DNA from: an uncultured Roseovarius sp.
Lineage (GTDB): Bacteria > Pseudomonadota > Alphaproteobacteria > Rhodobacterales > Rhodobacteraceae
NCBI GenBank assembly: GCA_947499555.1
Contig: CANMOU010000005.1
Coordinates: 80,924 to 144,923 of the forward strand
Direction of reading: 5' to 3'
Length of the DNA: 64,000 nt
Part shown: positions 1 to 64,000 of the stretch, piece after piece
Numbering within the stretch: the first letter of the stretch is position 1
How the letters are laid out: every line of letters starts with the position of its first letter
Made by a program: the position numbers and the translations under genes
The notes under the pieces: generated by a model
The model's input: the letters and a program-made list of their open reading frames with translations, nothing else
Told to the model about the DNA's origin: nothing
Databases searched by the model: none

Positions 1-1467
1 AACGGGCCGGAAAGCTTTACCCATGACAACGCGCCCCTGATGGGGGAAGCACCCGATCTCAAGGGATTCTGGTTTTGCTGTGGGATGAATTCCTCGGGCA
101 TTGCCCTGGGCGGCGGCGCGGGATGGGTTACGGCAGAATGGATCACCTCGGGCAAGCCGCCGCTTGATGCGTCGAGCCTTGATGTGAAACGCTTTCCAGA
201 TGCGCTGGACACTGTGCGCGCGCTGCAAGATCGTATTCCCGAGGTGCTGTCGCATCACTTTACCGTCCGCTATCCAGGCCGCGAGATGCAAAGCGCGCGC
301 GGGGTGCGCCGGTCAGCCGTACATGACCGGATGGCAGAACGCGGTGCCTATTTCGCTGCGCGCTCGGGTTGGGAAAAGCCGCAATGGTTCGATGCAGATC
401 TCGTCAACAAGGATGTCGAACTGAAATTTGGCCGCCCCGTCTGGCAGGATGCGGTGGAGCGTGAATGTGCCGCGGTGCGCTGTGGTGTGGCCGTGTTCGA
501 GCAATCCTCTTTTGGCAAAATTCGTATTGAGGGCGCCGATGCCGAAGCGATGCTGCAACACCTGTGCGCCGCTGACATCTCAAGACCCAGGCGGGCCAAT
601 TACACGCCTGTTCTCAACGAAGACGGTGGTTTCGTCTCAGACCTGACTGTCATTCGCGACGGGGAGAACGCGTTCATCGCCATCACCGGCACAGCACAGA
701 CCGAGCGTGATCTGGCCTATTTCAAGCACCACGCCGAAGGCCGAAACGTGGTGGTGACCGATGTCACATCCGGGCTTGGAACACTGCTTGTCACCGGACC
801 CGATGCGCGGAGCGCCTTGGCCAATTTGACCCCCACCGATTTGTCAACCGAGGCGTTTCCCTTCGCCACAGCCCGCGAGATTGAGGTCGGCTATGCCCGC
901 GCTTTGGCGGTTCGCATGTCCTTCGCCGGCGAGATCGGTTGGGAGTTGCATCTACCCACCGAGGTTCTGGCCAGCGTTTGGGAAAGCTTGTTCGAGGCCT
1001 GGCCCGATCTGGTCGCTGCCGGGTCCTATGCGCTCAACACTTGCCGGTTGGAGAAGGGCTTTCGCAGTTGGGGGCATGACATCGGCCCTACCGACGATGC
1101 CCTGTCGAGCGGAATGGGTTTCAACATCGACTGGTCCAAGGATTTCATCGGCCAGGAGGCGCTTGAGGAAATCCGCGCCAAGGGGCTCACCCGGCGATTG
1201 GTCGCGCTCAGTTTCGACGGGGCAAGCTGGCCCTCAGGACATCACCCGGTCTACCGCGAAGGCGTTTTTGCCGGGGAAGTAACATCTGCGGCAAACTCGG
1301 CCTTTCTGGGGTCGTCCGTCGCTCTGGCCTGGATCGAGCAGGGGGATATGAGCACCGAGGCCCTGAGCGCCGACACCTTCGAAGTGGAGGTACAGGACAG
1401 ACGCTATCCCGCAACCCTGCATGTCAAACCGCTTTACGACCCCAAGGGCGAGAAGCTGCGCATCTAG
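1..1467 (+). CDS. FAD-dependent dimethylglycine/sarcosine dehydrogenase-type oxidoreductase with GcvT domain (5' partial)
   Basis: The frame is open from base 1 and enters the window inside the FAD domain, at a stretch reading NGPESFTHD followed by the glycine-rich CGMNSSGIALGGGAGW, both typical of the C-terminal FAD-binding part of dimethylglycine and sarcosine dehydrogenases. The methionine at position 40 is internal, not the start. From about residue 130 the protein is a GcvT-like aminomethyltransferase domain with its C-terminal barrel, which in this family binds folate and captures the one-carbon unit released by oxidative N-demethylation. 488 residues are visible; complete members have about 800. 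The neighbouring MttB and DgcA-type genes fit methylated-amine catabolism. Substrate is inferred, not seen. Confidence 0.85.
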   Translation, partial: NGPESFTHDNAPLMGEAPDLKGFWFCCGMNSSGIALGGGAGWVTAEWITSGKPPLDASSLDVKRFPDALDTVRALQDRIPEVLSHHFTVRYPGREMQSARGVRRSAVHDRMAERGAYFAARSGWEKPQWFDADLVNKDVELKFGRPVWQDAVERECAAVRCGVAVFEQSSFGKIRIEGADAEAMLQHLCAADISRPRRANYTPVLNEDGGFVSDLTVIRDGENAFIAITGTAQTERDLAYFKHHAEGRNVVVTDVTSGLGTLLVTGPDARSALANLTPTDLSTEAFPFATAREIEVGYARALAVRMSFAGEIGWELHLPTEVLASVWESLFEAWPDLVAAGSYALNTCRLEKGFRSWGHDIGPTDDALSSGMGFNIDWSKDFIGQEALEEIRAKGLTRRLVALSFDGASWPSGHHPVYREGVFAGEVTSAANSAFLGSSVALAWIEQGDMSTEALSADTFEVEVQDRRYPATLHVKPLYDPKGEKLRI

Positions 1468-1523
1468 GGCATTCGATGAAATACTTGAATCAGAGCTTTT
1501 GAACGAACGCAGCGCGCGGTCGG

Positions 1524-1539
1524 GGGGTGCCTGCACCCC
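1524..1539. terminator. GC-rich hairpin between convergent genes
   Basis: GGGGTGC and GCACCCC form a perfect inverted repeat around CT in the 109-base gap between two convergent genes. It could stop transcription from both sides. There is no clear T-run on either side, so the role is inferred from position only. Confidence 0.4.
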
Positions 1540-1576
1540 GCGTGTCTCTGATGCCTCAGGTGAAAGACCGGACGCT

Positions 1577-3007
1577 TTAACCTGTCACGCCATGCCAGAG
1601 CACCAGACGCTGCTCGGTCATTTCTTCGATCGCGTAGCGGGGGCCTTCCTTGCCGTGGCCGCTTTCGCGCACACCACCGAAAGGCATGGCATCCAACCGA
1701 CTGCTGGACGCGGAATTGAGATGGACGGTGCCTGCGCGCAGGTTTTCCGACGCATGGAACGCCTTCTGAAGATCATTCGTGAACACGCCCACGGCCAGCC
1801 CATAAGGCAAGGCATTATAGTGGGCTACGGCGTCGCGCAGAGCCTCAACCGCAATCACGCTCACCACGGGGCCGAACACTTCTTCGCGGATCAAGTCGTG
1901 ATCGGCGGGGACATTTGACAGGACTGTTGGCGCGACCACGGTGCCTGTCCGCGTACCACCGGCATGTAGGGTTGCCCCGGCAGACTGCGCATCCTTGATC
2001 CAGCCCTCCACGCGGATGGCCTCGGCCTCCGAGATCATCGGCCCCACCTTGGTATCAGACGCGCGGGGGTCACCCGAAGGCAGCGCCTGCGCCAGATCTG
2101 CAAGACGTGCCGTCAGATCATCAGCAATGGCGCGCTCGGCGTAGACGATCTGGGTCGAGGTACAGACCTGTCCCGCCTTGGCAAAGCCCGCCCGGGTGAT
2201 ATCAGCGCTGACCACGTCCAGATTGGCATCAGCGGCCACCAGCGTGGCGGCGATACTGCCCAGCTCCAGCGAAGATGGGCGCAAGCCGATGGTGCGCGCG
2301 ATATGCGCGCCCACATCCGTACTGCCGGTAAAGTGATAGAAGGCCGGACGCGGATCGGTCAGCAGTTGCTCACCCACGGTGCGGCCCGCGCCCACAACCG
2401 AACCGAGCCAACCCGGCGGCAACCCGGCCTCGGCAAAAAGATCGCAGAGGATCGTTGTGCTGGCCGGGGTCAGGCTGGGCGCTTTCAGGACAATGCTGTT
2501 GCCCGCCGCCAACGCCGGGGCGATCTTGTGGACCGGTGTATTGAGCGGTGAGTTGAAGGCGGTGATGGCCACCACAACGCCTAAAGGCTTGCGCCGCAGA
2601 TAACCCAGTTTACCAGCACCACCCGGCATGCCTTCAATTGGCACCATATCTTCGTGCAGCCGAGTCGCTTCTTCGGCTGTAATGCGCAATGTCAGGGCTG
2701 CGCGCTCCACCTCCTTGGCGGCCTCGGTCAGGGTCTGGCCGCTTTCGGCACAGATGATGTCGCGCAATTCGTCGGCGTGGGATTCAATGCCGGTGGCCAC
2801 TAGGCCCAGAATGCGCACCCGCTCGGCCACGGGAATCGGAGGCCCCGCAAAGGCCGCCTCAGCACTTGCGATGACGTCACTGACGCGTTCGGGTGATGTT
2901 TCATGAAACGCAGCAATCTGCGCGCCGGTGAACTTGTCGATGACCGCCTGGGGCGGGCCTTCGGCCGGTGTCCAGCTGTTGTTGAGAAAAGATGTTACAG
3001 GTTTCAA
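1577..3007 (-). CDS. NAD(P)-dependent aldehyde dehydrogenase
   Basis: Member of the aldehyde dehydrogenase superfamily, 476 residues, full length. Visible active-site residues are Asn152 (in TAFNSP), Glu248 (in LELGS) and the nucleophile Cys282 (in AGQVCTS); the cofactor-binding FTGST lies at 227-231. It oxidises an aldehyde to a carboxylate or acyl-CoA in the cytoplasm. Its ATG overlaps the stop of the upstream MmgE/PrpD gene by four bases, so the two are translationally coupled and form the end of a leftward operon that starts with an acyl-CoA dehydrogenase. Succinate-semialdehyde or benzaldehyde dehydrogenase-like relatives are the closest in feel, but I cannot fix the substrate. Confidence 0.88.
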   Translation of the reverse strand: MKPVTSFLNNSWTPAEGPPQAVIDKFTGAQIAAFHETSPERVSDVIASAEAAFAGPPIPVAERVRILGLVATGIESHADELRDIICAESGQTLTEAAKEVERAALTLRITAEEATRLHEDMVPIEGMPGGAGKLGYLRRKPLGVVVAITAFNSPLNTPVHKIAPALAAGNSIVLKAPSLTPASTTILCDLFAEAGLPPGWLGSVVGAGRTVGEQLLTDPRPAFYHFTGSTDVGAHIARTIGLRPSSLELGSIAATLVAADANLDVVSADITRAGFAKAGQVCTSTQIVYAERAIADDLTARLADLAQALPSGDPRASDTKVGPMISEAEAIRVEGWIKDAQSAGATLHAGGTRTGTVVAPTVLSNVPADHDLIREEVFGPVVSVIAVEALRDAVAHYNALPYGLAVGVFTNDLQKAFHASENLRAGTVHLNSASSSRLDAMPFGGVRESGHGKEGPRYAIEEMTEQRLVLWHGVTG

Positions 3008-4371
3008 CCGGGGGTCTCCTGACGGGATGTTCTGGCGAGGGGCAACGATGCGCGCCGCAAGCCTGATACCTGACCCAGTTTATCGCACCAGTCGATCCAG
3101 GCCTGTGCTGTTTCTCTGAACGGGCTATTGTGCAAGAGGGCTGTCATCTTGGCAGTCAGCTCCGCATTGCTCAGCGGGTTTTCGGGCGCGCCTTTGCGCG
3201 TTTCGGTGTGGGCGAAGTGTTCCGTGCCATCCTGCATATGCAAACGCAACGACGCCCCGCGAAGAGCAGGAAAAGCGGCATCAAAGGCAGGGCTGGCCTG
3301 CACTTCAACCTTTTGGCAAAGCGCCTGCACGGCTGCGTCTGACAGTGCCGCCTCCAGTGCAGAGACGCGCGACAGGTCGTGCCCGCAAAGGACGGCCGCC
3401 ACGCAGAATGCGATGCTGAACCGGGCTTCAAATACGGTTTCTGGCGCGGGATTGCCTGCGGCATCGATTGCTGCAGTGTAGGTGTGCACCATGACTTGCT
3501 CAATCGCCTGCGGATTGGCTTTCATGTCCAATGCGGCATCAATGGCCGCAAAGGTATGCCCGCAGGCGGCAAAGCGTTTCAGGGTCGATTGGGTGATCGT
3601 ATAGCTGTCAAAGAGATCATCGAGGCATCCAGACAGATCAGCGCCTTGGCCCATAGCCGCAGCAAGCCCGACGGGTCCGGACAACATGGCGTCCGACCCG
3701 GTGAATCCAGCCTGTGCCAATGACGCGGCCAGAACCCCGCTTTCGGCCGCACGTCCGGCGTGGAGCGGTTTCGTCATGCCTTCACTTCGGAAGGCTTGCT
3801 TGAGCCCCGCTGCCATCGTGGCGGCATTGGCAATGGCCCAATCGGACTGATCACGCGGGAGGCCCAGGGCAACCGCCGCCGCCACGACACTGCCAATGGC
3901 GCCGACCGTGCCAGTCGTGTGCCAGTATTGATAGTGTGCGGGGTTGATCGCCGCACCGATCCTGTTGGAGATTTCATAACCTGCCACCACGGCCCGCAGC
4001 AAACCCATGCCATGGGTTCCGTTTTGCTGTGCCGCGGATAGCGCCGCCGGGATCACGCAGACACCCGGATGATAAAGCGCAGGTGCGTAGATATCATCAA
4101 GCTCCAGCGCGTGGGACAGCGTGCCATTGATCAACGCGGCCTGCCGGGCGGAGGTCTCGGGCAGGCCGGGAAACAAGCATGTGCTGTGGCCCGTACTGCC
4201 TTCGGAGGCGGCAAACTGCTGTACCGCCAGTCCCACCGGGGCGGTGTTGCCCGCCAGAGCGCAGGCGAGCCAATCTAGCACGGCCCGCTTTGCCCCCCGG
4301 ATGACATCCTCCGGCAGCGCCGCAGTCTGAAACCGGAGGACCGCTTGGGATATCTGATGCTCAACGCTCAT
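3004..4371 (-). CDS. MmgE/PrpD family protein
   Basis: 455 residues from the ATG at 4371, which begins MSVEHQISQAVLRF, the usual N-terminus of MmgE/PrpD proteins. A longer frame reaching back to 4470 would run into the upstream acyl-CoA dehydrogenase and is not favoured. The family includes 2-methylcitrate dehydratase, cis-aconitate decarboxylase and many uncharacterised catabolic dehydratases; the all-helical domain with GNTAPVGLA and LSHALELDD motifs is present. It sits between acyl-CoA dehydrogenase and aldehyde dehydrogenase genes on the same strand, which suggests a dehydratase or hydratase step on a short dicarboxylic or branched acid. Substrate unknown. Confidence 0.83.
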   Translation of the reverse strand: MSVEHQISQAVLRFQTAALPEDVIRGAKRAVLDWLACALAGNTAPVGLAVQQFAASEGSTGHSTCLFPGLPETSARQAALINGTLSHALELDDIYAPALYHPGVCVIPAALSAAQQNGTHGMGLLRAVVAGYEISNRIGAAINPAHYQYWHTTGTVGAIGSVVAAAVALGLPRDQSDWAIANAATMAAGLKQAFRSEGMTKPLHAGRAAESGVLAASLAQAGFTGSDAMLSGPVGLAAAMGQGADLSGCLDDLFDSYTITQSTLKRFAACGHTFAAIDAALDMKANPQAIEQVMVHTYTAAIDAAGNPAPETVFEARFSIAFCVAAVLCGHDLSRVSALEAALSDAAVQALCQKVEVQASPAFDAAFPALRGASLRLHMQDGTEHFAHTETRKGAPENPLSNAELTAKMTALLHNSPFRETAQAWIDWCDKLGQVSGLRRASLPLARTSRQETPG

Positions 4372-4402
4372 CTGCAGTCGACCCGCCAGATTGCCGACAG
4401 GT

Positions 4403-5572
4403 TCACTCCGCCGCCCGCACAGCCGGTTGAGGCTTCTGGCTGAAGCGTGTCTCGAATACACCTTCGGCAATGCGATTCAGCATCATCTCGACCGAACCGC
4501 CGGCGATCATCCAGCCCCGCGTGCGCCGCACGCAATATTGCACGATGCTGTCCTCGGAAAACCCGAGCGCGCCCATGGCCTGCATGGCGCGATCCGCCAC
4601 CGCATGGCCCGTGCGGTTGCACAGGCATTTGGCCATCGCTGTCAGATGCGGATCGGGCAGACCGTCCACATCGCTAAGTGCTGCGCGGTAGAGCATCATC
4701 TGAGCCGCTTCCAACTCCATTGCGCTTTCGGCAAATTGCCATTGCAGGCCCTGAAACTCCATCAGGAACCTGCCGAACTGCCGCCGTGTCTGCACGTGAT
4801 CCTTGGCCACATTGAACGCGTGACGCCCAAGCGCGAGCGAGCGCGCCGCATTGCCCAGCCGTTCGACGTTAAAGCCCGAAATCTGCTTTTTGAACCCGCC
4901 TTCGGGCAGCAGCACGTTTTCGACAGGCACATAGACGTCGTCAAAAAAGAGCTGCCGCCAGGCTTCACCATTCATGAAGCGGGCCTCTTTGCCCAGTGTG
5001 AAGCCCTCTGCACCTTTTTCGATCAGAACCGAGCCGATCCCGTTCAGGCCGGGACCAAAGCGCACATAAACTAGGAACACATCCGCCACCGAAGAATGGG
5101 TGGAAAACACCTTGGTGCCGCTCACCCGAAAGCCATCCCCGTCAGGTGTGGCGCGGGTTTTCAATTCGGTGACGGCCGAGCCTGCCTGTGGCTCGGACAT
5201 GCCAAGCGAGATGATCTGCGAGCCATCCAGCAACCCGGGCAGGTACTTTTCTTTTTGTGCGGGGCTGGCATATTCGGAAAACGTGCGGATCGGGCCAAAA
5301 TTTCCCGCCTGCACCAGATCGGCGCTTTTGGGACAGGCCAGCGCCACCTGTTCGATCGCAATGACCGCATCCATCAGCGTGCCGCCGATCCCGCCATCCT
5401 CTTCTGGAATTGTGATCCCCAGCAGGCCCTGTTCGCTCAGCTTTGCAGCCACATCCAATGCGGCTTTCTCGGATTGGGCGCGCTGAACCGCGCCACTTGC
5501 AAGCTCACGCTGGGAAAATCCGGCGACGCTGTCGCGAAACATGGTCTGTTCAGAAGTGAGTGCAAAATCCAT
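4403..5572 (-). CDS. Acyl-CoA dehydrogenase family protein
   Basis: 389 residues, standard length. N-terminal helical domain, beta domain with SEPQAGSA at about 126-133, C-terminal helical domain. The usual catalytic glutamate near the C-terminus (EGT motif) is replaced: the segment reads WMIAGGSVEMM, with Gly358 at the expected position. A glutamate is present at 237 in NVERLGNAA, the helix that carries the base in isovaleryl-CoA and long-chain acyl-CoA dehydrogenases. The enzyme therefore probably keeps activity with a relocated base, as in the isovaleryl-CoA type. First gene of a leftward operon with the MmgE/PrpD and aldehyde dehydrogenase genes; its promoter lies in the 150-base gap shared with the divergent M24 gene. 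Confidence 0.87.
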   Translation of the reverse strand: MDFALTSEQTMFRDSVAGFSQRELASGAVQRAQSEKAALDVAAKLSEQGLLGITIPEEDGGIGGTLMDAVIAIEQVALACPKSADLVQAGNFGPIRTFSEYASPAQKEKYLPGLLDGSQIISLGMSEPQAGSAVTELKTRATPDGDGFRVSGTKVFSTHSSVADVFLVYVRFGPGLNGIGSVLIEKGAEGFTLGKEARFMNGEAWRQLFFDDVYVPVENVLLPEGGFKKQISGFNVERLGNAARSLALGRHAFNVAKDHVQTRRQFGRFLMEFQGLQWQFAESAMELEAAQMMLYRAALSDVDGLPDPHLTAMAKCLCNRTGHAVADRAMQAMGALGFSEDSIVQYCVRRTRGWMIAGGSVEMMLNRIAEGVFETRFSQKPQPAVRAAE

Positions 5573-5722
5573 GGAAAACGCCCTTTAACTGTGCTTTTAC
5601 CATCTCAGGTAATGCATGTCGCGGCAAATGAACGGCGTTTAGCGCACCCATACCGAAGATTTATATCCCGGGCGCGGCGTCAAATGTAGTGTTGTTCGCA
5701 CAACGCAAGATGGGGCTACAAA
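5573..5722. promoter_or_regulatory. Divergent promoter region with inverted repeat at 5691-5704
   Basis: This 150-base gap separates two divergent genes. It holds a perfect inverted repeat, GTTGT and ACAAC around TCGC, 19 bases before the start of the rightward M24 gene, a plausible operator for a regulator of that gene. An AT-rich stretch (ATTTATAT at about 5670) could serve as a -10 element. The binding protein is unknown; no regulator gene is adjacent. Confidence 0.4.
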
Positions 5723-6955
5723 ATGAATATCTCTTCGCCAGATTTGGCCGTTCTGAACGATAACTGGAGCGATCTGCGGCAGTTCAAAGCGTTGCCCGAA
5801 ATTGATCACGACAGGCTGATCGCCTACCGTCAGGGCCGCCTGCGCGAACAGATGAAACTACATGACGTGGCCGCCCTTGTGGTCGTGAACCCGGTCAGCC
5901 TGCGCTATGCCGCGAATTACGCCACCTACATGCCGTTCCAATCGCGCATCCCGTCCACCTATCTATTCATGGCGCAGGACGGACCGTCTGTCATCTATGG
6001 TGCCTATGCCGAGGGGCTTCCCGTGGAACGCTCCGAGCCGACGCTGGGTATTTCCGTCTTTGACGCGGGCGATCAGATGTCCGAAGGTGCGCGGCGCCTG
6101 GCGGATGATCTGGTGAATTACCTGTCTGAAATCGGCAGCGACAACCGCCGCGTGGCGATCGAGGTGGTCAATCCCAGTGTCACGCAGGCCTGTCTGCAAG
6201 GCGGGCTCGAGGTGGTCGATGGCATGGCGCTGACCGAAATGGCCCGGGTGATCAAAAATGTGGATGAGCTGGCGTGTATCCGCTGGTCCGTCGCTGTGGC
6301 CGAGCTGGGTATCGCAAAAATGAAGGAGGCACTGCGCCCCGGCGTCACTGAAACGCAGCTCTGGGGGCTGTTGAATTATACCAACCTCGCAAATCAGGGC
6401 GAATGGCATGACGGTCGTATGCTCTGCTCGGGGCCGCGGACAAATCCCTGGCTGCAGGAGGCATCGCAGCGCATCGTTGAATCGGGTGATCTGGTCGGGT
6501 TCGACACGGATATGGTCGGGCCAATGGGCTATTTCTGCGATATCTCGCGCACCTTCCATTGTGGCCCGGCCAAGCCGACGAAACGGCAGAAATACATTTA
6601 CGGGCAGGCCCTTGCCGAGGTGCGACACAATACGCAGATCCTGCGTCCCGGCATCACCCTGCGCGAGGTTCAGGCGCAGTGCTATGAGGTGCCTGAAGAG
6701 TTTCGCGAACAGGCCTATACCTGTTCCTTTCATGGGGTTGGCATGTGTGATGAATGGCCCCGCATAAACCCACCGTACCGCGGTCCGAACCCTTATGACG
6801 GTGTGCTTGAGCCCGGAATGATCCTAACGGTCGAAAGCTATATGGGCGCTATGGGTGAGCGCGATGGTGTGAAGCTGGAAGAGCAGGTGCTGATCACCGA
6901 AGACGGGATCGAGCAGATGTCGAGCTATCCGATGGAAGAGTGTCTGCTGGATTGA
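5723..6955 (+). CDS. M24 family metallohydrolase closely resembling DMSP lyase DddP
   Basis: 410 residues with the creatinase/aminopeptidase P pita-bread fold. All metal ligands are present: Asp261 and Asp263 (GFDTD), Asp273 (CDISR), His337 (FHGVG), Glu371 (TVESY) and Glu386 (KLEEQ). As I recall the DddP structure, its ligands are Asp295/297/307, His371, Glu406/421 with catalytic Tyr366 and Asp377; the same spacing holds here within one residue, and Tyr332 and Asp343 (in HGVGMCDEWP) fall exactly at the two catalytic positions. DddP cleaves dimethylsulfoniopropionate to DMS and acrylate. The N-terminal half, which helps shape the pocket, looks less like DddP, so another onium or amide substrate is possible. 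An SD-like GGGG precedes the ATG. Confidence 0.75.
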   Translation: MNISSPDLAVLNDNWSDLRQFKALPEIDHDRLIAYRQGRLREQMKLHDVAALVVVNPVSLRYAANYATYMPFQSRIPSTYLFMAQDGPSVIYGAYAEGLPVERSEPTLGISVFDAGDQMSEGARRLADDLVNYLSEIGSDNRRVAIEVVNPSVTQACLQGGLEVVDGMALTEMARVIKNVDELACIRWSVAVAELGIAKMKEALRPGVTETQLWGLLNYTNLANQGEWHDGRMLCSGPRTNPWLQEASQRIVESGDLVGFDTDMVGPMGYFCDISRTFHCGPAKPTKRQKYIYGQALAEVRHNTQILRPGITLREVQAQCYEVPEEFREQAYTCSFHGVGMCDEWPRINPPYRGPNPYDGVLEPGMILTVESYMGAMGERDGVKLEEQVLITEDGIEQMSSYPMEECLLD

Positions 6956-7015
6956 AAGCTAACCGTGGTTGTTGCCAGTGTGACGTGCGGGACCGCGTAA
7001 ATTGCTGGCCGACAC

Positions 7016-8977
7016 CTAAACCAAATCGCGCGCAACCTTCCAACCTTCAAGCACCGCTTCTTCGGCGGTACGCGCAGCAAGGCAATCGCCGATCTCACGG
7101 AGCGGTGTCTGGCCTGAGCCAAGCACGTCGATCAACCCGCGTCGGGGCTTGTAAGGCGCGCAGATTATCAAGGTATCAACACCCTCAACCTCAATCGGGG
7201 TCAGGGCGGTTGTGTGCTCGAAATAGACACTGTCACCTTCTGCACCGAAAAGGCGCGTGTAGGGCGTGACCTCGACCCCGGCCGCGAAAAGTCGTCCGGC
7301 GGCGGCGTCCCGCATGTAGGGCATCAGATGTGCGCCAGGTTGTGGTGCGTTCACAAAGAGCCGAACATGGCTGCCTTCGGCGGCCAGCTTTTCGGCAAGC
7401 CCCACCCCTATCCAGTCAGATCGCCCGTCAGCAATGACTACCGTTTTGCCAGGGTTTGCCGCACCGGTCAAAACATCCGCATCAGTGACAACATCACAGC
7501 CGGAGTCACCTTCGATATCCGGGAGTTCCGCCGTGGCACCTGTGGCCATGATCACGTGATCAGCCTCGGCTAACAGCGGATGATCAGGTGAAATTTCGGT
7601 GTTCAGGTGGATTTTCACCTGCGCGAGGCCAAGGGCATGTTCCAGATTAGTGATCAAACCGCCAAATTCCGCACGGTCCGGCAGAAGCTGTGCCAACAAC
7701 GCCTGTCCACCCAGCCGGGGCCCGGCCTCGGCCAGAGTGACGTGATGTCCGACCTGAGCGGTTTCAACCGCCGCCTTCATCCCCGCCGGGCCACCGCCAA
7801 CGACGAGAACGCGCGCCGGGCTGGAGGTACTGGGCGTGGCTCCAAGGTACTCACGGCCAGACGAAGGGTTCTGAATACAGGAGATCGGCACGCCCAGAAA
7901 GAAATGTCCGATACAGGCCTGATTGCAGCCAATGCAGGCGCGGATATCCTCTGCGCGGCCGTCGTTCGCCTTGGCAGGCAGTTCCGGGTCACAAATCAGG
8001 GCGCGGGTCATCCCGCAGGCATCGGCCTTTCCGCTGGCAATAATCTTCTCTGCGGTTTGCGGCTGCACGATCCGTCCGGTCAGGATAACCGGCACATTCA
8101 GCTGCGCCTTGAATGGCGCACCAAATGGCGCGGAATAACCCTCGGCCTCGTTCATCGGGGCGACGATATGATAAGCGCCGCCGTGACTGGCCGAACTTCC
8201 GAGCGCAAGACTGACAAAATCGACCAGCCCGTCAGCTTCCAACGATTTACAGCAGGCCAGCGCCTCGTCCTGGGTCAGGCCAATATTGTCCAGATCACCC
8301 GCTGAGATGCGGATGCCAACGGCCGGGTCCGGACCGATCCGCTCGCGGATGGCCAGCAACACCTCGCGCAGAAACCGCATCCGGTTGTCAAAACTGCCGC
8401 CATATTCATCTGTGCGGTGGTTCGTGGTCTCACACAGAAACTGCGCGGCAAGATACTGGTAACACGCGACCACCTCGACCCCGTCGAGACCTGCGCGCAT
8501 CATACGCTCTGCCGTGTCGGCAAACCCCTGCACGATCTCGTTGATCATTGGTTTGTCGAGCGTGCGTGGCCGGTTCAGAAACCGCTCATTCGGGACATCA
8601 GAGGCGGACCATGTGACCGTCGCCGTACCGTCATCTGACCCGTGTATCTCACGGCCGGGATGCAACAGCTGGCCATAGACGATAGCGCCCTCGTCGTGCA
8701 GCGCATTAGCCAGCTTGCGTAACCCCGACACGCAAGCCTCATCATGGGCACGCAGGATTTGCGAGGTGTAACAGGCGGTTTCATGCACCGAGGCCACTTG
8801 CAGAACGATCAAGCCCGCGCCACCCGCAGCACGTGCGTGGTGATAGGCAATCATCCGGTCGCTCACCAAGCCGCCTTCCGTCATGGCCGTATCATGGCCG
8901 GTCGAGACGATCCGGTTGCGTACCTCTACTCGCCCGATCTTGAGCGGTGTAAACAGCGTCGGAAAGGCGTGGTTCAT
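7016..8977 (-). CDS. TMADH/DgcA-type NADH:flavin oxidoreductase with 4Fe-4S cluster
   Basis: 653 residues. An Old Yellow Enzyme-like FMN barrel (about 1-345) is followed by four cysteines for a 4Fe-4S cluster at 348, 351, 355 and 367 (CIGCNQAC then C), then a Rossmann domain with GGGPAG at 394-399. The same layout is found in trimethylamine and dimethylamine dehydrogenase, dimethylglycine demethylase DgcA, N-methylproline demethylase and 2,4-dienoyl-CoA reductase. It lies 16 bases downstream of an MttB-family methyltransferase on the same strand, so oxidative demethylation of a methylated amine is the most likely role. No strong SD is seen before the ATG, which suggests coupling to the upstream gene. 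Confidence 0.85.
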   Translation of the reverse strand: MNHAFPTLFTPLKIGRVEVRNRIVSTGHDTAMTEGGLVSDRMIAYHHARAAGGAGLIVLQVASVHETACYTSQILRAHDEACVSGLRKLANALHDEGAIVYGQLLHPGREIHGSDDGTATVTWSASDVPNERFLNRPRTLDKPMINEIVQGFADTAERMMRAGLDGVEVVACYQYLAAQFLCETTNHRTDEYGGSFDNRMRFLREVLLAIRERIGPDPAVGIRISAGDLDNIGLTQDEALACCKSLEADGLVDFVSLALGSSASHGGAYHIVAPMNEAEGYSAPFGAPFKAQLNVPVILTGRIVQPQTAEKIIASGKADACGMTRALICDPELPAKANDGRAEDIRACIGCNQACIGHFFLGVPISCIQNPSSGREYLGATPSTSSPARVLVVGGGPAGMKAAVETAQVGHHVTLAEAGPRLGGQALLAQLLPDRAEFGGLITNLEHALGLAQVKIHLNTEISPDHPLLAEADHVIMATGATAELPDIEGDSGCDVVTDADVLTGAANPGKTVVIADGRSDWIGVGLAEKLAAEGSHVRLFVNAPQPGAHLMPYMRDAAAGRLFAAGVEVTPYTRLFGAEGDSVYFEHTTALTPIEVEGVDTLIICAPYKPRRGLIDVLGSGQTPLREIGDCLAARTAEEAVLEGWKVARDLV

Positions 8978-8993
8978 GCAGGCAAAACCCGTT

Positions 8994-10544
8994 TCAGGAT
9001 CCCAGTTTCATTGTCTCGCGCGGCAGACGGATGGGCAGCATCTCGCGGATTTTGGCATCAAGTTCGTCACTTATATGCGCCGGATAATGATCGGTCAGAA
9101 TTCTGTTGACCCGTTCCCGCGCCCGATCCACGATATCGGTGCTGCCGGCCTTTGACCACTCCTTCGGGCTCATCCTATCCGCCAGATCTGGATACAGATA
9201 TTCGGAATTCATCAATGCGATTGTCTGCTCGTCACCCAGATAGTGACGCGGACCATCGACACAGGTGCGGCGGATCGCCTCGATCGAGATCGTGTCCTCC
9301 GTCACCTCAATACCGCGGATGGTGCGGTTGATATTGCCCAGCATTTCGTTGTCGATCACCATGCTTTCGAAGCAACAGCCCAGAAGGCTGGCATGCATGC
9401 CGGCGGCTTCATAAATGATGTTGGCCCCCGAATGGGCTGCCAGCGACACGGTGTTCGCTTTCTCGAAGCCCGATTGTGCATCCGGCAGCTTCGAGTCGGC
9501 CATGCCCGCTGCCACACCGGTAGTCAGATCATAATAGCGGCCCATTTGTCCGAAGGCCGCACACAGCATCGCCTGCTCGCCCCCGCCAGAGCACATCGCC
9601 CCGCTGCGCAGATCCGCCAACAAAGGCCAGAAAGCAAAGATCGTCGGGTGGCCCTGTTTCAGCAGGTTGACATAGACCAAGCCGGCCAGGTTCTCCGCCA
9701 CTTCCTGAACCACTGCTCCTGCCAAGGCTGTCGGGCTTGATGCGCCTGCCATACCGGCTGCCGCTAGAATGACGGGCATCCCCTCCTGAACAGCCACTTC
9801 CAGACATTCGCAGCTGTCTTCGCCGAACCTCAGCGGCGGGACCACGAATGTGTTCGAGATGGTCACGAACGGGCGCTCGCGCCACTTGTCCTCGCCGCCT
9901 GCAATGGCGTGCAGCATCGGCATCGCCTTGCGGATGTGATCGGGATGCATCCAGCTTGTGCCCACATGTTTCGTCGTGGAGGACACGATTGCATAGAGCG
10001 TGTTGATGTCCATCTCAAACGCGTCTTCAAGATCACGCGGCACGAGGATACGCTGGTAGAAATGGATGTGATCGAGCGTGTCCACCAGCCGGCCAATCTT
10101 GTAAAGATCATCCAGCTTCGTTTCTCGGTATTCCCGCGTGATCGGATCAACGATTTCCACCGCCGCCCCTGCCGTGCCGAAATAGACCTTGTCGCCTTTG
10201 GGATGGATATCGTGCTTCGGGTCCTGCCCGTAGAGCGTGAAATCACGATTGGCGTTGGCGATGGTGTCCTCGACCAAGGCGCGGGGGAAAAGCAGCCGCC
10301 CTTCATCAGTCAATGTGCCACCGGCGTTGACAACGAGATCAATGCAACTGGGCAACGCATCCGCCATGCCAATCGTTTCCAGCACGTCCAGGGCAGCCAG
10401 GTGAATCTTTTCCACCTCGGTATCTGTCAGTGCCTTGAAACGGCGACTTTCCATGCCGGGCTCTACAATCTTAACAACTGGACGCGCGGTGGATTGACGG
10501 GCGCGTCGCCCTCCAGCTCTCGGTTTTCTCGCGATGTCGTTCAC
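8994..10544 (-). CDS. MttB-family (trimethylamine methyltransferase-like) methyltransferase, no pyrrolysine
   Basis: COG5598 family, related to the corrinoid-dependent trimethylamine methyltransferase MttB. The GTG at 10544 is chosen because AAAGGA lies seven bases upstream; this gives 516 residues, normal for the family, and drops an unlikely N-terminal extension. The frame has no internal TAG, so this is a non-pyrrolysine member like the glycine betaine, proline betaine or carnitine methyltransferases. The core reads LTDTEVEKIHLAALDVLETIGM near the start, as usual. No corrinoid protein gene is in the window, so either a partner elsewhere is used or the reaction differs. Co-directional with the downstream DgcA-type gene and with an upstream LysR gene. 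Confidence 0.85.
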   Translation of the reverse strand: MNDIARKPRAGGRRARQSTARPVVKIVEPGMESRRFKALTDTEVEKIHLAALDVLETIGMADALPSCIDLVVNAGGTLTDEGRLLFPRALVEDTIANANRDFTLYGQDPKHDIHPKGDKVYFGTAGAAVEIVDPITREYRETKLDDLYKIGRLVDTLDHIHFYQRILVPRDLEDAFEMDINTLYAIVSSTTKHVGTSWMHPDHIRKAMPMLHAIAGGEDKWRERPFVTISNTFVVPPLRFGEDSCECLEVAVQEGMPVILAAAGMAGASSPTALAGAVVQEVAENLAGLVYVNLLKQGHPTIFAFWPLLADLRSGAMCSGGGEQAMLCAAFGQMGRYYDLTTGVAAGMADSKLPDAQSGFEKANTVSLAAHSGANIIYEAAGMHASLLGCCFESMVIDNEMLGNINRTIRGIEVTEDTISIEAIRRTCVDGPRHYLGDEQTIALMNSEYLYPDLADRMSPKEWSKAGSTDIVDRARERVNRILTDHYPAHISDELDAKIREMLPIRLPRETMKLGS

Positions 10545-10801
10545 TGCGGTATCCTTTGATGGCGGCGATAATGCTTGTTGGGATCGCTTTGTGCTCAACC
10601 GCTCCCCAATCGAGCCCGGCAGGGGTGGCGCACGACGCCGTTTGTCGAAAACGGAGGTTGGCCACCTGCCGCCGGGTCCGACAGGAAGAAGTATAGGGTA
10701 CATGATACGATCAGACTTCGCATAACAGGTAGTGATCGTTTTTGTGGGTTCCCTGACCAAATGTTTCCGGTGCGATATGTGCTACATCGAACCACGTCAG
10801 A

Positions 10802-11704
10802 CTATCTTTTCCGTCGAAATTCCGGGCTTTGTCCGGCATCTGCCAGCAGCCAGTCGATCAGGGTCTTGGTGACAGCAGACACCGAGGCGATGCTGGGCCA
10901 CGTCACCCAGAATGAGCTGCCGGTTGCAAACGGTTTCTCAAAGGGTCTGACCAGCGCACCAGATGCCAGTTCTTCCTGCAGCAGTGGCAATTGCCCAATC
11001 GCTACGCCCATGCCGGACTTTGCCCCCTGATAGGCGAGGATTGAGGACTGAAATTCATACGAGCGCATATTTTCGATTTCGATGCCGGTCGCATCGGCCC
11101 AGTCCTTCCATCCGCTGCGTCTATACTTGGCGTGCAGGAGAATTGCATCGCTAGGCAGTGCGCCGTCAGCATCCGAGAGGTATTTGTCGCGATAGGCAGG
11201 AGAGCAGACAGCGTCGATCTGTTCGGGAAACAGCTCGCGCGCTCGGGCATGAGGCCATCTTCCTGTGCCCAGCTGAATGGCCAGATCAAGATAGCCGCGC
11301 CGAAAATCAAGTGGTTCAACCTTGGTATCGAGGCGCAAATCGAAATCTGGCACGGCACCCATCAGGCGTGGCAGCCGAGGGACAAGCCAATGGTGGCTAA
11401 AGGTCGGATAGGCGCGCAGATTCACAGTCTGGCGCCGTTCCTTTTCCAGAAAATCACTGGAGACTCGTTCTATCTCTTGGAAAAGGGGCATAATCTGGCG
11501 GGACAAGGCCAGCCCGGCATCGGTCAGTTTCGTAGCGTTGACATCGCGTTCAAACAATTGCGTGTCGAGAAAGTCCTCAAGCACCGCAACCTGTCGGCTG
11601 ACGGCCACCTGCGTTACACCCAACTCGCGGGCGGCCTCGGTAAAGGTGGCGTGGCGGGCCGCGACAGAGAAGGTGCGCATTGGATTGAGAGGTATGTTCG
11701 TCAC
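10802..11704 (-). CDS. LysR-family transcriptional regulator (GcvA-like)
   Basis: Winged helix-turn-helix at the N-terminus (NPMRTFSVAARHATFTEAAR... VTQVAVSRQV) followed by a substrate-binding domain ending near DWLLADAG. The GTG at 11704 gives 300 residues, the family norm; a GTG at 11770 would add 22 atypical residues. The helix-turn-helix resembles GcvA-type members that control glycine cleavage and other catabolic genes. It is transcribed toward mttB and divergently from the enoyl-CoA hydratase operon at 11944, so either or both may be its targets. Confidence 0.85.
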   Translation of the reverse strand: MTNIPLNPMRTFSVAARHATFTEAARELGVTQVAVSRQVAVLEDFLDTQLFERDVNATKLTDAGLALSRQIMPLFQEIERVSSDFLEKERRQTVNLRAYPTFSHHWLVPRLPRLMGAVPDFDLRLDTKVEPLDFRRGYLDLAIQLGTGRWPHARARELFPEQIDAVCSPAYRDKYLSDADGALPSDAILLHAKYRRSGWKDWADATGIEIENMRSYEFQSSILAYQGAKSGMGVAIGQLPLLQEELASGALVRPFEKPFATGSSFWVTWPSIASVSAVTKTLIDWLLADAGQSPEFRRKR

Positions 11705-11943
11705 GTCCGGTGTTCGTTTCTTGGCGGGTAGGTGTCTCACCGATGCATAACAAATAGTTGTAGTCTTCACAAATCAATTCCAGCCCTAGATAACTGACGA
11801 CAATCGAATGGTACCATATGGGTTTCACAGCTCTATGCAGAGTACCATGACAACTGGTTATGATCGAAAAAGCGAAAGTTGCTTTCGTCGTTGTGGCCAG
11901 AATGGCAATGATGGACTGACCTTTCAGGTGGGTGATGGTGTAA
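11705..11943. promoter_or_regulatory. Divergent intergenic region between LysR gene and enoyl-CoA hydratase operon
   Basis: About 240 bases between divergent starts, the usual place for a LysR operator. AT-rich stretches around 11745-11775 contain dyad-like ATAAC/GTTGT elements but no perfect repeat I can call. A GGTGGGTGATGG purine stretch just before 11944 supplies the ribosome-binding site of the rightward operon. Confidence 0.35.
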
Positions 11944-12771
11944 ATGAACAGCCAGAAAAATCAGAGCACCGAAGCCGATCTTGTGCAATCTGTGATCGAA
12001 GACAGCGTTGCGATAGTCACGCTCAATCAGCCCGATAAACGCAACGCGTTCTCGCCCGAGATGTTCGCTGATGTGATGCAAGCGCTCGACGAGGCGGAGA
12101 ATGATCCCGACTGTCGTGCATTGCTGCTCACAGGAACCGGCCCAGCGTTTTGTGCCGGACAGGACCTGACCCAGCGGGATCCCCGCAAAATTCCCTTCCC
12201 CCCCGATCTGTCGCGCACAGTTGATCAATACTACAACCCCCTCGTACGCCGCTTACGGGGTTTGAAGCGCCCCACAGTCTGTGCCGTCAACGGCGTTGCT
12301 GCGGGCGCGGGGATCGGTATTGCCCTTGCTTGCGATATCACGATCGCGGCGGACGAGGCTGATTTCGTGCTGGCCTTCTCGAAGATCGGTCTCATCCCCG
12401 ATGCAGGAACCACATGGGCGTTGACCCGCCGTCTGGGCGAGGCCCGGGCGATGGCCCTGGCGATGACCGGGGCACGAATAAGCGGGGCAAAGGCGGCTGA
12501 ACTAGGTCTCATTTGGAATGCGGTTCCGAGCGATGCCCTGAGGGATGAGGCACTGAAACTGGTAACGAGTCTGGCGCGCGGGCCACAAGAGGCCTTGCTG
12601 TTAACGCGAGCAGCCATCCGAGCCGCTGGCGAGGGCACGCTAGACGCGCAGCTCGATTTTGAACGCGACCTTCAGGGTCAGGCGGGCCGCAATCCCGACT
12701 ATGCCGAGGGCGTTCTGGCTTTTCTTGAAAAACGACGCCCAAAATTCGGCGCGGATCCAACAGAGGATTAA
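11944..12771 (+). CDS. Enoyl-CoA hydratase/isomerase (PaaG-like)
   Basis: 275 residues, crotonase fold. Oxyanion-hole segments FCAGQDL and NGVAAGAGIGIALACD are present. The later active-site segment reads KIGLIPDAGTTW, with Asp where hydratases have catalytic Glu and followed by a tryptophan, the pattern of PaaG-type isomerases (2-(1,2-epoxy-1,2-dihydrophenyl)acetyl-CoA isomerase and relatives). It may thus isomerise a double bond or epoxide instead of hydrating. First gene of a five-gene rightward operon; the thiolase gene starts five bases after its stop codon. Confidence 0.86.
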   Translation: MNSQKNQSTEADLVQSVIEDSVAIVTLNQPDKRNAFSPEMFADVMQALDEAENDPDCRALLLTGTGPAFCAGQDLTQRDPRKIPFPPDLSRTVDQYYNPLVRRLRGLKRPTVCAVNGVAAGAGIGIALACDITIAADEADFVLAFSKIGLIPDAGTTWALTRRLGEARAMALAMTGARISGAKAAELGLIWNAVPSDALRDEALKLVTSLARGPQEALLLTRAAIRAAGEGTLDAQLDFERDLQGQAGRNPDYAEGVLAFLEKRRPKFGADPTED

Positions 12772-12775
12772 TTTC

Positions 12776-13978
12776 ATGGCAGACGCCTTCATCTGCGACG
12801 GGTTGCGCACCGCCATTGGCCGCTATGGCGGGGGGCTCAGTTCAATGCGTCCGGATGATATGCTCGCCACTGTGATCCGGGCGGTGACCCAGCGAAACAA
12901 AGGTCTTGATCCCAGTGACATTGACGAGGTCATCGCGGGCTGTGCGAACCAGGCGGGCGAGGACAACCGCAATGTGGCACGCATGTCGTCGCTGTTGGCT
13001 GGTCTGCCTGACAAGGTCCCCGGTACGACGGTCAATCGGCTTTGTGGATCGGGGCTGGATGCCGTGGCCATCGCCGCGCGGGCCATCAAGTCCGGTGAGG
13101 CCGATATGATCATTGCCGGTGGGGTTGAAAGCATGAGCCGCGCGCCACTGGTGATGCCCAAGGCGGACACGGCATTTTCACGCAGGGCCGAGGTCTTTGA
13201 TACGACGATTGGCTGGCGGTTCATCAACCCGCAGATGCACGCTGAGCATGGCACGGATTCCATGCCTGAAACGGCCGAGAACGTGGCCGAGGAATTTGGC
13301 ATTTCACGGGTGGATCAGGACGCATTTGCGCACCGTTCTCAAACGCGGGCGGCCAATGCCATTGCGTCGGGGCGCATGGCACAGGAAATCACGCCAATCC
13401 ATATTCCGCAGCGAAAGGGTGATCCCGTCTTGGTTGATCAGGATGAGCATCCACGCCTGTCCACGCCAGAGAAGCTGGCCGCCTTGCCCGCACCTTTCCG
13501 CGCTGGCGGTTCTGTCACTGCGGGCAACGCCTCGGGCGTGAATGATGGTGCGGCGGCGCTTCTCGTCGCCTCCGCGGATGCCATTGAGCGTTTCAACCTG
13601 ACGCCCCGCGCGCGCATCATTGGGGCCGCCACCGCGGGCGTTGCTCCGCGCATCATGGGGTTTGGCCCGGCACCAGCCACTGAAAAGTTACTGGTGCGCA
13701 GCGGGTTCACCATGGGTGATCTAGACCATATCGAACTCAATGAGGCCTTTGCAGCCCAGGCGCTGGCCGTGACGCGAGCCTGGGGCTTGGCCGACGATGC
13801 GGATCATGTGAATCCGAACGGAGGTGCCATCGCTCTTGGCCATCCGCTGGGCATGTCTGGCACAAGACTGGCGCTAACGGCCTCGATAGAACTCGGCGAT
13901 TTTGGCCGCAAGAGGGCGCTCTGCACCATGTGCATTGGCGTGGGTCAGGGGATCGCGCTGATGATGGAGGCGGTCTGA
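12776..13978 (+). CDS. Acetyl-CoA C-acyltransferase (thiolase, PcaF/PaaJ-like)
   Basis: 400 residues from the ATG at 12776. The thiolase triad is intact: Cys90 in NRLCGSGLDA, His356 in GHPLGMSG and Cys386 in CTMCIGVGQG. It cleaves a 3-oxoacyl-CoA to acetyl-CoA and a shortened acyl-CoA. The N-terminus FICDGLRTAIGRYGGGLS and overall wording are nearest to beta-ketoadipyl-CoA thiolases, which fits the PaaG-like isomerase just upstream and the hydroxyacyl-CoA dehydrogenase just downstream. One base separates its stop from the next start (TGAGATG), so translation is coupled. Confidence 0.9.
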   Translation: MADAFICDGLRTAIGRYGGGLSSMRPDDMLATVIRAVTQRNKGLDPSDIDEVIAGCANQAGEDNRNVARMSSLLAGLPDKVPGTTVNRLCGSGLDAVAIAARAIKSGEADMIIAGGVESMSRAPLVMPKADTAFSRRAEVFDTTIGWRFINPQMHAEHGTDSMPETAENVAEEFGISRVDQDAFAHRSQTRAANAIASGRMAQEITPIHIPQRKGDPVLVDQDEHPRLSTPEKLAALPAPFRAGGSVTAGNASGVNDGAAALLVASADAIERFNLTPRARIIGAATAGVAPRIMGFGPAPATEKLLVRSGFTMGDLDHIELNEAFAAQALAVTRAWGLADDADHVNPNGGAIALGHPLGMSGTRLALTASIELGDFGRKRALCTMCIGVGQGIALMMEAV

Positions 13979-13979
13979 G

Positions 13980-15947
13980 ATGCCACAAGACGCCGTCGTT
14001 ACGCTTGAGGTCAGGGATGGTATCGGCTGGATTACCATCACCAATCCGCCAATCAATGCCCTATCCCGCGCAGTGCGGGCCGGTCTGGCGCAATGTGCGG
14101 CGGAGGTCGAGGCGCGGACAGATATCAAAGGTATCGTCCTGCGCGGGGCCGGGCGCTGTTTCGTTGCGGGCGCTGACATCACCGAACTGGGCAAGCCGCT
14201 GACCAAACCGTATTTACCCGACGTTCTCGCCTTGATTGCAGACAGTCGCGTGCCTTGGGTTGCAGCGCTTCATGGGTTCGTCTTGGGCGGCGGCTTGGAA
14301 CTGGCGCTGGCTTGCCATGGCCGGGTCGCCGCTTATGGCACGACGCTGGGATGCCCCGAGGTGAATTTAGGCATCATTCCCGGTGCCGGTGGCACAGTGC
14401 GTTTGCCCCGTTTGATACCGGTGGCTAAGGCGGTGCACATGATAGCTTCGGGCAAACCAATCGATGCGGATTCTGCTCTGTCGCTTGGGTTGATCGACAA
14501 GCTGGATCAAGACCCGGACACGGCCGCCGCCCATTTGCTCCAGAAATATCTGCACGGCGGGGCCCCGAACGATTTGTCCCTGCGTGATCCTGTTGATGTC
14601 CCGGTTGACGCATTCTGGGCGGAGCAGGACCAGGCATTGAAAAAACGCGCGCGTGGTCAGAATGCGCCGATTGAGGCGCTCCAGGCGGTTCGTGACGCCA
14701 CTGCGATGCCGGGCCGTGATGCCTTGCAGGTCGAACGCAAGCGGTTTCTGCGACTTGTTGCGAGTGACGAGGCCGCTGCCCTGCGGCATGTTTTCTTCGC
14801 CGAGCGCCACGCGGGGGCAAGCCTTAAAACCGCTAAAGCGGACCCTGCCGATTTGACGAAAGTGGGCGTGATTGGCGGCGGCACGATGGGCGTGGGCATT
14901 GCGGCGGCGCTTCTGTTGGCGGGCAGTCGGGTGATCCTGATCGAGCAATCGCAGGATCAGGCCGATGTCGCGCGAAGCCGTATCGAAGAGGTCCTGAACA
15001 ACAGCGCGAAGCGCGGCAAACTGGATGCGGCGGCGTTGGCAGCCGTGCAATCTGCCCTGACCGCAACGGATGACATGGATCGCCTGTCGGACACAAAACT
15101 GGTCATTGAGGCCGTGTTTGAGGATGCGCAGGTCAAAGCGGATGTGTTTGCCCGTTTGGATGCTGTTCTGCCAAGCGATGCAATCCTCGCCAGCAATACC
15201 TCTTATCTCGATGTCGATGCGCTGGCCGCCACCACGCGCGATCCTAGCCGTGTCCTGGGTCTGCATTTCTTCTCGCCCGCCTATGTCATGAAATTGCTTG
15301 AAGTGGTGCAAGGTCAGCATTGCTCGGACCGCGCCCTTGCCACCGCGCGGGCTCTGACGCGGCATCTGGGTAAGACGGCCATTGTTTCGGGCGTCTGCGA
15401 CGGGTTCATCGCCAATCGCATCATGGCGCAGTATCGCGCCGAGTGTGAACGGATGCTGGAGGACGGGGCCATGCCGTGGGAGGTGGACCGGGCCATGCGC
15501 AATTACGGCTATGCAATGGGCGTATTCGAGGTGCAGGATCTGGCCGGGCTGGACATCGCCTGGGCCATGCGCAAACGCCGGGCAGCAGACGCTGGTGGGC
15601 AGCCTGCGACAAAATCCATCGCTGACCGGCTCTGCGAGGCCGGGCGTTTTGGCCGCAAGACGGGGGCTGGATGGTATGCCTACGGGGATGGCAACCAGCA
15701 GATCGACCCCTGGGTGGAGAAGGCCATCAAGGACCATCGCAAGGATAAGGGCCAGAAAGCGCACAGCTTTACCGAGGCGGAGATCATGCAGCGCATCTTA
15801 TCCGCCATGCAGGATGAAGGCGCTAAGGTTCTCGAGGAAGGCATCGCCCAATCCGAAAGCGATATCGACGTGGCGATGATCCTTGGCCATGGGTTTCCGC
15901 GCCACAGGGGTGGCCCGATGTTTGCTCGCCAAAAGGTGATCTCGTGA
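13980..15947 (+). CDS. Enoyl-CoA hydratase / 3-hydroxyacyl-CoA dehydrogenase fusion (FadB/FadJ-like)
   Basis: 655 residues. The N-terminal crotonase domain (about 1-200) carries both catalytic glutamates, Glu107 (GGGLELAL) and Glu127 (CPEVNLG). The NAD-binding domain starts with GGGTMG at 299-304, and the dehydrogenase histidine is His429 in LHFFSPA. Two C-terminal dehydrogenase domains follow, with FIANRIM as marker. It hydrates enoyl-CoA and oxidises the 3-hydroxyacyl-CoA, feeding the upstream thiolase. The stop overlaps the GTG start of the aconitase X large subunit gene by four bases, which ties this beta-oxidation set to that dehydratase. Confidence 0.9.
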   Translation: MPQDAVVTLEVRDGIGWITITNPPINALSRAVRAGLAQCAAEVEARTDIKGIVLRGAGRCFVAGADITELGKPLTKPYLPDVLALIADSRVPWVAALHGFVLGGGLELALACHGRVAAYGTTLGCPEVNLGIIPGAGGTVRLPRLIPVAKAVHMIASGKPIDADSALSLGLIDKLDQDPDTAAAHLLQKYLHGGAPNDLSLRDPVDVPVDAFWAEQDQALKKRARGQNAPIEALQAVRDATAMPGRDALQVERKRFLRLVASDEAAALRHVFFAERHAGASLKTAKADPADLTKVGVIGGGTMGVGIAAALLLAGSRVILIEQSQDQADVARSRIEEVLNNSAKRGKLDAAALAAVQSALTATDDMDRLSDTKLVIEAVFEDAQVKADVFARLDAVLPSDAILASNTSYLDVDALAATTRDPSRVLGLHFFSPAYVMKLLEVVQGQHCSDRALATARALTRHLGKTAIVSGVCDGFIANRIMAQYRAECERMLEDGAMPWEVDRAMRNYGYAMGVFEVQDLAGLDIAWAMRKRRAADAGGQPATKSIADRLCEAGRFGRKTGAGWYAYGDGNQQIDPWVEKAIKDHRKDKGQKAHSFTEAEIMQRILSAMQDEGAKVLEEGIAQSESDIDVAMILGHGFPRHRGGPMFARQKVIS

Positions 15948-17215
15948 GCCTTCAGTTGACCCCGGATCAACAGGCCATGTGTGATGGCAAGCGCGGGCCA
16001 GTTCTGGAGTTTGCCATGGGGTTGCTGGTGGCCGCTGGTGAACTGCAAGGCGCGCAACGTCTGCAAAAGATCGACGCAGCCTATGTGAATACCACCTTTT
16101 CCAGCGCACCCAGCCATCTGGATTTCATGGAGTGGCTTGCAGGCGAAGGCGTGCAGGTGGCTGTTCCAACGCATACTAATATCGGCGGATGGGACGCCCG
16201 AAACCCTGACCTTCGGGTGGGCCCGAATATCGCACAGGCCAACACCGAGGCCCGCCGCCTGATCGAGTTGCACCGCGACGTCGGCTGCCACCTGTCGATG
16301 ACCTGCGCGACATATCAGCTTCCCTCCACGCCTAAGTTCGGCAGCCACGTCGCGTGTTCAGAGTCAAACGCGGTCTCTTACTTCAATTCCGTGGCCGGTG
16401 TCCGAACAGCCAAATACGGGGATTACCTCGATATGGCGGCGGGGCTGACGGGCCTTGTACCTGCGAAAGGGCGGCATCTGGACGCACCCCGTGCCGAAAC
16501 ACTTATCTTTGACATTCCGCACCTGCCCAAGCCGATCCGCCGGGATGATCTGACCTATCAGCTGATCGGCTATGTGATCGGGCGCAGGGCCGGAAAGGAC
16601 GTGCCGGTGATCACCGGTTTGAACCCTGATGCAACGCCGCGCAACCTTCGCTCGATCTGCGCCGCCGCCAATGCCAGCGGTGTGGTTGCGCTGTATCATG
16701 CGGTCGGGCTGACCCCGGAGGCTCCGGATATCCAGACGGCCACCCGTGGCAAAGACTGCCCGCGCGAGGTGATCACCGCGCAAGATCTGGCCAAGGCGCG
16801 CGAAGACCTGTCCGAGTTTGCAGGCGGCAAGATTGATGCGATCGCAATCGGGACACCGCACGCCTCGCTGGATGAAATGGAAGAGACGGTCAACTGGCTC
16901 CAGGACCGGTGCATTGCACCCGATGTCACTTTCTACATCCAGGCGAACCGCTTCGTCTTTGAGGTGGCACGGGAAAAGGGCTGGATCGCCACTCTTGAGC
17001 ACGCAGGCATCACGATTGTCACCGATACCTGCCTCTACTGGCGACCGGCCACGCGGGGGCTGAAAGGGCGGATCCTGACAACATCCGGCAAGTTTGCCTA
17101 TTACGCACCGGCCGAGCTTGATGCGTCCTGCCGCATCGCCACGTTGCGGGAATGTGTCGAAAGCGCTGTGCGTGGCGAGGTTTGGCGCGATCCCGACCTG
17201 GAGGGCCTTGGATGA
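15944..17215 (+). CDS. Aconitase X catalytic (large) subunit, DUF521
   Basis: 423 residues, starting at a GTG that overlaps the previous stop (GTGA). Aconitase X large-domain motifs are present: LTPDQQAMCDG at the N-terminus, MTCATY with Cys121, SESNAVSYFNSV at 139-150 and TDTC with Cys363; these cysteines are candidate iron-sulfur ligands. Characterised relatives dehydrate phosphomevalonate (archaea) or cis-3-hydroxy-L-proline (bacteria). Here the large and small parts are separate genes, as in the two-subunit type. Its coupling to beta-oxidation genes is unusual and leaves the substrate open; a hydroxyproline-type or other hydroxy acid is possible. Confidence 0.85.
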   Translation: MSLQLTPDQQAMCDGKRGPVLEFAMGLLVAAGELQGAQRLQKIDAAYVNTTFSSAPSHLDFMEWLAGEGVQVAVPTHTNIGGWDARNPDLRVGPNIAQANTEARRLIELHRDVGCHLSMTCATYQLPSTPKFGSHVACSESNAVSYFNSVAGVRTAKYGDYLDMAAGLTGLVPAKGRHLDAPRAETLIFDIPHLPKPIRRDDLTYQLIGYVIGRRAGKDVPVITGLNPDATPRNLRSICAAANASGVVALYHAVGLTPEAPDIQTATRGKDCPREVITAQDLAKAREDLSEFAGGKIDAIAIGTPHASLDEMEETVNWLQDRCIAPDVTFYIQANRFVFEVAREKGWIATLEHAGITIVTDTCLYWRPATRGLKGRILTTSGKFAYYAPAELDASCRIATLRECVESAVRGEVWRDPDLEGLG

Positions 17216-17637
17216 CGCATTTGCAGCCCATCCTGCCTGGCGAAATTGCCGCGCCTGTCCTTCAGCTTACCGAGCCGCTGAGTTTCTGGGGTGGGGTCGA
17301 TTATCTGACTGGCACCATCATCGACAAGGCCCATCCGCAGCACGGTGCCTGCATTGCCGGAACACTGTTGCTTGTGCCGATGGTGCGTGGCTCAGGCGGG
17401 ACGCCCGGCACGATTGCATCACTGATGAAGATCGGGCTTGGCCCCGTCGCGTTTGTGCTGGGCCAACCAGAGATCAATATACTTGCCGGCGTCATGCTGG
17501 GTCAAAGGCTTTACGATGTTGTTTGCCCTGTCTTTCTGGCCGATGGAGCGGAGTTCTCTGCGCATCCTACGGGCCAGGGCGGGATAATCCAGAGCGATGC
17601 GGACTGGACCCTGATATCCACCGCACCAAGCATATGA
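17212..17637 (+). CDS. Aconitase X swivel-domain (small) subunit, DUF126
   Basis: 141 residues from the ATG at 17212, which overlaps the large-subunit stop by four bases. The LPGEIAAPVLQLTEPLSFWGGVD start and the SGGTPG loop are typical of the mobile swivel domain that closes over the active site; the first serine of that loop is the likely catalytic base. It must work with the adjacent large subunit as a dehydratase. Last gene of the rightward operon; a hairpin overlaps its stop. Confidence 0.85.
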   Translation: MTHLQPILPGEIAAPVLQLTEPLSFWGGVDYLTGTIIDKAHPQHGACIAGTLLLVPMVRGSGGTPGTIASLMKIGLGPVAFVLGQPEINILAGVMLGQRLYDVVCPVFLADGAEFSAHPTGQGGIIQSDADWTLISTAPSI

Positions 17638-17652
17638 AGGAGCGGGCTCCTT
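17637..17652. terminator. Hairpin between convergent operons
   Basis: AAGGAGC and GCTCCTT form a perfect inverted repeat around GG right at the stop codon of the aconitase X small subunit and 25 bases from the end of the convergent binding-protein gene. No T-run follows. An alternative pairing uses GCGGGC with GCCCGC a few bases on. Confidence 0.35.
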
Positions 17653-17677
17653 ACAGCGCCCGCCCATGATACCTTGA

Positions 17678-19240
17678 TCAGGCGAACGACCAACGCTCCA
17701 TCCAGCGTTCGCCGTCCATGTCCCAATGCGACGAAAACTGCTCGCTCACGACAACATCGGGCGCAGTGGCAAAGACATAGTTCGCAAACATCGGCACGAT
17801 AACACCGCCATCCTGATTGAGAAGCGTCTGGCATTCCCAATACATCTCGCGGCGCTTGTTCTCGTCCAGCTCGGCACGGGCAGAGACCAGCAATTCGTTG
17901 AAACGGGCATTTTCCCAGAATGTGTCGTTCCAGTCCGCACCAGCAGAATAGGCCAAAGTCAGGGCCGCATCCTCGACAGGCCGTCCGCCCCAATAGACCG
18001 CGCAGAACGGATGCTTCAGCCAAACGTCGGACCAATAGCCATCATTGGGCGCACGCTTGACTGTCAGATCGATCCCGGCTGCCTTGGCCGAGTTCTGAAA
18101 CAGCGTCGCCGCATCCACGGCACCGGCAAACGCGGCATCCGCTGCCGCCAGTTCCACACTCAGCGTATCGACACCTGCTTGCTTCATGTGGAACTTGGCC
18201 TTGTCCGGATCATAGGGCGTCTGCGCCAGCTCCGAATTGTAAAAACGCTGGCCTTCGCCGATGGGATGGTCGTTTCCGACCGACCCATAGCCGAAGAGAA
18301 TCTTTTCGACCATTTCCTCACGGTTGATCGCGTGTTTGAGGGCAAGGCGGATATTGACGTCGGTGAAAGGGTCCTTGTTCGTATGCATCGCGAAGGTGTA
18401 GTGCTGTGTTCCCGCAACCGAATGGATGCCCAGATTTGGATCACGCGCCATCAGGCCGACCGTTTTCAGATCGAGACGGTCAATCGCGTGTACATCGCCA
18501 GAAATCAACGCGGTGGTCCGCGCGTTCAGATCGACGACAGACAGCATTTCGATCCGGTCGAAATAGCCCCTATCGCTGTTCCAGTCATTTTCAAACCGTT
18601 CCAGAGTGGCCGAGACCCCGGGATTGAATTCAACGATCTTGTAGGGTCCACAGCTGACACCCGATTGCCAGTCGACGGTGTCGCCGTCAGCAGGAAGGAT
18701 GGCCAGGTGATAGTCCGTAAAGGTGAATGGAAAATCTGCGCTGCCAGAGTTGAGGGTAAACACGACTGTGTTGCCATCCGCGGTGATGTCAGTGATTGAA
18801 TCCACCAGCGGTTTTGCGGCAGACGTAGAATCGTCTCCCATATGGAACCGGATCGACGCGATCACGTCTTCTGGGGTGACCGTTTTGCCGTTGTGGAATG
18901 TGACACCGTCGCGGATTTTGAACCGCCACACTTTTGCGTCTGCGCTGGCCTCCCAGCTTTCGGCAACTTCCGGCTGCAGGTTGCCATCGGTGCCGACACC
19001 TGACAGGAGTCCGCTAAACCCATAGGACATCGAGATCGTGAAACCGTTGTCGTAGGTGCCGGGGTTCAGCGTGTCAGTCGTGTTGCCATGGGCCTTGGCC
19101 ACCCGGAAGGTACCGCCTTTTTTCAGCTCTGCACGTGCCGCAACCGGGCTGAACCCGGCCGCAAGTGCCGCACTTCCCGCGATGCCGCCCAGAACCGTCC
19201 GCCGGTTCCAATGCGTTCTGCTATTAGTCGATCTATCCAT
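17678..19240 (-). CDS. Peptide/nickel-type ABC transporter substrate-binding protein (Tat-exported), paralog 1
   Basis: 520 residues from the ATG at 19240, preceded by AAAGGGAGAG. A Tat-type signal (NRRTVLGG, hydrophobic stretch, AARA) spans about residues 12-38. The rest is a family 5 solute-binding protein (DppA/OppA type) with WRFKIRDGVTFHNGKTVTPEDV and a long C-terminal lobe. It is a clear paralog of the protein encoded at 19796-21385, sharing SADFPF/NADFPY, GNDHPIG and NDGYWSDVW segments. No permease or ATPase gene is nearby, so the partner importer is elsewhere. Gene order suggests a substrate linked to the sulfatase/PLP enzyme encoded upstream. Confidence 0.88.
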   Translation of the reverse strand: MDRSTNSRTHWNRRTVLGGIAGSAALAAGFSPVAARAELKKGGTFRVAKAHGNTTDTLNPGTYDNGFTISMSYGFSGLLSGVGTDGNLQPEVAESWEASADAKVWRFKIRDGVTFHNGKTVTPEDVIASIRFHMGDDSTSAAKPLVDSITDITADGNTVVFTLNSGSADFPFTFTDYHLAILPADGDTVDWQSGVSCGPYKIVEFNPGVSATLERFENDWNSDRGYFDRIEMLSVVDLNARTTALISGDVHAIDRLDLKTVGLMARDPNLGIHSVAGTQHYTFAMHTNKDPFTDVNIRLALKHAINREEMVEKILFGYGSVGNDHPIGEGQRFYNSELAQTPYDPDKAKFHMKQAGVDTLSVELAAADAAFAGAVDAATLFQNSAKAAGIDLTVKRAPNDGYWSDVWLKHPFCAVYWGGRPVEDAALTLAYSAGADWNDTFWENARFNELLVSARAELDENKRREMYWECQTLLNQDGGVIVPMFANYVFATAPDVVVSEQFSSHWDMDGERWMERWSFA

Positions 19241-19795
19241 TGATTTCTCTCCCTTTGAAACTTGGTGTTCAACAGGCGCAGGATCATACGTCGTGTTGGA
19301 ACGCGTCCGCGTTTGACGGCGAACATGGTCGGGCAAAGAATAGACTTTTGCCTATCCCAAGTATCCTGAGGAATGGTTTTGCGGGTCTGATTGAGGCTCA
19401 GTTTGATGAAATGTTCGGCTATGACGTTCTTTTGATCAAATTGCAAAGTGTTGCGCCCAGACGACCACGCAAGCCTGAAACGCCGCCTGAGTGACTTTGA
19501 GAAGCCGTTCAGGTTTGATGCCTTGTTGATTTGGTTCTTAGCAATGCACGAGTGTGGCTTCAATTTCACGGTATTTGGGGGCCGCTTGCAAATGTTCTCC
19601 TTTATTCCCGTTGGCTCAGCGGTGATTGCTGGTCTTCACAAGAGTTAGAAAACCAGCGTCTTATCAATACAGAAAGAGGAGGTTTATAGAGCCTTTGCCC
19701 GCAATTCACGCCGACCTTCCATCATACAAGGCTGCAAAAAGGGACTTCCCGCACCGGTCAAGGCGTGGAAAGCAAGGTCATGACCCGGGAAATGG
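19241..19795. other. 555-base spacer between two paralogous binding-protein genes
   Basis: Short open frames occur on both strands here but none has a convincing start, ribosome-binding site or recognisable product. The composition is more AT-rich than in the flanking genes. It may carry a promoter for the downstream binding-protein gene or debris from an old insertion; I see no clear terminator, repeat or transposase relic. Confidence 0.4.
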
Positions 19796-21385
19796 TCAGA
19801 CCATCCACCAACGTTCCAGGATACGTCGGCCATCAAACCCGCGGACCCAGCTGAGATCGCCATGCGCGATGTTCTCGTTGCGGGCGTGGACCTCGTTGGC
19901 GAACATCGGGACGATATTGCCGCCCTCGTCGCGCAGGATGATTTGGATGTCGCGGTACATTTCCGCGCGCAACACTTCGTCCAGTTCAGCCCGCGCGGTT
20001 TCCAGCAGCTCGTTGAAGCGTGGATGATCCCACTGGGTGTCGTTCCACGCAGCACCCGCGGCAAAAGCCGTTGACAGCATCGTATCCTCGATTGGATAGC
20101 CACCCCAATAGCTGGCTGACCACGGTTTCTTCATCCAGACGTCGGACCAATAGCCATCGTTGGGTTCACGCACGACGTTGATGTTAATACCCGCCGCCTT
20201 GGCCGAGGCCTGAAAGAGGACAGCGGCATCCAGCGCGCCACTATAGGCCGCATCCGAGGCACTGAGATCGATGCTGATGTCGCCCAGGCCGGATTTCTCC
20301 ATATGATGTTTGGCCTTGTCGGGATCATAGGCCAGTTGTTCGATATCCGCGTGATAGCGATAGGACGGCCCGATCGGATGGTCATTGCCCACCACACCGT
20401 GACCAAACAGGATCTTGTCCACGATCTCCTGCCGGTTGATACCGTATTTCAGCGCCTTACGCAGGTGCAGATTGTCGAAGGGCGCCGTTTTGGTGGCCAT
20501 CGGGAACGTATAGTGCAGCGGCCCCGCCCCTTCTTCGATCACGATGCCGGGGGTGCGCTCCATCAGCGCCAGCGTTTTCAGCTCGACCCGGTCGATGCAA
20601 TCCACCTCGCCGGTGATCAGCGCGTTCTGGCGCGCGGCCGGATCGGTGATCGAGTGAACCTCGATACTGTCGGCATGGGCCGCGCCCTCTTTCCAGTAAT
20701 TCGGATTGCGCTCGAATTCATAGCGCCGTCCGGGCTGTTCGCTTTTGAGGATATAGCCGCCGGACCCGCCCGCTTTCCAGTCGATGCTGCCATCCTTGGC
20801 GGGATAGACGGTGAAGAACGCTTCGTTGAAATTATAGGGGAAATCCGCGTTTCCTGCCGCGAGGGTAAAGACAACCGTGTTGCCGTCCGCCGTGATGTCC
20901 GTCACCGCCTCCATGACGGGCTTGCCGGCCGAGGTCGAATCTTCACCCCGGTGAAAGTTGATCGAGGCGATCACATCCTCGGCACTCATGGTCTTGCCAT
21001 TGTGGAACTCCACCCCGTCGCGCAGTTTGAAGGTCCAGACCTTGGCATCGGGCGAGGAGCCCCATTCCGTCGCCAGCGACCCCACCAGGTTGCCCTGCGC
21101 ATCAAGCTCGGTCAGCGTGTTGGCCACGCCGTAGGCCACCACATATTGCAGGCCGTTGGTCAGCGTCGCCGGGTTGAGCGTGTCGGATGTGGCTCCGTGA
21201 CCCATGGCCAGCCGCATATGCCCACCCTTGCTGGGCGTCGCGGCGTGGGCCTTGCCGAACAAACCGGTCCCAACACTCAGCGCCATGCCCAGAGCAGTCG
21301 TGCGCCCCAGAAACTCGCGCCGCGACATGCGGCCTTTTTCAACCTGGCCGATCAGCCATTTTGCATGTTTTTCTTCAGAATGCAT
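19796..21385 (-). CDS. Peptide/nickel-type ABC transporter substrate-binding protein (Tat-exported), paralog 2
   Basis: 529 residues from the ATG at 21385, with GGGAGGG upstream. A consensus Tat motif SRREFLGR is at about 21-28, followed by a hydrophobic segment ending AHA. Family 5 solute-binding protein with WTFKLRDGVEFHNGKTMSAEDV. It and the downstream paralog probably arose by duplication and may bind two related solutes. It starts 139 bases after the stop of the sulfatase/PLP fusion on the same strand, so the three may be one transcription unit. Confidence 0.89.
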   Translation of the reverse strand: MHSEEKHAKWLIGQVEKGRMSRREFLGRTTALGMALSVGTGLFGKAHAATPSKGGHMRLAMGHGATSDTLNPATLTNGLQYVVAYGVANTLTELDAQGNLVGSLATEWGSSPDAKVWTFKLRDGVEFHNGKTMSAEDVIASINFHRGEDSTSAGKPVMEAVTDITADGNTVVFTLAAGNADFPYNFNEAFFTVYPAKDGSIDWKAGGSGGYILKSEQPGRRYEFERNPNYWKEGAAHADSIEVHSITDPAARQNALITGEVDCIDRVELKTLALMERTPGIVIEEGAGPLHYTFPMATKTAPFDNLHLRKALKYGINRQEIVDKILFGHGVVGNDHPIGPSYRYHADIEQLAYDPDKAKHHMEKSGLGDISIDLSASDAAYSGALDAAVLFQASAKAAGININVVREPNDGYWSDVWMKKPWSASYWGGYPIEDTMLSTAFAAGAAWNDTQWDHPRFNELLETARAELDEVLRAEMYRDIQIILRDEGGNIVPMFANEVHARNENIAHGDLSWVRGFDGRRILERWWMV

Positions 21386-21524
21386 TTTTCATCCCTCCCG
21401 ATGATTTTGGTGTTGCTTTGATCATGAGGTCGCGCCGTGACATTCCTCGGCCAGCGCCGCGTTTCGATCGTTTCTTGAGTTCAACGTTCATTAGATTCTC
21501 CCTCTTATTTCTTTTCATTTCCCG

Positions 21525-24395
21525 TTACTTGAACGCGCTGACCTTGTGGCTTGGACGATCCTTAAGGTGCGGCGATGGGGCCGGGTTCCGCACCTCTTGC
21601 GACAGTCTTTCAATCGTGCCTTCCAACGCATTCAGAAAATCAGTGACTTCGGACCGGGTGTTGTAATGCGCCAGCCCAACCCGCACGACACCCTGCTCCG
21701 GGTCGAGGCCCAGATGACGGGTCAGTTCATAGGCATAGTTATGCCCCCAATGGCAAAACACCCCCTGGTTAGAAAGGGCTTTTGCGATCTCACGCGCGCC
21801 AAGGATTTTATGGGTAAACGAGAAGGTTGGAACGCGCGGGGCGCCGGGTGTGTTTGGCCCTGGCCCGACAAGTGCAACGCCGGGCAGGGCTGTCAGTCCT
21901 GTCATGAGCGTTTCAGCCAGGGCGTCTTCGTAAAGCCCGGCTTGTTCGAACCCGGCCGCAAGTTTGGCGCGCGTGCTGCCCTGTGTGCCACAGAGCGTGC
22001 CAACGGACACAAGATAGTCAATTGTCGCAGAGAGACCCGCCATCAGCTCCAACTGCTGCGTGCCCATGAGGAACCTGGTCGGCAGGTCGTCCGCGGCGCA
22101 GCGCACCTTGTAGGCCTTTGCGCTTTGCAGCACCTCGCGCTTGCCCCAAAGAAGACCAAGATGCGGGCCAAAGAATTTATAGGGCGAACAGGCCAGAAAA
22201 TCGCAACCCAGATCCTGCACATCAATAAGCCCATGTGGCGCGAACTGAACCGCATCGACGTAAACGAGGACATCAGCCTCATGCGCGACGGCGGTCAGCG
22301 CCTTGATGTCATTGATGGCCCCGCTCAGGTTGCTGGCATGGTTCAGCGCCACAAGACGGGTCCTGTCGCTGAGGATGGCCCGCAGATTGTCCGAGGTCAG
22401 ACGATAGGTTTCGGGGTCGGGATCGAGCCAGACGACCCTGGCCCCAGTGTCCTGCGCCATGGCAAGCCATGGCGCGACATTTGCCTCGTGATCCACGCGG
22501 GACACAATGATTTCATCCCCCTCACTGATGCGGGGTTTGAGGGCATGCATCATCTGGAAGGTCAGCGATGTCATGTTCGGCCCGATCAGAATCTCGTTCG
22601 GATCATCGGTGCCAAGGAACATCGCGAGCTTTTCGTAGAGCGTGTCTGTCATGGCATCGACAGCTATGGATGTGCTGTTGAACACGCCTGAATTGCTGTT
22701 GGTTCTCAGGTAATAGTTTGTGACAGCGTCCATTACGTCGGCGGGCACCTGTGTTCCGGCAGGATTGTCGAGATACACCCTGCCACGACCGCCATCGGTG
22801 GTTTTCAGCGATGGAAACTGGTCGCGTATCTGGTGGACCGGGAACCCGATGTCCTCGGCCTGCGAGGCTGTGTTTTTGAGGAATTTTCCCGGACTGGCCG
22901 CAAGCAGGGCCGACGGCGTTCTAAGCTGTTCGCAGTTTTCATAAAGCGCGTCGAGTTCGATGAAAATCTCAGCATCGTCCCGCTGGTTGATCTTGCCCTG
23001 CCCGCCCATGGCCTCGACGATTGCGCCTTGTTTGCGCAGGGCTCTGTCATTGACCGCGTCGGGGTCGATCAGGGCGCGCATCGCCGCGTCGGCGCGCTTG
23101 CGTTTATCGGCAAACTTCGGATCGCTGGCCAGATCATTGTCTTCATCGGGATCGTTCAACAGATCGAACAACTGCGGTTCATACCCGGGATAGACAATGT
23201 ATTTCCACCGTTTGGACACCAGCATGAACATGCCAGTAGACACGCCGCCATCGTGGTATTCGCTGAGGATGGACCGGTCCTGGCTGTCCTCTTGGACCAT
23301 CTTCAGGAGGTCCTGACCGGGCAAGGCGCTCTCGGCCTCCGACAGCTCGCCACCGCAGCCGTTCACGACCGTTGGATACATGTCGACCAGGGATACCGGT
23401 GTCTCGATCACCTTGCCCTTGGGAATATCAGCGCCTTTCAGGATCAAAGGAATGGCGACCGCGTCTTCGTACATCAGCATCTTGGTCCAGACGCCGTGAT
23501 TGCCCAGCATTTCGCCATGGTCACTTGTGTAGGCCACGCGCGTATTTTCCGACAAGCCGGTTTCTTCGAGCGTTGTCAGCAGGTTGCCCACCAGATAATC
23601 GGTAAAGGACACCAACCCGTAATAGGCCCGGCGCGCCATGGTCGTCAGGTCATCGGTGAAGTAGTCGTTGTAATTGTAGAAGGTCCGGTATTCCTGCAAC
23701 AAGGGATGGGTTGGCTCTTCGTCCGGGCGGTGGGCACCGGGGATATCGACACCATCGTAGAGGTCATAGAATTCGCGCGGGCAGATCAACGGATAGTGCG
23801 GGCTGATCAGCGACACGAACATCACCCAGGGCTTGTCCGGCGTGCCGGTCTGCTTGCGCATCCAGGCGCAGGCCGTATCCGTGACCACGCGGTCATATTT
23901 GGTATAGTCGGTTTCGCCAATGCCGACATGCTCGACAAAGCCCAGGGTCTCGGTGTTCTTTTCCGGAATGCTCAGCGGATTGCGCAGCAGGCCACGGACC
24001 CAGCCCATGCCGTTCTGATTGTGAATGGGCAGGAATTCGCGGCTGAACCCGTTATCCTGTTCTGCCGTCTTGAAGCCCAGTTTCCCGAACGACACAACGT
24101 CATGCCCGGCCTCGCGCAGGTTATGCGCCCAGGTCCGCCGGGTTCCGTCATAGGCTTCGACGCTGCTGAAACATTCGTTCTGGTGCACATAGCTGCCCGT
24201 GGCCAGACAGGCGCGCGCCGAGACACAGGTCGGCGACGGGGAATAGGCGCGCGAAAACCGGGTGCCTTGCGCCGCTAGGCTATCGATGAACGGTGTCTTG
24301 ATGACCGGATCGCCGGCACACCCGCTGTAGCGGGCGCTGTGTTCGTCTGAGATAATGAACAGAAGGTTTTGCGGTTTCACGGGCTTACCTGACAT
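21525..24395 (-). CDS. Sulfatase fused to cysteine-desulfurase-like (class V aminotransferase) domain
   Basis: One uninterrupted 956-residue frame from the ATG at 24395 (a TTG at 24431 is an alternative). Residues about 8-490 are a type I sulfatase: IISDEHSARY near the start, the active-site segment Cys57-Val-Ser59-Ala-Arg61 and SDHGEMLGNHGVWTK at about 291-305. Residues about 515-940 are a fold-type I PLP enzyme of the cysteine desulfurase-like family: VYLDNPAGTQVP, VDHEANVAPW, YVDAVQFAPHG and the PLP lysine Lys740 in SPYKFFGPHLG. A sulfatase hydrolyses a sulfate ester; the PLP half may then act on the amino acid released. The modified cysteine sits in CVSAR in place of the usual C-x-P/A-x-R. 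No signal peptide, so cytoplasmic. Confidence 0.88.
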   Translation of the reverse strand: MSGKPVKPQNLLFIISDEHSARYSGCAGDPVIKTPFIDSLAAQGTRFSRAYSPSPTCVSARACLATGSYVHQNECFSSVEAYDGTRRTWAHNLREAGHDVVSFGKLGFKTAEQDNGFSREFLPIHNQNGMGWVRGLLRNPLSIPEKNTETLGFVEHVGIGETDYTKYDRVVTDTACAWMRKQTGTPDKPWVMFVSLISPHYPLICPREFYDLYDGVDIPGAHRPDEEPTHPLLQEYRTFYNYNDYFTDDLTTMARRAYYGLVSFTDYLVGNLLTTLEETGLSENTRVAYTSDHGEMLGNHGVWTKMLMYEDAVAIPLILKGADIPKGKVIETPVSLVDMYPTVVNGCGGELSEAESALPGQDLLKMVQEDSQDRSILSEYHDGGVSTGMFMLVSKRWKYIVYPGYEPQLFDLLNDPDEDNDLASDPKFADKRKRADAAMRALIDPDAVNDRALRKQGAIVEAMGGQGKINQRDDAEIFIELDALYENCEQLRTPSALLAASPGKFLKNTASQAEDIGFPVHQIRDQFPSLKTTDGGRGRVYLDNPAGTQVPADVMDAVTNYYLRTNSNSGVFNSTSIAVDAMTDTLYEKLAMFLGTDDPNEILIGPNMTSLTFQMMHALKPRISEGDEIIVSRVDHEANVAPWLAMAQDTGARVVWLDPDPETYRLTSDNLRAILSDRTRLVALNHASNLSGAINDIKALTAVAHEADVLVYVDAVQFAPHGLIDVQDLGCDFLACSPYKFFGPHLGLLWGKREVLQSAKAYKVRCAADDLPTRFLMGTQQLELMAGLSATIDYLVSVGTLCGTQGSTRAKLAAGFEQAGLYEDALAETLMTGLTALPGVALVGPGPNTPGAPRVPTFSFTHKILGAREIAKALSNQGVFCHWGHNYAYELTRHLGLDPEQGVVRVGLAHYNTRSEVTDFLNALEGTIERLSQEVRNPAPSPHLKDRPSHKVSAFK

Positions 24396-24540
24396 CTGGG
24401 GCACGGTTTGAGGTTGAAGAAACGTCGTCAACCGGATGGAGGTCTACGCCGGGGCCGCTTGGATAGCCGGGCGGCGGTTCTAGGGGAAAGGATGCGCCCT
24501 GGGGCCGGTTACATCAACTTGACATGTCGTTTTGGCAGGC

Positions 24541-24555
24541 ATTACGATTTGTAAT
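24541..24555. promoter_or_regulatory. Candidate LysR operator (ATTAC-N5-GTAAT)
   Basis: A perfect inverted repeat, ATTAC and GTAAT around GATTT, matches the T-N11-A rule for LysR-family binding sites. It overlaps the proposed start codon of the LysR gene and faces the divergent sulfatase gene, the classic position for autorepression plus control of the target operon. Confidence 0.45.
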
Positions 24556-25495
24556 GGAAAACCGTGACGTCATAAGGGCTATTTTCGGGGCATTGCCGCT
24601 GTTCGAGGCGGCGGCACGCCTGCGAAGTTTCACAGGCGCCAGCCGTGAGTTTGGCCTGACACAGCCTGCTGTCAGTCGGCGCATCATTGAAATGGAGCGG
24701 ATCCTCGGGGCCAGGCTTTTCCTGCGGCAAAACAACACTCTGACGCTGACCGCCAAGGGCAAGACCCTGTTTCAGGCCATGACGTCAGGCTATGATCCCA
24801 TGGTCAGCGCGATCCAGGATATCTCGGCAACCCGGCAAAAGAAGACGCTGAGGATCGCATGCGGGTTCAGCTTTGCCAGCATGTGGCTACAGCCCCGGTT
24901 CGAGCTTTTGAGGGAGTGTCTGAAGAGCCAGGAAATCCAGTTGGTTGCAACCGAAACCCTGGACGAGCTTGATCCGAACGACATCGACATGCGCATCCTG
25001 TGGCGCCCGGATGCCTGGCCGGGGCGGACATTGGTGCCGATCCTGCCCGAAGATATCTGCCTGGTCTGTAGCCCGGGTTTTGCCATCGCAAATGGCATCG
25101 ACACAGGCCATGACCTGTCATTTGAGCAGCTTCAGACCTTGCCGCTGATTTCGTATGATCATGGCGCAGAGGAGTATTGTGACTGGCCGTCATGGTTTTC
25201 CCGGCTGTCGGATCAGGCCCCGCTCACATCGCCGGGCTATACCTACAGCAGCTTCATGTACGCCATTCAGGCCGCGCTGATGGGCAAGGGGATCGCCATC
25301 GGGTTCATGCCGATGATTGCAGAGTATATCGAAAACGGCGACCTCCAGTGCATCGGTGACGTTCTGCATTATAGGGATGAAGCACTTTTTTTTGAGTATG
25401 TCCCCGACGCGCTATCTCCTGCGATAACTACGAAGCTGCTGAACTGGTTCAATGACCAGCGGACGGATACAGAGAAGACATACACCCGCCCTTAG
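24554..25495 (+). CDS. LysR-family transcriptional regulator
   Basis: 313 residues from the ATG at 24554 (an ATG at 24524 would add ten). The helix-turn-helix ALPLFEAAARLRSFTGASR ... TQPAVSRRI is followed by a periplasmic-binding-like effector domain (TLRIACGFSFASMW). It is divergent from the sulfatase/PLP fusion gene and is the obvious candidate to regulate that operon in response to its substrate. Neither start has a good SD. Confidence 0.83.
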   Translation: MENRDVIRAIFGALPLFEAAARLRSFTGASREFGLTQPAVSRRIIEMERILGARLFLRQNNTLTLTAKGKTLFQAMTSGYDPMVSAIQDISATRQKKTLRIACGFSFASMWLQPRFELLRECLKSQEIQLVATETLDELDPNDIDMRILWRPDAWPGRTLVPILPEDICLVCSPGFAIANGIDTGHDLSFEQLQTLPLISYDHGAEEYCDWPSWFSRLSDQAPLTSPGYTYSSFMYAIQAALMGKGIAIGFMPMIAEYIENGDLQCIGDVLHYRDEALFFEYVPDALSPAITTKLLNWFNDQRTDTEKTYTRP

Positions 25496-25665
25496 ATTCG
25501 GTAGGTCGCGCCAACGTTGTCGACGCGTCCAAATGAAGACAGAAACTGGCGCAGGAGATTGGGTTAGGAACATAATACATAATCGTAACTACGGGCTTCA
25601 AGACTATGTGTAAATTGATGCTTGTAGTCGAAACTTTCGAGGAAATTCCGGGAATTACTTGCAGA

Positions 25666-26421
25666 TCAATAATCCACTTGGTCAAAACCATAGTTGCCCT
25701 CGAAGTCCCGCCAATCAACGAATACGGATCGATTTGAAATCACCGGGCAGTCCTCTCCCCAACCCTCGAGCCCTATGTGAGACACAGGGACAGCGTGTGG
25801 TGATGAAAGATGCCACGCGAACTCACCCTGGATGCCATATGTGCCCAGGTAAACAAGCGCAAATCGACGACATTCGTCATTCTCTCCAGCCAATCTTTGT
25901 GATGCAATGCGTATATCAAAGACGCGGATCGAACGCACAAAATCGAACTCAGGACCGCTAATGTTGATGTCTGCACGGTCCTGAACAAGCCGAAGCACAA
26001 GTCCTTTTGGCAGCCGACCAAGTCCTGATTGTCCCAGGCGTTGAACTCCATAAGAAGGCTGGCGGCTGGATTGAATTATGGCATCTGAAAGTAAGTGGGG
26101 CAGGGGGGTGTGCGCTCTCTCGAACGTTACATCTTGGACCCAGTTTTTGAACTCTCCATTTCCACCTCGATCATATGAAGCTCCCATTGGACAACGCCAG
26201 ATTTGAAGCGGTGGTTCGACCGGCCATGGCGTAATCCGGCGGATAAACTCAGCACGGGCGCGCGTGCAAGGTTCGGATGTCGGCCAACCTCCCGAGAGAC
26301 AGAGGAGGATTGCACAATCTATCGGGTAGGACTGCGCCTCAGCAGGTCGGGGAGTGGTACCAAAGACGACAGCCACAAACGCGAACAAGAGATAGGTTCT
26401 TTTTCCAATAGTCTTCAGCAT
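25666..26421 (-). CDS. Exported hypothetical protein of the type IV secretion island
   Basis: 251 residues from the ATG at 26421, chosen because AAGGAGGCAG lies just upstream and because it starts a clear signal peptide (MLKTIGKRTYLLFAFVAVVFG, cleavage near AEAQ). The mature part begins with two cysteines in a tryptophan- and proline-rich segment (CAILLCLSGGWPTSEPC, then WPVEPPLQIWRCP). I have the impression that this segment recurs next to VirB loci in Rhodobacteraceae, but the function is unknown. It may be a periplasmic accessory of the secretion system. Confidence 0.65.
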   Translation of the reverse strand: MLKTIGKRTYLLFAFVAVVFGTTPRPAEAQSYPIDCAILLCLSGGWPTSEPCTRARAEFIRRITPWPVEPPLQIWRCPMGASYDRGGNGEFKNWVQDVTFERAHTPLPHLLSDAIIQSSRQPSYGVQRLGQSGLGRLPKGLVLRLVQDRADINISGPEFDFVRSIRVFDIRIASQRLAGENDECRRFALVYLGTYGIQGEFAWHLSSPHAVPVSHIGLEGWGEDCPVISNRSVFVDWRDFEGNYGFDQVDY

Positions 26422-26536
26422 TCTGCCTCCTTCGTCGTATGAGCGTTGAGATCCCGTGTGATTGAGAGGATTCGGAACTCTGGCGATCCATCTTCGATGC
26501 TCTTCACGGCGCCTGATTGATCGACGACAGCGTTGA

Positions 26537-26995
26537 TCACTCCCGAAGATTCCGGGCGATATTCCGTTTGGACGAGCTACCGGGCACAGATTTGGAGGGT
26601 GGGCTTGCCTCGGCAAATTGCAGGTCACTGGCTGCCAACTCGCAAGGAACTTCCACGAAATTAGACGTCGGAACTTCATCTATGAACCGCGGCGTTATTC
26701 TCCCAGACTCCCAAAGATAAAGCCATCCGACAATCTGCCTCGTGGTCGGGTCGACAAGGCGACAGATGGCTTTTCCTTCTCCTCGTTCTTCCGAAATCGG
26801 CTTGGTATTTGCGTCCATCCCACGCCCCACGTTTTCTTTTTCTTCTCCAGTCATGGAGATTTCGCGTTGCATCACTTTGATATCGGCGGTCGCCTCAACA
26901 TTCTGACGCCACAAACCTGCGTCGTTGATTTTGGGTGGGACATCGAATGACCGATACACACTAAAAGAACTTCCGCCGAAATTGTTGTTGGCCAT
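26537..26995 (-). CDS. Hypothetical protein
   Basis: 152 residues from the ATG at 26995, with AAGGTGAG upstream. No signal peptide or membrane segment. A central part reading CRLVDPTTRQIVGWLYLWESG looks like a small beta-rich fold; the tail is serine-rich. It is upstream of the exported protein gene at 26421 on the same strand, 115 bases away. I do not recognise the family. Confidence 0.5.
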   Translation of the reverse strand: MANNNFGGSSFSVYRSFDVPPKINDAGLWRQNVEATADIKVMQREISMTGEEKENVGRGMDANTKPISEERGEGKAICRLVDPTTRQIVGWLYLWESGRITPRFIDEVPTSNFVEVPCELAASDLQFAEASPPSKSVPGSSSKRNIARNLRE

Positions 26996-27184
26996 CCACT
27001 CACCTTGTCGCAACACGAGATTCTCGCTATGAGTGTATCTAAACGCGTCCCTTCTGCTTTGGCACGAAGGAGACGATCAGGGCGAAAACAGATTTGATAA
27101 GCCCCTGAAAAGTATAAAAACAATTCTGCGCAGTCTTATATCACTCGAAAGGTGTTTCGCGAAAAACAAAACGAAGGTCCGAAG

Positions 27185-28819
27185 ATGGTGCACATCGACG
27201 AGAATTTCGTGGCCAGACCGCTCCGCGGCGACCTTGATTTCAAGGAGCTCTTCCAGGAAGCAATTGCCGCTCGTGCAGGCCTTTCTGGAGTGAGCTCAGA
27301 TGAAACAAGCTCGGGATGGACACCAAGCACGTTAGCAGATGCGATGTTAGAGGCAGACCCACAAGGCCGCGGAGTGGATGTGCGAACCGTGCAGAATTGG
27401 TTTCAAGATAATGACAGGGGGATCAGTTCCGAGAATATTGTTTGCCTCGCGCGTGTATTTGGTATGGGCGATCCTGATGCGATTGCAGCATGGAGAACGG
27501 AACTGAGAGCGGCGAACAAACGCCTTGCATCGAAACGCAGAGTGCGCCGCAAAAGCAACCTAAAATCGGCTGTGACAGAGAACACGGCTGGTTCAGATTT
27601 ATCATGCGAAGACGCAGAGTCGCAAAGTAAACGAAGCGGCTTGCCAGAGCTGTCCGAAAGAATGTTCACAAGCACAGAAGGTTTCGGCATAGCCGTTGTC
27701 GTTTGGGCAGGCTTTTTTCTTCTTTGCTTGATGTCTTTTGTCTTTGAAAACCACGATGTGACATATGCAGCGCGACCAGATTTGAACAAACAGGTTGGTT
27801 TTTTCTGGTCCCTCAGCTGGCCGGTCGAGTGCCTTTTGTTGTATCCCACATTGTTTTTGCTTGTTGCGCACCTCGTCTCTTTCTGGAAGCGGGAGTGCAG
27901 CGCCACGACACAATCTGAGGACCAATGCCGCGCTTGGCGCGGACTTATCTACAGCTTGCGCTTACCACTCTGGATCGTGGCGTTTGTGGCATTCGGCTTG
28001 GTGTTTGCAGTCCAGTGGAGCGGCGTTTACCTTCTCGGTCTTACGCAAAGAGATGCGCCAGATCTTATCGATTGGATACTGGTCGCCCAGCTTCGGCCTG
28101 ACATTGTCTCGTTTTGGGAAGCTCTTTTGGTTTCCTTAGTTGCATTCCTTTATTCTGGTCTGATTTATTGGTTCTATTTTGTAGGGCTGCTTTTGTTGTT
28201 TGCCGTCTGCGAGGACTACCATAGGAAAGCTACATCATCTGAACCGTTTCACGATGTCAGTTTCTTTGAGTTCGCTGGTGAGAAGCTTCAGAGGGGCATC
28301 TTCCGCTGTACCGTGATTGGAATCTTTGCGGCCACTGCAATCCAGCTGAATGCAATCTATCTGAAGTCAGACGGCGCAACGAGTTTGGGCTGGCTGGTTG
28401 GCGATTTAGCCGCCGGGCTGGGCTGGCATTCCACTGAGTGGGCATTTCTCGGCCAATCTTCGGTATCATCTCTCACGAGTTCGATTTTGCTGTTATTACA
28501 CTTGGCGTTGTTCGGTGTGTGCACAACCAAAGTTCGTTCCGCCATGAGAGCGTCCCACTCACAAACCTTTGGGTCCGAAAGCTCGCTGGGGGAGGAGGGG
28601 GGCGAACGGAGGCGTTTCGTTCACGATCCGTTGCCTAGGCAACTTTGTGTGTTGGTCCTCCTTTGTCTGAATTTTGTCCTGCTCGGGCAGTTTGTAGGCT
28701 TCACAGTCTTACTATCCGCATCACTCCTTGTCGCCATTGCAGCGATCTGCTGGAATGAAAAAGGCTCTGAGTTGCGCGGTAATATGGAGGCGCAAGTGTT
28801 TATACGGCGCGATCCATGA
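27185..28819 (+). CDS. Multi-pass membrane protein with cytoplasmic regulator-like N-terminus (possibly RcgA family)
   Basis: 544 residues from the ATG at 27185, with GAAGGT seven bases upstream. Residues about 1-130 are soluble and read like a helix-turn-helix sensing module (STLADAMLEADPQGRGVDVRTVQNWFQDNDRGISSENIVCLARVFG), ending in a basic run. From about residue 165 there are roughly eight to ten hydrophobic segments, with a soluble loop around 470-490. I tentatively link it to proteins named RcgA in Roseobacter plasmids, from memory only. Transport or membrane signalling is possible. Composition is more AT-rich than the catabolic blocks. The stop overlaps the start of the DMT exporter gene by four bases. 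Confidence 0.65.
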   Translation: MVHIDENFVARPLRGDLDFKELFQEAIAARAGLSGVSSDETSSGWTPSTLADAMLEADPQGRGVDVRTVQNWFQDNDRGISSENIVCLARVFGMGDPDAIAAWRTELRAANKRLASKRRVRRKSNLKSAVTENTAGSDLSCEDAESQSKRSGLPELSERMFTSTEGFGIAVVVWAGFFLLCLMSFVFENHDVTYAARPDLNKQVGFFWSLSWPVECLLLYPTLFLLVAHLVSFWKRECSATTQSEDQCRAWRGLIYSLRLPLWIVAFVAFGLVFAVQWSGVYLLGLTQRDAPDLIDWILVAQLRPDIVSFWEALLVSLVAFLYSGLIYWFYFVGLLLLFAVCEDYHRKATSSEPFHDVSFFEFAGEKLQRGIFRCTVIGIFAATAIQLNAIYLKSDGATSLGWLVGDLAAGLGWHSTEWAFLGQSSVSSLTSSILLLLHLALFGVCTTKVRSAMRASHSQTFGSESSLGEEGGERRRFVHDPLPRQLCVLVLLCLNFVLLGQFVGFTVLLSASLLVAIAAICWNEKGSELRGNMEAQVFIRRDP

Positions 28820-29691
28820 GCAACCAGAAAGGTATCGCATTCACCATACTCTCCATGGCTGCGTTCACGCTCGAAGACATGTTCATAAAGATTCTGTCGG
28901 TGCAGTTGCCCATTGGTCAAATGCTCTGCATGTTTGGGCTCGGAACGGCTTCACTATTCGCGATCATAATGTGGGTCAGCAGAACTCGATTTGATAATCC
29001 GGGTGCTTGGGGCAAAGTCCCTCTTTTGCGGACACTTTTCGAGGCTGGCGCAGCATTAACATTTTATCTGGCTCTTTCGAAAAACGATCTGACTCTTGTT
29101 GCGGCCATCTATCAGGCGGTGCCACTGGTGATCGTCCTCGGGGCATTTGTCTTTCTGCGAGAGCGCGTCGGATGGCGCAGATGGCTTGCCGTTCTGGTGG
29201 GATTGGTTGGGGTCATGTTGATCACGCGCCCTGGCTTTGCTGAATTCGATCCGAATTCACTTTGGGCGGTTTTATCGGCGCTTTTTGTCGCCGGCAGGGA
29301 TTTGGTTACGCGTAGAATTGAGGCAACCTTGTCGTCGACTTTGATATCTTTTCAGAGCTTTGTAATCTTGATTCCAATTGGTTTACTTTGGCATTTCGTG
29401 ACGGGTGAGGTGTTAGAGCCGGTCTCCGGTTTCCAATTGGCTTTGACGCTCGGTGGAATAATCTTTGGAGCTATCGGCTACTACTGCATCGTTCTCGGCA
29501 TGCGCTTGGGAGAAGCTTCCGTGGTCGCCCCGTTCCGATACAGCCGTATCCTCTTCGCAATTCTGGTAGGCGCCATCGTCTTTGGTGAACGCGTGGATGC
29601 AATTACACTACTTGGTATCGGTCTAATCGTTTCGGCGGGACTATATGCGTTCGAACGGAAAGCACGGAAAGGATTCAGGGCGCAGATTTGA
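28816..29691 (+). CDS. DMT-superfamily EamA transporter
   Basis: 291 residues with about ten transmembrane helices arranged as two EamA repeats; the second contains PFRYSRILFAILVGAIVFGER, a hallmark of the family. Likely an inner-membrane exporter of a small metabolite. The ATG overlaps the stop of the preceding membrane protein gene (ATGA), so both are made together; the pair may export and sense the same compound, which is an inference from coupling alone. Confidence 0.87.
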   Translation: MSNQKGIAFTILSMAAFTLEDMFIKILSVQLPIGQMLCMFGLGTASLFAIIMWVSRTRFDNPGAWGKVPLLRTLFEAGAALTFYLALSKNDLTLVAAIYQAVPLVIVLGAFVFLRERVGWRRWLAVLVGLVGVMLITRPGFAEFDPNSLWAVLSALFVAGRDLVTRRIEATLSSTLISFQSFVILIPIGLLWHFVTGEVLEPVSGFQLALTLGGIIFGAIGYYCIVLGMRLGEASVVAPFRYSRILFAILVGAIVFGERVDAITLLGIGLIVSAGLYAFERKARKGFRAQI

Positions 29692-29786
29692 TTAGCCAAG
29701 ATTTACGGAACAGAGTTCGAATATCGAATGCAATCTAATGCAGGCAAAGCCGTTTCTGGGGATACGACCCACATTAATAACATAAT

Positions 29787-29807
29787 AGTTCTTATGGGAT
29801 AAGAACT
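29787..29807. repeat. Perfect AT-rich inverted repeat, 9-base arms
   Basis: AGTTCTTAT and ATAAGAACT flank GGG in the gap between the convergent DMT exporter gene and the small exported-protein gene. It can form a stable hairpin, but lacks a T-run, so it might be a terminator, a protein-binding site or a partition-type element. Confidence 0.5.
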
Positions 29808-29904
29808 TACCATGAACATTATCACCGTCTGAGTGTCAATCCACTAAACTCAAACTGCCCTTCTTTCTTAAGAATACCTGCAAGCTCGAACTGCGCGGCC
29901 AGCT

Positions 29905-30192
29905 TCACTCGCCAACAATCTGCAGAAACCGTCCGTAGTCTTCGCTCACCTCCCGCGCCTCTTCAAAGGCCCGCACTCGTTCCCCATCTAGACAGCGGAA
30001 GTATGCCTGGATGTCTTGAATATAGAGATCAAAGTCAGACCGAATCAGGTCCGCATACGCGCGAATGTCATTGGCATCGGTCGGCACGAATGGCCGTTCC
30101 GGCGCGTAGCAAGTCTGTGCCATCGCATCCTTCGGAAGCCAGAGAGACAATAATACAGCGATGTAGCAGATACAGGTGATCTGTTTGCGCAT
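29905..30192 (-). CDS. Small exported protein of the type IV secretion island
   Basis: 95 residues from the ATG at 30192. Signal peptide MRKQITCICYIAVLLSLWL with cleavage near AMAQ, then a helical domain with two cysteines (QTCYAPERPF, and YFRCLDGERVRAFEEAREV). It lies just outside and divergent from the VirB operon. Similar small proteins seem to accompany VirB loci in this group; the role is unknown. The SD is weak. Confidence 0.6.
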   Translation of the reverse strand: MRKQITCICYIAVLLSLWLPKDAMAQTCYAPERPFVPTDANDIRAYADLIRSDFDLYIQDIQAYFRCLDGERVRAFEEAREVSEDYGRFLQIVGE

Positions 30193-30363
30193 GGGATTAG
30201 GCCCTCGATGCTTGAGGAAAGCGGCTCGCCATGCGTAATACTGACGTCGAGCGAAAGCTTGCGCAAGACAAAACCGCATCTTGCACACAAAACAGTATGA
30301 TTGTAATGATGGTGCATCGAAACCAATGGCTCCGGTGTGCCCAAAACCAAGAGAGGGCGCGCC

Positions 30364-30726
30364 GTGGCGATAGATCTACAAAAAGAAGCGCCGAATGTGG
30401 TTACAGAAGCAGGATTCAAGAAGCTCGTTGAATCCGGATACAGCGTCGAAGTCGTGTGCAAGCAGGATGCCTATCGGAAGAACTCCGTGTGGCATGGCAT
30501 CTGGCTGCTGCGTGCCGTCAACGAAGAAGGTGCCGAGAAAGAACTCGTCACGGCCCGAGCGCGTCCCGATGGAGACTTCATCCAGCTCAGGGTCTTCAAA
30601 ACCGTCACAGGCCTCACCTCCTTCCTCATTGATCTCGGTTTCTCGGTGGTGGCCTTCCCGGTCTACGAAGGACAGCGCTGGACATATACTTTGGCAGATA
30701 CGCCCGACGACGACAGCGACGGCTAG
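30364..30726 (+). CDS. Conserved hypothetical protein at head of virB operon
   Basis: 120 residues from a GTG at 30364 with GAGAGGG upstream (a GTG at 30337 is possible). Soluble alpha/beta protein: [51 protein letters not shown]. No signal peptide. It is the first gene of the VirB operon and its 3' end overlaps the likely start region of the transglycosylase gene. Function unknown; a cytoplasmic accessory or regulator of the operon is an inference from position. Confidence 0.6.
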
Positions 30727-31399
30727 CGCCGCGTTTCTCCTCCTCGCGGCTCACGCCGCGACAGCCCAGATGATCTTCACGATGGGAGGCGACGGCTCGC
30801 TTTCCCCTTCCCGCTCCCAAGACACCTTCGCACGCAATTACAATGAAGGGATCGGTCAGGGCGATCCCGATGCCCCTCTGTACATCTTTGGCAACGATGG
30901 CGCGGCTGAGGCGGATTCTGATGATGGTACATTCCGCGTCGCGGCCATTGTTCCTGGTGTTGCGGTGCCGCGCCCGGACATCCTCGCGGCAATAGACGAA
31001 ACCGCTCTCCGATATGCAAGCCACCCCGGCCTGCGCGCATCGGACCTGACCATCACCGAATGGCGGCTTCTGTTCCGCGCAAACATTGAAATCGAAAGCG
31101 CTTACAACCCCAATGCCCGGTCGCGGGTCGGCGCTATCGGCCTGGGCCAGCTCATGCCGGGCACCGCCCAGATACTAGGCGTCAATCCCTTCGACTGGCG
31201 CGCCAATCTCGACGGTTCCGCACGCTATCTGGCGACACAGCTTGAGACCTTCCGGGACGCCCGTTTGGCACTAGCTGCTTACAACGCCGGGCCCGAGGCT
31301 GTCCGCGCGCATGATGGCATTCCCCCCTATCGAGAAACGCAAAACCACGTTCAGCGGGTGCTGGCCGTGTTCAACAGGCTGGAAGGAGAAACCCCATGA
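30629..31399 (+). CDS. virB1: VirB1-like lytic transglycosylase
   Basis: A signal peptide core ([16 protein letters not shown]) is followed by an acidic linker and an SLT domain with catalytic glutamate near residue 156 (EIESAYNP), then [13 protein letters not shown], and [13 protein letters not shown]. It opens peptidoglycan for assembly of the secretion channel. The start is uncertain: no ATG or GTG lies close before the signal sequence. I use the nearest in-frame legal codon, a TTG at 30629, inside the previous gene; an ATA at 30698 would give a better signal length, and ATG at 30770 would lose the signal. The stop overlaps the virB2 start (ATGA). Confidence 0.75.
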
Positions 31400-31680
31400 G
31401 GCCGTTACCCCTAATTCTGATCATGCTGACGGTCTTCGTCTTTGTGGCTGAACCCGCGATGGCGCAATCCATTGACCTCTCGCCGATCCAGGATCTCCTG
31501 CAAGGCATCGTCGATGCCCTCACCGGCCCCCTCGGCGTCGTCATAGCCACGCTCGCCGTGATCGGTGTCTTCCTCAGCTGGTTCTTCAACATCATCGACC
31601 TGCGCCAGGCCCTTTGGGTTCTGGTCGGCATCGCCGGTGTCGCCGCAGCGCCCACGATCGTGGCCGCGGTCTTCAGCTGA
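31396..31680 (+). CDS. virB2: VirB2/TrbC-type pilin
   Basis: 94 residues. Signal peptide ending near AMAQ, then two hydrophobic helices ([19 protein letters not shown] and [19 protein letters not shown]) around a short loop, the layout of VirB2/TrbC pilin subunits. It would polymerise into the conjugative-type pilus. The ATG overlaps the stop of the transglycosylase gene by four bases; virB3 follows after ten bases. Confidence 0.85.
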
Positions 31681-31690
31681 GGAGGTTGGC

Positions 31691-31969
31691 GTGGCGGAAC
31701 GGTCCCCCCTTTTTCTCGGCCTTGTGCGCCCGCCGAAACTCTTCGGCCTGCCGATCATGTATGCCGTGGTCTGGCTCTTCGGCTCCGTTCTTCTCTTCGT
31801 CTGGATCCAGAGCTTCGTCGTTCTTGGCATCGCCGCCGTTCTCTATCCGCTCCTCTGGAAGGCCGCGGACTGGGACCCGCGCTTCATCGACGTTGCGATG
31901 ACCACCCTTCAGGAAACCCCGCCCACTCGGAATCGGAAACACCACGGAGGTGACAGCTATGCCCCGTGA
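31691..31969 (+). CDS. virB3: VirB3-type membrane protein
   Basis: 92 residues from a GTG at 31691, chosen because GGAGG lies at 31681-31685. VirB3 layout: SPLFLGLVRPPKLFGLP at the start, one or two membrane helices (MYAVVWLFGSVLLFVWI, VVLGIAAVLYPLLW), and a short tail with DPRFIDV. An inner-membrane partner of VirB4. Its 3' end overlaps the start of virB4 by eleven bases. Confidence 0.85.
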   Translation: MAERSPLFLGLVRPPKLFGLPIMYAVVWLFGSVLLFVWIQSFVVLGIAAVLYPLLWKAADWDPRFIDVAMTTLQETPPTRNRKHHGGDSYAP

Positions 31970-34340
31970 CGATGTTGAAAAACGCGATGAGCGCGACGAG
32001 CGCACGCTGATGCCGACCTGGTTTCAGCACGAAAAACAGCTCGCGCATATGCTGCCTTATGTGAGCCTCGTGGATGATCGGACGGTCCGCACCCGGGTGA
32101 ACGAGCTCTTCCAATGCGTCCGGATCACGGGGGTCAACAGTTATACGAAAGATGACGACTATCTCGACAAGGTCCGCGCACTCTTCGCCCGGATTGTCGC
32201 CCAGCTCGGCGAAGAGTTCTCCTACTACGTCCACAAGGTCTCGAAGGGCATCCAGGTCGATCTTGAGCCGATTGAGGGCGACACATTCGCCGCGATGGTC
32301 GACGCACAATGGCTTGGCAAGATGGAAACCAGCGGGCTACGGGACAAGACCCTAACGCTGACCGTCATTCACCGTCCGCAATCCAAAAGCTTCCTGAGCT
32401 TCATGCGCAGCCCCTCTCCAGAGCGGTTGAAGGAGGAAACATCCAAAAGACTACGGCGATTGAATGAAGCCGTGGGCATCTTCACCTCTGGTCTCACCGA
32501 GCTGAGACCCTCCGTGCTGTCAGCGGAAACCGGCGACTTGGTAGGCTTTCTTGGCGCGCTCAATACCGGCCAGGAACGCCCACTCTACCACAGCTCCCAG
32601 TTCGGTTTTCTAGCCTCCTCGGCTGCGAACACACGCGTGACGTTCTTCGGCGATCATTTCGAGTTGAGCGAGGGCGTGGCGGGCCGTCGGTATGGCAAGA
32701 GCTACTCGATCAAGGATTACTCCGAGCAGACCCGCTGCACGATGTTCGACACGCTCAACCTGCCCGTCGACATGATCGTCACACACTCCTTCACACCTGT
32801 GAACACGAACATGACGATCTCGCGGATCAAGCGGCAGATGAAACAGATGCAAGCCGCCGACGATGCCGCGGTCTCGCTCCGGAAAAACCTCTCCTTCCTT
32901 GCCGATGATCTCGAGGCCAAACGCGCCAGCATGGGCGATCACCATATGGTGGTCACGGTCTTTGCCGAAACCCTCGACGCCCTGGAGACCCTTGGCGCCG
33001 AGATCGTCAACGCCGCCGCCTCTGAAGGCGTGACCATGGTGAGCGACCGCTTTGGGGCGAACACACACTACTTCAGCCAGCATCCCGGCAATCAGCCGAA
33101 GCGGCTCCGCTCCAGCACGATCACCAACCGCAACTTTGCGGATTTCGCAGCCTTCCACCGGACACAGCTTGGCAAGCAAGGGGAAGAGGTGCCTTGGGGC
33201 AAGGTGATCTCGCTCTTCCCCACCCCGGAAAAGAGCGCCTATCGCTTTTCGTTCCACGAGGCCGGGACTCCTGAGAAAGAACCTACGAGCGGGCACACGC
33301 TGATCATGGGCCGGCCAGGCTCCGGCAAGTCAGTCCTGGCCGCTTTTCTGATGACGCAAGCCAAGCGCACCGGGGCCCGGGTCTTCGTTTTTGACTATCG
33401 CCAAGGCATGGAAATGGCCGTCCGCGCAAATGGCGGGCGCTATACGACCATCCAGGGTGGAATGCCGACAGGTCTCAACCCGCTCTGGACCGAGACCGAC
33501 AGCCGCGGCATCGCCTGGCTGGCCGACTGGTTCGGGACTCTGCTCTTCCGCGAAGACAAGCCACTGACGCCGGCCCAAACAAACCGGATCATGGAATGCG
33601 TGCGCCAGAACGCACAGGCTACGGATCCGGGTCTTCGCGATTGGCAGAACTTCGCCTCGCTCTTTATGTCAATGGATGATGAGGGGGATCTGAACCAGCG
33701 CGTCCTCGAATGGGCGGAGAAGGGCCGGTTCGGCTGGATTTTCGGACATAGCCTCGAGGACACGTTCTCGCTCGATGGCGATATGGTCGGCTTCGATCTC
33801 ACGGGCATTCTCGACAGCGAAAGCGACAAGGAACGCATGGCGGTCCTCAGCTACCTCTTTCGCCGGATCGAGAGGAAGATCGAAGACCGCCGCCCGACGC
33901 TCATCATCATCGACGAGGCCTGGAAGGCGCTCGACAACGCGTATTTTGCCGAGCGTCTGTCGCAATGGCTCGTCACGGCCCGGAAACAAAACACCGTTGC
34001 CGTGATGATGACCCAATATGCCAGCCAGCTGGAACGCACGCGCACGGGCAAGACCATTGTCGAGGCCGTGCCAACCCAAGTGCTGCTGCCGAACATTCGG
34101 GCCAATGCGTCGGACTATCAGATGCTCAATCTCTACCAGAAAGAGCTCGATACGTTGCTGAACACCGGCACGAATTCGCGGCTCGCGCTTATCCGCGATG
34201 ATCAGGGCTCGGTGGTCGTCGACGCTGACCTGAGCGCCCTTGGGCCCAACCTCACGATCCTTGGCGGCATGGAGGCCGGCGAAAAACTTGTCGGACCCGA
34301 TTACCGCGACCGCCCCGATTTCTGGAGGCTCCAGCCATGA
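31959..34340 (+). CDS. virB4: VirB4-type ATPase
   Basis: 793 residues from the ATG at 31959, with GGAGG eight bases upstream. CagE/TrbE/VirB family ATPase: N-terminal membrane-associated domain, Walker A GRPGSGKS at about 451-458 and Walker B LIIIDEAW at about 646-653. It powers pilus assembly and substrate passage and is the largest core component. The stop overlaps the start of a small lipoprotein gene (ATGA). No second large ATPase (VirD4) is found around it. Confidence 0.93.
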   Translation: MPRDDVEKRDERDERTLMPTWFQHEKQLAHMLPYVSLVDDRTVRTRVNELFQCVRITGVNSYTKDDDYLDKVRALFARIVAQLGEEFSYYVHKVSKGIQVDLEPIEGDTFAAMVDAQWLGKMETSGLRDKTLTLTVIHRPQSKSFLSFMRSPSPERLKEETSKRLRRLNEAVGIFTSGLTELRPSVLSAETGDLVGFLGALNTGQERPLYHSSQFGFLASSAANTRVTFFGDHFELSEGVAGRRYGKSYSIKDYSEQTRCTMFDTLNLPVDMIVTHSFTPVNTNMTISRIKRQMKQMQAADDAAVSLRKNLSFLADDLEAKRASMGDHHMVVTVFAETLDALETLGAEIVNAAASEGVTMVSDRFGANTHYFSQHPGNQPKRLRSSTITNRNFADFAAFHRTQLGKQGEEVPWGKVISLFPTPEKSAYRFSFHEAGTPEKEPTSGHTLIMGRPGSGKSVLAAFLMTQAKRTGARVFVFDYRQGMEMAVRANGGRYTTIQGGMPTGLNPLWTETDSRGIAWLADWFGTLLFREDKPLTPAQTNRIMECVRQNAQATDPGLRDWQNFASLFMSMDDEGDLNQRVLEWAEKGRFGWIFGHSLEDTFSLDGDMVGFDLTGILDSESDKERMAVLSYLFRRIERKIEDRRPTLIIIDEAWKALDNAYFAERLSQWLVTARKQNTVAVMMTQYASQLERTRTGKTIVEAVPTQVLLPNIRANASDYQMLNLYQKELDTLLNTGTNSRLALIRDDQGSVVVDADLSALGPNLTILGGMEAGEKLVGPDYRDRPDFWRLQP

Positions 34341-34504
34341 AGACATTCTCCCTTGTCCTGCTCATTTGCACGCTGGCCGCTTGTTCCAACTACCGCGAAC
34401 CGAAAGCAAACTGCTTTGCTTTCGTCTCTCAGGGCCCTGCCCCGCTCGACTGTGACTTCGAGGCGCTCCCCGGTGCCGGCCTCGAGGACGTTGCCAATGA
34501 GTAG
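34337..34504 (+). CDS. Small VirB7-like lipoprotein
   Basis: A 55-residue frame beginning MKTFSLVLLICTLAACSNYR, a signal peptide with a lipobox (LAAC) that would place the cysteine at residue 16 on a membrane anchor. Two further cysteines lie at 26 and 39. Its ATG overlaps the virB4 stop by four bases and its 3' end overlaps the next gene by eight. Size, lipobox and position fit the VirB7 role of anchoring VirB9 in the outer membrane; the sequence itself is too short to prove homology. Confidence 0.7.
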   Translation: MKTFSLVLLICTLAACSNYREPKANCFAFVSQGPAPLDCDFEALPGAGLEDVANE

Positions 34505-35651
34505 ACCCCTCGTCATCACGCTGCTCCTGCTCTGCGCGACGTCTGTCGCACTTGCTCAGGGCGTACCGGTGAATGACAGCGGGCTGACCGCGCGCGATCT
34601 GATCGAAACGGGTGATCGTGAAGCCGACCTCGCCGTCCAGCGCGAGACTCTGACAGTCCAGGAACAGATTTCCGAGATCGAACGCGAACAGCTTGCGGTC
34701 CTCGATGCCATACTCGACGCTCAGACCAGTTTCGATAGCGCCTCGATCACGGGAATGGTCACGGATCTTGAGGGCGGAAATGGGGATGCCAACCGCTCGG
34801 TGGCCGCTGTGTATGGCATCACCGAGATCGACCCAAACCCCGCTGGCGAACAGATGTTCGGCGATGCGGCGGAGAATATCGAGCAGCTGATCATCCGGGT
34901 TGCCCAGGAAACCCACGGGCGGCCCGGGGTCTCTGCCGCCGGTCTCTCGGTCGTGCAATGGCGCGCGCTTCTACAGGCGCTGATCTGGCAGGAGAGCCGC
35001 TTCGTGATCCGCGCTGAAAGCCCCGTGGGCGCCTACGGGCTCACACAAATCATGCCCGGGACCGCCAGCGATCTCGGGATCAACCCGGAATACCGCACCA
35101 GCCCGTACCTTCAGGTCGAAGGCGGTGCCCGGTATCTCTCAGACCAGCTCGCGCGCTTCGATGGTAACATCATCTTCGGGCTTGCGGCCTACAATGCAGG
35201 CCCGGGTCGCGTGATCGAATATGGCGGCGTGCCACCGTTCCGGGAAACCCAGCATTACGTCACCGTCATTCCGCAGCAGTACAATGCCTATCTTGCGCGG
35301 ATTGGCGGGATTGAGGCCCTCGGCACAATTGATCCGGCTCTGCTGGCCAACTCAAACCTTTCGCTGACCGGCGCAGGTGCCGCCTTTTATGGCAGCAATT
35401 CCCCAACTGCGATCCGGCAAGCGGGCCTTCGCATCCGGGATATCGTGACCCGCATCAGCACCACAGCTGATGTGCAGGAGTCCATGGCGCTCAACACCTA
35501 CGCACGGGCCGAACTGGTCCGGCTCATCGCTGCCATGACGCGTCTCCAGGCCGCGCGCACGCAGCCGCTCAGCGCGGAACAGATGCGCCTCGCTGCCGCC
35601 CGGATGCAGGAACAAGACTTCATGACCTTCACCCTAGAGGAGCTGGACTGA
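34497..35651 (+). CDS. VirB5-like protein with inserted lytic transglycosylase domain
   Basis: 384 residues from the ATG at 34497. Signal peptide to about residue 20 (ATSVALAQG), a helical coiled segment (about 40-75), then an SLT domain with catalytic Glu166 (IWQESRFV), AYGLTQIMPGTA and [11 protein letters not shown], and a helical C-terminus. Both ends resemble the next gene's VirB5: mature proteins start AQGVPVND and AQGVPVVD, and end EQDFMTFTLEEL and EQNFMEFTIPDL. It looks like a VirB5-type protein that gained a transglycosylase core, giving the locus two transglycosylases and two VirB5-like proteins. Stop and next start share one base (TGATG). Confidence 0.8.
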   Translation: MSRPLVITLLLLCATSVALAQGVPVNDSGLTARDLIETGDREADLAVQRETLTVQEQISEIEREQLAVLDAILDAQTSFDSASITGMVTDLEGGNGDANRSVAAVYGITEIDPNPAGEQMFGDAAENIEQLIIRVAQETHGRPGVSAAGLSVVQWRALLQALIWQESRFVIRAESPVGAYGLTQIMPGTASDLGINPEYRTSPYLQVEGGARYLSDQLARFDGNIIFGLAAYNAGPGRVIEYGGVPPFRETQHYVTVIPQQYNAYLARIGGIEALGTIDPALLANSNLSLTGAGAAFYGSNSPTAIRQAGLRIRDIVTRISTTADVQESMALNTYARAELVRLIAAMTRLQAARTQPLSAEQMRLAAARMQEQDFMTFTLEELD

Positions 35652-36484
35652 TGCCCGCCCAACCGCGTCTCAAGACCCTACGTGTACTCACTTTGACAGC
35701 TTTGCTGCCACTAGGTGGGATCGTCACGCCACTTACTCTGATACCCTCAACCGCTACCGCCCAAGGCGTACCCGTCGTTGACACCCAAAACATCGCGCAA
35801 AACATCCAGCAACTGCGCCAGATGATCGAAGACGAGCTCCTGCAGAACGAACAACTCCTGCAGCTACGGGAACAGCTCACCACACTCACGGACCAACTCG
35901 CCGAATTGCAGAGGACCTATGAGGCTTTGACCCGCCTCGCTGAACTTCCTGAGGTCATCGCCACCGAAATGGAAGCTGAGCTCAACGGCATCCTCGATCA
36001 GGAATTCGGGGACATCCAAGCGACGATCCAGGCCATTCGCACAGGCGACTTCTCGGGGCTCAGTGGCTCAGGCGCGGCCGAGATCGAAACCCAGATGGAC
36101 CGCGTGCTCGCAGAACTGGGTTTCGACGACGATACGCTCCGGGAGATGGCCACCAGCGGCAACGCAGGCGCAGAGCGCATCGCGACCCAAGCGACCACAG
36201 GCGCGCTTGTCTCGGCTGCCGCGCAAAACAGCTATGACGACGCAGGCCAATCGCTCGAACGCGTAGATCGGCTCGTCGGCCTGATCGATGACATGGACGA
36301 GCTCAAGGAAAGCGTCGATCTCAACACCCGGGTGACCGCCGAACTCGCGATCGCGCTCGTCGCCATGTGGCAACTTGAGGCCGTGCAGACCGTGGGCGAT
36401 GGCACCGGTGGCGTGATCGATGCCGCCACCATCGCCGAGGAACAGAACTTCATGGAATTCACCATTCCGGATTTGGGCGACTGA
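35651..36484 (+). CDS. virB5: VirB5-type minor pilin/adhesin
   Basis: 277 residues. Signal sequence to about residue 38 (TATAQG), long helical coiled-coil (IQQLRQMIEDELLQNEQLLQLREQLTTL and beyond), central helical region and a C-terminal helix ending FMEFTIPDLGD. This is the layout of VirB5 proteins, which sit at the pilus tip. It shares its two ends with the upstream transglycosylase-bearing protein. virB8 begins 18 bases downstream. Confidence 0.8.
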   Translation: MPAQPRLKTLRVLTLTALLPLGGIVTPLTLIPSTATAQGVPVVDTQNIAQNIQQLRQMIEDELLQNEQLLQLREQLTTLTDQLAELQRTYEALTRLAELPEVIATEMEAELNGILDQEFGDIQATIQAIRTGDFSGLSGSGAAEIETQMDRVLAELGFDDDTLREMATSGNAGAERIATQATTGALVSAAAQNSYDDAGQSLERVDRLVGLIDDMDELKESVDLNTRVTAELAIALVAMWQLEAVQTVGDGTGGVIDAATIAEEQNFMEFTIPDLGD

Positions 36485-36502
36485 CCATCGAGGCATGAGA
36501 CT

Positions 36503-37156
36503 TTGAACAGCGAACGCGAAATCATCGAGGAGGAACTGGTCTACGGCGCGCTGCGTCGCGAACGGCTCTGGCAGCGCTTGGGCCTGCTCGGGGTCATATT
36601 CGGGCTGGTCGGTTGCCTCGGCGCAGTGATGGTCGCCATTCTCGACGTCGATCCGCCTCCTGTTGTTGTGCCCTACGATCCCGACACCGGATTTGCCCTG
36701 CCCGAAGCCTCTGTGGGGGCCACGCAAGTGACCGCGAACCAGGCCGTCATCGAGGCGGAGATTTTCCGCTATGTGACCGACCGCGAAGTCTACAACCAGC
36801 TCGACAATGACGTGCGGATCCGAAGCATTCTACAGCGCTCCGATGGCCGGGCGGAAGCCTCCGTCACGGCGCAATGGAACAGCGCGAACCCGCAATATCC
36901 ACCCAAGGTTTACGGCGAGGATTCCACGCTTGATGTCGAGGTTCTCAGCATCAACCTGATCGGGGAGAACCGCGCCACGGTACGTCTCCGCAAGCGCCTC
37001 ACCTCGATCCAAGGCATCCAGGCAGGCCTCTTCACCGCAACACTACTTTTTGAGTTCCGACCCGAGACCGCACGCACGATCGATCAGGTCTGGACCAACC
37101 CCTTTGGCTTCACCGTGCTCGAATATTCGATCCGGTCCGACAGATTGGAGAACTGA
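36503..37156 (+). CDS. virB8: VirB8-type inner-membrane protein
   Basis: 217 residues from a TTG at 36503, with GAGG nine bases upstream. Short cytoplasmic tail, one membrane helix (LGLLGVIFGLVGCLGAVMVAIL, about 27-48), and a periplasmic NTF2-like domain with YVTDREVYNQ and GIQAGLFTATLLFEF. VirB8 nucleates the inner-membrane complex and contacts VirB9 and VirB10, which follow immediately. Confidence 0.87.
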   Translation: MNSEREIIEEELVYGALRRERLWQRLGLLGVIFGLVGCLGAVMVAILDVDPPPVVVPYDPDTGFALPEASVGATQVTANQAVIEAEIFRYVTDREVYNQLDNDVRIRSILQRSDGRAEASVTAQWNSANPQYPPKVYGEDSTLDVEVLSINLIGENRATVRLRKRLTSIQGIQAGLFTATLLFEFRPETARTIDQVWTNPFGFTVLEYSIRSDRLEN

Positions 37157-37157
37157 T

Positions 37158-37850
37158 ATGCGGCGCTTTGGGCCTTTCCTTCTCATCCTCGTATTCACGG
37201 CCTCGAGCGCGTTTGCCGAGGCCACGCCCCGTCGTGGCGCACACGATCCGCGCGTCCGGATCGCCACCTATCAGGAAGGCCAGGTCTTCCGCCTGAACAT
37301 CTCGCTCACCCATGTGACCACCATCGAGTTCGGCGAGGGGGAAACCATCCGCTCGATCCTTGCGGGCGACACCGAAGGTTTCGAGCTCGACGGCGTGCCC
37401 GGCGGTCAGGCCTTCGCGATCAAGCCGCTCGCGCGCGGTGTCCATACCAACGTCACCGTCTATACCAACCGGCGCAGCTACTATTTCAACGTCCAGGAGG
37501 TCTCGACACCCACATTCTACGTGGTGCAGTTCCACTATCCGGATGAAGAGCGTCGCCCCCAGAATGCCGTCGCGGCTCAGGCCCCGAACTACAATTACGG
37601 CGCCAGTGATCGAACGGAAATCACGCCCGCGCGCGTTTGGGATGACGGCACATTCACCTTCTTCCAGTTTGCCCGCAACGCGCCTGTCCCGGCGATCTTC
37701 CGGTATTCAAACGGGCGCGAGCGCACCGTCAATACGCAAGCCACCGAACCGGGCGTGATGCGGGTCTCGGGCGTGAATGCCCAGTGGGTGCTACGCCTCG
37801 GCGATACCGTCGTCTGCATTCAAGCCAATTCGCTGATGGGAGGCACGTGA
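37158..37850 (+). CDS. virB9: VirB9-type outer-membrane-complex protein
   Basis: 230 residues from the ATG at 37158, one base after the virB8 stop codon. Signal peptide ending SAFA, then the N-terminal VirB9 domain (DPRVRIATYQEGQVFRL, GETIRSILAGD) and the C-terminal domain (ITPARVWDDGTFTFFQF, PAIFRYSNGRE). With VirB7 and VirB10 it forms the ring spanning periplasm and outer membrane. The stop shares one base with the virB10 start. Confidence 0.92.
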   Translation: MRRFGPFLLILVFTASSAFAEATPRRGAHDPRVRIATYQEGQVFRLNISLTHVTTIEFGEGETIRSILAGDTEGFELDGVPGGQAFAIKPLARGVHTNVTVYTNRRSYYFNVQEVSTPTFYVVQFHYPDEERRPQNAVAAQAPNYNYGASDRTEITPARVWDDGTFTFFQFARNAPVPAIFRYSNGRERTVNTQATEPGVMRVSGVNAQWVLRLGDTVVCIQANSLMGGT

Positions 37851-39244
37851 TGAGCGACAAGCCGAACCAACCTGACATGTCCGAACGCCTCGCCCGGCTT
37901 GAGGCAAGCGCCTCGGGCAGCCCGGTCACCGCAACCCACCGTTCGCCTCTGACGGCCCTGCTCATTGTCGTCCTGATCGTTCTCGGCGGTACAATCCTTT
38001 ACCTGTTGAACCAGCCCGAAGAGGAAGTTGCCCTGCCCACGGCCACACCAGACGAGTTCCAACCCGAAGGCGACGGGTTCGGCACTATCGAGCCCTTCGT
38101 GCCCCCTGCCCCGCCGGAACCGGAAGTCGTGGAAGTCCCTGCCCCGGCACCGGAACCGAATGCCGAACTGCTCGCCCAGATCGCGGCTCTGCAGGCACAG
38201 ATCGAAGCCATCCAGAACACGCCAGACCCAGTTCTTGAAGAAGACACGGCAGCAGCGGAGGCCATCAACGCGCTGACCGCCCAACTGGCAGAACTGCAGA
38301 CGGCCTCGGAGGCCGCGCAACAGCAATTCGCGGATGAGCTGGAAGCCCGGGACCGCGCGTTGCAACAGCTGCGCATGGATCTCGACCTTGCTCGTCTTGA
38401 GTCCCAACAACCGACCCCGGCGCCGGCGGGTCCGACCGATGAAGAGCTGCGGCGCATGGAAGAAGAACGGCGGCGACAAGAAGAAGAGGCACGCCGTCTT
38501 GCCGAGCTCCAACGCCGGGCCAAGGAAGAGCGTGCGTTCCAGGAGCGCCGAATCCTATCGCCCGTCATCGCCTTCGGTGGCGCGACTGGCGGCACAAATG
38601 GTACCGAACTGGCAGAACATACCTTCGGCGAAGTCACCGACTTCGTCCTGAACGGGGCCTTCCCGAGCCCTGTCACCCAATCCGAAATTATCGCGAACCC
38701 GGCGAACACCGTGATCCAGGGCACGGTGATCCAGGCCGCTCTGGAAACAGCAATTACGAGCGAGTTGGCGGGCCAGGTCCGCGCCATCACCTCCGAGCAT
38801 GTCTACAGCTATGACGGAACCCGCCTACTGATCCCCGCCGGATCCCGGCTGATCGGGCGGTATCGATCCGGCGCGGATATCGCCCAAAGGCGGCTCACAA
38901 TCGCCTGGGACCGGATCATCCTGCCCAACGATCAGACCATCCAGATCAGCGCCTTCGGGGCCGATGAACTTGGTCGCTCCGGCACCACGGGCTTTGTCGA
39001 CACGCGCTTTGCCGAACGCTTCGGCTCGGCAGCGCTGATTTCGCTGATATCTGCCGCGCCCACCGTGGCGGCAAACGAAACGGAAGATGAACTCGCCGAA
39101 GACGTGCTCGAAGACATTGGCGACGATCTCGCCGACGCCACCGACAGCGTGATCGGTGAATACCTCTCGATCGGCCCTGTCATGTATGTCGATCAGGGCG
39201 CGCGGATCACCGTCATGGTGGACCGGGACCTGGAGATCTTCTGA
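37850..39244 (+). CDS. virB10: VirB10/TrbI-type channel protein
   Basis: 464 residues from the ATG at 37850 (TGATG junction). Cytoplasmic N-terminus, membrane helix at about 37-55 (ALLIVVLIVLGGTILYLL), a proline- and glutamate-rich linker with coiled-coil and a charged RRMEEERRRQEEEARR run, and the conserved C-terminal barrel (ILSPVIAFGG, VIQGTVIQAALETAI, IPAGSRLIGRY). It links inner and outer membranes and senses ATP use. Confidence 0.93.
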   Translation: MSDKPNQPDMSERLARLEASASGSPVTATHRSPLTALLIVVLIVLGGTILYLLNQPEEEVALPTATPDEFQPEGDGFGTIEPFVPPAPPEPEVVEVPAPAPEPNAELLAQIAALQAQIEAIQNTPDPVLEEDTAAAEAINALTAQLAELQTASEAAQQQFADELEARDRALQQLRMDLDLARLESQQPTPAPAGPTDEELRRMEEERRRQEEEARRLAELQRRAKEERAFQERRILSPVIAFGGATGGTNGTELAEHTFGEVTDFVLNGAFPSPVTQSEIIANPANTVIQGTVIQAALETAITSELAGQVRAITSEHVYSYDGTRLLIPAGSRLIGRYRSGADIAQRRLTIAWDRIILPNDQTIQISAFGADELGRSGTTGFVDTRFAERFGSAALISLISAAPTVAANETEDELAEDVLEDIGDDLADATDSVIGEYLSIGPVMYVDQGARITVMVDRDLEIF

Positions 39245-39246
39245 CG

Positions 39247-40233
39247 ATGTCACTCAGCTATCTCCAGGCCTCCATCGACAAGCTGGAAGATGCCAAGCGC
39301 GAAGATGTCATCGAGATCTGCATCAATCCGGACGGGTCCTGCTGGGGCGAATTCCAGGGGGACCATTTCATGCGCCGCCTGGATCAGACGCTGACCGAGG
39401 ATCAGATCAAGGACCTAGGGAACCAGATCGCCTCTGACGCCGCCACGCCCCTCTCCAAGGACCGGCCCATTGTGTCCGTCTCTATCACCTATCGCGACCG
39501 TCCGATCCGCGCCCAGGTGATCACGCCCCCAGCGGTCAGCCGGGGTATGTCGATCAGTCTGCGCTTCTTCTCAAGCCTGCCACTCGAGTCCATCGAACTG
39601 GGTTTCCTCTACGGCAAGGAGCGGAAGTTGGAGGAATTGCGTCAGGAAAAGAACCGCCAGCTTCGGGAAGTGGTGATCAACGGTGACATAGAGTCTGCGA
39701 TCCGGCACTGCGTCATGAACAAGCTCAACATGATCGTCTCTGGCGGCACCTCCACCGGGAAGACGGTCGCCGCTAGAAAAATCCTTTCCTTTGTCAGCGA
39801 CGAAGAGCGGATCGTGACGATCGAAGAAGCCGCCGAGCTTCTGCCGAAACAGCCCAATGCCGTCACATTGATCTCCAATCGGGATGCCGTGAACCAGACC
39901 GCTGATGTTCTACTGACGGCGACCCTCCGTATGCGGCCTGACCGTATCATCTTGGGCGAGGTCCGCGGGAAAGAGGCCATGACCTTCCTCGAAGCCATCA
40001 ACACAGGTCATGGCGGCTCAATGACCACGCTACACGCCGAAACCCCCCAATTGGCGGTTCAGCGCCTAGCCATCGCAGCCCTCAAGACCGAGGTCCCGAT
40101 CCCTTATCGCGACATGATAGACTACATCGAAAGCTCCATCGACGTGATCATTCAAGCGGGCCGCGAAGACGGAAAACGGGGGATCACGGAGTTTTACCTT
40201 CCAGGCACATCTTTTGAGGAGAGTCCAAAATGA
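39247..40233 (+). CDS. virB11: VirB11-type hexameric ATPase
   Basis: 328 residues. Walker A GGTSTGKT at 166-173, then TIEEAAELL, the MRPDRIILGEVRG Walker B/Asp box region and the GHGGSMTTLHAETP His box. A traffic ATPase that works with VirB4 at the base of the channel. It starts three bases after the virB10 stop and overlaps the next small gene (ATGA). Confidence 0.93.
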   Translation: MSLSYLQASIDKLEDAKREDVIEICINPDGSCWGEFQGDHFMRRLDQTLTEDQIKDLGNQIASDAATPLSKDRPIVSVSITYRDRPIRAQVITPPAVSRGMSISLRFFSSLPLESIELGFLYGKERKLEELRQEKNRQLREVVINGDIESAIRHCVMNKLNMIVSGGTSTGKTVAARKILSFVSDEERIVTIEEAAELLPKQPNAVTLISNRDAVNQTADVLLTATLRMRPDRIILGEVRGKEAMTFLEAINTGHGGSMTTLHAETPQLAVQRLAIAALKTEVPIPYRDMIDYIESSIDVIIQAGREDGKRGITEFYLPGTSFEESPK

Positions 40234-40442
40234 AGCGTTATGAGCCGAAAATCCTGACTTTCTCCCCGTCTGAAAAGGGTTCGATGGAAAAAGCAGAAGA
40301 CATCCTTTTCACCTATACGATTGAAGGCTGGGAGATCATCTCCGCTACGCAGATGCAGGGATTGCAACCAATCCTGACAGTCGTTTTGCAACGGGAAATC
40401 TCAGAAGACGAGTACAAGCAGATTATAGAGAAACGAGCATGA
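40230..40442 (+). CDS. Small hypothetical protein in virB operon
   Basis: 70 residues, no signal or membrane segment. Contains a compact alpha/beta unit (YTIEGWEIISATQMQGLQPILTVVLQRE) resembling the many small DUF4177-like proteins, though I cannot assign it. The ATG overlaps the virB11 stop and its own stop overlaps the next start, so it is an integral member of the operon. Confidence 0.65.
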   Translation: MKRYEPKILTFSPSEKGSMEKAEDILFTYTIEGWEIISATQMQGLQPILTVVLQREISEDEYKQIIEKRA

Positions 40443-40840
40443 GCTGCTTCAATGCAATTCTGATGCTTGCGCTGGTTTCCGGCCCCTCCATGGCTTTCGC
40501 GCAGGGCTTGGCTCCGACAATGGATCATCAGTTCGAATTCTGCCACGAGCGCCCGCTGGAGCCTGAATGGATGGGCAGCTTGCCAACGCGGGAAAGCTAT
40601 AAGCGCTTGGTGATTCAAACAATCTATCGAGCACATGGCCTCGAGCGAGTGATCGAAGCTGGCGAGTGCTCCTGTGCGACGCGCTTCCCATCCTGGGACG
40701 TCGCAGTTCAGCACTTCAACGACCGGTACCTAGGCGCTGATCGGGACGTGATGCGAGACGCGGAAGATCGCTATTTGACTCGGTTTAACGAGTTGCGATC
40801 AGCGGCAAGGCAGATCTGCGAAGCTGTGGGAAATTGGTGA
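40439..40840 (+). CDS. Small exported cysteine-containing protein in virB operon
   Basis: 133 residues with a signal peptide (LMLALVSGPSMAFAQG). The mature part has a CHERPLEPEWMGSLPTRE segment, a GECSCATRFPSWD motif and a final cysteine, suggesting disulfides in the periplasm. Coupled by ATGA to the preceding gene. Likely an accessory of the secretion channel; family unknown to me. Confidence 0.65.
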   Translation: MSCFNAILMLALVSGPSMAFAQGLAPTMDHQFEFCHERPLEPEWMGSLPTRESYKRLVIQTIYRAHGLERVIEAGECSCATRFPSWDVAVQHFNDRYLGADRDVMRDAEDRYLTRFNELRSAARQICEAVGNW

Positions 40841-40855
40841 GATAGGGGGAGAGAC

Positions 40856-41950
40856 ATGAGCGTTGTGTCCTACATCGTCGACGAAGCTCAGGGGTTTCTT
40901 GATGATGCGGCAGAAACCCAATTTGGCGCCGTCGCGGCCACAGTCGGCACGATCACCACCGTGGGTGCAACGCTAGTTCTCATCCTGGTCTGCATTAATA
41001 TGGTCTTCCAGTATCGCGCCATGGATGGCCGAACAGCTTTCTGGCTCGCAGTAAAAATCGTCCTGATTGGCATTTTCGCGCAGAATTGGACACAATTTAA
41101 TGCGCTTTCAGCAGCGATCCTGAACGGGATCGACAGTATTGCTGGGTCTCTGATTGCCGCAGTAGGCGGCGGCGCACCGGGCCCATCTGGAACATACGCC
41201 GAAGAGTTCGATCGCATGATCGCTCGTTTCGGAGACTATTTGAATGCAGCCGGAGAAGAACTCAATTGGATGGCCGGTGCAATTCTATCTAACCTTGGCG
41301 TCTTCCTCCTCTCGCTCCTCGGAGCACTTGCCGCCTTCCTAATGGTCGCGTCGCGCCTAATGATCGCGCTCTTGCTCGGTCTCGCACCGATCATGATCTT
41401 CCTGACACTCTTTGAAGTTACAAAGGACTACTTCGCCCGATGGCTGTCCGCGGTCGTTTCCTTTGCAATGTATCCGATCATAATCGCTGGCGTGTTTTCA
41501 ACCTTCACTGGCGTTTCAACAGCTCTCCTAGGTGAGCTTGGCGATCCAACCGCGGCTCCCAACATCGGTGCACTCGTTCCCTTCTTCATGATGGTCCTCA
41601 TGGCGAAAGGCTTCATCATCGCGACACCGTTCATTGTGCGCGCCGTATCCGGCAATATCATGATGCCAGCGATCTCCGGCGGTCTCGGTGGGGCATATGC
41701 ATTTGGTCGCGCGGCCTTTGGCTCGCAGCAAGCACAGAACAGATACCTCATGGGTGGCGCAACAGGATCTGAGTATGCCGCCCTACGTGCCCGCGCCATA
41801 ACTGGCATCGCCCCCATGCCGGAACGCAGGTACTTCGGGGCTGCACCAAACCAACCGATTGCCAACACTCCTCAAAACCCGGCGGACACCGGTGCCGCGG
41901 CGCGGTATCAAGCTCAGCTGGAGAGGAACAAGCGCCTTGATCGCAATTGA
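40856..41950 (+). CDS. virB6: VirB6/TrbL-type polytopic membrane protein
   Basis: 364 residues, with GGGGGAGAG just before the ATG. Five or more membrane helices and the VirB6 core (LMVASRLMIALLLGLAPIMIFLTLFEVTKDYFARWLSAVVSFAMYPIIIAG). It forms part of the inner-membrane pore. The tail is polar and rich in Ala, Pro and Asn. Codons look more AT-rich than in virB4-virB11. Last gene of the operon; no coupling protein gene follows. Confidence 0.87.
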   Translation: MSVVSYIVDEAQGFLDDAAETQFGAVAATVGTITTVGATLVLILVCINMVFQYRAMDGRTAFWLAVKIVLIGIFAQNWTQFNALSAAILNGIDSIAGSLIAAVGGGAPGPSGTYAEEFDRMIARFGDYLNAAGEELNWMAGAILSNLGVFLLSLLGALAAFLMVASRLMIALLLGLAPIMIFLTLFEVTKDYFARWLSAVVSFAMYPIIIAGVFSTFTGVSTALLGELGDPTAAPNIGALVPFFMMVLMAKGFIIATPFIVRAVSGNIMMPAISGGLGGAYAFGRAAFGSQQAQNRYLMGGATGSEYAALRARAITGIAPMPERRYFGAAPNQPIANTPQNPADTGAAARYQAQLERNKRLDRN

Positions 41951-42364
41951 TGTCGCAAAGCTTGGCGAATTAGTGGTCATGATAGGTTGCTAGAAGTGAC
42001 CCAAATCGACCGATGCTGCAGAGCGTACCAATTTCAGCTATGCGGACAAAGCCGCCCTTTGCTCACGCGGCTAGTGCTGGCGCAGCATTCTTGTGCACCA
42101 GCAGCGGCTCCGACGCCGCATCGCAGCTAAGTTCGCCAGAGCAGTCATTCAAGGGCGTTAAAATTCTTGGATTGAGAACCGCTATTTCGCTGAATACTGA
42201 CTGAACCAGAAGATACCCCGCTCAAGTCAATCCTGAGAGGCACGGTTGATTGTGATCAATTGATCTGATTGCCTTCGACAAGTTTAATGAAGGTCACGCC
42301 AATTGGCCTGGCTCGATGGAATTGCCATCTGTGTCGCGCACTTGTGGCGAATTGAAACGCGGTT
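41951..42364. other. 414-base intergenic region between virB6 and pucR-type gene
   Basis: Marks the right edge of the secretion island. A short frame at 42013-42204 (starting MLQSVPISAMRTKPPFAHAA) resembles, in my memory, a degenerate sequence that recurs in Rhodobacteraceae genomes and is unlikely to be a gene; it may be a dispersed repeat remnant. The right part carries a perfect FNR-type box and presumably the promoter of the regulator gene. Confidence 0.45.
42246..42259. promoter_or_regulatory. FNR/FnrL-type binding site
   Basis: TTGAT and ATCAA around TGTG match the FNR consensus TTGAT-N4-ATCAA at every defined position. It lies 106 bases before the start of the PucR-type regulator gene. 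This would link expression of the downstream oxygenase cluster to oxygen or redox state. Confidence 0.6.
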
Positions 42365-44152
42365 ATGTTTGACAGGGACCAACAACAAGGCTGGACAGTG
42401 AAAACCCGAGACACCCCTGCGATAGCTGCACATTTTCGGAATATCTCGGAACTTGCCAGACTGATCGATGGCAGTCAGGACGCGGACGAAAGCTATCGAT
42501 TGTTGACACAGGGTGTCTGTGATCACTCCCGTTGGGATATCAGCAGTATTCAGGTTCTCGATCTTGAAGCTGGGTTGGCTATTCCGATTGTGCGCCACGA
42601 TCCGTTCAATGGGCATTCGCTCAAAAACATCGTCGGATGGGATGCCAGCCGGAGCCCGGTCGTTCAGGTCCTGAAGGATGGCGCGCCGCTTCTCATCCCG
42701 GATGCCGCGGCACAAGACCTCTATCCGGGGTTTCGTGATGACGCACGCAAGCGCAATTATCACACAACGGCGATGATCCCCTTGGGGGTGCATGACTCGG
42801 AAGGACGGCCAATGGTCTACTCCGTGGCTTCGCGCGAAGTTCTGGAACTGGATGAAGTCGAGATTGAGTTTCTGAATTGCGTGGCCGACCTCGCGACCAT
42901 AGCCGTGCGAAAGTTACGCCGTTTAGAGGAAGAACGCGCGCGCGCCGGGAGGATGCGAGCGATCCTTGAGAATATGACCGCGTCCCTAAGCCATGCTCTG
43001 GACACAGATGCCGAGTCGTCGCTGGCCAGCGGGTTCAGCAGCCTTTTTCCCGCCGGTTGGCTGGCGGTGGATTTGACGACGGGACGGGCTCTATTTGATA
43101 CCAACGCCCCGCCCCCTATCGCGGTTGAAATCTCGCAACGCTTGCCGGATGGGGTGGTTTCCGCTGCACTCAATGCCCGCAGGGAGGGCGGGGAAGCGCA
43201 GGTGGACCTGACGGTCGACGGCCACACATCGCACGCGCAGGTCAGTCCGCTTAAGATTGACAACACCCATGTCGGCGCGCTCTTCTTCTTTGATGCTGGG
43301 ACGCTGGGAGGCGACGAACAGATAGCCGCTCAGGCCGGGCGGCTGGCGTTATCGGCGTTCATCTTGCGCAGCTTTTCGGAGTTCCGCTCCCGCCGCGTCA
43401 CGGCCCGCAAGCTGATCATGCGCTTGCTGGATGGTGACATGCGCGACGCGGATGAAATCCTCGATGAGGCCCACCAACTGGATTTTGACCTAGGCCGGGC
43501 TTGTCGCCTGCTGGTCATTCAACCGGGTGAGCCCGTCGACGATGGCACTCATAGCTTCCTGCAACGCAGTGTGCAGTCGGTGTTTGGGCAGACGATCTCG
43601 TGCCAGATAGGCGGTCGGCTGGTTTTTGTGCTGGTGCAGGACGGTGCGGATTTCAAACCACGCCAAACACAGTTCCTGACACGTGCCCGTTTGTTGCTGC
43701 CGCCCTCAACGATCCTCGTGCTGTCCGAACCCCAGGAGCGATTCGAGACATTGGCGAAAGCCTACCAGACCTGCCTGAACACACTGAATGTCGGGCAGGC
43801 CATGGGCGCAACGGGCTGGATCACACCCGTCAATATCGGGGAAGTCACCAGCCTGATGGCTGCGGTCGATCTGGGTCAGCTTTCGTCCTTTGTGGAAAAT
43901 GCTTTGCCTGAACCGCTCCAAACCAACAGCCGCAAGGCCGCAACGGCGCTCGAAACAATCGAGGCATTCCTGCGCACTGGCCGGCGATATGGCGAAGCCT
44001 CTGAACAGCTGGGTATCCACGTCTCGACACTGCGATACCGGTTGGAACAACTCAGCGAGCTTTACGGTCTGAATTTCTCCGATCCGGAGATATGTTTCGA
44101 GTTTGAGTTGGCAATTCGACTCATCAAACTCAGAAATTCCTACAAAACGTAG
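42365..44152 (+). CDS. PucR/CdaR-family transcriptional regulator with GAF domain
   Basis: 595 residues. A GAF-like sensor occupies about 20-190 (HSRWDISSIQVLDLEAGLAIP, NYHTTAMIPLGV), a GGDEF-related middle domain follows, and the C-terminus is the PucR helix-turn-helix (TIEAFLRTGRRYGEASEQLGIHVSTLRYRLEQL). Such proteins sense small molecules and activate catabolic genes. It heads the flavin reductase/monooxygenase operon on the same strand; an 8-base-arm inverted repeat spans its stop codon. Confidence 0.83.
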   Translation: MFDRDQQQGWTVKTRDTPAIAAHFRNISELARLIDGSQDADESYRLLTQGVCDHSRWDISSIQVLDLEAGLAIPIVRHDPFNGHSLKNIVGWDASRSPVVQVLKDGAPLLIPDAAAQDLYPGFRDDARKRNYHTTAMIPLGVHDSEGRPMVYSVASREVLELDEVEIEFLNCVADLATIAVRKLRRLEEERARAGRMRAILENMTASLSHALDTDAESSLASGFSSLFPAGWLAVDLTTGRALFDTNAPPPIAVEISQRLPDGVVSAALNARREGGEAQVDLTVDGHTSHAQVSPLKIDNTHVGALFFFDAGTLGGDEQIAAQAGRLALSAFILRSFSEFRSRRVTARKLIMRLLDGDMRDADEILDEAHQLDFDLGRACRLLVIQPGEPVDDGTHSFLQRSVQSVFGQTISCQIGGRLVFVLVQDGADFKPRQTQFLTRARLLLPPSTILVLSEPQERFETLAKAYQTCLNTLNVGQAMGATGWITPVNIGEVTSLMAAVDLGQLSSFVENALPEPLQTNSRKAATALETIEAFLRTGRRYGEASEQLGIHVSTLRYRLEQLSELYGLNFSDPEICFEFELAIRLIKLRNSYKT

Positions 44153-44156
44153 GAAT
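44136..44156. promoter_or_regulatory. Perfect inverted repeat at pucR-type gene 3' end
   Basis: ATTCCTAC and GTAGGAAT flank AAAAC, overlapping the stop codon and lying about 80 bases before the flavin reductase start. No T-run follows, so a protein-binding operator for the downstream operon is at least as likely as a terminator or attenuator. Confidence 0.4.
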
Positions 44157-44237
44157 CATATTTCCAAGACTCATCATTTGGCGGGAAGATTGAGCCAGCT
44201 TCTGCTGTTAACCTTTCCTAACAAATGACTGGATGGG

Positions 44238-45242
44238 ATGGTGCTTTTGTCTGCGAACGGGATAGAGTCTGAGGGCATGGCTGTGCAATTGCGGCAGGCT
44301 TTTGGCAGTTTTGCTACGGGCGTGACGGTGGTGACAGCGCAGGATCAGGATGGAAACCCCATTGGCTTTACGGCCAATTCCTTTACCTCCGTGTCCCTCG
44401 ATCCACCGCTTCTTTTGGTGTGCATCGCCAAATCCTCAAGCAACTTGCAGAGCTTCTCGGACGCTGGGCATTTCGCCGTCAACATCCTGAGTGAGGCGCA
44501 AAAGGACGTGTCTGCCCGCTTCGCCTCGCGGGTTAAGGACAGGTTTGCCGAAACCCATTGGCGCGCGGGCACCGCTGGCTGTCCCCTGATCGAGGATGCT
44601 GTCGCGTGGTTCGAATGTGCCACTGATAATCTTGTGGATGCGGGCGACCATCTGATCCTGATTGGTCGGGTCGTCGAGTTTGGCAATTCCGACCGGCGTC
44701 CCCTGGTGTATTTTCGCGGTCACTATCTGGATTTGAGTATAGCTGAAGTTGCAGCCGAGCAGGTGTCACACCATGGCGGTGTTCGCGTTGGCTGTCTGCT
44801 GGATTGCCTGGGCGATGTGCTGTTGCACCGCACCGCACAGGGCTGGTCACTGCCCTTTGGCAAGACCTGCATGGGCTTTCGCGAAGCACGGGCCGAGATG
44901 GAAAAGACCCTTGCCGCAGCGCAGATATCGGCGGACATCGGCGCGCTTTACTCCGTGTTCGAGGCCCCCAGCGGCAATGAAACGTGGATGATCTTTCATG
45001 GTGAATTGCACGGCGTTTCCGCGTCCGAAGACCACGCGCTGTTCTCATTGGATAGCCTGCCCTTGGGTGAAATCGAAGTGCGTCAACTGGGCTCGATGCT
45101 ACGACGTTACGTGACCGAAACGCGGCACGCCCGGTTTGGTCTTTACGTTGACGACGCCCGTCAATCCGGCGACATCACGCAGGTTGAGACGCGCACGACG
45201 CCATGGACCAGTTTCGTCAACCGACAGGAAAACCTGCAATGA
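44238..45242 (+). CDS. Flavin reductase (DIM6/NTAB) with additional C-terminal domain
   Basis: 334 residues. Residues about 14-165 are a flavin reductase domain (QAFGSFATGVTVVTA, GFTANSFTSVSLDPPLLLV, HFAVNIL), which supplies reduced FMN/FAD to a monooxygenase. About 160 further residues follow (from VSHHGGVRVGCLL), unlike plain HpaC-type reductases; they faintly recall a Nudix fold (LPFGKTCMGFREARAEMEKTL) but lack a proper Nudix box. The likely partner is the luciferase-like enzyme encoded two genes on. The start may instead be the ATG at 44277. Its stop overlaps the aldehyde dehydrogenase start. Confidence 0.83.
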   Translation: MVLLSANGIESEGMAVQLRQAFGSFATGVTVVTAQDQDGNPIGFTANSFTSVSLDPPLLLVCIAKSSSNLQSFSDAGHFAVNILSEAQKDVSARFASRVKDRFAETHWRAGTAGCPLIEDAVAWFECATDNLVDAGDHLILIGRVVEFGNSDRRPLVYFRGHYLDLSIAEVAAEQVSHHGGVRVGCLLDCLGDVLLHRTAQGWSLPFGKTCMGFREARAEMEKTLAAAQISADIGALYSVFEAPSGNETWMIFHGELHGVSASEDHALFSLDSLPLGEIEVRQLGSMLRRYVTETRHARFGLYVDDARQSGDITQVETRTTPWTSFVNRQENLQ

Positions 45243-46747
45243 CCCGGTTCACCACTGACGTGCTTGAAGGTACATGCCTGCCGATATTTCTCGGCGGGAA
45301 ATACGTGGCCTCCAAGGGGCCGGAGATCGACAGCTTTGACCCTAAGACGGGCCAGCCATGGTGCAAGATCCCCGACTGCACGCCTGACGAGGTTGATGCC
45401 GCCGTGAACGCGGCATCAGAGGCGATGCGTGATGCCGCATGGTGCGATCTGACGCAAAGCCAGCGCGGGCTGATGATGCTCAAACTGGCCGATATCGTGG
45501 ATCGCGAGGCCGCGCGGCTGGCGGCGCTGGAAGTGCGCGAAAACGGCAAGTTGCTGCGCGAGATGGAAGCGCTTGCCAACGCGCTGCCCGTCGCATTGCG
45601 CTATTTCGCGGGCATGGCCGACAAGATCGAGGGCACGACGATCCCGGTCAACAAGCCGGATGTGCTGAATTTCACGATCCGTGAGCCGTTGGGTGTAGTG
45701 GCAGTGATCGTGCCGTGGAATTCGCCGCTTTTCATGATGATGCGAGCGCTGGCGCCCTGTCTGGCCTGCGGCAATGCAGTGGTGGTCAAGCCGTCTGAAC
45801 ATGCTGCGACAGGCGTCATCGCCTTTGCCGAACTGGTTGTCGAGGCCGGGTTCCCACCGGGTGTGTTCAATGTGGTCACCGGCCTTGGGCACAGCGTCGG
45901 AGATGCGCTGATCCGGCATCCGGGTGTCGACAAGGTAGACTTCACTGGGGGGCCCGCGACGGGGCGTCTGATCGCCAAAGGGGCGGCCGAGAACCTCACG
46001 CCGACCGCGTTGGAGCTGGGTGGCAAATCGCCCAATGTGGTGTGCAATGACGCCAATCTGGATGCGGCCGTCACGGGCGTGATCTCTGGCATTTTTGCCG
46101 CCGCCGGGCAGACCTGCGTGGCCGGGTCGCGGTGTTTCGTGCAGTCGGATGTCTATGACCAGGTTGTCGAGATGATCGTCGAACGAACCCGCGATATCGC
46201 CATTGGCGACCCGTGTGATGACGCGGTGCAACTCGGGCCACTTTCGCTCTGGTCGCAGGTCGAAAAGGTCGCCGAGTTCGTCCAAAGCGCCACCTCCCAG
46301 GGCGCGCGGCTAGTCCATGGCGGCGGGCGGCCCGAGGGGCTGGGAGATGGCTGGTTTGTCGAACCGACCGTGTTTGCCGATGTTACCAACGATATGCGCA
46401 TCGCCCGAGAAGAGATTTTCGGCCCGGTTCTGGGCATTCTCAAATTCGAAAATGACGATGACCTGATCGAACAGGCCAATGACAGCGACTTTGCCCTGGC
46501 CTCGGGTATCTGGACCCGCGACATTAACCGCGCCCTGCGGTTCATGCGCCGAATTCACGCCGGGATGGTCTGGATCAACACCTATCGCAGCCCCTCGATC
46601 ATGTCGCCCTCGGGGGGGTTCAAGCACTCAGGCTACGGCAAGCATAACGGCTTTCCGGCCATCGAAGAATTCAGCCGTATCAAAACCGTGGTGATCGACC
46701 ATTCCGGCATTTCGCAGGACCCGTTTGTCATGCGCGTCACAAAATAG
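45239..46747 (+). CDS. Aldehyde dehydrogenase
   Basis: 502 residues from the ATG at 45239 (ATGA overlap, AGGAAA upstream). Intact active site: IVPWNSPLF, FTGGPATG, LELGGKSPNVV and GQTCVAGSRC with the catalytic cysteine. Between a flavin reductase and a luciferase-like monooxygenase, it most likely oxidises the (semi)aldehyde formed by ring opening or dealkylation. The broad ALDH sequence does not define the substrate. Confidence 0.9.
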   Translation: MTRFTTDVLEGTCLPIFLGGKYVASKGPEIDSFDPKTGQPWCKIPDCTPDEVDAAVNAASEAMRDAAWCDLTQSQRGLMMLKLADIVDREAARLAALEVRENGKLLREMEALANALPVALRYFAGMADKIEGTTIPVNKPDVLNFTIREPLGVVAVIVPWNSPLFMMMRALAPCLACGNAVVVKPSEHAATGVIAFAELVVEAGFPPGVFNVVTGLGHSVGDALIRHPGVDKVDFTGGPATGRLIAKGAAENLTPTALELGGKSPNVVCNDANLDAAVTGVISGIFAAAGQTCVAGSRCFVQSDVYDQVVEMIVERTRDIAIGDPCDDAVQLGPLSLWSQVEKVAEFVQSATSQGARLVHGGGRPEGLGDGWFVEPTVFADVTNDMRIAREEIFGPVLGILKFENDDDLIEQANDSDFALASGIWTRDINRALRFMRRIHAGMVWINTYRSPSIMSPSGGFKHSGYGKHNGFPAIEEFSRIKTVVIDHSGISQDPFVMRVTK

Positions 46748-46756
46748 GAGCATAGG

Positions 46757-47806
46757 ATGAAATTTTCCGTCGTTGTGAACATGGCGCGATTCGACGCCTC
46801 AAAATCCATGGCCGACGTGGCCACCGAGGCACTTGATCTGGTCAAGCTGGCCGATCAGGCGGGGTTCGATATCATCTGGACCGCCGAGCATCACACCATC
46901 GAGCTGACGATTTCGCCCAACCCCTTTCAGCTTTTGGCGCATTGGGGCAATCACACCAAACATGCGCGTCTGGGCACGGCCGTGGTGGCGGCACCCTATT
47001 GGAATCCGATCCGTCTGGCCGGTGAGGCGGCCTTGTGTGACGTGCTGACCGACGGGCGGCTTGAGCTGGGTCTGGGGCGCGGGGCGTATCAGTACGAATT
47101 CGACCGCATGGCAGGCGGCATGCCGCAGGGCGAAGGTGGTAAATACCTGCGCGAAATCATTCCGGCGGTGCAGCGGCTCTGGGAAGGGGACTATGCCCAT
47201 GACGGTGAGCTGTGGCAGTTCCCGTCAGTGGCCTGCGTGCCCAAACCCATCCAGAAAGCACCGCCCATGTGGGTGGCCGCGCGGGATGAGAACACGTTTG
47301 AGTTTGCGCTCAAGAACAATTGCAACGTGATGTCCACCGCCCTGCGCCGTGACTTTGCCGAGGTCGAGGTTCTGGAAGACAAGTTCCGCTCCGCCCTGAG
47401 CGCCGCCGACAATCCAACCGGGCTGAGCCATGCCACCATGCGGGTCTGCTGTGTCTATGACGATCCATCGGGTCTGGACCCTGCGGTGGAAGCCGTCATC
47501 AACTTTGGGCGCAATTTCGAGAACCTGTTCAAGAATATCGGCACCGTTACGGAGGGTTTCCCCGAGCCGGTTGACTTCGCCAAGGTCGCCTCGCGCGATG
47601 AATACAAGCCTGAGAACCTTGCGCAGAACCTTTGCTTTGGCACGCCCGATCAGGTGATCGCCAAGATCGAAGATTACCGGCGCATCGGCATCAATCACAT
47701 GATCCTGGGCCCCACATTCGGCCTGCCCCATGCCATGGCCACACGCACGATCGAATTGCTGGGAGACAGAGTCATTCCGCATTTTCAGGCCCAGAAGGCC
47801 GCGTGA
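46757..47806 (+). CDS. LLM-class (luciferase-like) flavin-dependent monooxygenase
   Basis: 349 residues, bacterial luciferase-like barrel: MKFSVVVNMARFD, IIWTAEHHTIELTISPNPFQLL, RLGTAVVAAPYWNPIRLAGEAALCDVLTDGRLELGLGRGAYQYEF. These enzymes use reduced flavin from a separate reductase to oxygenate small molecules; RutA (pyrimidine ring) and the trigonelline oxygenase are known relatives in concept. The flavin reductase gene two positions upstream makes a two-component system. TAGGAG and ATAGG precede the ATG. Confidence 0.88.
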   Translation: MKFSVVVNMARFDASKSMADVATEALDLVKLADQAGFDIIWTAEHHTIELTISPNPFQLLAHWGNHTKHARLGTAVVAAPYWNPIRLAGEAALCDVLTDGRLELGLGRGAYQYEFDRMAGGMPQGEGGKYLREIIPAVQRLWEGDYAHDGELWQFPSVACVPKPIQKAPPMWVAARDENTFEFALKNNCNVMSTALRRDFAEVEVLEDKFRSALSAADNPTGLSHATMRVCCVYDDPSGLDPAVEAVINFGRNFENLFKNIGTVTEGFPEPVDFAKVASRDEYKPENLAQNLCFGTPDQVIAKIEDYRRIGINHMILGPTFGLPHAMATRTIELLGDRVIPHFQAQKAA

Positions 47807-47853
47807 CGCCACAACGGCGCATACAAACGACGACAACCAAAGGGAGACGAACC

Positions 47854-48930
47854 ATGACCAAGCATACCAAACCAACCGGTCTCAACCGCCGGACGATCCT
47901 GAAAACATCGCTCTATGCGACTGCTTCATTTGCAGCACTGGGGGCCGGTACGCGCAGCGCATCCGCAGCGATAGATCTGTCGGGCAAACAGATGGTCTTT
48001 GCCAGTTGGGGCGGCAGCTATCAGGCAGCGCAGGAAACGGCCTATTGCAACCCCTTCATGGAAGCGACCGGCGCAACGGTCATTCAGGACGGGCCGATGA
48101 ATGGCTCCAAACTGCGCACGATGGTCGAAGCCGGCGAGCCGATCTGGGACGTGGTCGATGTGACCGATACGTTCCTGTTTGCTAATGAGGACCTGTTTGA
48201 GGATCTGGATTATAACGTGGTCGATGCCAGCCCGCTGGATCAGACCTATGTGCACCCCAAAGGCATCGGCTGTATCATCTGGTCCTACAACATTGCGTTC
48301 AACACCGATGTCGTGGGCGAAAACACCCCGCAAAGCTGGGCCGATGTGTTCGATGTCGAGAAGTTCCCGGGCAAACGCGCCCTGCGTGACCGGGCCTATC
48401 CGATGATGGAGATTGCCCTGATGGCCGATGGTGTGGCACCCGAGGATCTCTATCCCCTCGATTTGGACCGCGCCTTTGCCAAGCTTGATACGATCAAGGA
48501 CCATGTGATCTGGTACACGTCCAATTCCGCCGCCCAACAGCTCTTTGTGGATGGCGAGGTTGGTGTGGGCCTGTTGCTCAATGGCCGTGTCTTTGATGTG
48601 AACAAAAAGGGCGCGCCGGTTGATCTGACGTGGAACCAGAACATCCGGTCCATCGACTATCTGGTGATCCCCAAGGGCGCGCCGAATACAGAAGTGGCGC
48701 AACACTTTATGAACGCGACGGTGGATGCCGACAATCAGGCGCTGATGGCCAACACGATCGCCTATGCGCCGTGCAACCCCGCCGCCTTCGACATGATCGA
48801 AGAGGACGTTCTGCCTTGGCTCGCCACAACGCAAGAGAATGCCGACAAGGGCCTCCTGATCGACCCGGCGTACTGGCGCGACAACCTCGCCGAGGCCACC
48901 GAGCGTTGGACGGAGTGGAAGCTGACCTGA
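47854..48930 (+). CDS. Spermidine/putrescine-type ABC transporter substrate-binding protein (Tat-exported)
   Basis: 358 residues from the ATG at 47854, preceded by AAAGGGAGA. Tat-like signal NRRTILKTSLYATASFAALGAG. The mature protein is a PotD/PotF-type binding protein (QMVFASWGGSYQAAQE, PQSWADVFDVEKFPGKRALRD, APCNPAAFDMI). It captures a cationic or small nitrogenous solute in the periplasm for the two permeases and ATPase encoded next, presumably the substrate of the flavin-dependent pathway. Confidence 0.9.
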   Translation: MTKHTKPTGLNRRTILKTSLYATASFAALGAGTRSASAAIDLSGKQMVFASWGGSYQAAQETAYCNPFMEATGATVIQDGPMNGSKLRTMVEAGEPIWDVVDVTDTFLFANEDLFEDLDYNVVDASPLDQTYVHPKGIGCIIWSYNIAFNTDVVGENTPQSWADVFDVEKFPGKRALRDRAYPMMEIALMADGVAPEDLYPLDLDRAFAKLDTIKDHVIWYTSNSAAQQLFVDGEVGVGLLLNGRVFDVNKKGAPVDLTWNQNIRSIDYLVIPKGAPNTEVAQHFMNATVDADNQALMANTIAYAPCNPAAFDMIEEDVLPWLATTQENADKGLLIDPAYWRDNLAEATERWTEWKLT

Positions 48931-48966
48931 GCACGCTGCACCCTTAACACGCGGAGACATTGCGCG

Positions 48967-49791
48967 ATGATTGCGAAATTGCGATCCATTTGGCTGGTGC
49001 TGCCAGCCGTGCTGCTGATCGGGATATGTTTTATCTATCCTGTGGCATGGCTCTTGCAGCGCAGTGTCTCCGAACCCGTGTGGGGGCTTCAGAACTACGC
49101 TGAAATCTTCACCAAAAGCATTTATCTGGGCGTTCTGTGGAACACTGTTACCATTGCGGGCGTCACGACGCTGCTTTGTGCACTCTTTGGGTTCCCGGTG
49201 GCCTATTCGATGGTGCATTCGCGGCCATGGCTCCGCAAATTGCTGATTTTCGTGGTGCTGATCCCGTTCTGGACCTCAATTCTGGTGCGCAGCTTTGCGT
49301 GGCTGGTGATCTTGCAGGGTGGCGGGATCATCAATGATTTTCTGACCGGCGTGGGTCTGATCGCCGAACCGCTTGAGCTGGTCTATAACCGGCTTGGCGT
49401 GTTGCTGGGCATGGTGCAGGTGTTGCTGCCCTTCATGGTCTTTCCGCTCTATTCGGTGATGGCGCGAATTGATGGCTCATATGTCAAAGCGGCCACGAAC
49501 CTTGGCGCGAACCCGATCCGGGCGTTTTTCCGTATCTACCTGCCGCTCTGCCTGCCGGGGCTGCTCACGGGGGCAATGCTCGTGTTCATCATCTCGCTTG
49601 GATATTTCATCACGCCCGCGCTCCTGGGTGGTCGTGGCGATATAATGATTGCACAGCTGATCTTTGAGCGGATTGACGAGTTTGGCGACTGGGCCCTTGC
49701 ATCTGCGTTGGCGATTGTCCTGCTGGTAGGCACGGCGCTCTTGTTTGGCTTTGTCAGCCTTCTGCTCAAGCTTCGCGGGAAGGGGGTGTGA
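48967..49791 (+). CDS. ABC transporter permease (PotB/PotH-like)
   Basis: 274 residues, six predicted membrane helices. The EAA-type loop for ATPase contact is seen as DGSYVKAATNLGANPIRAFFRIYLPLCLPG. Inner-membrane half of the importer. Its stop shares one base with the next permease start (TGATG). Confidence 0.9.
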   Translation: MIAKLRSIWLVLPAVLLIGICFIYPVAWLLQRSVSEPVWGLQNYAEIFTKSIYLGVLWNTVTIAGVTTLLCALFGFPVAYSMVHSRPWLRKLLIFVVLIPFWTSILVRSFAWLVILQGGGIINDFLTGVGLIAEPLELVYNRLGVLLGMVQVLLPFMVFPLYSVMARIDGSYVKAATNLGANPIRAFFRIYLPLCLPGLLTGAMLVFIISLGYFITPALLGGRGDIMIAQLIFERIDEFGDWALASALAIVLLVGTALLFGFVSLLLKLRGKGV

Positions 49792-50594
49792 TGTTTTATT
49801 CAGCACGGTTCTGGGGCGGTTTGCGCGGGGTCATCAACCTGCTGCTGGCGGTCTATATGCTGGCCCCTCTGGTGGTGATCCTGATCATCTCGTTCAGCTC
49901 GGCGCTGTTCCTGTCCTTCCCGCCCCCCGGCTTTTCGCTGCAATATTATGAGAAGATGTTCAGCAATCCGACCTGGACGCGCACGCTTTGGACATCCGTG
50001 AAGATCATGGTGCCGTCAGCGGTCATCGCGACGGTTCTGGGCACAGCCGCGGCGCTGGCGCTGAGCCGGATGGAAAGCCGCTGGGCCGTCCTCATTCGCG
50101 GGCTTCTGATGGCGCCGCTGATCATTCCGGTGATCATCACGGCGGCGGCGATCTTTGGAGTGTTCCGCATCTGGGGGCTCTATGGCACGCTGCCGGGTCT
50201 GATCCTTGCGCACGTGATCCTGACCCTGCCTTACGTGATGTCCACGGTCAGCGCCAACCTGGCTGTGTTTGACAAACGGCTCGAGGATGCCGCCGCCAAT
50301 TGCGGCGCCCCACCCTTTACGGCGTTTCGCAGGGTCACCTTGCCGTTGATCTCGCCCGCTGTGCTGTCGGGGATGCTTTTTGCGATGGTCATATCGTTTG
50401 ACGAACTTATCGTGTCTCTCTTTCTGTCGACGCCGACCATCCGGCCCGTCACCGTTCAGATGTGGTCCAACATTCGCGGCGACACGGATCCGACTATTGC
50501 CGCGATTGCCACGGTCCTGTTCCTCTTTTCCCTCTTTGCGCTGTTGATCGACGGGCTTGCCCGCCGCAAATCCGGCCGCGCGCCCGGCCTCTAA
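49791..50594 (+). CDS. ABC transporter permease (PotC/PotI-like)
   Basis: 267 residues from the ATG at 49791 (an in-frame GTG lies one codon before). Six membrane helices; EAA loop KRLEDAAANCGAPPFTAFRRVTLPLISPA. Second transmembrane subunit of the importer, followed 11 bases later by the ATPase gene. Confidence 0.9.
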   Translation: MFYSARFWGGLRGVINLLLAVYMLAPLVVILIISFSSALFLSFPPPGFSLQYYEKMFSNPTWTRTLWTSVKIMVPSAVIATVLGTAAALALSRMESRWAVLIRGLLMAPLIIPVIITAAAIFGVFRIWGLYGTLPGLILAHVILTLPYVMSTVSANLAVFDKRLEDAAANCGAPPFTAFRRVTLPLISPAVLSGMLFAMVISFDELIVSLFLSTPTIRPVTVQMWSNIRGDTDPTIAAIATVLFLFSLFALLIDGLARRKSGRAPGL

Positions 50595-50605
50595 GGAAAC
50601 CCGCC

Positions 50606-51679
50606 ATGTCAGACCCCATTCTGAAGCTCGTTGATATCGGCAAGGCCTACGGCCCCGTAGATGCCGCCAAGGACATCAACCTGCATGTCGCGGAAGGCGA
50701 GTTTGTGACCTTCCTTGGGCCGTCCGGTTCGGGCAAGACAACGACCCTGATGATGGTCGCGGGCTTCACGCAACCCACCGAAGGCGGGATTGAATTGAAG
50801 GGCAAACCGCTGGATCCGATCCCGGTCTGGAAACGCGACATCGGCATGGTCTTTCAGCACTATGCGCTCTTTCCGCATATGAGCGTGGCCCAGAATGTCG
50901 CTTTCCCGCTGGAGATGCGCGGCGTGCCCAAGCCCGAGCGCCGCAAACGTGTGGAGGAGGCGATGGAATTGGTGGGCCTTGCCGGGTTCGGCACGCGTCT
51001 ACCCAAGGAGCTGTCGGGGGGGCAACAACAACGTGTGGCGCTGGCCCGTGCGATGGTGTTCAAGCCTCAGCTCTTGCTAATGGACGAACCCCTGGGTGCG
51101 CTCGACAAGAAGCTGCGCGAGCACATGCAGCTGGAGATCATGCACCTGCACAAGAACATGGGTACCACGGTGCTCTATGTAACCCACGATCAGGAAGAGG
51201 CCTTGGTCATGTCCGACCGGATCGCCGTGTTCCAGAATGGCCGGATCGAACAGATCGGCAGCCCTCGCGCGCTTTATGAGGCACCTGAAACCAAGTTCGT
51301 CGCCGATTTCATTGGCGAGACGAACTTTATCGCAGGTCAGGTTGAGAGTGCGAATGGGGGCACTGCCCGTGTGCGCGGCATGGTCGGGCAATTGGCGCGG
51401 GATCTGAGGGATGGCACCGCGGCGGTGCTAGCCGTTCGCCCCGAGCGTTTGCATGTTCAGGCAGGTGACAGCCCGGGCGATGACAACATGCTGAGCGGCA
51501 CCGTCAAGGAGCTGATCTACCTCGGACAATCACGCAAGGCAATCATCACGCTGGAAGACGGCACCGAGGTTGTGGCGCTCGAACAGGCGGCGCAGGCCGA
51601 GGCAACGGCCCTTGAACCCGGAGCCGCTGCGACCCTCAGCTTCCGCTCCGAGGATGCACGGATTTTGGCGGATGTTTGA
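50606..51679 (+). CDS. ABC transporter ATP-binding protein (PotA-like)
   Basis: 357 residues from the ATG at 50606, with TAAGGAAA upstream. Walker A GPSGSGKT at 38-45, signature LSGGQQQRVALARAM, Walker B LLLMDEPLGALD, switch histidine in YVTHDQEEAL, and a C-terminal TOBE domain (AVRPERLHV). It energises uptake by the two permeases. Its 3' end overlaps the hydrolase gene by eight bases. Confidence 0.93.
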   Translation: MSDPILKLVDIGKAYGPVDAAKDINLHVAEGEFVTFLGPSGSGKTTTLMMVAGFTQPTEGGIELKGKPLDPIPVWKRDIGMVFQHYALFPHMSVAQNVAFPLEMRGVPKPERRKRVEEAMELVGLAGFGTRLPKELSGGQQQRVALARAMVFKPQLLLMDEPLGALDKKLREHMQLEIMHLHKNMGTTVLYVTHDQEEALVMSDRIAVFQNGRIEQIGSPRALYEAPETKFVADFIGETNFIAGQVESANGGTARVRGMVGQLARDLRDGTAAVLAVRPERLHVQAGDSPGDDNMLSGTVKELIYLGQSRKAIITLEDGTEVVALEQAAQAEATALEPGAAATLSFRSEDARILADV

Positions 51680-52460
51680 ACGTCAGGCGGGCGTTGGGCT
51701 TAACTTCAGGGACGATGGCAGCGGGCCTCCCGTCCTTTTGATCCACGGGGTCGGGTCCGATCTGGAAAGCTGGGATGGGGTGATCGACGCACTGGGTCGC
51801 TCCCGTCGCTACATCCGGTTTGATCTGCGCGGGCATGGCGGGTCACGCCGCACGCCCGGGCCCTACAGCCTTGACGGTTTTGCGAGTGACGCGCTGGCGC
51901 TTCTGGATCATCTCGGGGTGCAACAGGTCTCGGTTGTCGGCTTTTCGCTAGGGGGGTTGATTGCGCAGGCCATTGCCCTGACCGCGCCCGGGCGGGTCAG
52001 CCATTTGGGCCTCGTGTCCACCGTGGGCGGACGCACCGCCGAGGAGCAGGCCCGCGTCGAGGCCCGCGCCGAGACACTGGCACAGGAGGGCGCGCTGACG
52101 CATCTGGCCAATGCGGTGGATCGCTGGTTCACGCCCGAATTTGTCGCCACCCACCCCGAGGTGCTCGAAGCGCGGCGTGAGAAATCTATGCAGAACGATC
52201 CCGACTGCTATGTCGCGGCCTACCGTGTGCTGGCGGGCAACGATCTGGGCGATCAACTGGACCGTATCCGGGTGCCGACACTGATCATGACCGGTGAAAA
52301 GGACATTGGCTCCAGCCCGCGGATGGCCCGTTTCATGCGCGACCAGATTGACGGGTCAACACTCCACATCCTGCCCGAACTCAAACACTCGGTCCTGCTT
52401 GAGGCCCCCGATCAGGTGGCCGACATTCTGGACCCATTCTTACCCAAGGACATGCCATGA
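51672..52460 (+). CDS. Alpha/beta hydrolase (PcaD-like)
   Basis: 262 residues from the ATG at 51672. HGVGSD oxyanion loop, nucleophile Ser92 in GFSLGG, acid near TGEKDIGSSP and histidine in LPELKHSVLLEAP. Resembles 3-oxoadipate enol-lactonase-like hydrolases. In this operon it could open a lactone or hydrolyse an amide or formamide made by the monooxygenase. Overlaps both neighbours, so it is tightly coupled. Confidence 0.87.
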   Translation: MFERQAGVGLNFRDDGSGPPVLLIHGVGSDLESWDGVIDALGRSRRYIRFDLRGHGGSRRTPGPYSLDGFASDALALLDHLGVQQVSVVGFSLGGLIAQAIALTAPGRVSHLGLVSTVGGRTAEEQARVEARAETLAQEGALTHLANAVDRWFTPEFVATHPEVLEARREKSMQNDPDCYVAAYRVLAGNDLGDQLDRIRVPTLIMTGEKDIGSSPRMARFMRDQIDGSTLHILPELKHSVLLEAPDQVADILDPFLPKDMP

Positions 52461-53053
52461 CACCCCAAGTTCGCAAATACGTTCACTTTGCCGAAGACAC
52501 GCTGATCGAAGGCACCAAACCTGCCGATCCGCCGCTGCGCATGGCGGGTGTCGCCGCCGTGCTGACCAACCCCTGGGCTGGGCGGTTCGTCGAGGACCTG
52601 CGCCCCGAAATCCACGCCTTTGCACCCATCCTGGGCCGCGAGATGGTCGAGCGCGTAGGTCCTTTGGTGGGCGGATTTGACACGGTCGAAGCCTTTGGCA
52701 AAACGGCCATCGTCGGCGTGAATGGCGAGATCGAGCACGGCTCTGCGCTGATCCACACGCTGCGGTTCGGGAACTTTCTTCGGGATGCGGTGAACAGTTC
52801 GGAATTCATCCCTTTCACCAACAAGCGCGGTGGACCGGGAAATTCCATCACCATACCGTTGAGGCACACAACCAAGGCCGCCGCGAGGTCTCATTTCATG
52901 ACCCTCGAATTCAGCATCCCGGACGCTCCTGCACCAGATGAGATTCTCATTGCCATAGGCGTGGCAACAGGAGGAAGACCACACCACCGTATCGGTGACA
53001 GGTTTCAGGATATGGAGGAGCTGCAACATGACCAGACGGTCAAGCCAGGCTAG
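52457..53053 (+). CDS. Amino acid synthesis family protein (DUF1185)
   Basis: 198 residues, ATGA overlap with the hydrolase gene. Family marks: RKYVHFAEDTLIEGT, PLRMAGVAAVLTNPWAGRFVEDL, FGKTAIVGVNGEIEHGSALIHTLRFGN, and VATGGRPHHRIGDRFQDM. The family name dates from an old genetic link; the biochemical role is not established to my knowledge. Its steady place at the end of catabolic operons suggests a ring-hydrolysis or isomerisation step. Last gene of the operon. Confidence 0.83.
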   Translation: MTPQVRKYVHFAEDTLIEGTKPADPPLRMAGVAAVLTNPWAGRFVEDLRPEIHAFAPILGREMVERVGPLVGGFDTVEAFGKTAIVGVNGEIEHGSALIHTLRFGNFLRDAVNSSEFIPFTNKRGGPGNSITIPLRHTTKAAARSHFMTLEFSIPDAPAPDEILIAIGVATGGRPHHRIGDRFQDMEELQHDQTVKPG

Positions 53054-53376
53054 GTGTTGGCCAATGATCTGTCCCTTGTTTCAAATCTTGCCTTTTGGGG
53101 CAACTGCGGGAGGTTGGACCCGAGGAATAGTATATCCTCTACCCCCTTCCACACCCGGACACAGGTGCAGTGCTGACGCCGAGAGCGCAGTATCAATTTG
53201 AGCGGTAGTTGACAGAAGTGACTGATATGCGAGGGCATCAGACGGCTTTGCGCCCAAAGTGCGTCATGCAGAATTCAAAACCATTGTCTGAATTGGAGCA
53301 GCTAAACCGGCGCCCATTTTACCAATTGGTGGAGCAACGCGCTTGAAGGGGGCAGGCAACCGCCTAAAAAGGACAG
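53054..53376. other. 323-base intergenic region before MocR-type gene
   Basis: No gene seen. A short dyad, GAGGA and TCCTC at 53122-53139, may be a weak terminator for the upstream operon. At the right end, AGGACAG (53370-53376) directly precedes the mocR-type ATG and a partial copy, GGGGCAG, lies 21 bases before it; these echo the repeats upstream of the aminotransferase gene and suggest autoregulation. Confidence 0.4.
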
Positions 53377-54846
53377 ATGAAAGTAGGCCATCGTTTCTCT
53401 CTGCCTGAGCATTCTCCGCTGCCGCTGAGGGCGCAGATCTGTGAAATAATCGGCTCGGCAATTTCGGCTGGTTCGATTGGGTCAGGGCGACCATTGCCAT
53501 CCTGCCGCGACCTATCCCGCCAATTGGGTGTATCCCGAAACACCGTTTTCACGTCATATGAAAAACTGATTGAGATGGGGATGATCATCTCCAAAGACCG
53601 CAGTGGGTATTTTGTGAGCCCGGATTTCGTAAGCAGTTTGGTCGAAGGCAGAATTCACCCAACCCAAGAGAAATTGGCTGTGGACCATCGCCTGCCGCCA
53701 GTTGGCAAACGTCCTTCTGAACTGCGAAAGATCGAACATCCGTTTGACTGGGATAAGTTTCCCTATCCGTTCGTTTATAACCAGATTGACCCAAACAAGT
53801 TCCCGATTCAAAGCTGGCGAGAGTGCATGCGTTTGGCCCTCAACAAGCAGCGCCTGCCCGTTTGGAGTGGAGATTCTGACGGCGCAGATAGCACGGCGCT
53901 TATCGAACAGCTTCGCAAACGTTTGCTTAGTTACCGCGGACTTCGGGTAAGCGCCAACGAAATACTGATCACCGCAGGAGCGCAAAATGCGCTCTTTATC
54001 GTCGGGCTTCTGTTTCGTGACTCATGCGGCACCATTGGGGTTGAAGACCCGGGTTATCCGGAAGCAAGAAATGCGTTTGAACTTTCCGGTAATCGGATTG
54101 CGGCGGTCAATGTCGACGCCGATGGGCTGGACCCCGATACAATCCCGGTGGAATGTGGAGTGATCTACACGACCCCAAGCCACCAGTTTCCGACCGGGGT
54201 GACAATGCCATTGGAGCGTCGCAAGCGATTGCTGGGCGTTGCACAAGCACGCCAAATGGTCGTCGTCGAGGACGACTATGAGGCGGAGATGAACTATGTC
54301 CGCGATACGCTGCCTCCAATCCGGGCATTGGATGCTACTGGATCAGTTATCTATGTTGGTAGCCTGTCAAAAACCGTTTCCCCCGGGCTGCGGTTAGGCT
54401 TCATGGTCGCGCATCCGGATATCATCCGCGAAGCAAAAGCTCTTCGTCGTGCGATGCTTCGGCATCCACCAACGATTCTACAGGATGCGATGGCCCATTT
54501 CATTGGGCTTGGTTATTACGATACCAATCTGCGCAGCCTTCACCGCCGATACCAATCCCGATGGCAGGCGATGAAAAATGCTATGTCGCGATACATGCCG
54601 TCGGTTCAACTCACGCGCGCTGATGGCGGGACTTGTTTCTGGGCAGATACAGGGTCGGCCTTTGATAGCGCAGTACTTGAAGCAAGGCTGAATGCCAGGG
54701 GCGTGCTCTACGATGACGGTCCAGTGTTTTACATGGATCCCGAGATGGGCCATGGAAAGCTGCGCCTTGGCTTTGCGTCGATGCCCCTTAAATCCATTGA
54801 ACAAGGCATCCGAACAGTCGGTGAAGAGCTTTGCAAGCAGGGTTGA
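53377..54846 (+). CDS. MocR/GabR-type GntR-family regulator with aminotransferase-like domain
   Basis: 489 residues. N-terminal GntR winged helix (SPLPLRAQICEIIGSAISAGSIGSGRPLPSCRDLSRQLGVSRNTVFTSYEKL, about 13-70) joined by a linker to a fold-type I aminotransferase-like domain with PLP lysine Lys332 in GSLSKTVSPG. Such regulators use PLP and an amine to sense GABA, taurine, pyridoxal or related compounds. The aminotransferase gene directly downstream is the likely target. AAAAGGACAG serves as its ribosome-binding region and may also be an operator half. Confidence 0.9.
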   Translation: MKVGHRFSLPEHSPLPLRAQICEIIGSAISAGSIGSGRPLPSCRDLSRQLGVSRNTVFTSYEKLIEMGMIISKDRSGYFVSPDFVSSLVEGRIHPTQEKLAVDHRLPPVGKRPSELRKIEHPFDWDKFPYPFVYNQIDPNKFPIQSWRECMRLALNKQRLPVWSGDSDGADSTALIEQLRKRLLSYRGLRVSANEILITAGAQNALFIVGLLFRDSCGTIGVEDPGYPEARNAFELSGNRIAAVNVDADGLDPDTIPVECGVIYTTPSHQFPTGVTMPLERRKRLLGVAQARQMVVVEDDYEAEMNYVRDTLPPIRALDATGSVIYVGSLSKTVSPGLRLGFMVAHPDIIREAKALRRAMLRHPPTILQDAMAHFIGLGYYDTNLRSLHRRYQSRWQAMKNAMSRYMPSVQLTRADGGTCFWADTGSAFDSAVLEARLNARGVLYDDGPVFYMDPEMGHGKLRLGFASMPLKSIEQGIRTVGEELCKQG

Positions 54847-54861
54847 TCTCCGGCTATTCCA

Positions 54862-54890
54862 TCTGTCCTTTTTATTGAGAAGTTCTGTCC
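54862..54890. promoter_or_regulatory. Direct repeats TCTGTCC, candidate MocR operator
   Basis: TCTGTCC occurs at 54862-54868 and 54884-54890, 22 bases apart start to start (two helical turns), each followed by a T-rich run. An inverted copy, GGACAGA, sits at the start of the mocR-type gene. Direct repeats at this spacing are typical of MocR/GabR sites. Confidence 0.5.
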
Positions 54891-54975
54891 CCTTTTACGC
54901 GCTAACGTGTTGCGCTTAACTTCACAACGAACACCCATATTCGGGTGTGCGACGCAAAGGCGGAAGGACGGGATA

Positions 54976-56313
54976 ATGAATGGGAACCAAATTTCGGCAG
55001 CACCTGTGAGTTGGGATACCGAGGCAATTATTGAAAAGCGCGACAGGTATTATGCCGCTTCGCAACGCGCTTTCGTGCCCTATGAGAAACCGCTGATCCT
55101 GAAGCGCGGCAAAATGCAATATCTGTGGGATGAGAATGATAACAAACTGATCGACCTTCTGGGCATGAACTTATGCATCAGTGTGGGACATGCCCACCCT
55201 GCTATTGTTGATGCCGTGCAGGCGCAAGTGGCCCAGCTGACCCATTGCACGACGATGTTTCACCATCCAGTGCCAGCTCATTTTGCTGAGGAACTCGCCG
55301 CGACCATGCCCGCCGGTCACGACTGGGTTGTTCATTTCACAAACTCCGGCGCCGAAGCGATTGATCTGGCGATGATGATGGCACGGGCTTCGACCGGCAA
55401 CCATGACATTGTGGCGCTACGCAACTCCTATCACGGCGTCACCTACGGTGCGCAAGCTGTTACCGGAGTTCAAGGCTTCCGTCAGCATATCGGGCAACTG
55501 TCCAACATAACCTTTGCTGCGGAACCCAACCAGTATCGCGGAGCCTTTGGCACCGGCACTCAACCTTATCTGGATGATCTGGACCGCACCCTTGCTTACA
55601 CCACCTCGGGACGGTTGGCCGCGATGCTGATCGAACCCGTTCAGGGGTATGGTGGCATCATTGAAATGCCAGAGGGCTACATGAAGGGTGCCGCCGAGCG
55701 TATCCGTGCCGCTGGTGGCTTGATGATTGTCGATGAGGTTCAGTCAGGCTTTGGTAAGACGGGTAAGTCCATGTGGTGCTTTGATGCACATGACGTTGTG
55801 CCGGATATTGTTGTTCTGGCGAAAGGGATCGGTAACGGCATTCCGCTGGGTGCCGTCATCGCAAAGCGGGACGTTGCCGAGGTTATGGGCGGGAAGTTCC
55901 TTTTTCACACCTATGGAGCCAACCCCGTTGCTTGTGCCGCAGGGCGTGCGGTGCTGCGCGTGATCGAAGAAGAAAGCATGGTCGAAAACGCACGGGTCGT
56001 TGGAGCGGAGCTTCACAAAGGGTTGCAGGCGATGAAAGACCGATACGACATCATCGGAGATGTGCGCGGTACTGGATTCATGCAGGCAATAGAGCTTGTA
56101 AAAGACCGCGACACGAAAGAGCCAGCACCCGCAGAAACCTCTTATGTCTTTGAGCGCACCCGGGAACACGGATTGGTGCTGTCCAAGTCTGGAAACTTCA
56201 AGAACGTCCTGAGAATGGTGCCACCGCTATGTTTGTCAATGGATGACATCGAACCGGTCCTCTCCGCCTTTGACAAGAGCTTCCGCGACCTTATGGATAA
56301 TTTTCGACACTGA
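54976..56313 (+). CDS. Class III aminotransferase (AGXT2-like)
   Basis: 445 residues from the ATG at 54976. Motifs: FTNSGAEAIDLAMMMAR, NSYHGVT, VDEVQSGFGKTG and PLP lysine Lys283 in LAKGIGNGIPLG. Resembles alanine-glyoxylate/beta-alanine-pyruvate type enzymes that transfer an omega- or alpha-amino group. Expression is probably set by the MocR-type regulator upstream through the CTGTCC repeats. It could remove the amine from a product of the flavin-oxygenase pathway, or serve a separate amino acid. Confidence 0.9.
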   Translation: MNGNQISAAPVSWDTEAIIEKRDRYYAASQRAFVPYEKPLILKRGKMQYLWDENDNKLIDLLGMNLCISVGHAHPAIVDAVQAQVAQLTHCTTMFHHPVPAHFAEELAATMPAGHDWVVHFTNSGAEAIDLAMMMARASTGNHDIVALRNSYHGVTYGAQAVTGVQGFRQHIGQLSNITFAAEPNQYRGAFGTGTQPYLDDLDRTLAYTTSGRLAAMLIEPVQGYGGIIEMPEGYMKGAAERIRAAGGLMIVDEVQSGFGKTGKSMWCFDAHDVVPDIVVLAKGIGNGIPLGAVIAKRDVAEVMGGKFLFHTYGANPVACAAGRAVLRVIEEESMVENARVVGAELHKGLQAMKDRYDIIGDVRGTGFMQAIELVKDRDTKEPAPAETSYVFERTREHGLVLSKSGNFKNVLRMVPPLCLSMDDIEPVLSAFDKSFRDLMDNFRH

Positions 56314-56530
56314 GTGGTCGCGAGGCCAGTTGTGAACACAAGAACTCACGGGGCGAGCCGAACACTTGAAGTCGCGCCCCGAAGAACTGTTTTATCTGCA
56401 ACTTGCGAATTCGCTGATCGTGTCTTACTCCAGATTGCATGAATGGCGGGTTTTTCGCTACATGGCAGCGCGGAATATTACGCACTTGCCGCAATCCTCA
56501 CAACACAGCAGATCAGCAGCATGGGCTTGA

Positions 56531-58669
56531 TCAGCCCCCTGAGGTATCTTTCTGCTTGTGGCCGAGCCTTAGTACGGCATCGACCGCGAATACTCCTTCA
56601 CCCGTTGGTCGGATGATCAGTGGGTTTATGTCCAGTTCAAATAGGTCAACGGCGCGCGACAGTGCAAAATTTGAAACTGCTACAATGCAATCTAAAACCG
56701 CATCGATGTCTCCGGCCGGACGTCCCCTGAAACCTGTCAGAAGCGGATAGATACGCAGGTCCGCGAGTGCGGATTCTATGTCAGCCCGTGACGTCGGTAG
56801 TAACAATTGCCTTGCGTCATCCAGAACCTCTACCAGTACACCACCTGCGCCTAATGTCAGGGAAAGGCCAAATGTCGGATCCCGTGTGATTCCAATGATG
56901 AGCTCGGCGACGCTGTCCGTTACCATATCCTCAATCAGGAGTTCGGTTACACCGGGGACAGCGATAACTCTATCAGCTTCGATGCGAAGACTTGTGGCAT
57001 CGGTCACGTTAACGGTAACAACATTCAGTTCGGACTTGTGCACCAATGCTGGGCCATGCCCCTTCAGAACAACGGGGTAACCAATCTCGGAGGCTGCCTC
57101 CAGAGCGGCCTGCGTGTCATGAACCACATAACCCTTTGGTACCGGCACTCCAGCGCCTCGCAACAAGGACTTGCTTGTTGTTTCGTCAAGCGGGGGATCC
57201 GGAACAAGCGCGGACAGTCCAGACAGGCTCTCCTGTGGTCCACCGTTTGCCAGAATTTCAGCCCGCCACGCAGAATGTCGTGCGAGATGGCCAATACAGG
57301 CAAAGGCGTCCTCGATCCCTTGCAACGGCATGATGCCGTTTTGGATCAATGTTTCGCGTGCAGGTTTTGGAAGACCCTCGGCAATATTGGAAATCACAGC
57401 GCAGGGTAGCGAGGTCGACTTGCGCACGTCTATCATGGCGTCAAGTGCAGCTTGATACGTAGCAGGCACGTCATTAGAGGGGCAACACATGACGAGGGCG
57501 GCTAGATCAGCGGGCTGCTCCAGCAAGGTGGTCAACGACGTCGCTTGGGCTGTTCGATCACCCCATTGTATCATCGTAACGTCCAGTGGGTTTCGCGGCG
57601 TCGCAATGGGCGGGATCACTTTCTGAAGATGCGATTTGACGGCATCATTGGGCTGCGGCAGGCAAAGACCGTTGCGTTCGGCGAGATCAGCGCAATAACC
57701 CGCATCCGAGCCTGAACACGTCTCAATAGCCACCCGATTTCCCCCAGGGCGATGGGACGCTGCGAGCATCTTGGTGATTTCGATGAATTGCGAGAACGTA
57801 TCGACCTGGATCACCCCAAGCCGCCGGAAGAACGCATCGGAAATGCTTACGGTGCCTGACAGGGCACCCGTATGGGACAAGGCGACCGCCTGGCCCAGAG
57901 TTGATTCACCGGTCCGCAGCCGGACAATGGGCTTGTCTAATTCAAAGGCTCGACACGCGGCGCGGGCAAATGCTTCGGGGTCGCGGATCCCTTCGACATA
58001 GATCGCGACCGCGTCTACACGCGGGTCTTCGATCAGGACTTCGATCCCATCCGAAACATCAACCGCCGCCTGATTGCCAAGACTCAGCATGTGGCTCATC
58101 TGAATCGACCGCTGTGCGTGGGAAATGATGCCCGTGATCGTCCCGCTTTGAGCGATAACGGCGACGCCGCGGGTGGGGCGTGTGTTGGAGTACCCGGTTT
58201 TCACAATTTGAACATTGTCGAGGAAATTTGCCAGACCGATACAATTCGGCCCGAGGATCGCCATATCACCAGCGGCGTCTACGAGGGCCTGCTCAAGCGC
58301 CACATCGCCCGCTTCCGAGAAGCCGGCCGCATAGCACACAGCACCGGGCACACCCATCTCTGCAAGCTCGCGCACAATCTGGACGGTCAGCTTGGCAGAC
58401 ACTTCGATCCATGCTGTATCAGGTACCGCTGGCAAATCGCTGATCGAGGCAAGACATGTGATGCCGCCGATCTCGGAGTGGATCGGATTGACGACCCAGA
58501 TATCTCCGTCGAATCCGCTGGTGCGAAGGTCAGTGATGGTCGAGACCAGCGACCGCCCACCAAAAAAGACGATTGAGCGTGTGGCAAACATTCTTTTCAG
58601 GTTTTCCCGGCGACGCGATCTGCGAGCCTCGGGGGGGGTGGTCGATGACATGGCCATCGCAATCTCCAT
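56531..58669 (-). CDS. NDP-forming acyl-CoA synthetase (acetate-CoA ligase family)
   Basis: 712 residues. CoA-binding Rossmann domain (about 25-150), ligase-CoA domains with the phosphohistidine candidate His266 in LSHTGALSG, and a C-terminal ATP-grasp domain (GYPVVLKGHGPALVHKSELNVV, LGAGGVLVEVLDD). Such single-chain enzymes activate carboxylic acids to CoA esters, with NDP and phosphate released. Downstream of two acyl-CoA dehydrogenase genes on the same strand, it likely starts the CoA-dependent part of this pathway. Start at 58669, though ATG codons at 58657 and 58651 are possible. Confidence 0.87.
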   Translation of the reverse strand: MEIAMAMSSTTPPEARRSRRRENLKRMFATRSIVFFGGRSLVSTITDLRTSGFDGDIWVVNPIHSEIGGITCLASISDLPAVPDTAWIEVSAKLTVQIVRELAEMGVPGAVCYAAGFSEAGDVALEQALVDAAGDMAILGPNCIGLANFLDNVQIVKTGYSNTRPTRGVAVIAQSGTITGIISHAQRSIQMSHMLSLGNQAAVDVSDGIEVLIEDPRVDAVAIYVEGIRDPEAFARAACRAFELDKPIVRLRTGESTLGQAVALSHTGALSGTVSISDAFFRRLGVIQVDTFSQFIEITKMLAASHRPGGNRVAIETCSGSDAGYCADLAERNGLCLPQPNDAVKSHLQKVIPPIATPRNPLDVTMIQWGDRTAQATSLTTLLEQPADLAALVMCCPSNDVPATYQAALDAMIDVRKSTSLPCAVISNIAEGLPKPARETLIQNGIMPLQGIEDAFACIGHLARHSAWRAEILANGGPQESLSGLSALVPDPPLDETTSKSLLRGAGVPVPKGYVVHDTQAALEAASEIGYPVVLKGHGPALVHKSELNVVTVNVTDATSLRIEADRVIAVPGVTELLIEDMVTDSVAELIIGITRDPTFGLSLTLGAGGVLVEVLDDARQLLLPTSRADIESALADLRIYPLLTGFRGRPAGDIDAVLDCIVAVSNFALSRAVDLFELDINPLIIRPTGEGVFAVDAVLRLGHKQKDTSGG

Positions 58670-58690
58670 TCAGGTTGACTCAGGGCCGGT

Positions 58691-59860
58691 TCAGGACCAT
58701 TCGGCGTAGACATCCAACCCGCGTTTGCGAAGCTGGCGTCCGATCACCACTTTCTGAATATCATTGGTGCCTTCCCAAATTCGTTCCACCCTGATGTCGC
58801 GCATCAATCGCTCTACTGGATTTTCCGTCATGACTCCGCGCCCACCAAATATCTGCGCCGCCTTGTCAACCACACGAAACCCCGTGTCCGTGCAAAAGAG
58901 CTTGATCGCGCTGGCCTTGGCATGTGCCACCTTACGATCGAGCCCTGCATCTATTTCCGCGGCGACCCGGTATACCATTGACTTGGCGGCCATGATATCG
59001 GTGGCCATTTCCGCCAGCCGGAATTCTATCGCCTGAAAATCGATTAGCTTTGAACCGAACTGTTCGCGTTCATTGGCCCAGTCCAGCGCCAGTCTGGCAG
59101 CCCGCACGGCCATTCCAATTGATCGCGCGGCAATTGCCATGCGTGCTTCGACAAACCAGTCCTTGGTCAATTCGAACCCTTGCCCGATTTCACCCAACAT
59201 CTGTGTGGCGGGGATGCGCATATCAACGATGTCTACTTCGGGGTGAGCGTGGCCCGAGCGTTGGGTGAAGGCAGGCAGGCGGGTAATATTAAATCCTGGA
59301 GTGCCGCGATCAATGAAGAACAACGTCGGCTTGTCCGGATCGCCATCCACGATGGTCGTCAGCAGGCTGACCTCGGCGATTTCCGAGTGACTTGCAAAAC
59401 ACTTCTGACCGTTGATGACATAGTGATTGCCGTCCAGTACCGCCGTGGTCCGAATGCCCCCGGCATCCGAACCCGCGCCCGGTTCGGACGTGCAGAACGC
59501 CGTCTTGATGTCACCACTGCAGGAAGGCCGCAGGTATTTCTCTATCTGTTCGGGCGAGCCGGCCTGCATACATACCGGCGGCTGCCAGACATGACCCCAA
59601 AGCGCGTTGGTGGCCGAGCCGACCTCTTCGTTGACGATGCATTGCTGAACCAGATTGAACCCTTGCCCCCCAAACTTTTTGGGCTGGTTGATCGCGTTCA
59701 GTCCATAAGCTTGAACACCCTCCTTGATCCGTTCTTTCTGCTCGGGTGTGATCTCGTCTGTTGCATCGACGCTTTCTTCGAGGGGGTAAAGATACTCCCG
59801 GGCAAGGGCGCGGGATCTATCGCGCAACTCGACTTCCTCCTTGGACCACGAAATTTCCAT
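58691..59860 (-). CDS. Acyl-CoA dehydrogenase
   Basis: 389 residues, standard. FCTSEPGAGSDAGG for FAD contact, catalytic Glu363 in IWEGTNDIQ and RGVMTENPVERLMRDIRVERI. It introduces a 2,3 double bond into an acyl-CoA and passes electrons to ETF. A second acyl-CoA dehydrogenase gene lies 52 bases upstream; the two may act on successive intermediates or form a mixed oligomer. Confidence 0.9.
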   Translation of the reverse strand: MEISWSKEEVELRDRSRALAREYLYPLEESVDATDEITPEQKERIKEGVQAYGLNAINQPKKFGGQGFNLVQQCIVNEEVGSATNALWGHVWQPPVCMQAGSPEQIEKYLRPSCSGDIKTAFCTSEPGAGSDAGGIRTTAVLDGNHYVINGQKCFASHSEIAEVSLLTTIVDGDPDKPTLFFIDRGTPGFNITRLPAFTQRSGHAHPEVDIVDMRIPATQMLGEIGQGFELTKDWFVEARMAIAARSIGMAVRAARLALDWANEREQFGSKLIDFQAIEFRLAEMATDIMAAKSMVYRVAAEIDAGLDRKVAHAKASAIKLFCTDTGFRVVDKAAQIFGGRGVMTENPVERLMRDIRVERIWEGTNDIQKVVIGRQLRKRGLDVYAEWS

Positions 59861-59912
59861 GTTATCTCCAGTTCTTTGCCCGATCAGGCTAGGTAGGTGG
59901 TGAAATCATCTC

Positions 59913-61076
59913 TCACGATAGAGCGGCCGACATTTGGCGGATCATATCGCGTGCGATAATGACTTGCTGAATTTGACTGGTGCCCTCGTAGAGACGGAAG
60001 AGGCGGACATCGCGGTACATGCGCTCCACGCCGTAGTCCGAAATGTAGCCGGCCCCCCCGTGGATCTGCACCGCGCGGTCCGCGACCCGGCCGACCATTT
60101 CGGTGCAAAACAGCTTGCAACAGCTCGCGTCAGCCGCAACTCGCTCTCCGTTATCGCGTCGCCGCGCTGTGGTTTCTACCATGCAGCGCGCCGCATAGGC
60201 CTCGGTGCGACTGTCGGCGAGCATGGCCTGGATCAGCTGGAAATCGGCGATGGGTTGGCCAAATTGTTTACGCTCCAGCGCATAGCGTGTGCTCTGATCA
60301 ATCAGCCGCTCTGCGACGCCCACACATACAGCACCGATGTGGATCCGACTTCGGTCGAGGATCCGCATGGCCGTTTTGAACCCGATGCCCTCTTGTCCGC
60401 CGATCAATGTGTCGCGCCCGACCCGGCAGTTCTCCAAGATGACATCCGCGGAATGCGCGCCACGCTGCCCCATCTTGCGGTCTAGCGCGCCAACGCTCAG
60501 CCCGGGTGTGCCGGCCTCGATCAGGAAGCCGGATATCCCATCGGCCCCGGGCACATCCGGAGAGGTGCGGGCGAATACGGTAAACAGGCCAGCTTCCGGT
60601 GCATTCGTGATGTAGCGTTTCGTACCATTGAGAATGTAATCATCCCCATCACGCTTTGCCGAAGTGCTGATCGAGGCCGCGTCCGAGCCAGAATCCGGTT
60701 CGGTCAGTGCAAAGGCACCGATCAAGTCACCGCTGGCCAGTCTCGGCAGATAGGCGCGCTTCTGCGCCTCGGTACCGTCAATGATGATGCCCTGCGAGCC
60801 GATGTTGACATTGGTACCGATGGCCGAACGATAGGCGGGCGATGCCCGGCAAAGTTCAAAGATGACGGCGCATTCCTCGGCAAGGTCGAGGCCGAGACCT
60901 CCGTATTCCTCGGGGATCGACAAGCCGAACAGCCCAAGATCGCGCATAGCGGTTAATATGGCTTCGGGGATCTGGTCATTCTCCTCCACCAATCTTTCGT
61001 TCGGAATCAGTTGCTCTTCGGTAAAGCGGCGCACAGCCGTTGTCAGTTGTTCCAGTGTGCCTTTGTCGAGTGCCAT
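59913..61076 (-). CDS. Acyl-CoA dehydrogenase
   Basis: 387 residues. ALTEPDSGSDAAS, RKQFGQPIADFQLIQ, and catalytic Glu364 in LYEGTSQIQ are all intact, as is the IHGGAGYISDYGVERMYRDVR stretch. More like short-chain or medium-chain enzymes than its downstream neighbour. It starts 19 bases after the FrhB-type gene, so electron-transfer and oxidation genes are one unit. Confidence 0.9.
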   Translation of the reverse strand: MALDKGTLEQLTTAVRRFTEEQLIPNERLVEENDQIPEAILTAMRDLGLFGLSIPEEYGGLGLDLAEECAVIFELCRASPAYRSAIGTNVNIGSQGIIIDGTEAQKRAYLPRLASGDLIGAFALTEPDSGSDAASISTSAKRDGDDYILNGTKRYITNAPEAGLFTVFARTSPDVPGADGISGFLIEAGTPGLSVGALDRKMGQRGAHSADVILENCRVGRDTLIGGQEGIGFKTAMRILDRSRIHIGAVCVGVAERLIDQSTRYALERKQFGQPIADFQLIQAMLADSRTEAYAARCMVETTARRRDNGERVAADASCCKLFCTEMVGRVADRAVQIHGGAGYISDYGVERMYRDVRLFRLYEGTSQIQQVIIARDMIRQMSAALS

Positions 61077-61095
61077 GGTAACGGACCTTTTATGT

Positions 61096-62322
61096 TCAGT
61101 AAGTGGGCTCGGTGGCTTTTCCAGCTTCCAGCCTCATTTTCGTCGCTTCAAACACGTCGTGCTGTTCGTCCGTCGTTAGTGCCTCGCCCAGTTTTGCAAT
61201 GCGCATACCGTCGAAACGTGGCAACCAGTTGCCTTGAGCTTCCATCGCGCCAAGGCGTGTGCTCAATTGTTGTTTCAGGCGGACGTGATGAGGTTGAACG
61301 TCATACAGATCCTCAAGCGTGAAGGGTTCGAGCACAACGGCCCCGGCGGCCTCTGCCTCTTTCAGAACCTCAACGCCAATCGGGGTGTGGCACACATTGG
61401 CATTGACCCCGTCACTTTCGCCGGTGGGCTTACCCCCTGACCAACTATCACCCGTGGCCAGGTCAGCGGCGTCGCCGATGGCATCGGGACAGATCCTGCA
61501 CCGAAACTGGGCTGTATAGGGGGTTTCAACCCACAAATCGCGGTATGTCGCATCCAGCGTCTCGCCGGTCTTGGTCGTGGCCCGTGTCGGACCCGGGCAC
61601 CCATTGCCACGCCACTGGAAATCCTTCAGCCCGGTTTCATCCAGACCGTGCCGTGCAAGGAAAATCTCGTTCGGCTCAAGGTCCGGCGTCGTACCGCAAA
61701 ACATCGCCATCGTGAACACAATCAATTCGCGCGCCCGGGGATCCTCGCGCTGAAGGTTGCGGATAGCCGCGATATCGCAGGGTTTGAGGGCCGCCGCAAA
61801 GGGTTCGCCCAGGTCTAGTAGTTCGTGAATGGCGGTCAGCGGCGAAACTGGCCCATAGCGTGATGCGCGACCGTCGAAAACCTCGTCTGCGCTGCGGCTG
61901 ATCTTGATGTTGCTGTGCAGCGGCTTGTCGGGGTCGGTGATGACATGCAGTAAAAACTTGGCGCGGCCGGTCCGAACGAGGTGTTGTCCAACCGCCGTCA
62001 TGATACCACCAGTGGCCGCTGCAAAGCGCACTTTAGGGTCTGCTGCCCAGCCCTTGGTGACCCAGCCGAGATTGCCCCACACCGGGTCCGTGTCATAGCC
62101 TTGGGGGTTTGGTATGCCGGTGATGTTAATGCCGGGGCACAGGCGGGAAATATCCGCTTCCTCGATCTCGCTCAGCGCGTTCACGATCTGCGGGCGTGGC
62201 CGTTTTCTGAACCCCGAGACCATCTCGATCTTGCCGGGAGCAGCGAGGCTCACACACAGGCCGCACCCCATACAGTAGCCAGAGCTTACGATGTCGTCGA
62301 TGCGGTTAATGTTGTCGGCCAT
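61096..62322 (-). CDS. FrhB-type (coenzyme F420 hydrogenase/dehydrogenase beta subunit) flavoprotein
   Basis: 408 residues from the ATG at 62322. N-terminal half-ferredoxin CMGCGLC (Cys17, 20, 23), then ATGGIMTAVGQHLV, KPCDIAAIRN, MFCGTTPD and a C-terminal CRICPDAIGDAADLATGDSW, all marks of the FrhB/FdhB family, which binds FAD and iron-sulfur clusters. This group is not known to make F420, so another electron carrier is likely. The ferredoxin gene 61 bases upstream and the membrane hydroxylase gene before it suggest that this protein reduces the ferredoxin. Confidence 0.87.
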   Translation of the reverse strand: MADNINRIDDIVSSGYCMGCGLCVSLAAPGKIEMVSGFRKRPRPQIVNALSEIEEADISRLCPGINITGIPNPQGYDTDPVWGNLGWVTKGWAADPKVRFAAATGGIMTAVGQHLVRTGRAKFLLHVITDPDKPLHSNIKISRSADEVFDGRASRYGPVSPLTAIHELLDLGEPFAAALKPCDIAAIRNLQREDPRARELIVFTMAMFCGTTPDLEPNEIFLARHGLDETGLKDFQWRGNGCPGPTRATTKTGETLDATYRDLWVETPYTAQFRCRICPDAIGDAADLATGDSWSGGKPTGESDGVNANVCHTPIGVEVLKEAEAAGAVVLEPFTLEDLYDVQPHHVRLKQQLSTRLGAMEAQGNWLPRFDGMRIAKLGEALTTDEQHDVFEATKMRLEAGKATEPTY

Positions 62323-62383
62323 CAAAGGTATCCCATTCTCTTGTCGCAGGTGCACCGCACGTAATGCTGACGATCCAAATCCG

Positions 62384-62707
62384 TCAGTTCTGACGCTCGG
62401 GCAACGTAACCTGCAGCCCATCGAGCTCGTTGGAAATCGGTATCTGGCACGACAATCGCGACGTCTCGCGGCGGTCAATCTCGGTGAAGTCCAGCATATC
62501 GTCCTCCATCCCTCCCGGCGGCCCAACCAGATCGAACCAGCCTTCATCAACGAAGACATGGCAGGTTGCACAGGCACAGGCCCCACCGCATTCAGCGAGG
62601 ATATCGTTCACGCCAGCAGCCTTCAGCCCATCTTTCAGGGTGACGCCATCCTTGACGATCACGTCGCGGGACTTGTTTTGGTGATCAGTCACGGTAATCT
62701 TCGGCAT
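62384..62707 (-). CDS. 2Fe-2S ferredoxin (adrenodoxin-type)
   Basis: 107 residues from the ATG at 62707, with GAGGACAG upstream. Cluster ligands Cys40, Cys46 and Cys49 (ECGGACACATCH) and Cys87 (RLSCQIP) follow the C-x5-C-x2-C...C pattern of vertebrate-type/adrenodoxin-like ferredoxins, which feed electrons to monooxygenases. Flanked by a membrane diiron hydroxylase gene and an FrhB-type gene, it is probably the shuttle between them. Confidence 0.92.
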   Translation of the reverse strand: MPKITVTDHQNKSRDVIVKDGVTLKDGLKAAGVNDILAECGGACACATCHVFVDEGWFDLVGPPGGMEDDMLDFTEIDRRETSRLSCQIPISNELDGLQVTLPERQN

Positions 62708-62815
62708 TGCTGTCCTCGTGAGTTGAAGTGCAGGACCCGTCATCTTGGCGGGCAGATCATGGGTGCGTCGAGGCACCTCGTTTCTTGGCATTCAGCAAGC
62801 TGAACTAAGCGTGGC

Positions 62816-63847
62816 TCAACGTGCGTTCAGTTTCTTTTCCTTCCAACGACGCTTCAGCTCCAACCAGCTTTCACGGGTCCCGTCATGGTTGGTGCCGAAC
62901 CATTTGTCGCAGGGCACGTAACGGTTGCCAAAATTGCAGTTGAAAAAGCGATGGTGCAGCTGGTGGTGAAACGACCCCAACGCAAACACAGGGCTTTTTT
63001 TGAACATCAACGCCTCGTATCCGGCATGAGAGGTCGGACCGGTCAGCGTGTGAAACTGCATATGAAACAACACGTGCATTGGGTGTGACGGCAGGATCAG
63101 GTGGATGAACACGGACGAAAACAGAACGATATGCTCGATCGGATGCATCGCCATGCCAGACCACGGTCCTGTGTTGTCATTCCGGTGGTGTACCATGTGG
63201 ACATAGGGGAAAATTGGCTTCCAATGCAGGAAACGGTGCATGAAATAGAACAGGAATGACTGATAAAACGGGATTAGGATAAACGTCGCGACGAACAGGA
63301 TCGGGTGATCCATCGGGTTTAGGTAGAACGGCGCCCATCCGTTCGCGTAAAGCCACATGAACAGAACCTCATAGGCCGTCCAAATAGGCACGCAGAAGAC
63401 CATGGTCCAGAATATATTGTCCCTTGTCTGACGCCGCGTAAAGAACTTCGGGTTGTCCTCTTCGAGATCTCGAGTGTCGTACCGCATCTCATCGCCCTGC
63501 TTGCGAAACGTATAGAGATAAAGATGCAGAGCATGCGCAATCACGGCCATGAAAAGCGCGTTGCGCAGGAGCATCAGTCCGATCCAGTCCCAAGACAGGG
63601 TGACCGTCTGATCAAATCCGGGCTGGAGGAAGAACCACGTCAACGCTGCAAGGGTTCCGTAGGGCAGCAGGAACGAAATCAGATACCCGTTCGATACCAT
63701 GTATTTGCCGGCTGCCACCAGCTTGGGCGGCCAAACAAACAGTGGGGCCTCTTCCATTGGAAGGGGTGGCTGATAGTGCCATAGGTTGCTTTGCCCTTGG
63801 GGAGCTTTGTTTTCAGCGGTGGCATCAGGTTTGGAATCGTCTGTCAT
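62816..63847 (-). CDS. Sterol desaturase / fatty acid hydroxylase family membrane diiron protein
   Basis: 343 residues with about four to five membrane helices. The histidine motifs for a diiron site are HRFLH (204-208), HMVHH (217-221) and HHQLHH (294-299), with further His at 266 and 274. Such enzymes hydroxylate or desaturate a lipid or other hydrophobic compound using O2 and electrons from a ferredoxin or cytochrome. It is the first gene of a leftward cluster with ferredoxin, FrhB-type protein, acyl-CoA dehydrogenases and acyl-CoA synthetase, which suggests a degradative role on an alkyl or branched substrate. Confidence 0.88.
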   Translation of the reverse strand: MTDDSKPDATAENKAPQGQSNLWHYQPPLPMEEAPLFVWPPKLVAAGKYMVSNGYLISFLLPYGTLAALTWFFLQPGFDQTVTLSWDWIGLMLLRNALFMAVIAHALHLYLYTFRKQGDEMRYDTRDLEEDNPKFFTRRQTRDNIFWTMVFCVPIWTAYEVLFMWLYANGWAPFYLNPMDHPILFVATFILIPFYQSFLFYFMHRFLHWKPIFPYVHMVHHRNDNTGPWSGMAMHPIEHIVLFSSVFIHLILPSHPMHVLFHMQFHTLTGPTSHAGYEALMFKKSPVFALGSFHHQLHHRFFNCNFGNRYVPCDKWFGTNHDGTRESWLELKRRWKEKKLNAR

Positions 63848-63886
63848 GTTCTCGAACCTCGAATCTGCGCGGAACTCAATAATTAA

Positions 63887-63915
63887 TTATTATTGTGATA
63901 ATTTATACCGGTCAA
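63887..63915 (-). promoter_or_regulatory. Candidate promoter and operator of the hydroxylase cluster
   Basis: Read leftward, TTGACC (63915-63910) is followed after 17 bases by TAATAA (63892-63887), a plausible -35/-10 pair 40 bases before the hydroxylase start codon. A perfect dyad, ATTAT and ATAAT around TGTG (63889-63902), overlaps the spacer and -10, where a repressor could act. The -10 match is only moderate. Confidence 0.35.
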
Positions 63916-64000
63916 TATGAAGTTGCATCATCCCGATTGAACACGCACATTCCGTCCAGGGCGCTTTAGCAGGAGGGGCGGCGCCCCGCCCAAAACATCG

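Follow-up and report, generated by a model that had tools for sequence, protein, structure and literature searches.

A Roseovarius fusion of a sulfatase and a desulfurase-fold PLP domain suggests two-step use of sulfated amino acids

Why would a bacterium carry a sulfatase and a PLP enzyme in a single polypeptide? The question is raised by a gene at positions 21525..24395 (minus strand) of a 64,000-nucleotide stretch of contig CANMOU010000005.1 from an uncultured Roseovarius sp., hereafter the window. A preliminary description had read this gene as a natural fusion in a single frame of 956 codons. The frame is indeed unbroken from 24395 down to 21525 (956 codons plus stop, with no stop between the halves), giving a protein of 956 aa, or 968 aa if TTG at 24431 is the start. 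Two enzyme domains are recognisable above profile cut-offs: PF00884 Sulfatase over residues 9-344 (150.8 bits, cut-off 25, E 6.9e-44) and PF00266 Aminotran_5 over residues 540-919 (219.1 bits, cut-off 21.5, E 1.2e-64). PLP-enzyme homology of the C-terminal half, the lack of which the description had named as grounds against its reading, is thus clear.

An assembly or sequencing error could have joined two neighbouring genes, and the fusion is present in one genome only. We consider this highly improbable. The junction falls well within one 144,923-base contig, no repeats of at least 18 bases were found within 21500-24450, and codon bias is steady. The PLP half has no in-frame start of its own in codons 464-530, as the ATG at codon 463 is the sole ATG/GTG/TTG of codons 441-530. 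The fusion is real as sequence.

In the AlphaFold2 model of the protein (mean pLDDT 88.0, above 80 across most of both domains), a sulfatase half (residues ~9-476) is connected to an intact PLP half (residues 518-930) by a linker of about 40 residues. The linker (residues 477-515; 22851..22967, minus strand), delimited from the model and an alignment of sulfatase tails, is mostly disordered in the model, with pLDDT below 50 at residues 487-513. Its residues 477-491 form a 15-residue insertion absent from all 37 stand-alone sulfatases compared. Past the insertion, the xTP motif of the stand-alone tails (TP in 36/37) is matched by R492-T493-P494, and we therefore rejected a loss of the C-terminal TP motif; beyond these residues the linker has no counterpart in most tails. 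No N-terminal signal was seen by eye in the fusion protein, so it is probably cytoplasmic.

The PLP half (residues 518-930; 21606..22844, minus strand) scores 474.1 bits on TIGR01976 (cut-off 352.35) and is the only member over cut-off in the source genome. It was aligned with 41 other rows (from the best 80 of 595 relatives, with 42 rows below 85% identity kept). K740, D714 and H636 are retained. K740, in SPYKFFGPHLG, is the PLP lysine singled out in the preliminary description, and all 41 other rows have Lys there. The place of the desulfurase Cys is occupied by N886-Y887, with Tyr in 40 of the other rows and Phe in one. Since Y887 stands where desulfurases carry their catalytic Cys, the alignment indicates that this half is desulfurase-like in fold only; the fold part of the earlier label holds and the functional part does not. 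A true cysteine desulfurase or selenocysteine lyase, passing sulfur on beside the sulfatase, would suit the database name 'cysteine desulfurase-like' and the Foldseek result, in which SufS-type desulfurases and Rv3778c were the closest folds among the matches listed. It is nevertheless the least credible of the explanations considered, and we rejected this function, given the Tyr and the scores on SufS (220.2 of 475.1 bits) and CsdA (159 of 493.6 bits). A BFVD fold search returned sulfatase, NifS-like and other PLP folds as single proteins and nothing informative.

Which reaction might the PLP half catalyse? The nearest solved sequence is Fgm3 (PDB 9x4u; E 2e-58 using the whole fusion protein), and UstD is also among the matches. 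Fgm3 cleaves the Cβ-Cγ bond of 4(R)-hydroxy-L-Arg, yielding L-Ala and a second product, according to a passage of PMC10967133, and the reaction is termed retro-aldol in part of PMC10367076, where Y225 is the proposed base Tyr. Depending on the offset of the 9x4u numbering, either F742 or Y739 of the fusion could correspond to this residue. The PLP Lys and stacking His that the two proteins share are common to other class V families and hence point only weakly to the Fgm3 type. Both halves might instead act on one sulfated substrate with a different PLP chemistry (elimination, transamination or decarboxylation). The TIGR01976 model is classed as a hypothetical equivalog and carries no assigned reaction, and a full-text literature search on TIGR01976, VC1184 and the model name gave a mention of VC1184 only, which leaves room for this alternative. 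We regard it as unlikely, though, in view of the Fgm3 and UstD matches and of related operons, some of which contain GntC/VioD-like and aldehyde dehydrogenase genes that suit hydroxy-amino-acid chemistry.

The sulfatase half (residues 9-476; 22968..24371, minus strand), delimited by PF00884 and residue comparison with relatives, was aligned with 37 clade members (duplicate sulfatases left out) and references. It retains D17, C57, R61, K105, H200, D292, H293 and K305, which include the nucleophile Cys, the metal ligands, a Lys and the His-Lys acid pair. It differs from the clade by P59S, W76F, A79V, I103F, H107G and D455K. The signature thus reads C57-V-S59-A-R61 (CVSAR) and departs from the (C/S)-X-(P/A)-X-R rule given in part of PMC6189696; Pro is found at position 59 in 36/37 relatives and Ser in one (L212). 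G107 replaces a His found in 37/37 clade members and in 3/3 choline-sulfatase-type references (His104 of SmCS, in a GKxH motif), and in SmCS this His contacts the nucleophile, as stated in a passage of PMC5870055. The earlier claim of retained main catalytic residues in each half was therefore too strong, with G107, S59 and Y887 all standing against it. Changes at columns invariant across the other 37 number five in the fusion, the most in the clade (next members four and three); this count excludes the C-terminal TP gap, an artefact of a query cut at residue 470. Loss of SmCS Asn75 was considered as a sign of decay and rejected, because S78 is present in 20/37 relatives.

Because CVSAR replaces CxPxR and the His of all 37 relatives is missing, activity of the sulfatase half is uncertain. 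The main rival reading is that this half is impaired or re-purposed (for another ester, as a scaffold or in oligomerisation) and that the PLP half acts on an amino acid that is not necessarily sulfated. Besides the two substitutions, the 15-residue insertion falls in the tail region, described as essential in SmCS, and FGE (PF03781) was not found in the source genome, in which a profile search gave 13 radical SAM matches. However, the missing FGE need not be fatal, since the choline sulfatase of E. meliloti can turn over repeatedly, if slowly, in its unmodified form according to part of PMC6189696. Retention of the Cys, Arg, Lys, His-Lys pair, metal ligands and tail TP also argues against impairment, as do the high third-position G+C over the half (0.76) and the altered invariant columns, few for a decaying domain. 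We judge impairment or re-purposing to be rather unlikely on balance, but a serious alternative.

Choline sulfatase identity was rejected. The fusion scores 247.4 bits on TIGR03417 (cut-off 433.45), and the choline-binding Glu386 site (column 383) has Gly in the fusion and Glu in 0/37 relatives, compared with 3/3 references. A true betC is elsewhere in the source genome (897.4 bits).

The search for another such fusion covered overlapping sets of genomes from the genus (85), family (394), order (283), class (385) and phylum (398), as well as 72,556 plasmids, and found none; the best two or three candidates per genome were scored in family- and class-type sets, up to ten in the genus set. Viral contigs gave no pattern match to the fusion, and window DNA 17600-25600 had no megablast match to plasmids. 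Among the genomes and plasmids searched, the fusion is an orphan. Two candidates were rejected: L018/L052 (open frame 884), where the genes are separate, and L150 (match over residues 5-924), where two genes are separated by a 150-aa frame. The L150 sulfatase is of a different family (52 bits; its start looks lipoprotein-like by eye) and is the one unrelated sulfatase in the 89 PLP loci.

The pair as separate neighbouring genes, which the preliminary description had proposed for comparison, was not found either. No TIGR01976 gene over cut-off lies within 5 kb of the 37 stand-alone clade sulfatases (for one of them, in L052, a different class V PLP gene lies at that distance), and no clade sulfatase occurs in the 89 PLP loci (unfiltered frames, PLP gene recovered in 89/89). 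As the exact pair are not neighbours elsewhere, a pathway link has to be argued from the fusion itself and from indirect context. This isolation would fit an accidental in-frame joining, within a single lineage, of two enzymes that share no substrate. Yet each half is full length, the genome has no TIGR01976 member over cut-off other than the PLP half, and SBP5 or LysR relatives recur beside each half separately, in a few loci. We consider chance very unlikely.

The fusion is part of a linked SBP/LysR locus. SBP1 (SBP_bac_5, 529 aa; 19796..21385, minus strand) has the N-terminus MSRREFLG, which we take to be a Tat-like motif; a frameshift at the SBP1 start was rejected, because this motif is in frame. 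SBP2 (SBP_bac_5, 552 aa as listed; 17678..19336, minus strand) is 50% identical to SBP1, and its true start is probably nearer its NRRTVLGG Tat-like motif than the listed one. The two downstream binding proteins of the preliminary description are therefore present, whereas nothing found supports the peptide ligand it assigned to them. The divergent LysR regulator it noted (24524..25495, plus strand) has as best NCBIfam model TIGR03418, the choline sulfate utilisation regulator (191.8 bits, under the cut-off of 324.8), and is 38% identical to the LysR of the PLP locus L068. SBP2 is 66% identical to the SBP of locus L110, which also holds a PLP-half homologue; there the SBP5 gene is divergent from the homologue, and an unassigned frame of 235 aa separates the two. 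The source genome also has an SBP5 gene with 64% identity to SBP2, oriented divergently to betI-betC-betA.

Many stand-alone PLP relatives adjoin amino-acid ABC importers resembling the arginine type. Outside a Mesorhizobium-like set of 45 loci, we counted single-linkage clusters of non-overlapping frames in 44 PLP loci (a filter that hid the PLP gene itself in 9/89 loci; L068/L162 and L076/L139 are the same places counted twice). The SBP and permease clusters each occur in 25 loci and the ATPase cluster in 24, followed by Inositol_P (18), Aminotran_1_2 (10), OCD (6) and aldehyde dehydrogenase (5). The SBP, Inositol_P, OCD, Aminotran_1_2 and dehydrogenase clusters were named from one representative each, the permease and ATPase clusters from annotation. 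The SBP representative scores 180.4 bits on a lysine/arginine/ornithine-binding model (cut-off 256.35, not reached), and the phosphatase 252.1 on HisN, under its cut-off of 275.15. The aminotransferase scores 545.5 on PRK07324 (over 476), 328.5 on GntC (under 415) and 225.3 on VioD (also under). In Rhizobium CIAT894, amidohydrolase, agmatinase and creatininase genes are near the PLP gene. The fusion's SBPs belong to family 5 rather than family 3, and the locus has no adjacent importer permease. The PLP half groups with L088 and L068 on long branches, outside the main stand-alone clade, so the stand-alone operons inform its function indirectly. Branch lengths of the fusion in the two half trees are 0.91 and 1.18, and its place is unsure for both halves because these branches are long.

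On the sulfatase side, the fusion's sulfatase has three sisters, L052 among them (support 91/70, under the 95/80 mark). The L052 sulfatase is flanked on one side by a relative of amidinotransferases (HsvA, AGAT, SxtG) and on the other by a class V PLP gene at a distance of 66 bases; of the two genomes of that genus compared for conservation of this gene pair, one has the sulfatase.

Overall, the fusion suggests two-step use of sulfated amino acids. In broad terms, a sulfated amino acid as substrate, an idea already present in the preliminary description, stays the best reading; a cysteine-desulfurase function is not supported. We tentatively propose, as a possibility short of probable, that a γ-hydroxy amino acid, perhaps with a guanidino group, is imported as its sulfate ester and that a single cytoplasmic protein first desulfates and then cleaves it. 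The SBPs would bind the ester and a permease encoded elsewhere would import it. The sulfatase half would strip sulfate from the alkyl sulfate ester to free a γ-hydroxyl on an α-amino acid, which the PLP half, acting like Fgm3, would use to break the Cβ-Cγ bond in a retro-aldol reaction that gives alanine and an aldehyde. In this proposal the sulfate blocks PLP cleavage until desulfation, which would give a reason to fuse both enzymes. The substrate may carry a guanidino group, because arginine-type-like importers and some GntC/VioD-like aminotransferases occur near stand-alone PLP relatives and a close sulfatase relative adjoins an amidinotransferase-like gene. The full version is doubtful: here a bifunctional enzyme would take the sulfate off an O-sulfated γ-hydroxy (possibly guanidino) amino acid and immediately split the carbon chain by PLP retro-aldol cleavage.

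The SBP5 links at L213, L110 and the betI-betC-betA locus of the source genome count for the proposal. Counting against it are H107G and P59S, the five altered invariant columns, the FGE not found, the position of the PLP half outside the main stand-alone clade, the family 5 type of the SBPs and the lack of a neighbouring permease, the arginine- and GntC-type scores under cut-off, KFFGPH where Fgm3 has KVYGPH, the absence of Fgm3 among the 50 Foldseek matches listed, and the neighbour counts of 0/37 and 0/89.

If this reading is right, sulfate-ester cleavage would be tied to C-C cleavage of amino acids, and bacterial TIGR01976, with its amino-acid importer operons and GntC/VioD-like partners, would gain a functional lead. 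There would be an unrecognised marine pool of sulfated hydroxy amino acids with a catabolic route for them, and thus a sulfated metabolite to seek in marine samples; the stand-alone operons would be unsulfated (or, given the HisN-like phosphatase, phosphorylated) versions. If the sulfatase half is dead, the protein would still exemplify a sulfatase turned accessory domain. A literature search on sulfated hydroxyarginine gave nothing to the point by titles, and searches combining sulfatase with desulfurase or PLP terms gave nothing on the domain pair by title or abstract start.

The families are known, the domain combination appears new and the mechanism is proposed. The sulfatase half resembles BetC/SmCS (TIGR03417, PDB 6fny) in fold, nucleophile Cys, metal ligands and His-Lys acid pair, whereas BetC/SmCS has the choline-binding Glu386 and His104. 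The PLP half shares with Fgm3 of Fusarium graminearum (9x4u) the PLP Lys, the stacking His and the lack of a desulfurase Cys (K740, H636 and Y887 in the fusion), but Fgm3 is stand-alone, fungal and biosynthetic, with KVYGPH for KFFGPH. Unlike the fusion's PLP half, the TIGR01976 members examined here have no fused sulfatase. In the L052 operon (G072), a sister sulfatase is likewise followed directly by a class V PLP gene; there, however, the two are separate genes, an amidinotransferase-like gene precedes them, and the PLP enzyme is a different one (TIGR01976 117.7, cut-off 352.35; SufS 141.8). L213, from the same genus, resembles the window in its divergent LysR, a clade sulfatase first and SBP_bac_5 last, but a second sulfatase replaces the PLP half and SBP1, and the PLP gene is in a separate operon, L217.

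The fusion gene runs from 24395 to 21525 on the minus strand as an uninterrupted frame of 956 codons and a stop, within the final 64,000 bases of a 144,923-base contig. Profile searches placed PF00884 at residues 9-344 and PF00266 at residues 540-919. The C-terminal half scored 474.1 bits on TIGR01976, a class V PLP enzyme model (cut-off 352.35), and is the only member over the cut-off in its genome. An AlphaFold2 model built from 38 aligned rows contained two mostly confident domains (mean pLDDT 88.0). Their mutual placement is undefined in the model because pTM is 0.57 and pLDDT falls below 50 at residues 487-513. Foldseek matched one half to choline sulfatases and the other to SufS-type desulfurases and Rv3778c.

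Alignment with the 37 stand-alone sulfatases of the same clade revealed where the halves meet. The fusion parallels them up to about residue 476, and then carries a 15-residue insertion (477-491) that none of the 37 has. R492-T493-P494 aligns with the xTP motif in their C-terminal tails, where TP occurs in 36 of the 37; about 20 residues then lead into the PLP half at F518. Codons 441-530 hold a single ATG, GTG or TTG, at codon 463, leaving the PLP half without a start at the site where stand-alone PLP genes begin. Third-position G+C is 0.76 in the sulfatase core, 0.65 in the linker (471-516) and 0.68 in the PLP half, and no repeats of 18 bases or longer were found within 21500-24450.

A whole-protein query matched both halves in one place only in the fusion's own genome. 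The overlapping sets, own genome included, comprised 85 genus and 394 family genomes (E 1e-90), 283 order genomes (1e-140), and 385 class and 398 phylum genomes (1e-115). Of 72,556 plasmid records, 40 matched at 1e-60 and none covered 80% of the query at a single site. Genome contigs yielded at least 595 stretches coding for a relative; among the best 80, which we examined, one locus (L150) touched both halves. It was rejected as a second fusion, having separate genes and an unrelated sulfatase.

The PLP half is well conserved at K740, D714, H636, T609 and R905 (present in 41/41 other aligned rows), and a leave-one-out comparison found three mild changes among 52 columns. Where desulfurases have their Cys, the fusion has Y887, and 40/41 other rows also have Tyr. 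The nearest solved sequence is the fungal lyase Fgm3 (PDB 9x4u), for which the available text of PMC10967133 describes Cβ-Cγ cleavage of 4(R)-hydroxy-L-Arg to L-Ala. In the tree, the fusion, a Luminiphilus sequence and a Halocynthiibacter sequence (L068) sit on long branches apart from the main clade. The L068 locus has a LysR 38% identical to that of the window, an OCD-family gene and an importer SBP scoring 165.3 bits on a lysine/arginine/ornithine model (under the cut-off of 256.35).

We profiled the neighbours of 89 stand-alone PLP loci, 45 in a Mesorhizobium-like set and 44 others. Among the 44, clusters named by their representatives (permease and ATPase by annotation) were SBP (25), permease (25), ATPase (24), a regulator whose representative has a GerE domain (22), Inositol_P (18), Aminotran_1_2 (10), OCD (6) and aldehyde dehydrogenase (5). 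Representatives scored under model cut-offs except the aminotransferase on PRK07324 (545.5 over 476), which also scored 328.5 on GntC and 225.3 on VioD, both under cut-off. Related gene sets occur on four named plasmids. In L126, L049, L047, L076 and others, the TIGR01976-type gene often accompanies an amino-acid ABC importer, a HisN-like phosphatase, OCD, a GntC/VioD-like aminotransferase or aldehyde dehydrogenase. These clusters possibly serve hydroxyarginine or cyclic-guanidine catabolism. In Eremiobacterota, a beta-lactamase-fold gene adjoins the PLP gene (L161, 7282-8691; also L127 and L166).

Within 5 kb of the 37 stand-alone sulfatases, an SBP_bac_5 gene above 100 bits occurred twice (L045, L213) and a class V PLP gene once (L052). 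The fusion's sulfatase has three sisters (support 91/70), one of which is that of L052; an amidinotransferase relative (HsvA, AGAT, SxtG) lies upstream of the L052 sulfatase across a 407-base gap. The PLP-relative operons and this amidinotransferase-like gene are two independent hints that weakly suggest a guanidino substrate.

An SBP5 resembling SBP2, one of the two SBP_bac_5 genes downstream of the fusion, occurred in one of the 89 PLP loci (L110, 66% identity). Elsewhere in the fusion's genome (L198, 6170-12464), betI, betC, a 216-aa gene of no family and betA lie beside an SBP_bac_5 gene that is oriented divergently and shares 64% identity with SBP2, and L201 has a similar SBP/sulfatase pair. 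L204 (230-9256) combines an SBP_bac_5 72% identical to SBP2, a distant TIGR01976-like gene (176.7 bits, under cut-off) and hutF. In the window, a 38-codon minus-strand frame with an SRRDLM motif (21375-21491) follows a GA-rich stretch and overlaps the start of SBP1 out of frame. Next to the fusion locus (27152-41950, plus) lie a VirB/Trb-type cluster for secretion or conjugation and an RcgA-like gene, which scored 279.4 bits, short of the cut-off of 325. Enoyl-CoA hydratase, thiolase, FadB-like, AcnX and AcnX swivel-domain genes form a single run (11944-17637, plus) convergent with SBP2. Further away are an MTTB-family methyltransferase flanked by an FMN/pyridine-nucleotide oxidoreductase and LysR (7016-11770, minus) and a GCV_T/FAO_M gene (40-1467, plus).

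Our least strained reading, held tentatively, is that a sulfate ester would be imported and desulfated, freeing a γ-hydroxy amino acid that would then undergo Cβ-Cγ cleavage. Fusing the two activities would be sensible because the sulfate would have to go before cleavage. The sulfatase half retains many residues of the choline sulfatase SmCS, as numbered in the available text of PMC5870055 and transferred by alignment: Asp14 (D17 in the fusion), Cys54 (C57), Arg58 (R61), Lys102 (K105), His201 (H200), Asp296 (D292), His297 (H293) and Lys309 (K305). The Gln15 position is Glu in the fusion and all 37 relatives, and the Asn75 position is Ser in the fusion and 20 of them. At His104, which that text describes as touching the nucleophile, the fusion alone has Gly (His in 37/37 relatives). 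Its signature is CVSAR, with Pro at that Ser position in 36 relatives and Ser in one of the same genus (L212). The missing His and altered signature are the strongest evidence against desulfation followed by cleavage, and would fit a sulfatase half that is impaired or re-purposed, which we consider rather unlikely. Leave-one-out comparison found five changes (W76F, A79V, I103F, H107G, D455K) where the other 37 do not vary; the rows ranked after the fusion have 4 and 3. Since several lie in or near motifs, decay and an altered pocket are equally likely. The fusion's genome yielded no FGE (PF03781) in a search whose control gave matches in 4 of 14 genomes. According to the available text of PMC6189696, the choline sulfatase of E. 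meliloti turns over repeatedly, though slowly, without the modification, so a missing FGE is not decisive. Besides 13 radical SAM matches, the genome has three or more sulfatase-type genes, one of them a true betC (897.4 bits).

Full-text literature searches, judged by their listings for the sulfatase-PLP pair, found no paper on the pair and none using the name TIGR01976. Both halves come from known superfamilies, and the pair was met in no other genome of the collections searched. SmCS has a choline-binding Glu386 (PMC5870055, available text), whereas the whole clade, fusion included, has no Glu at that position.
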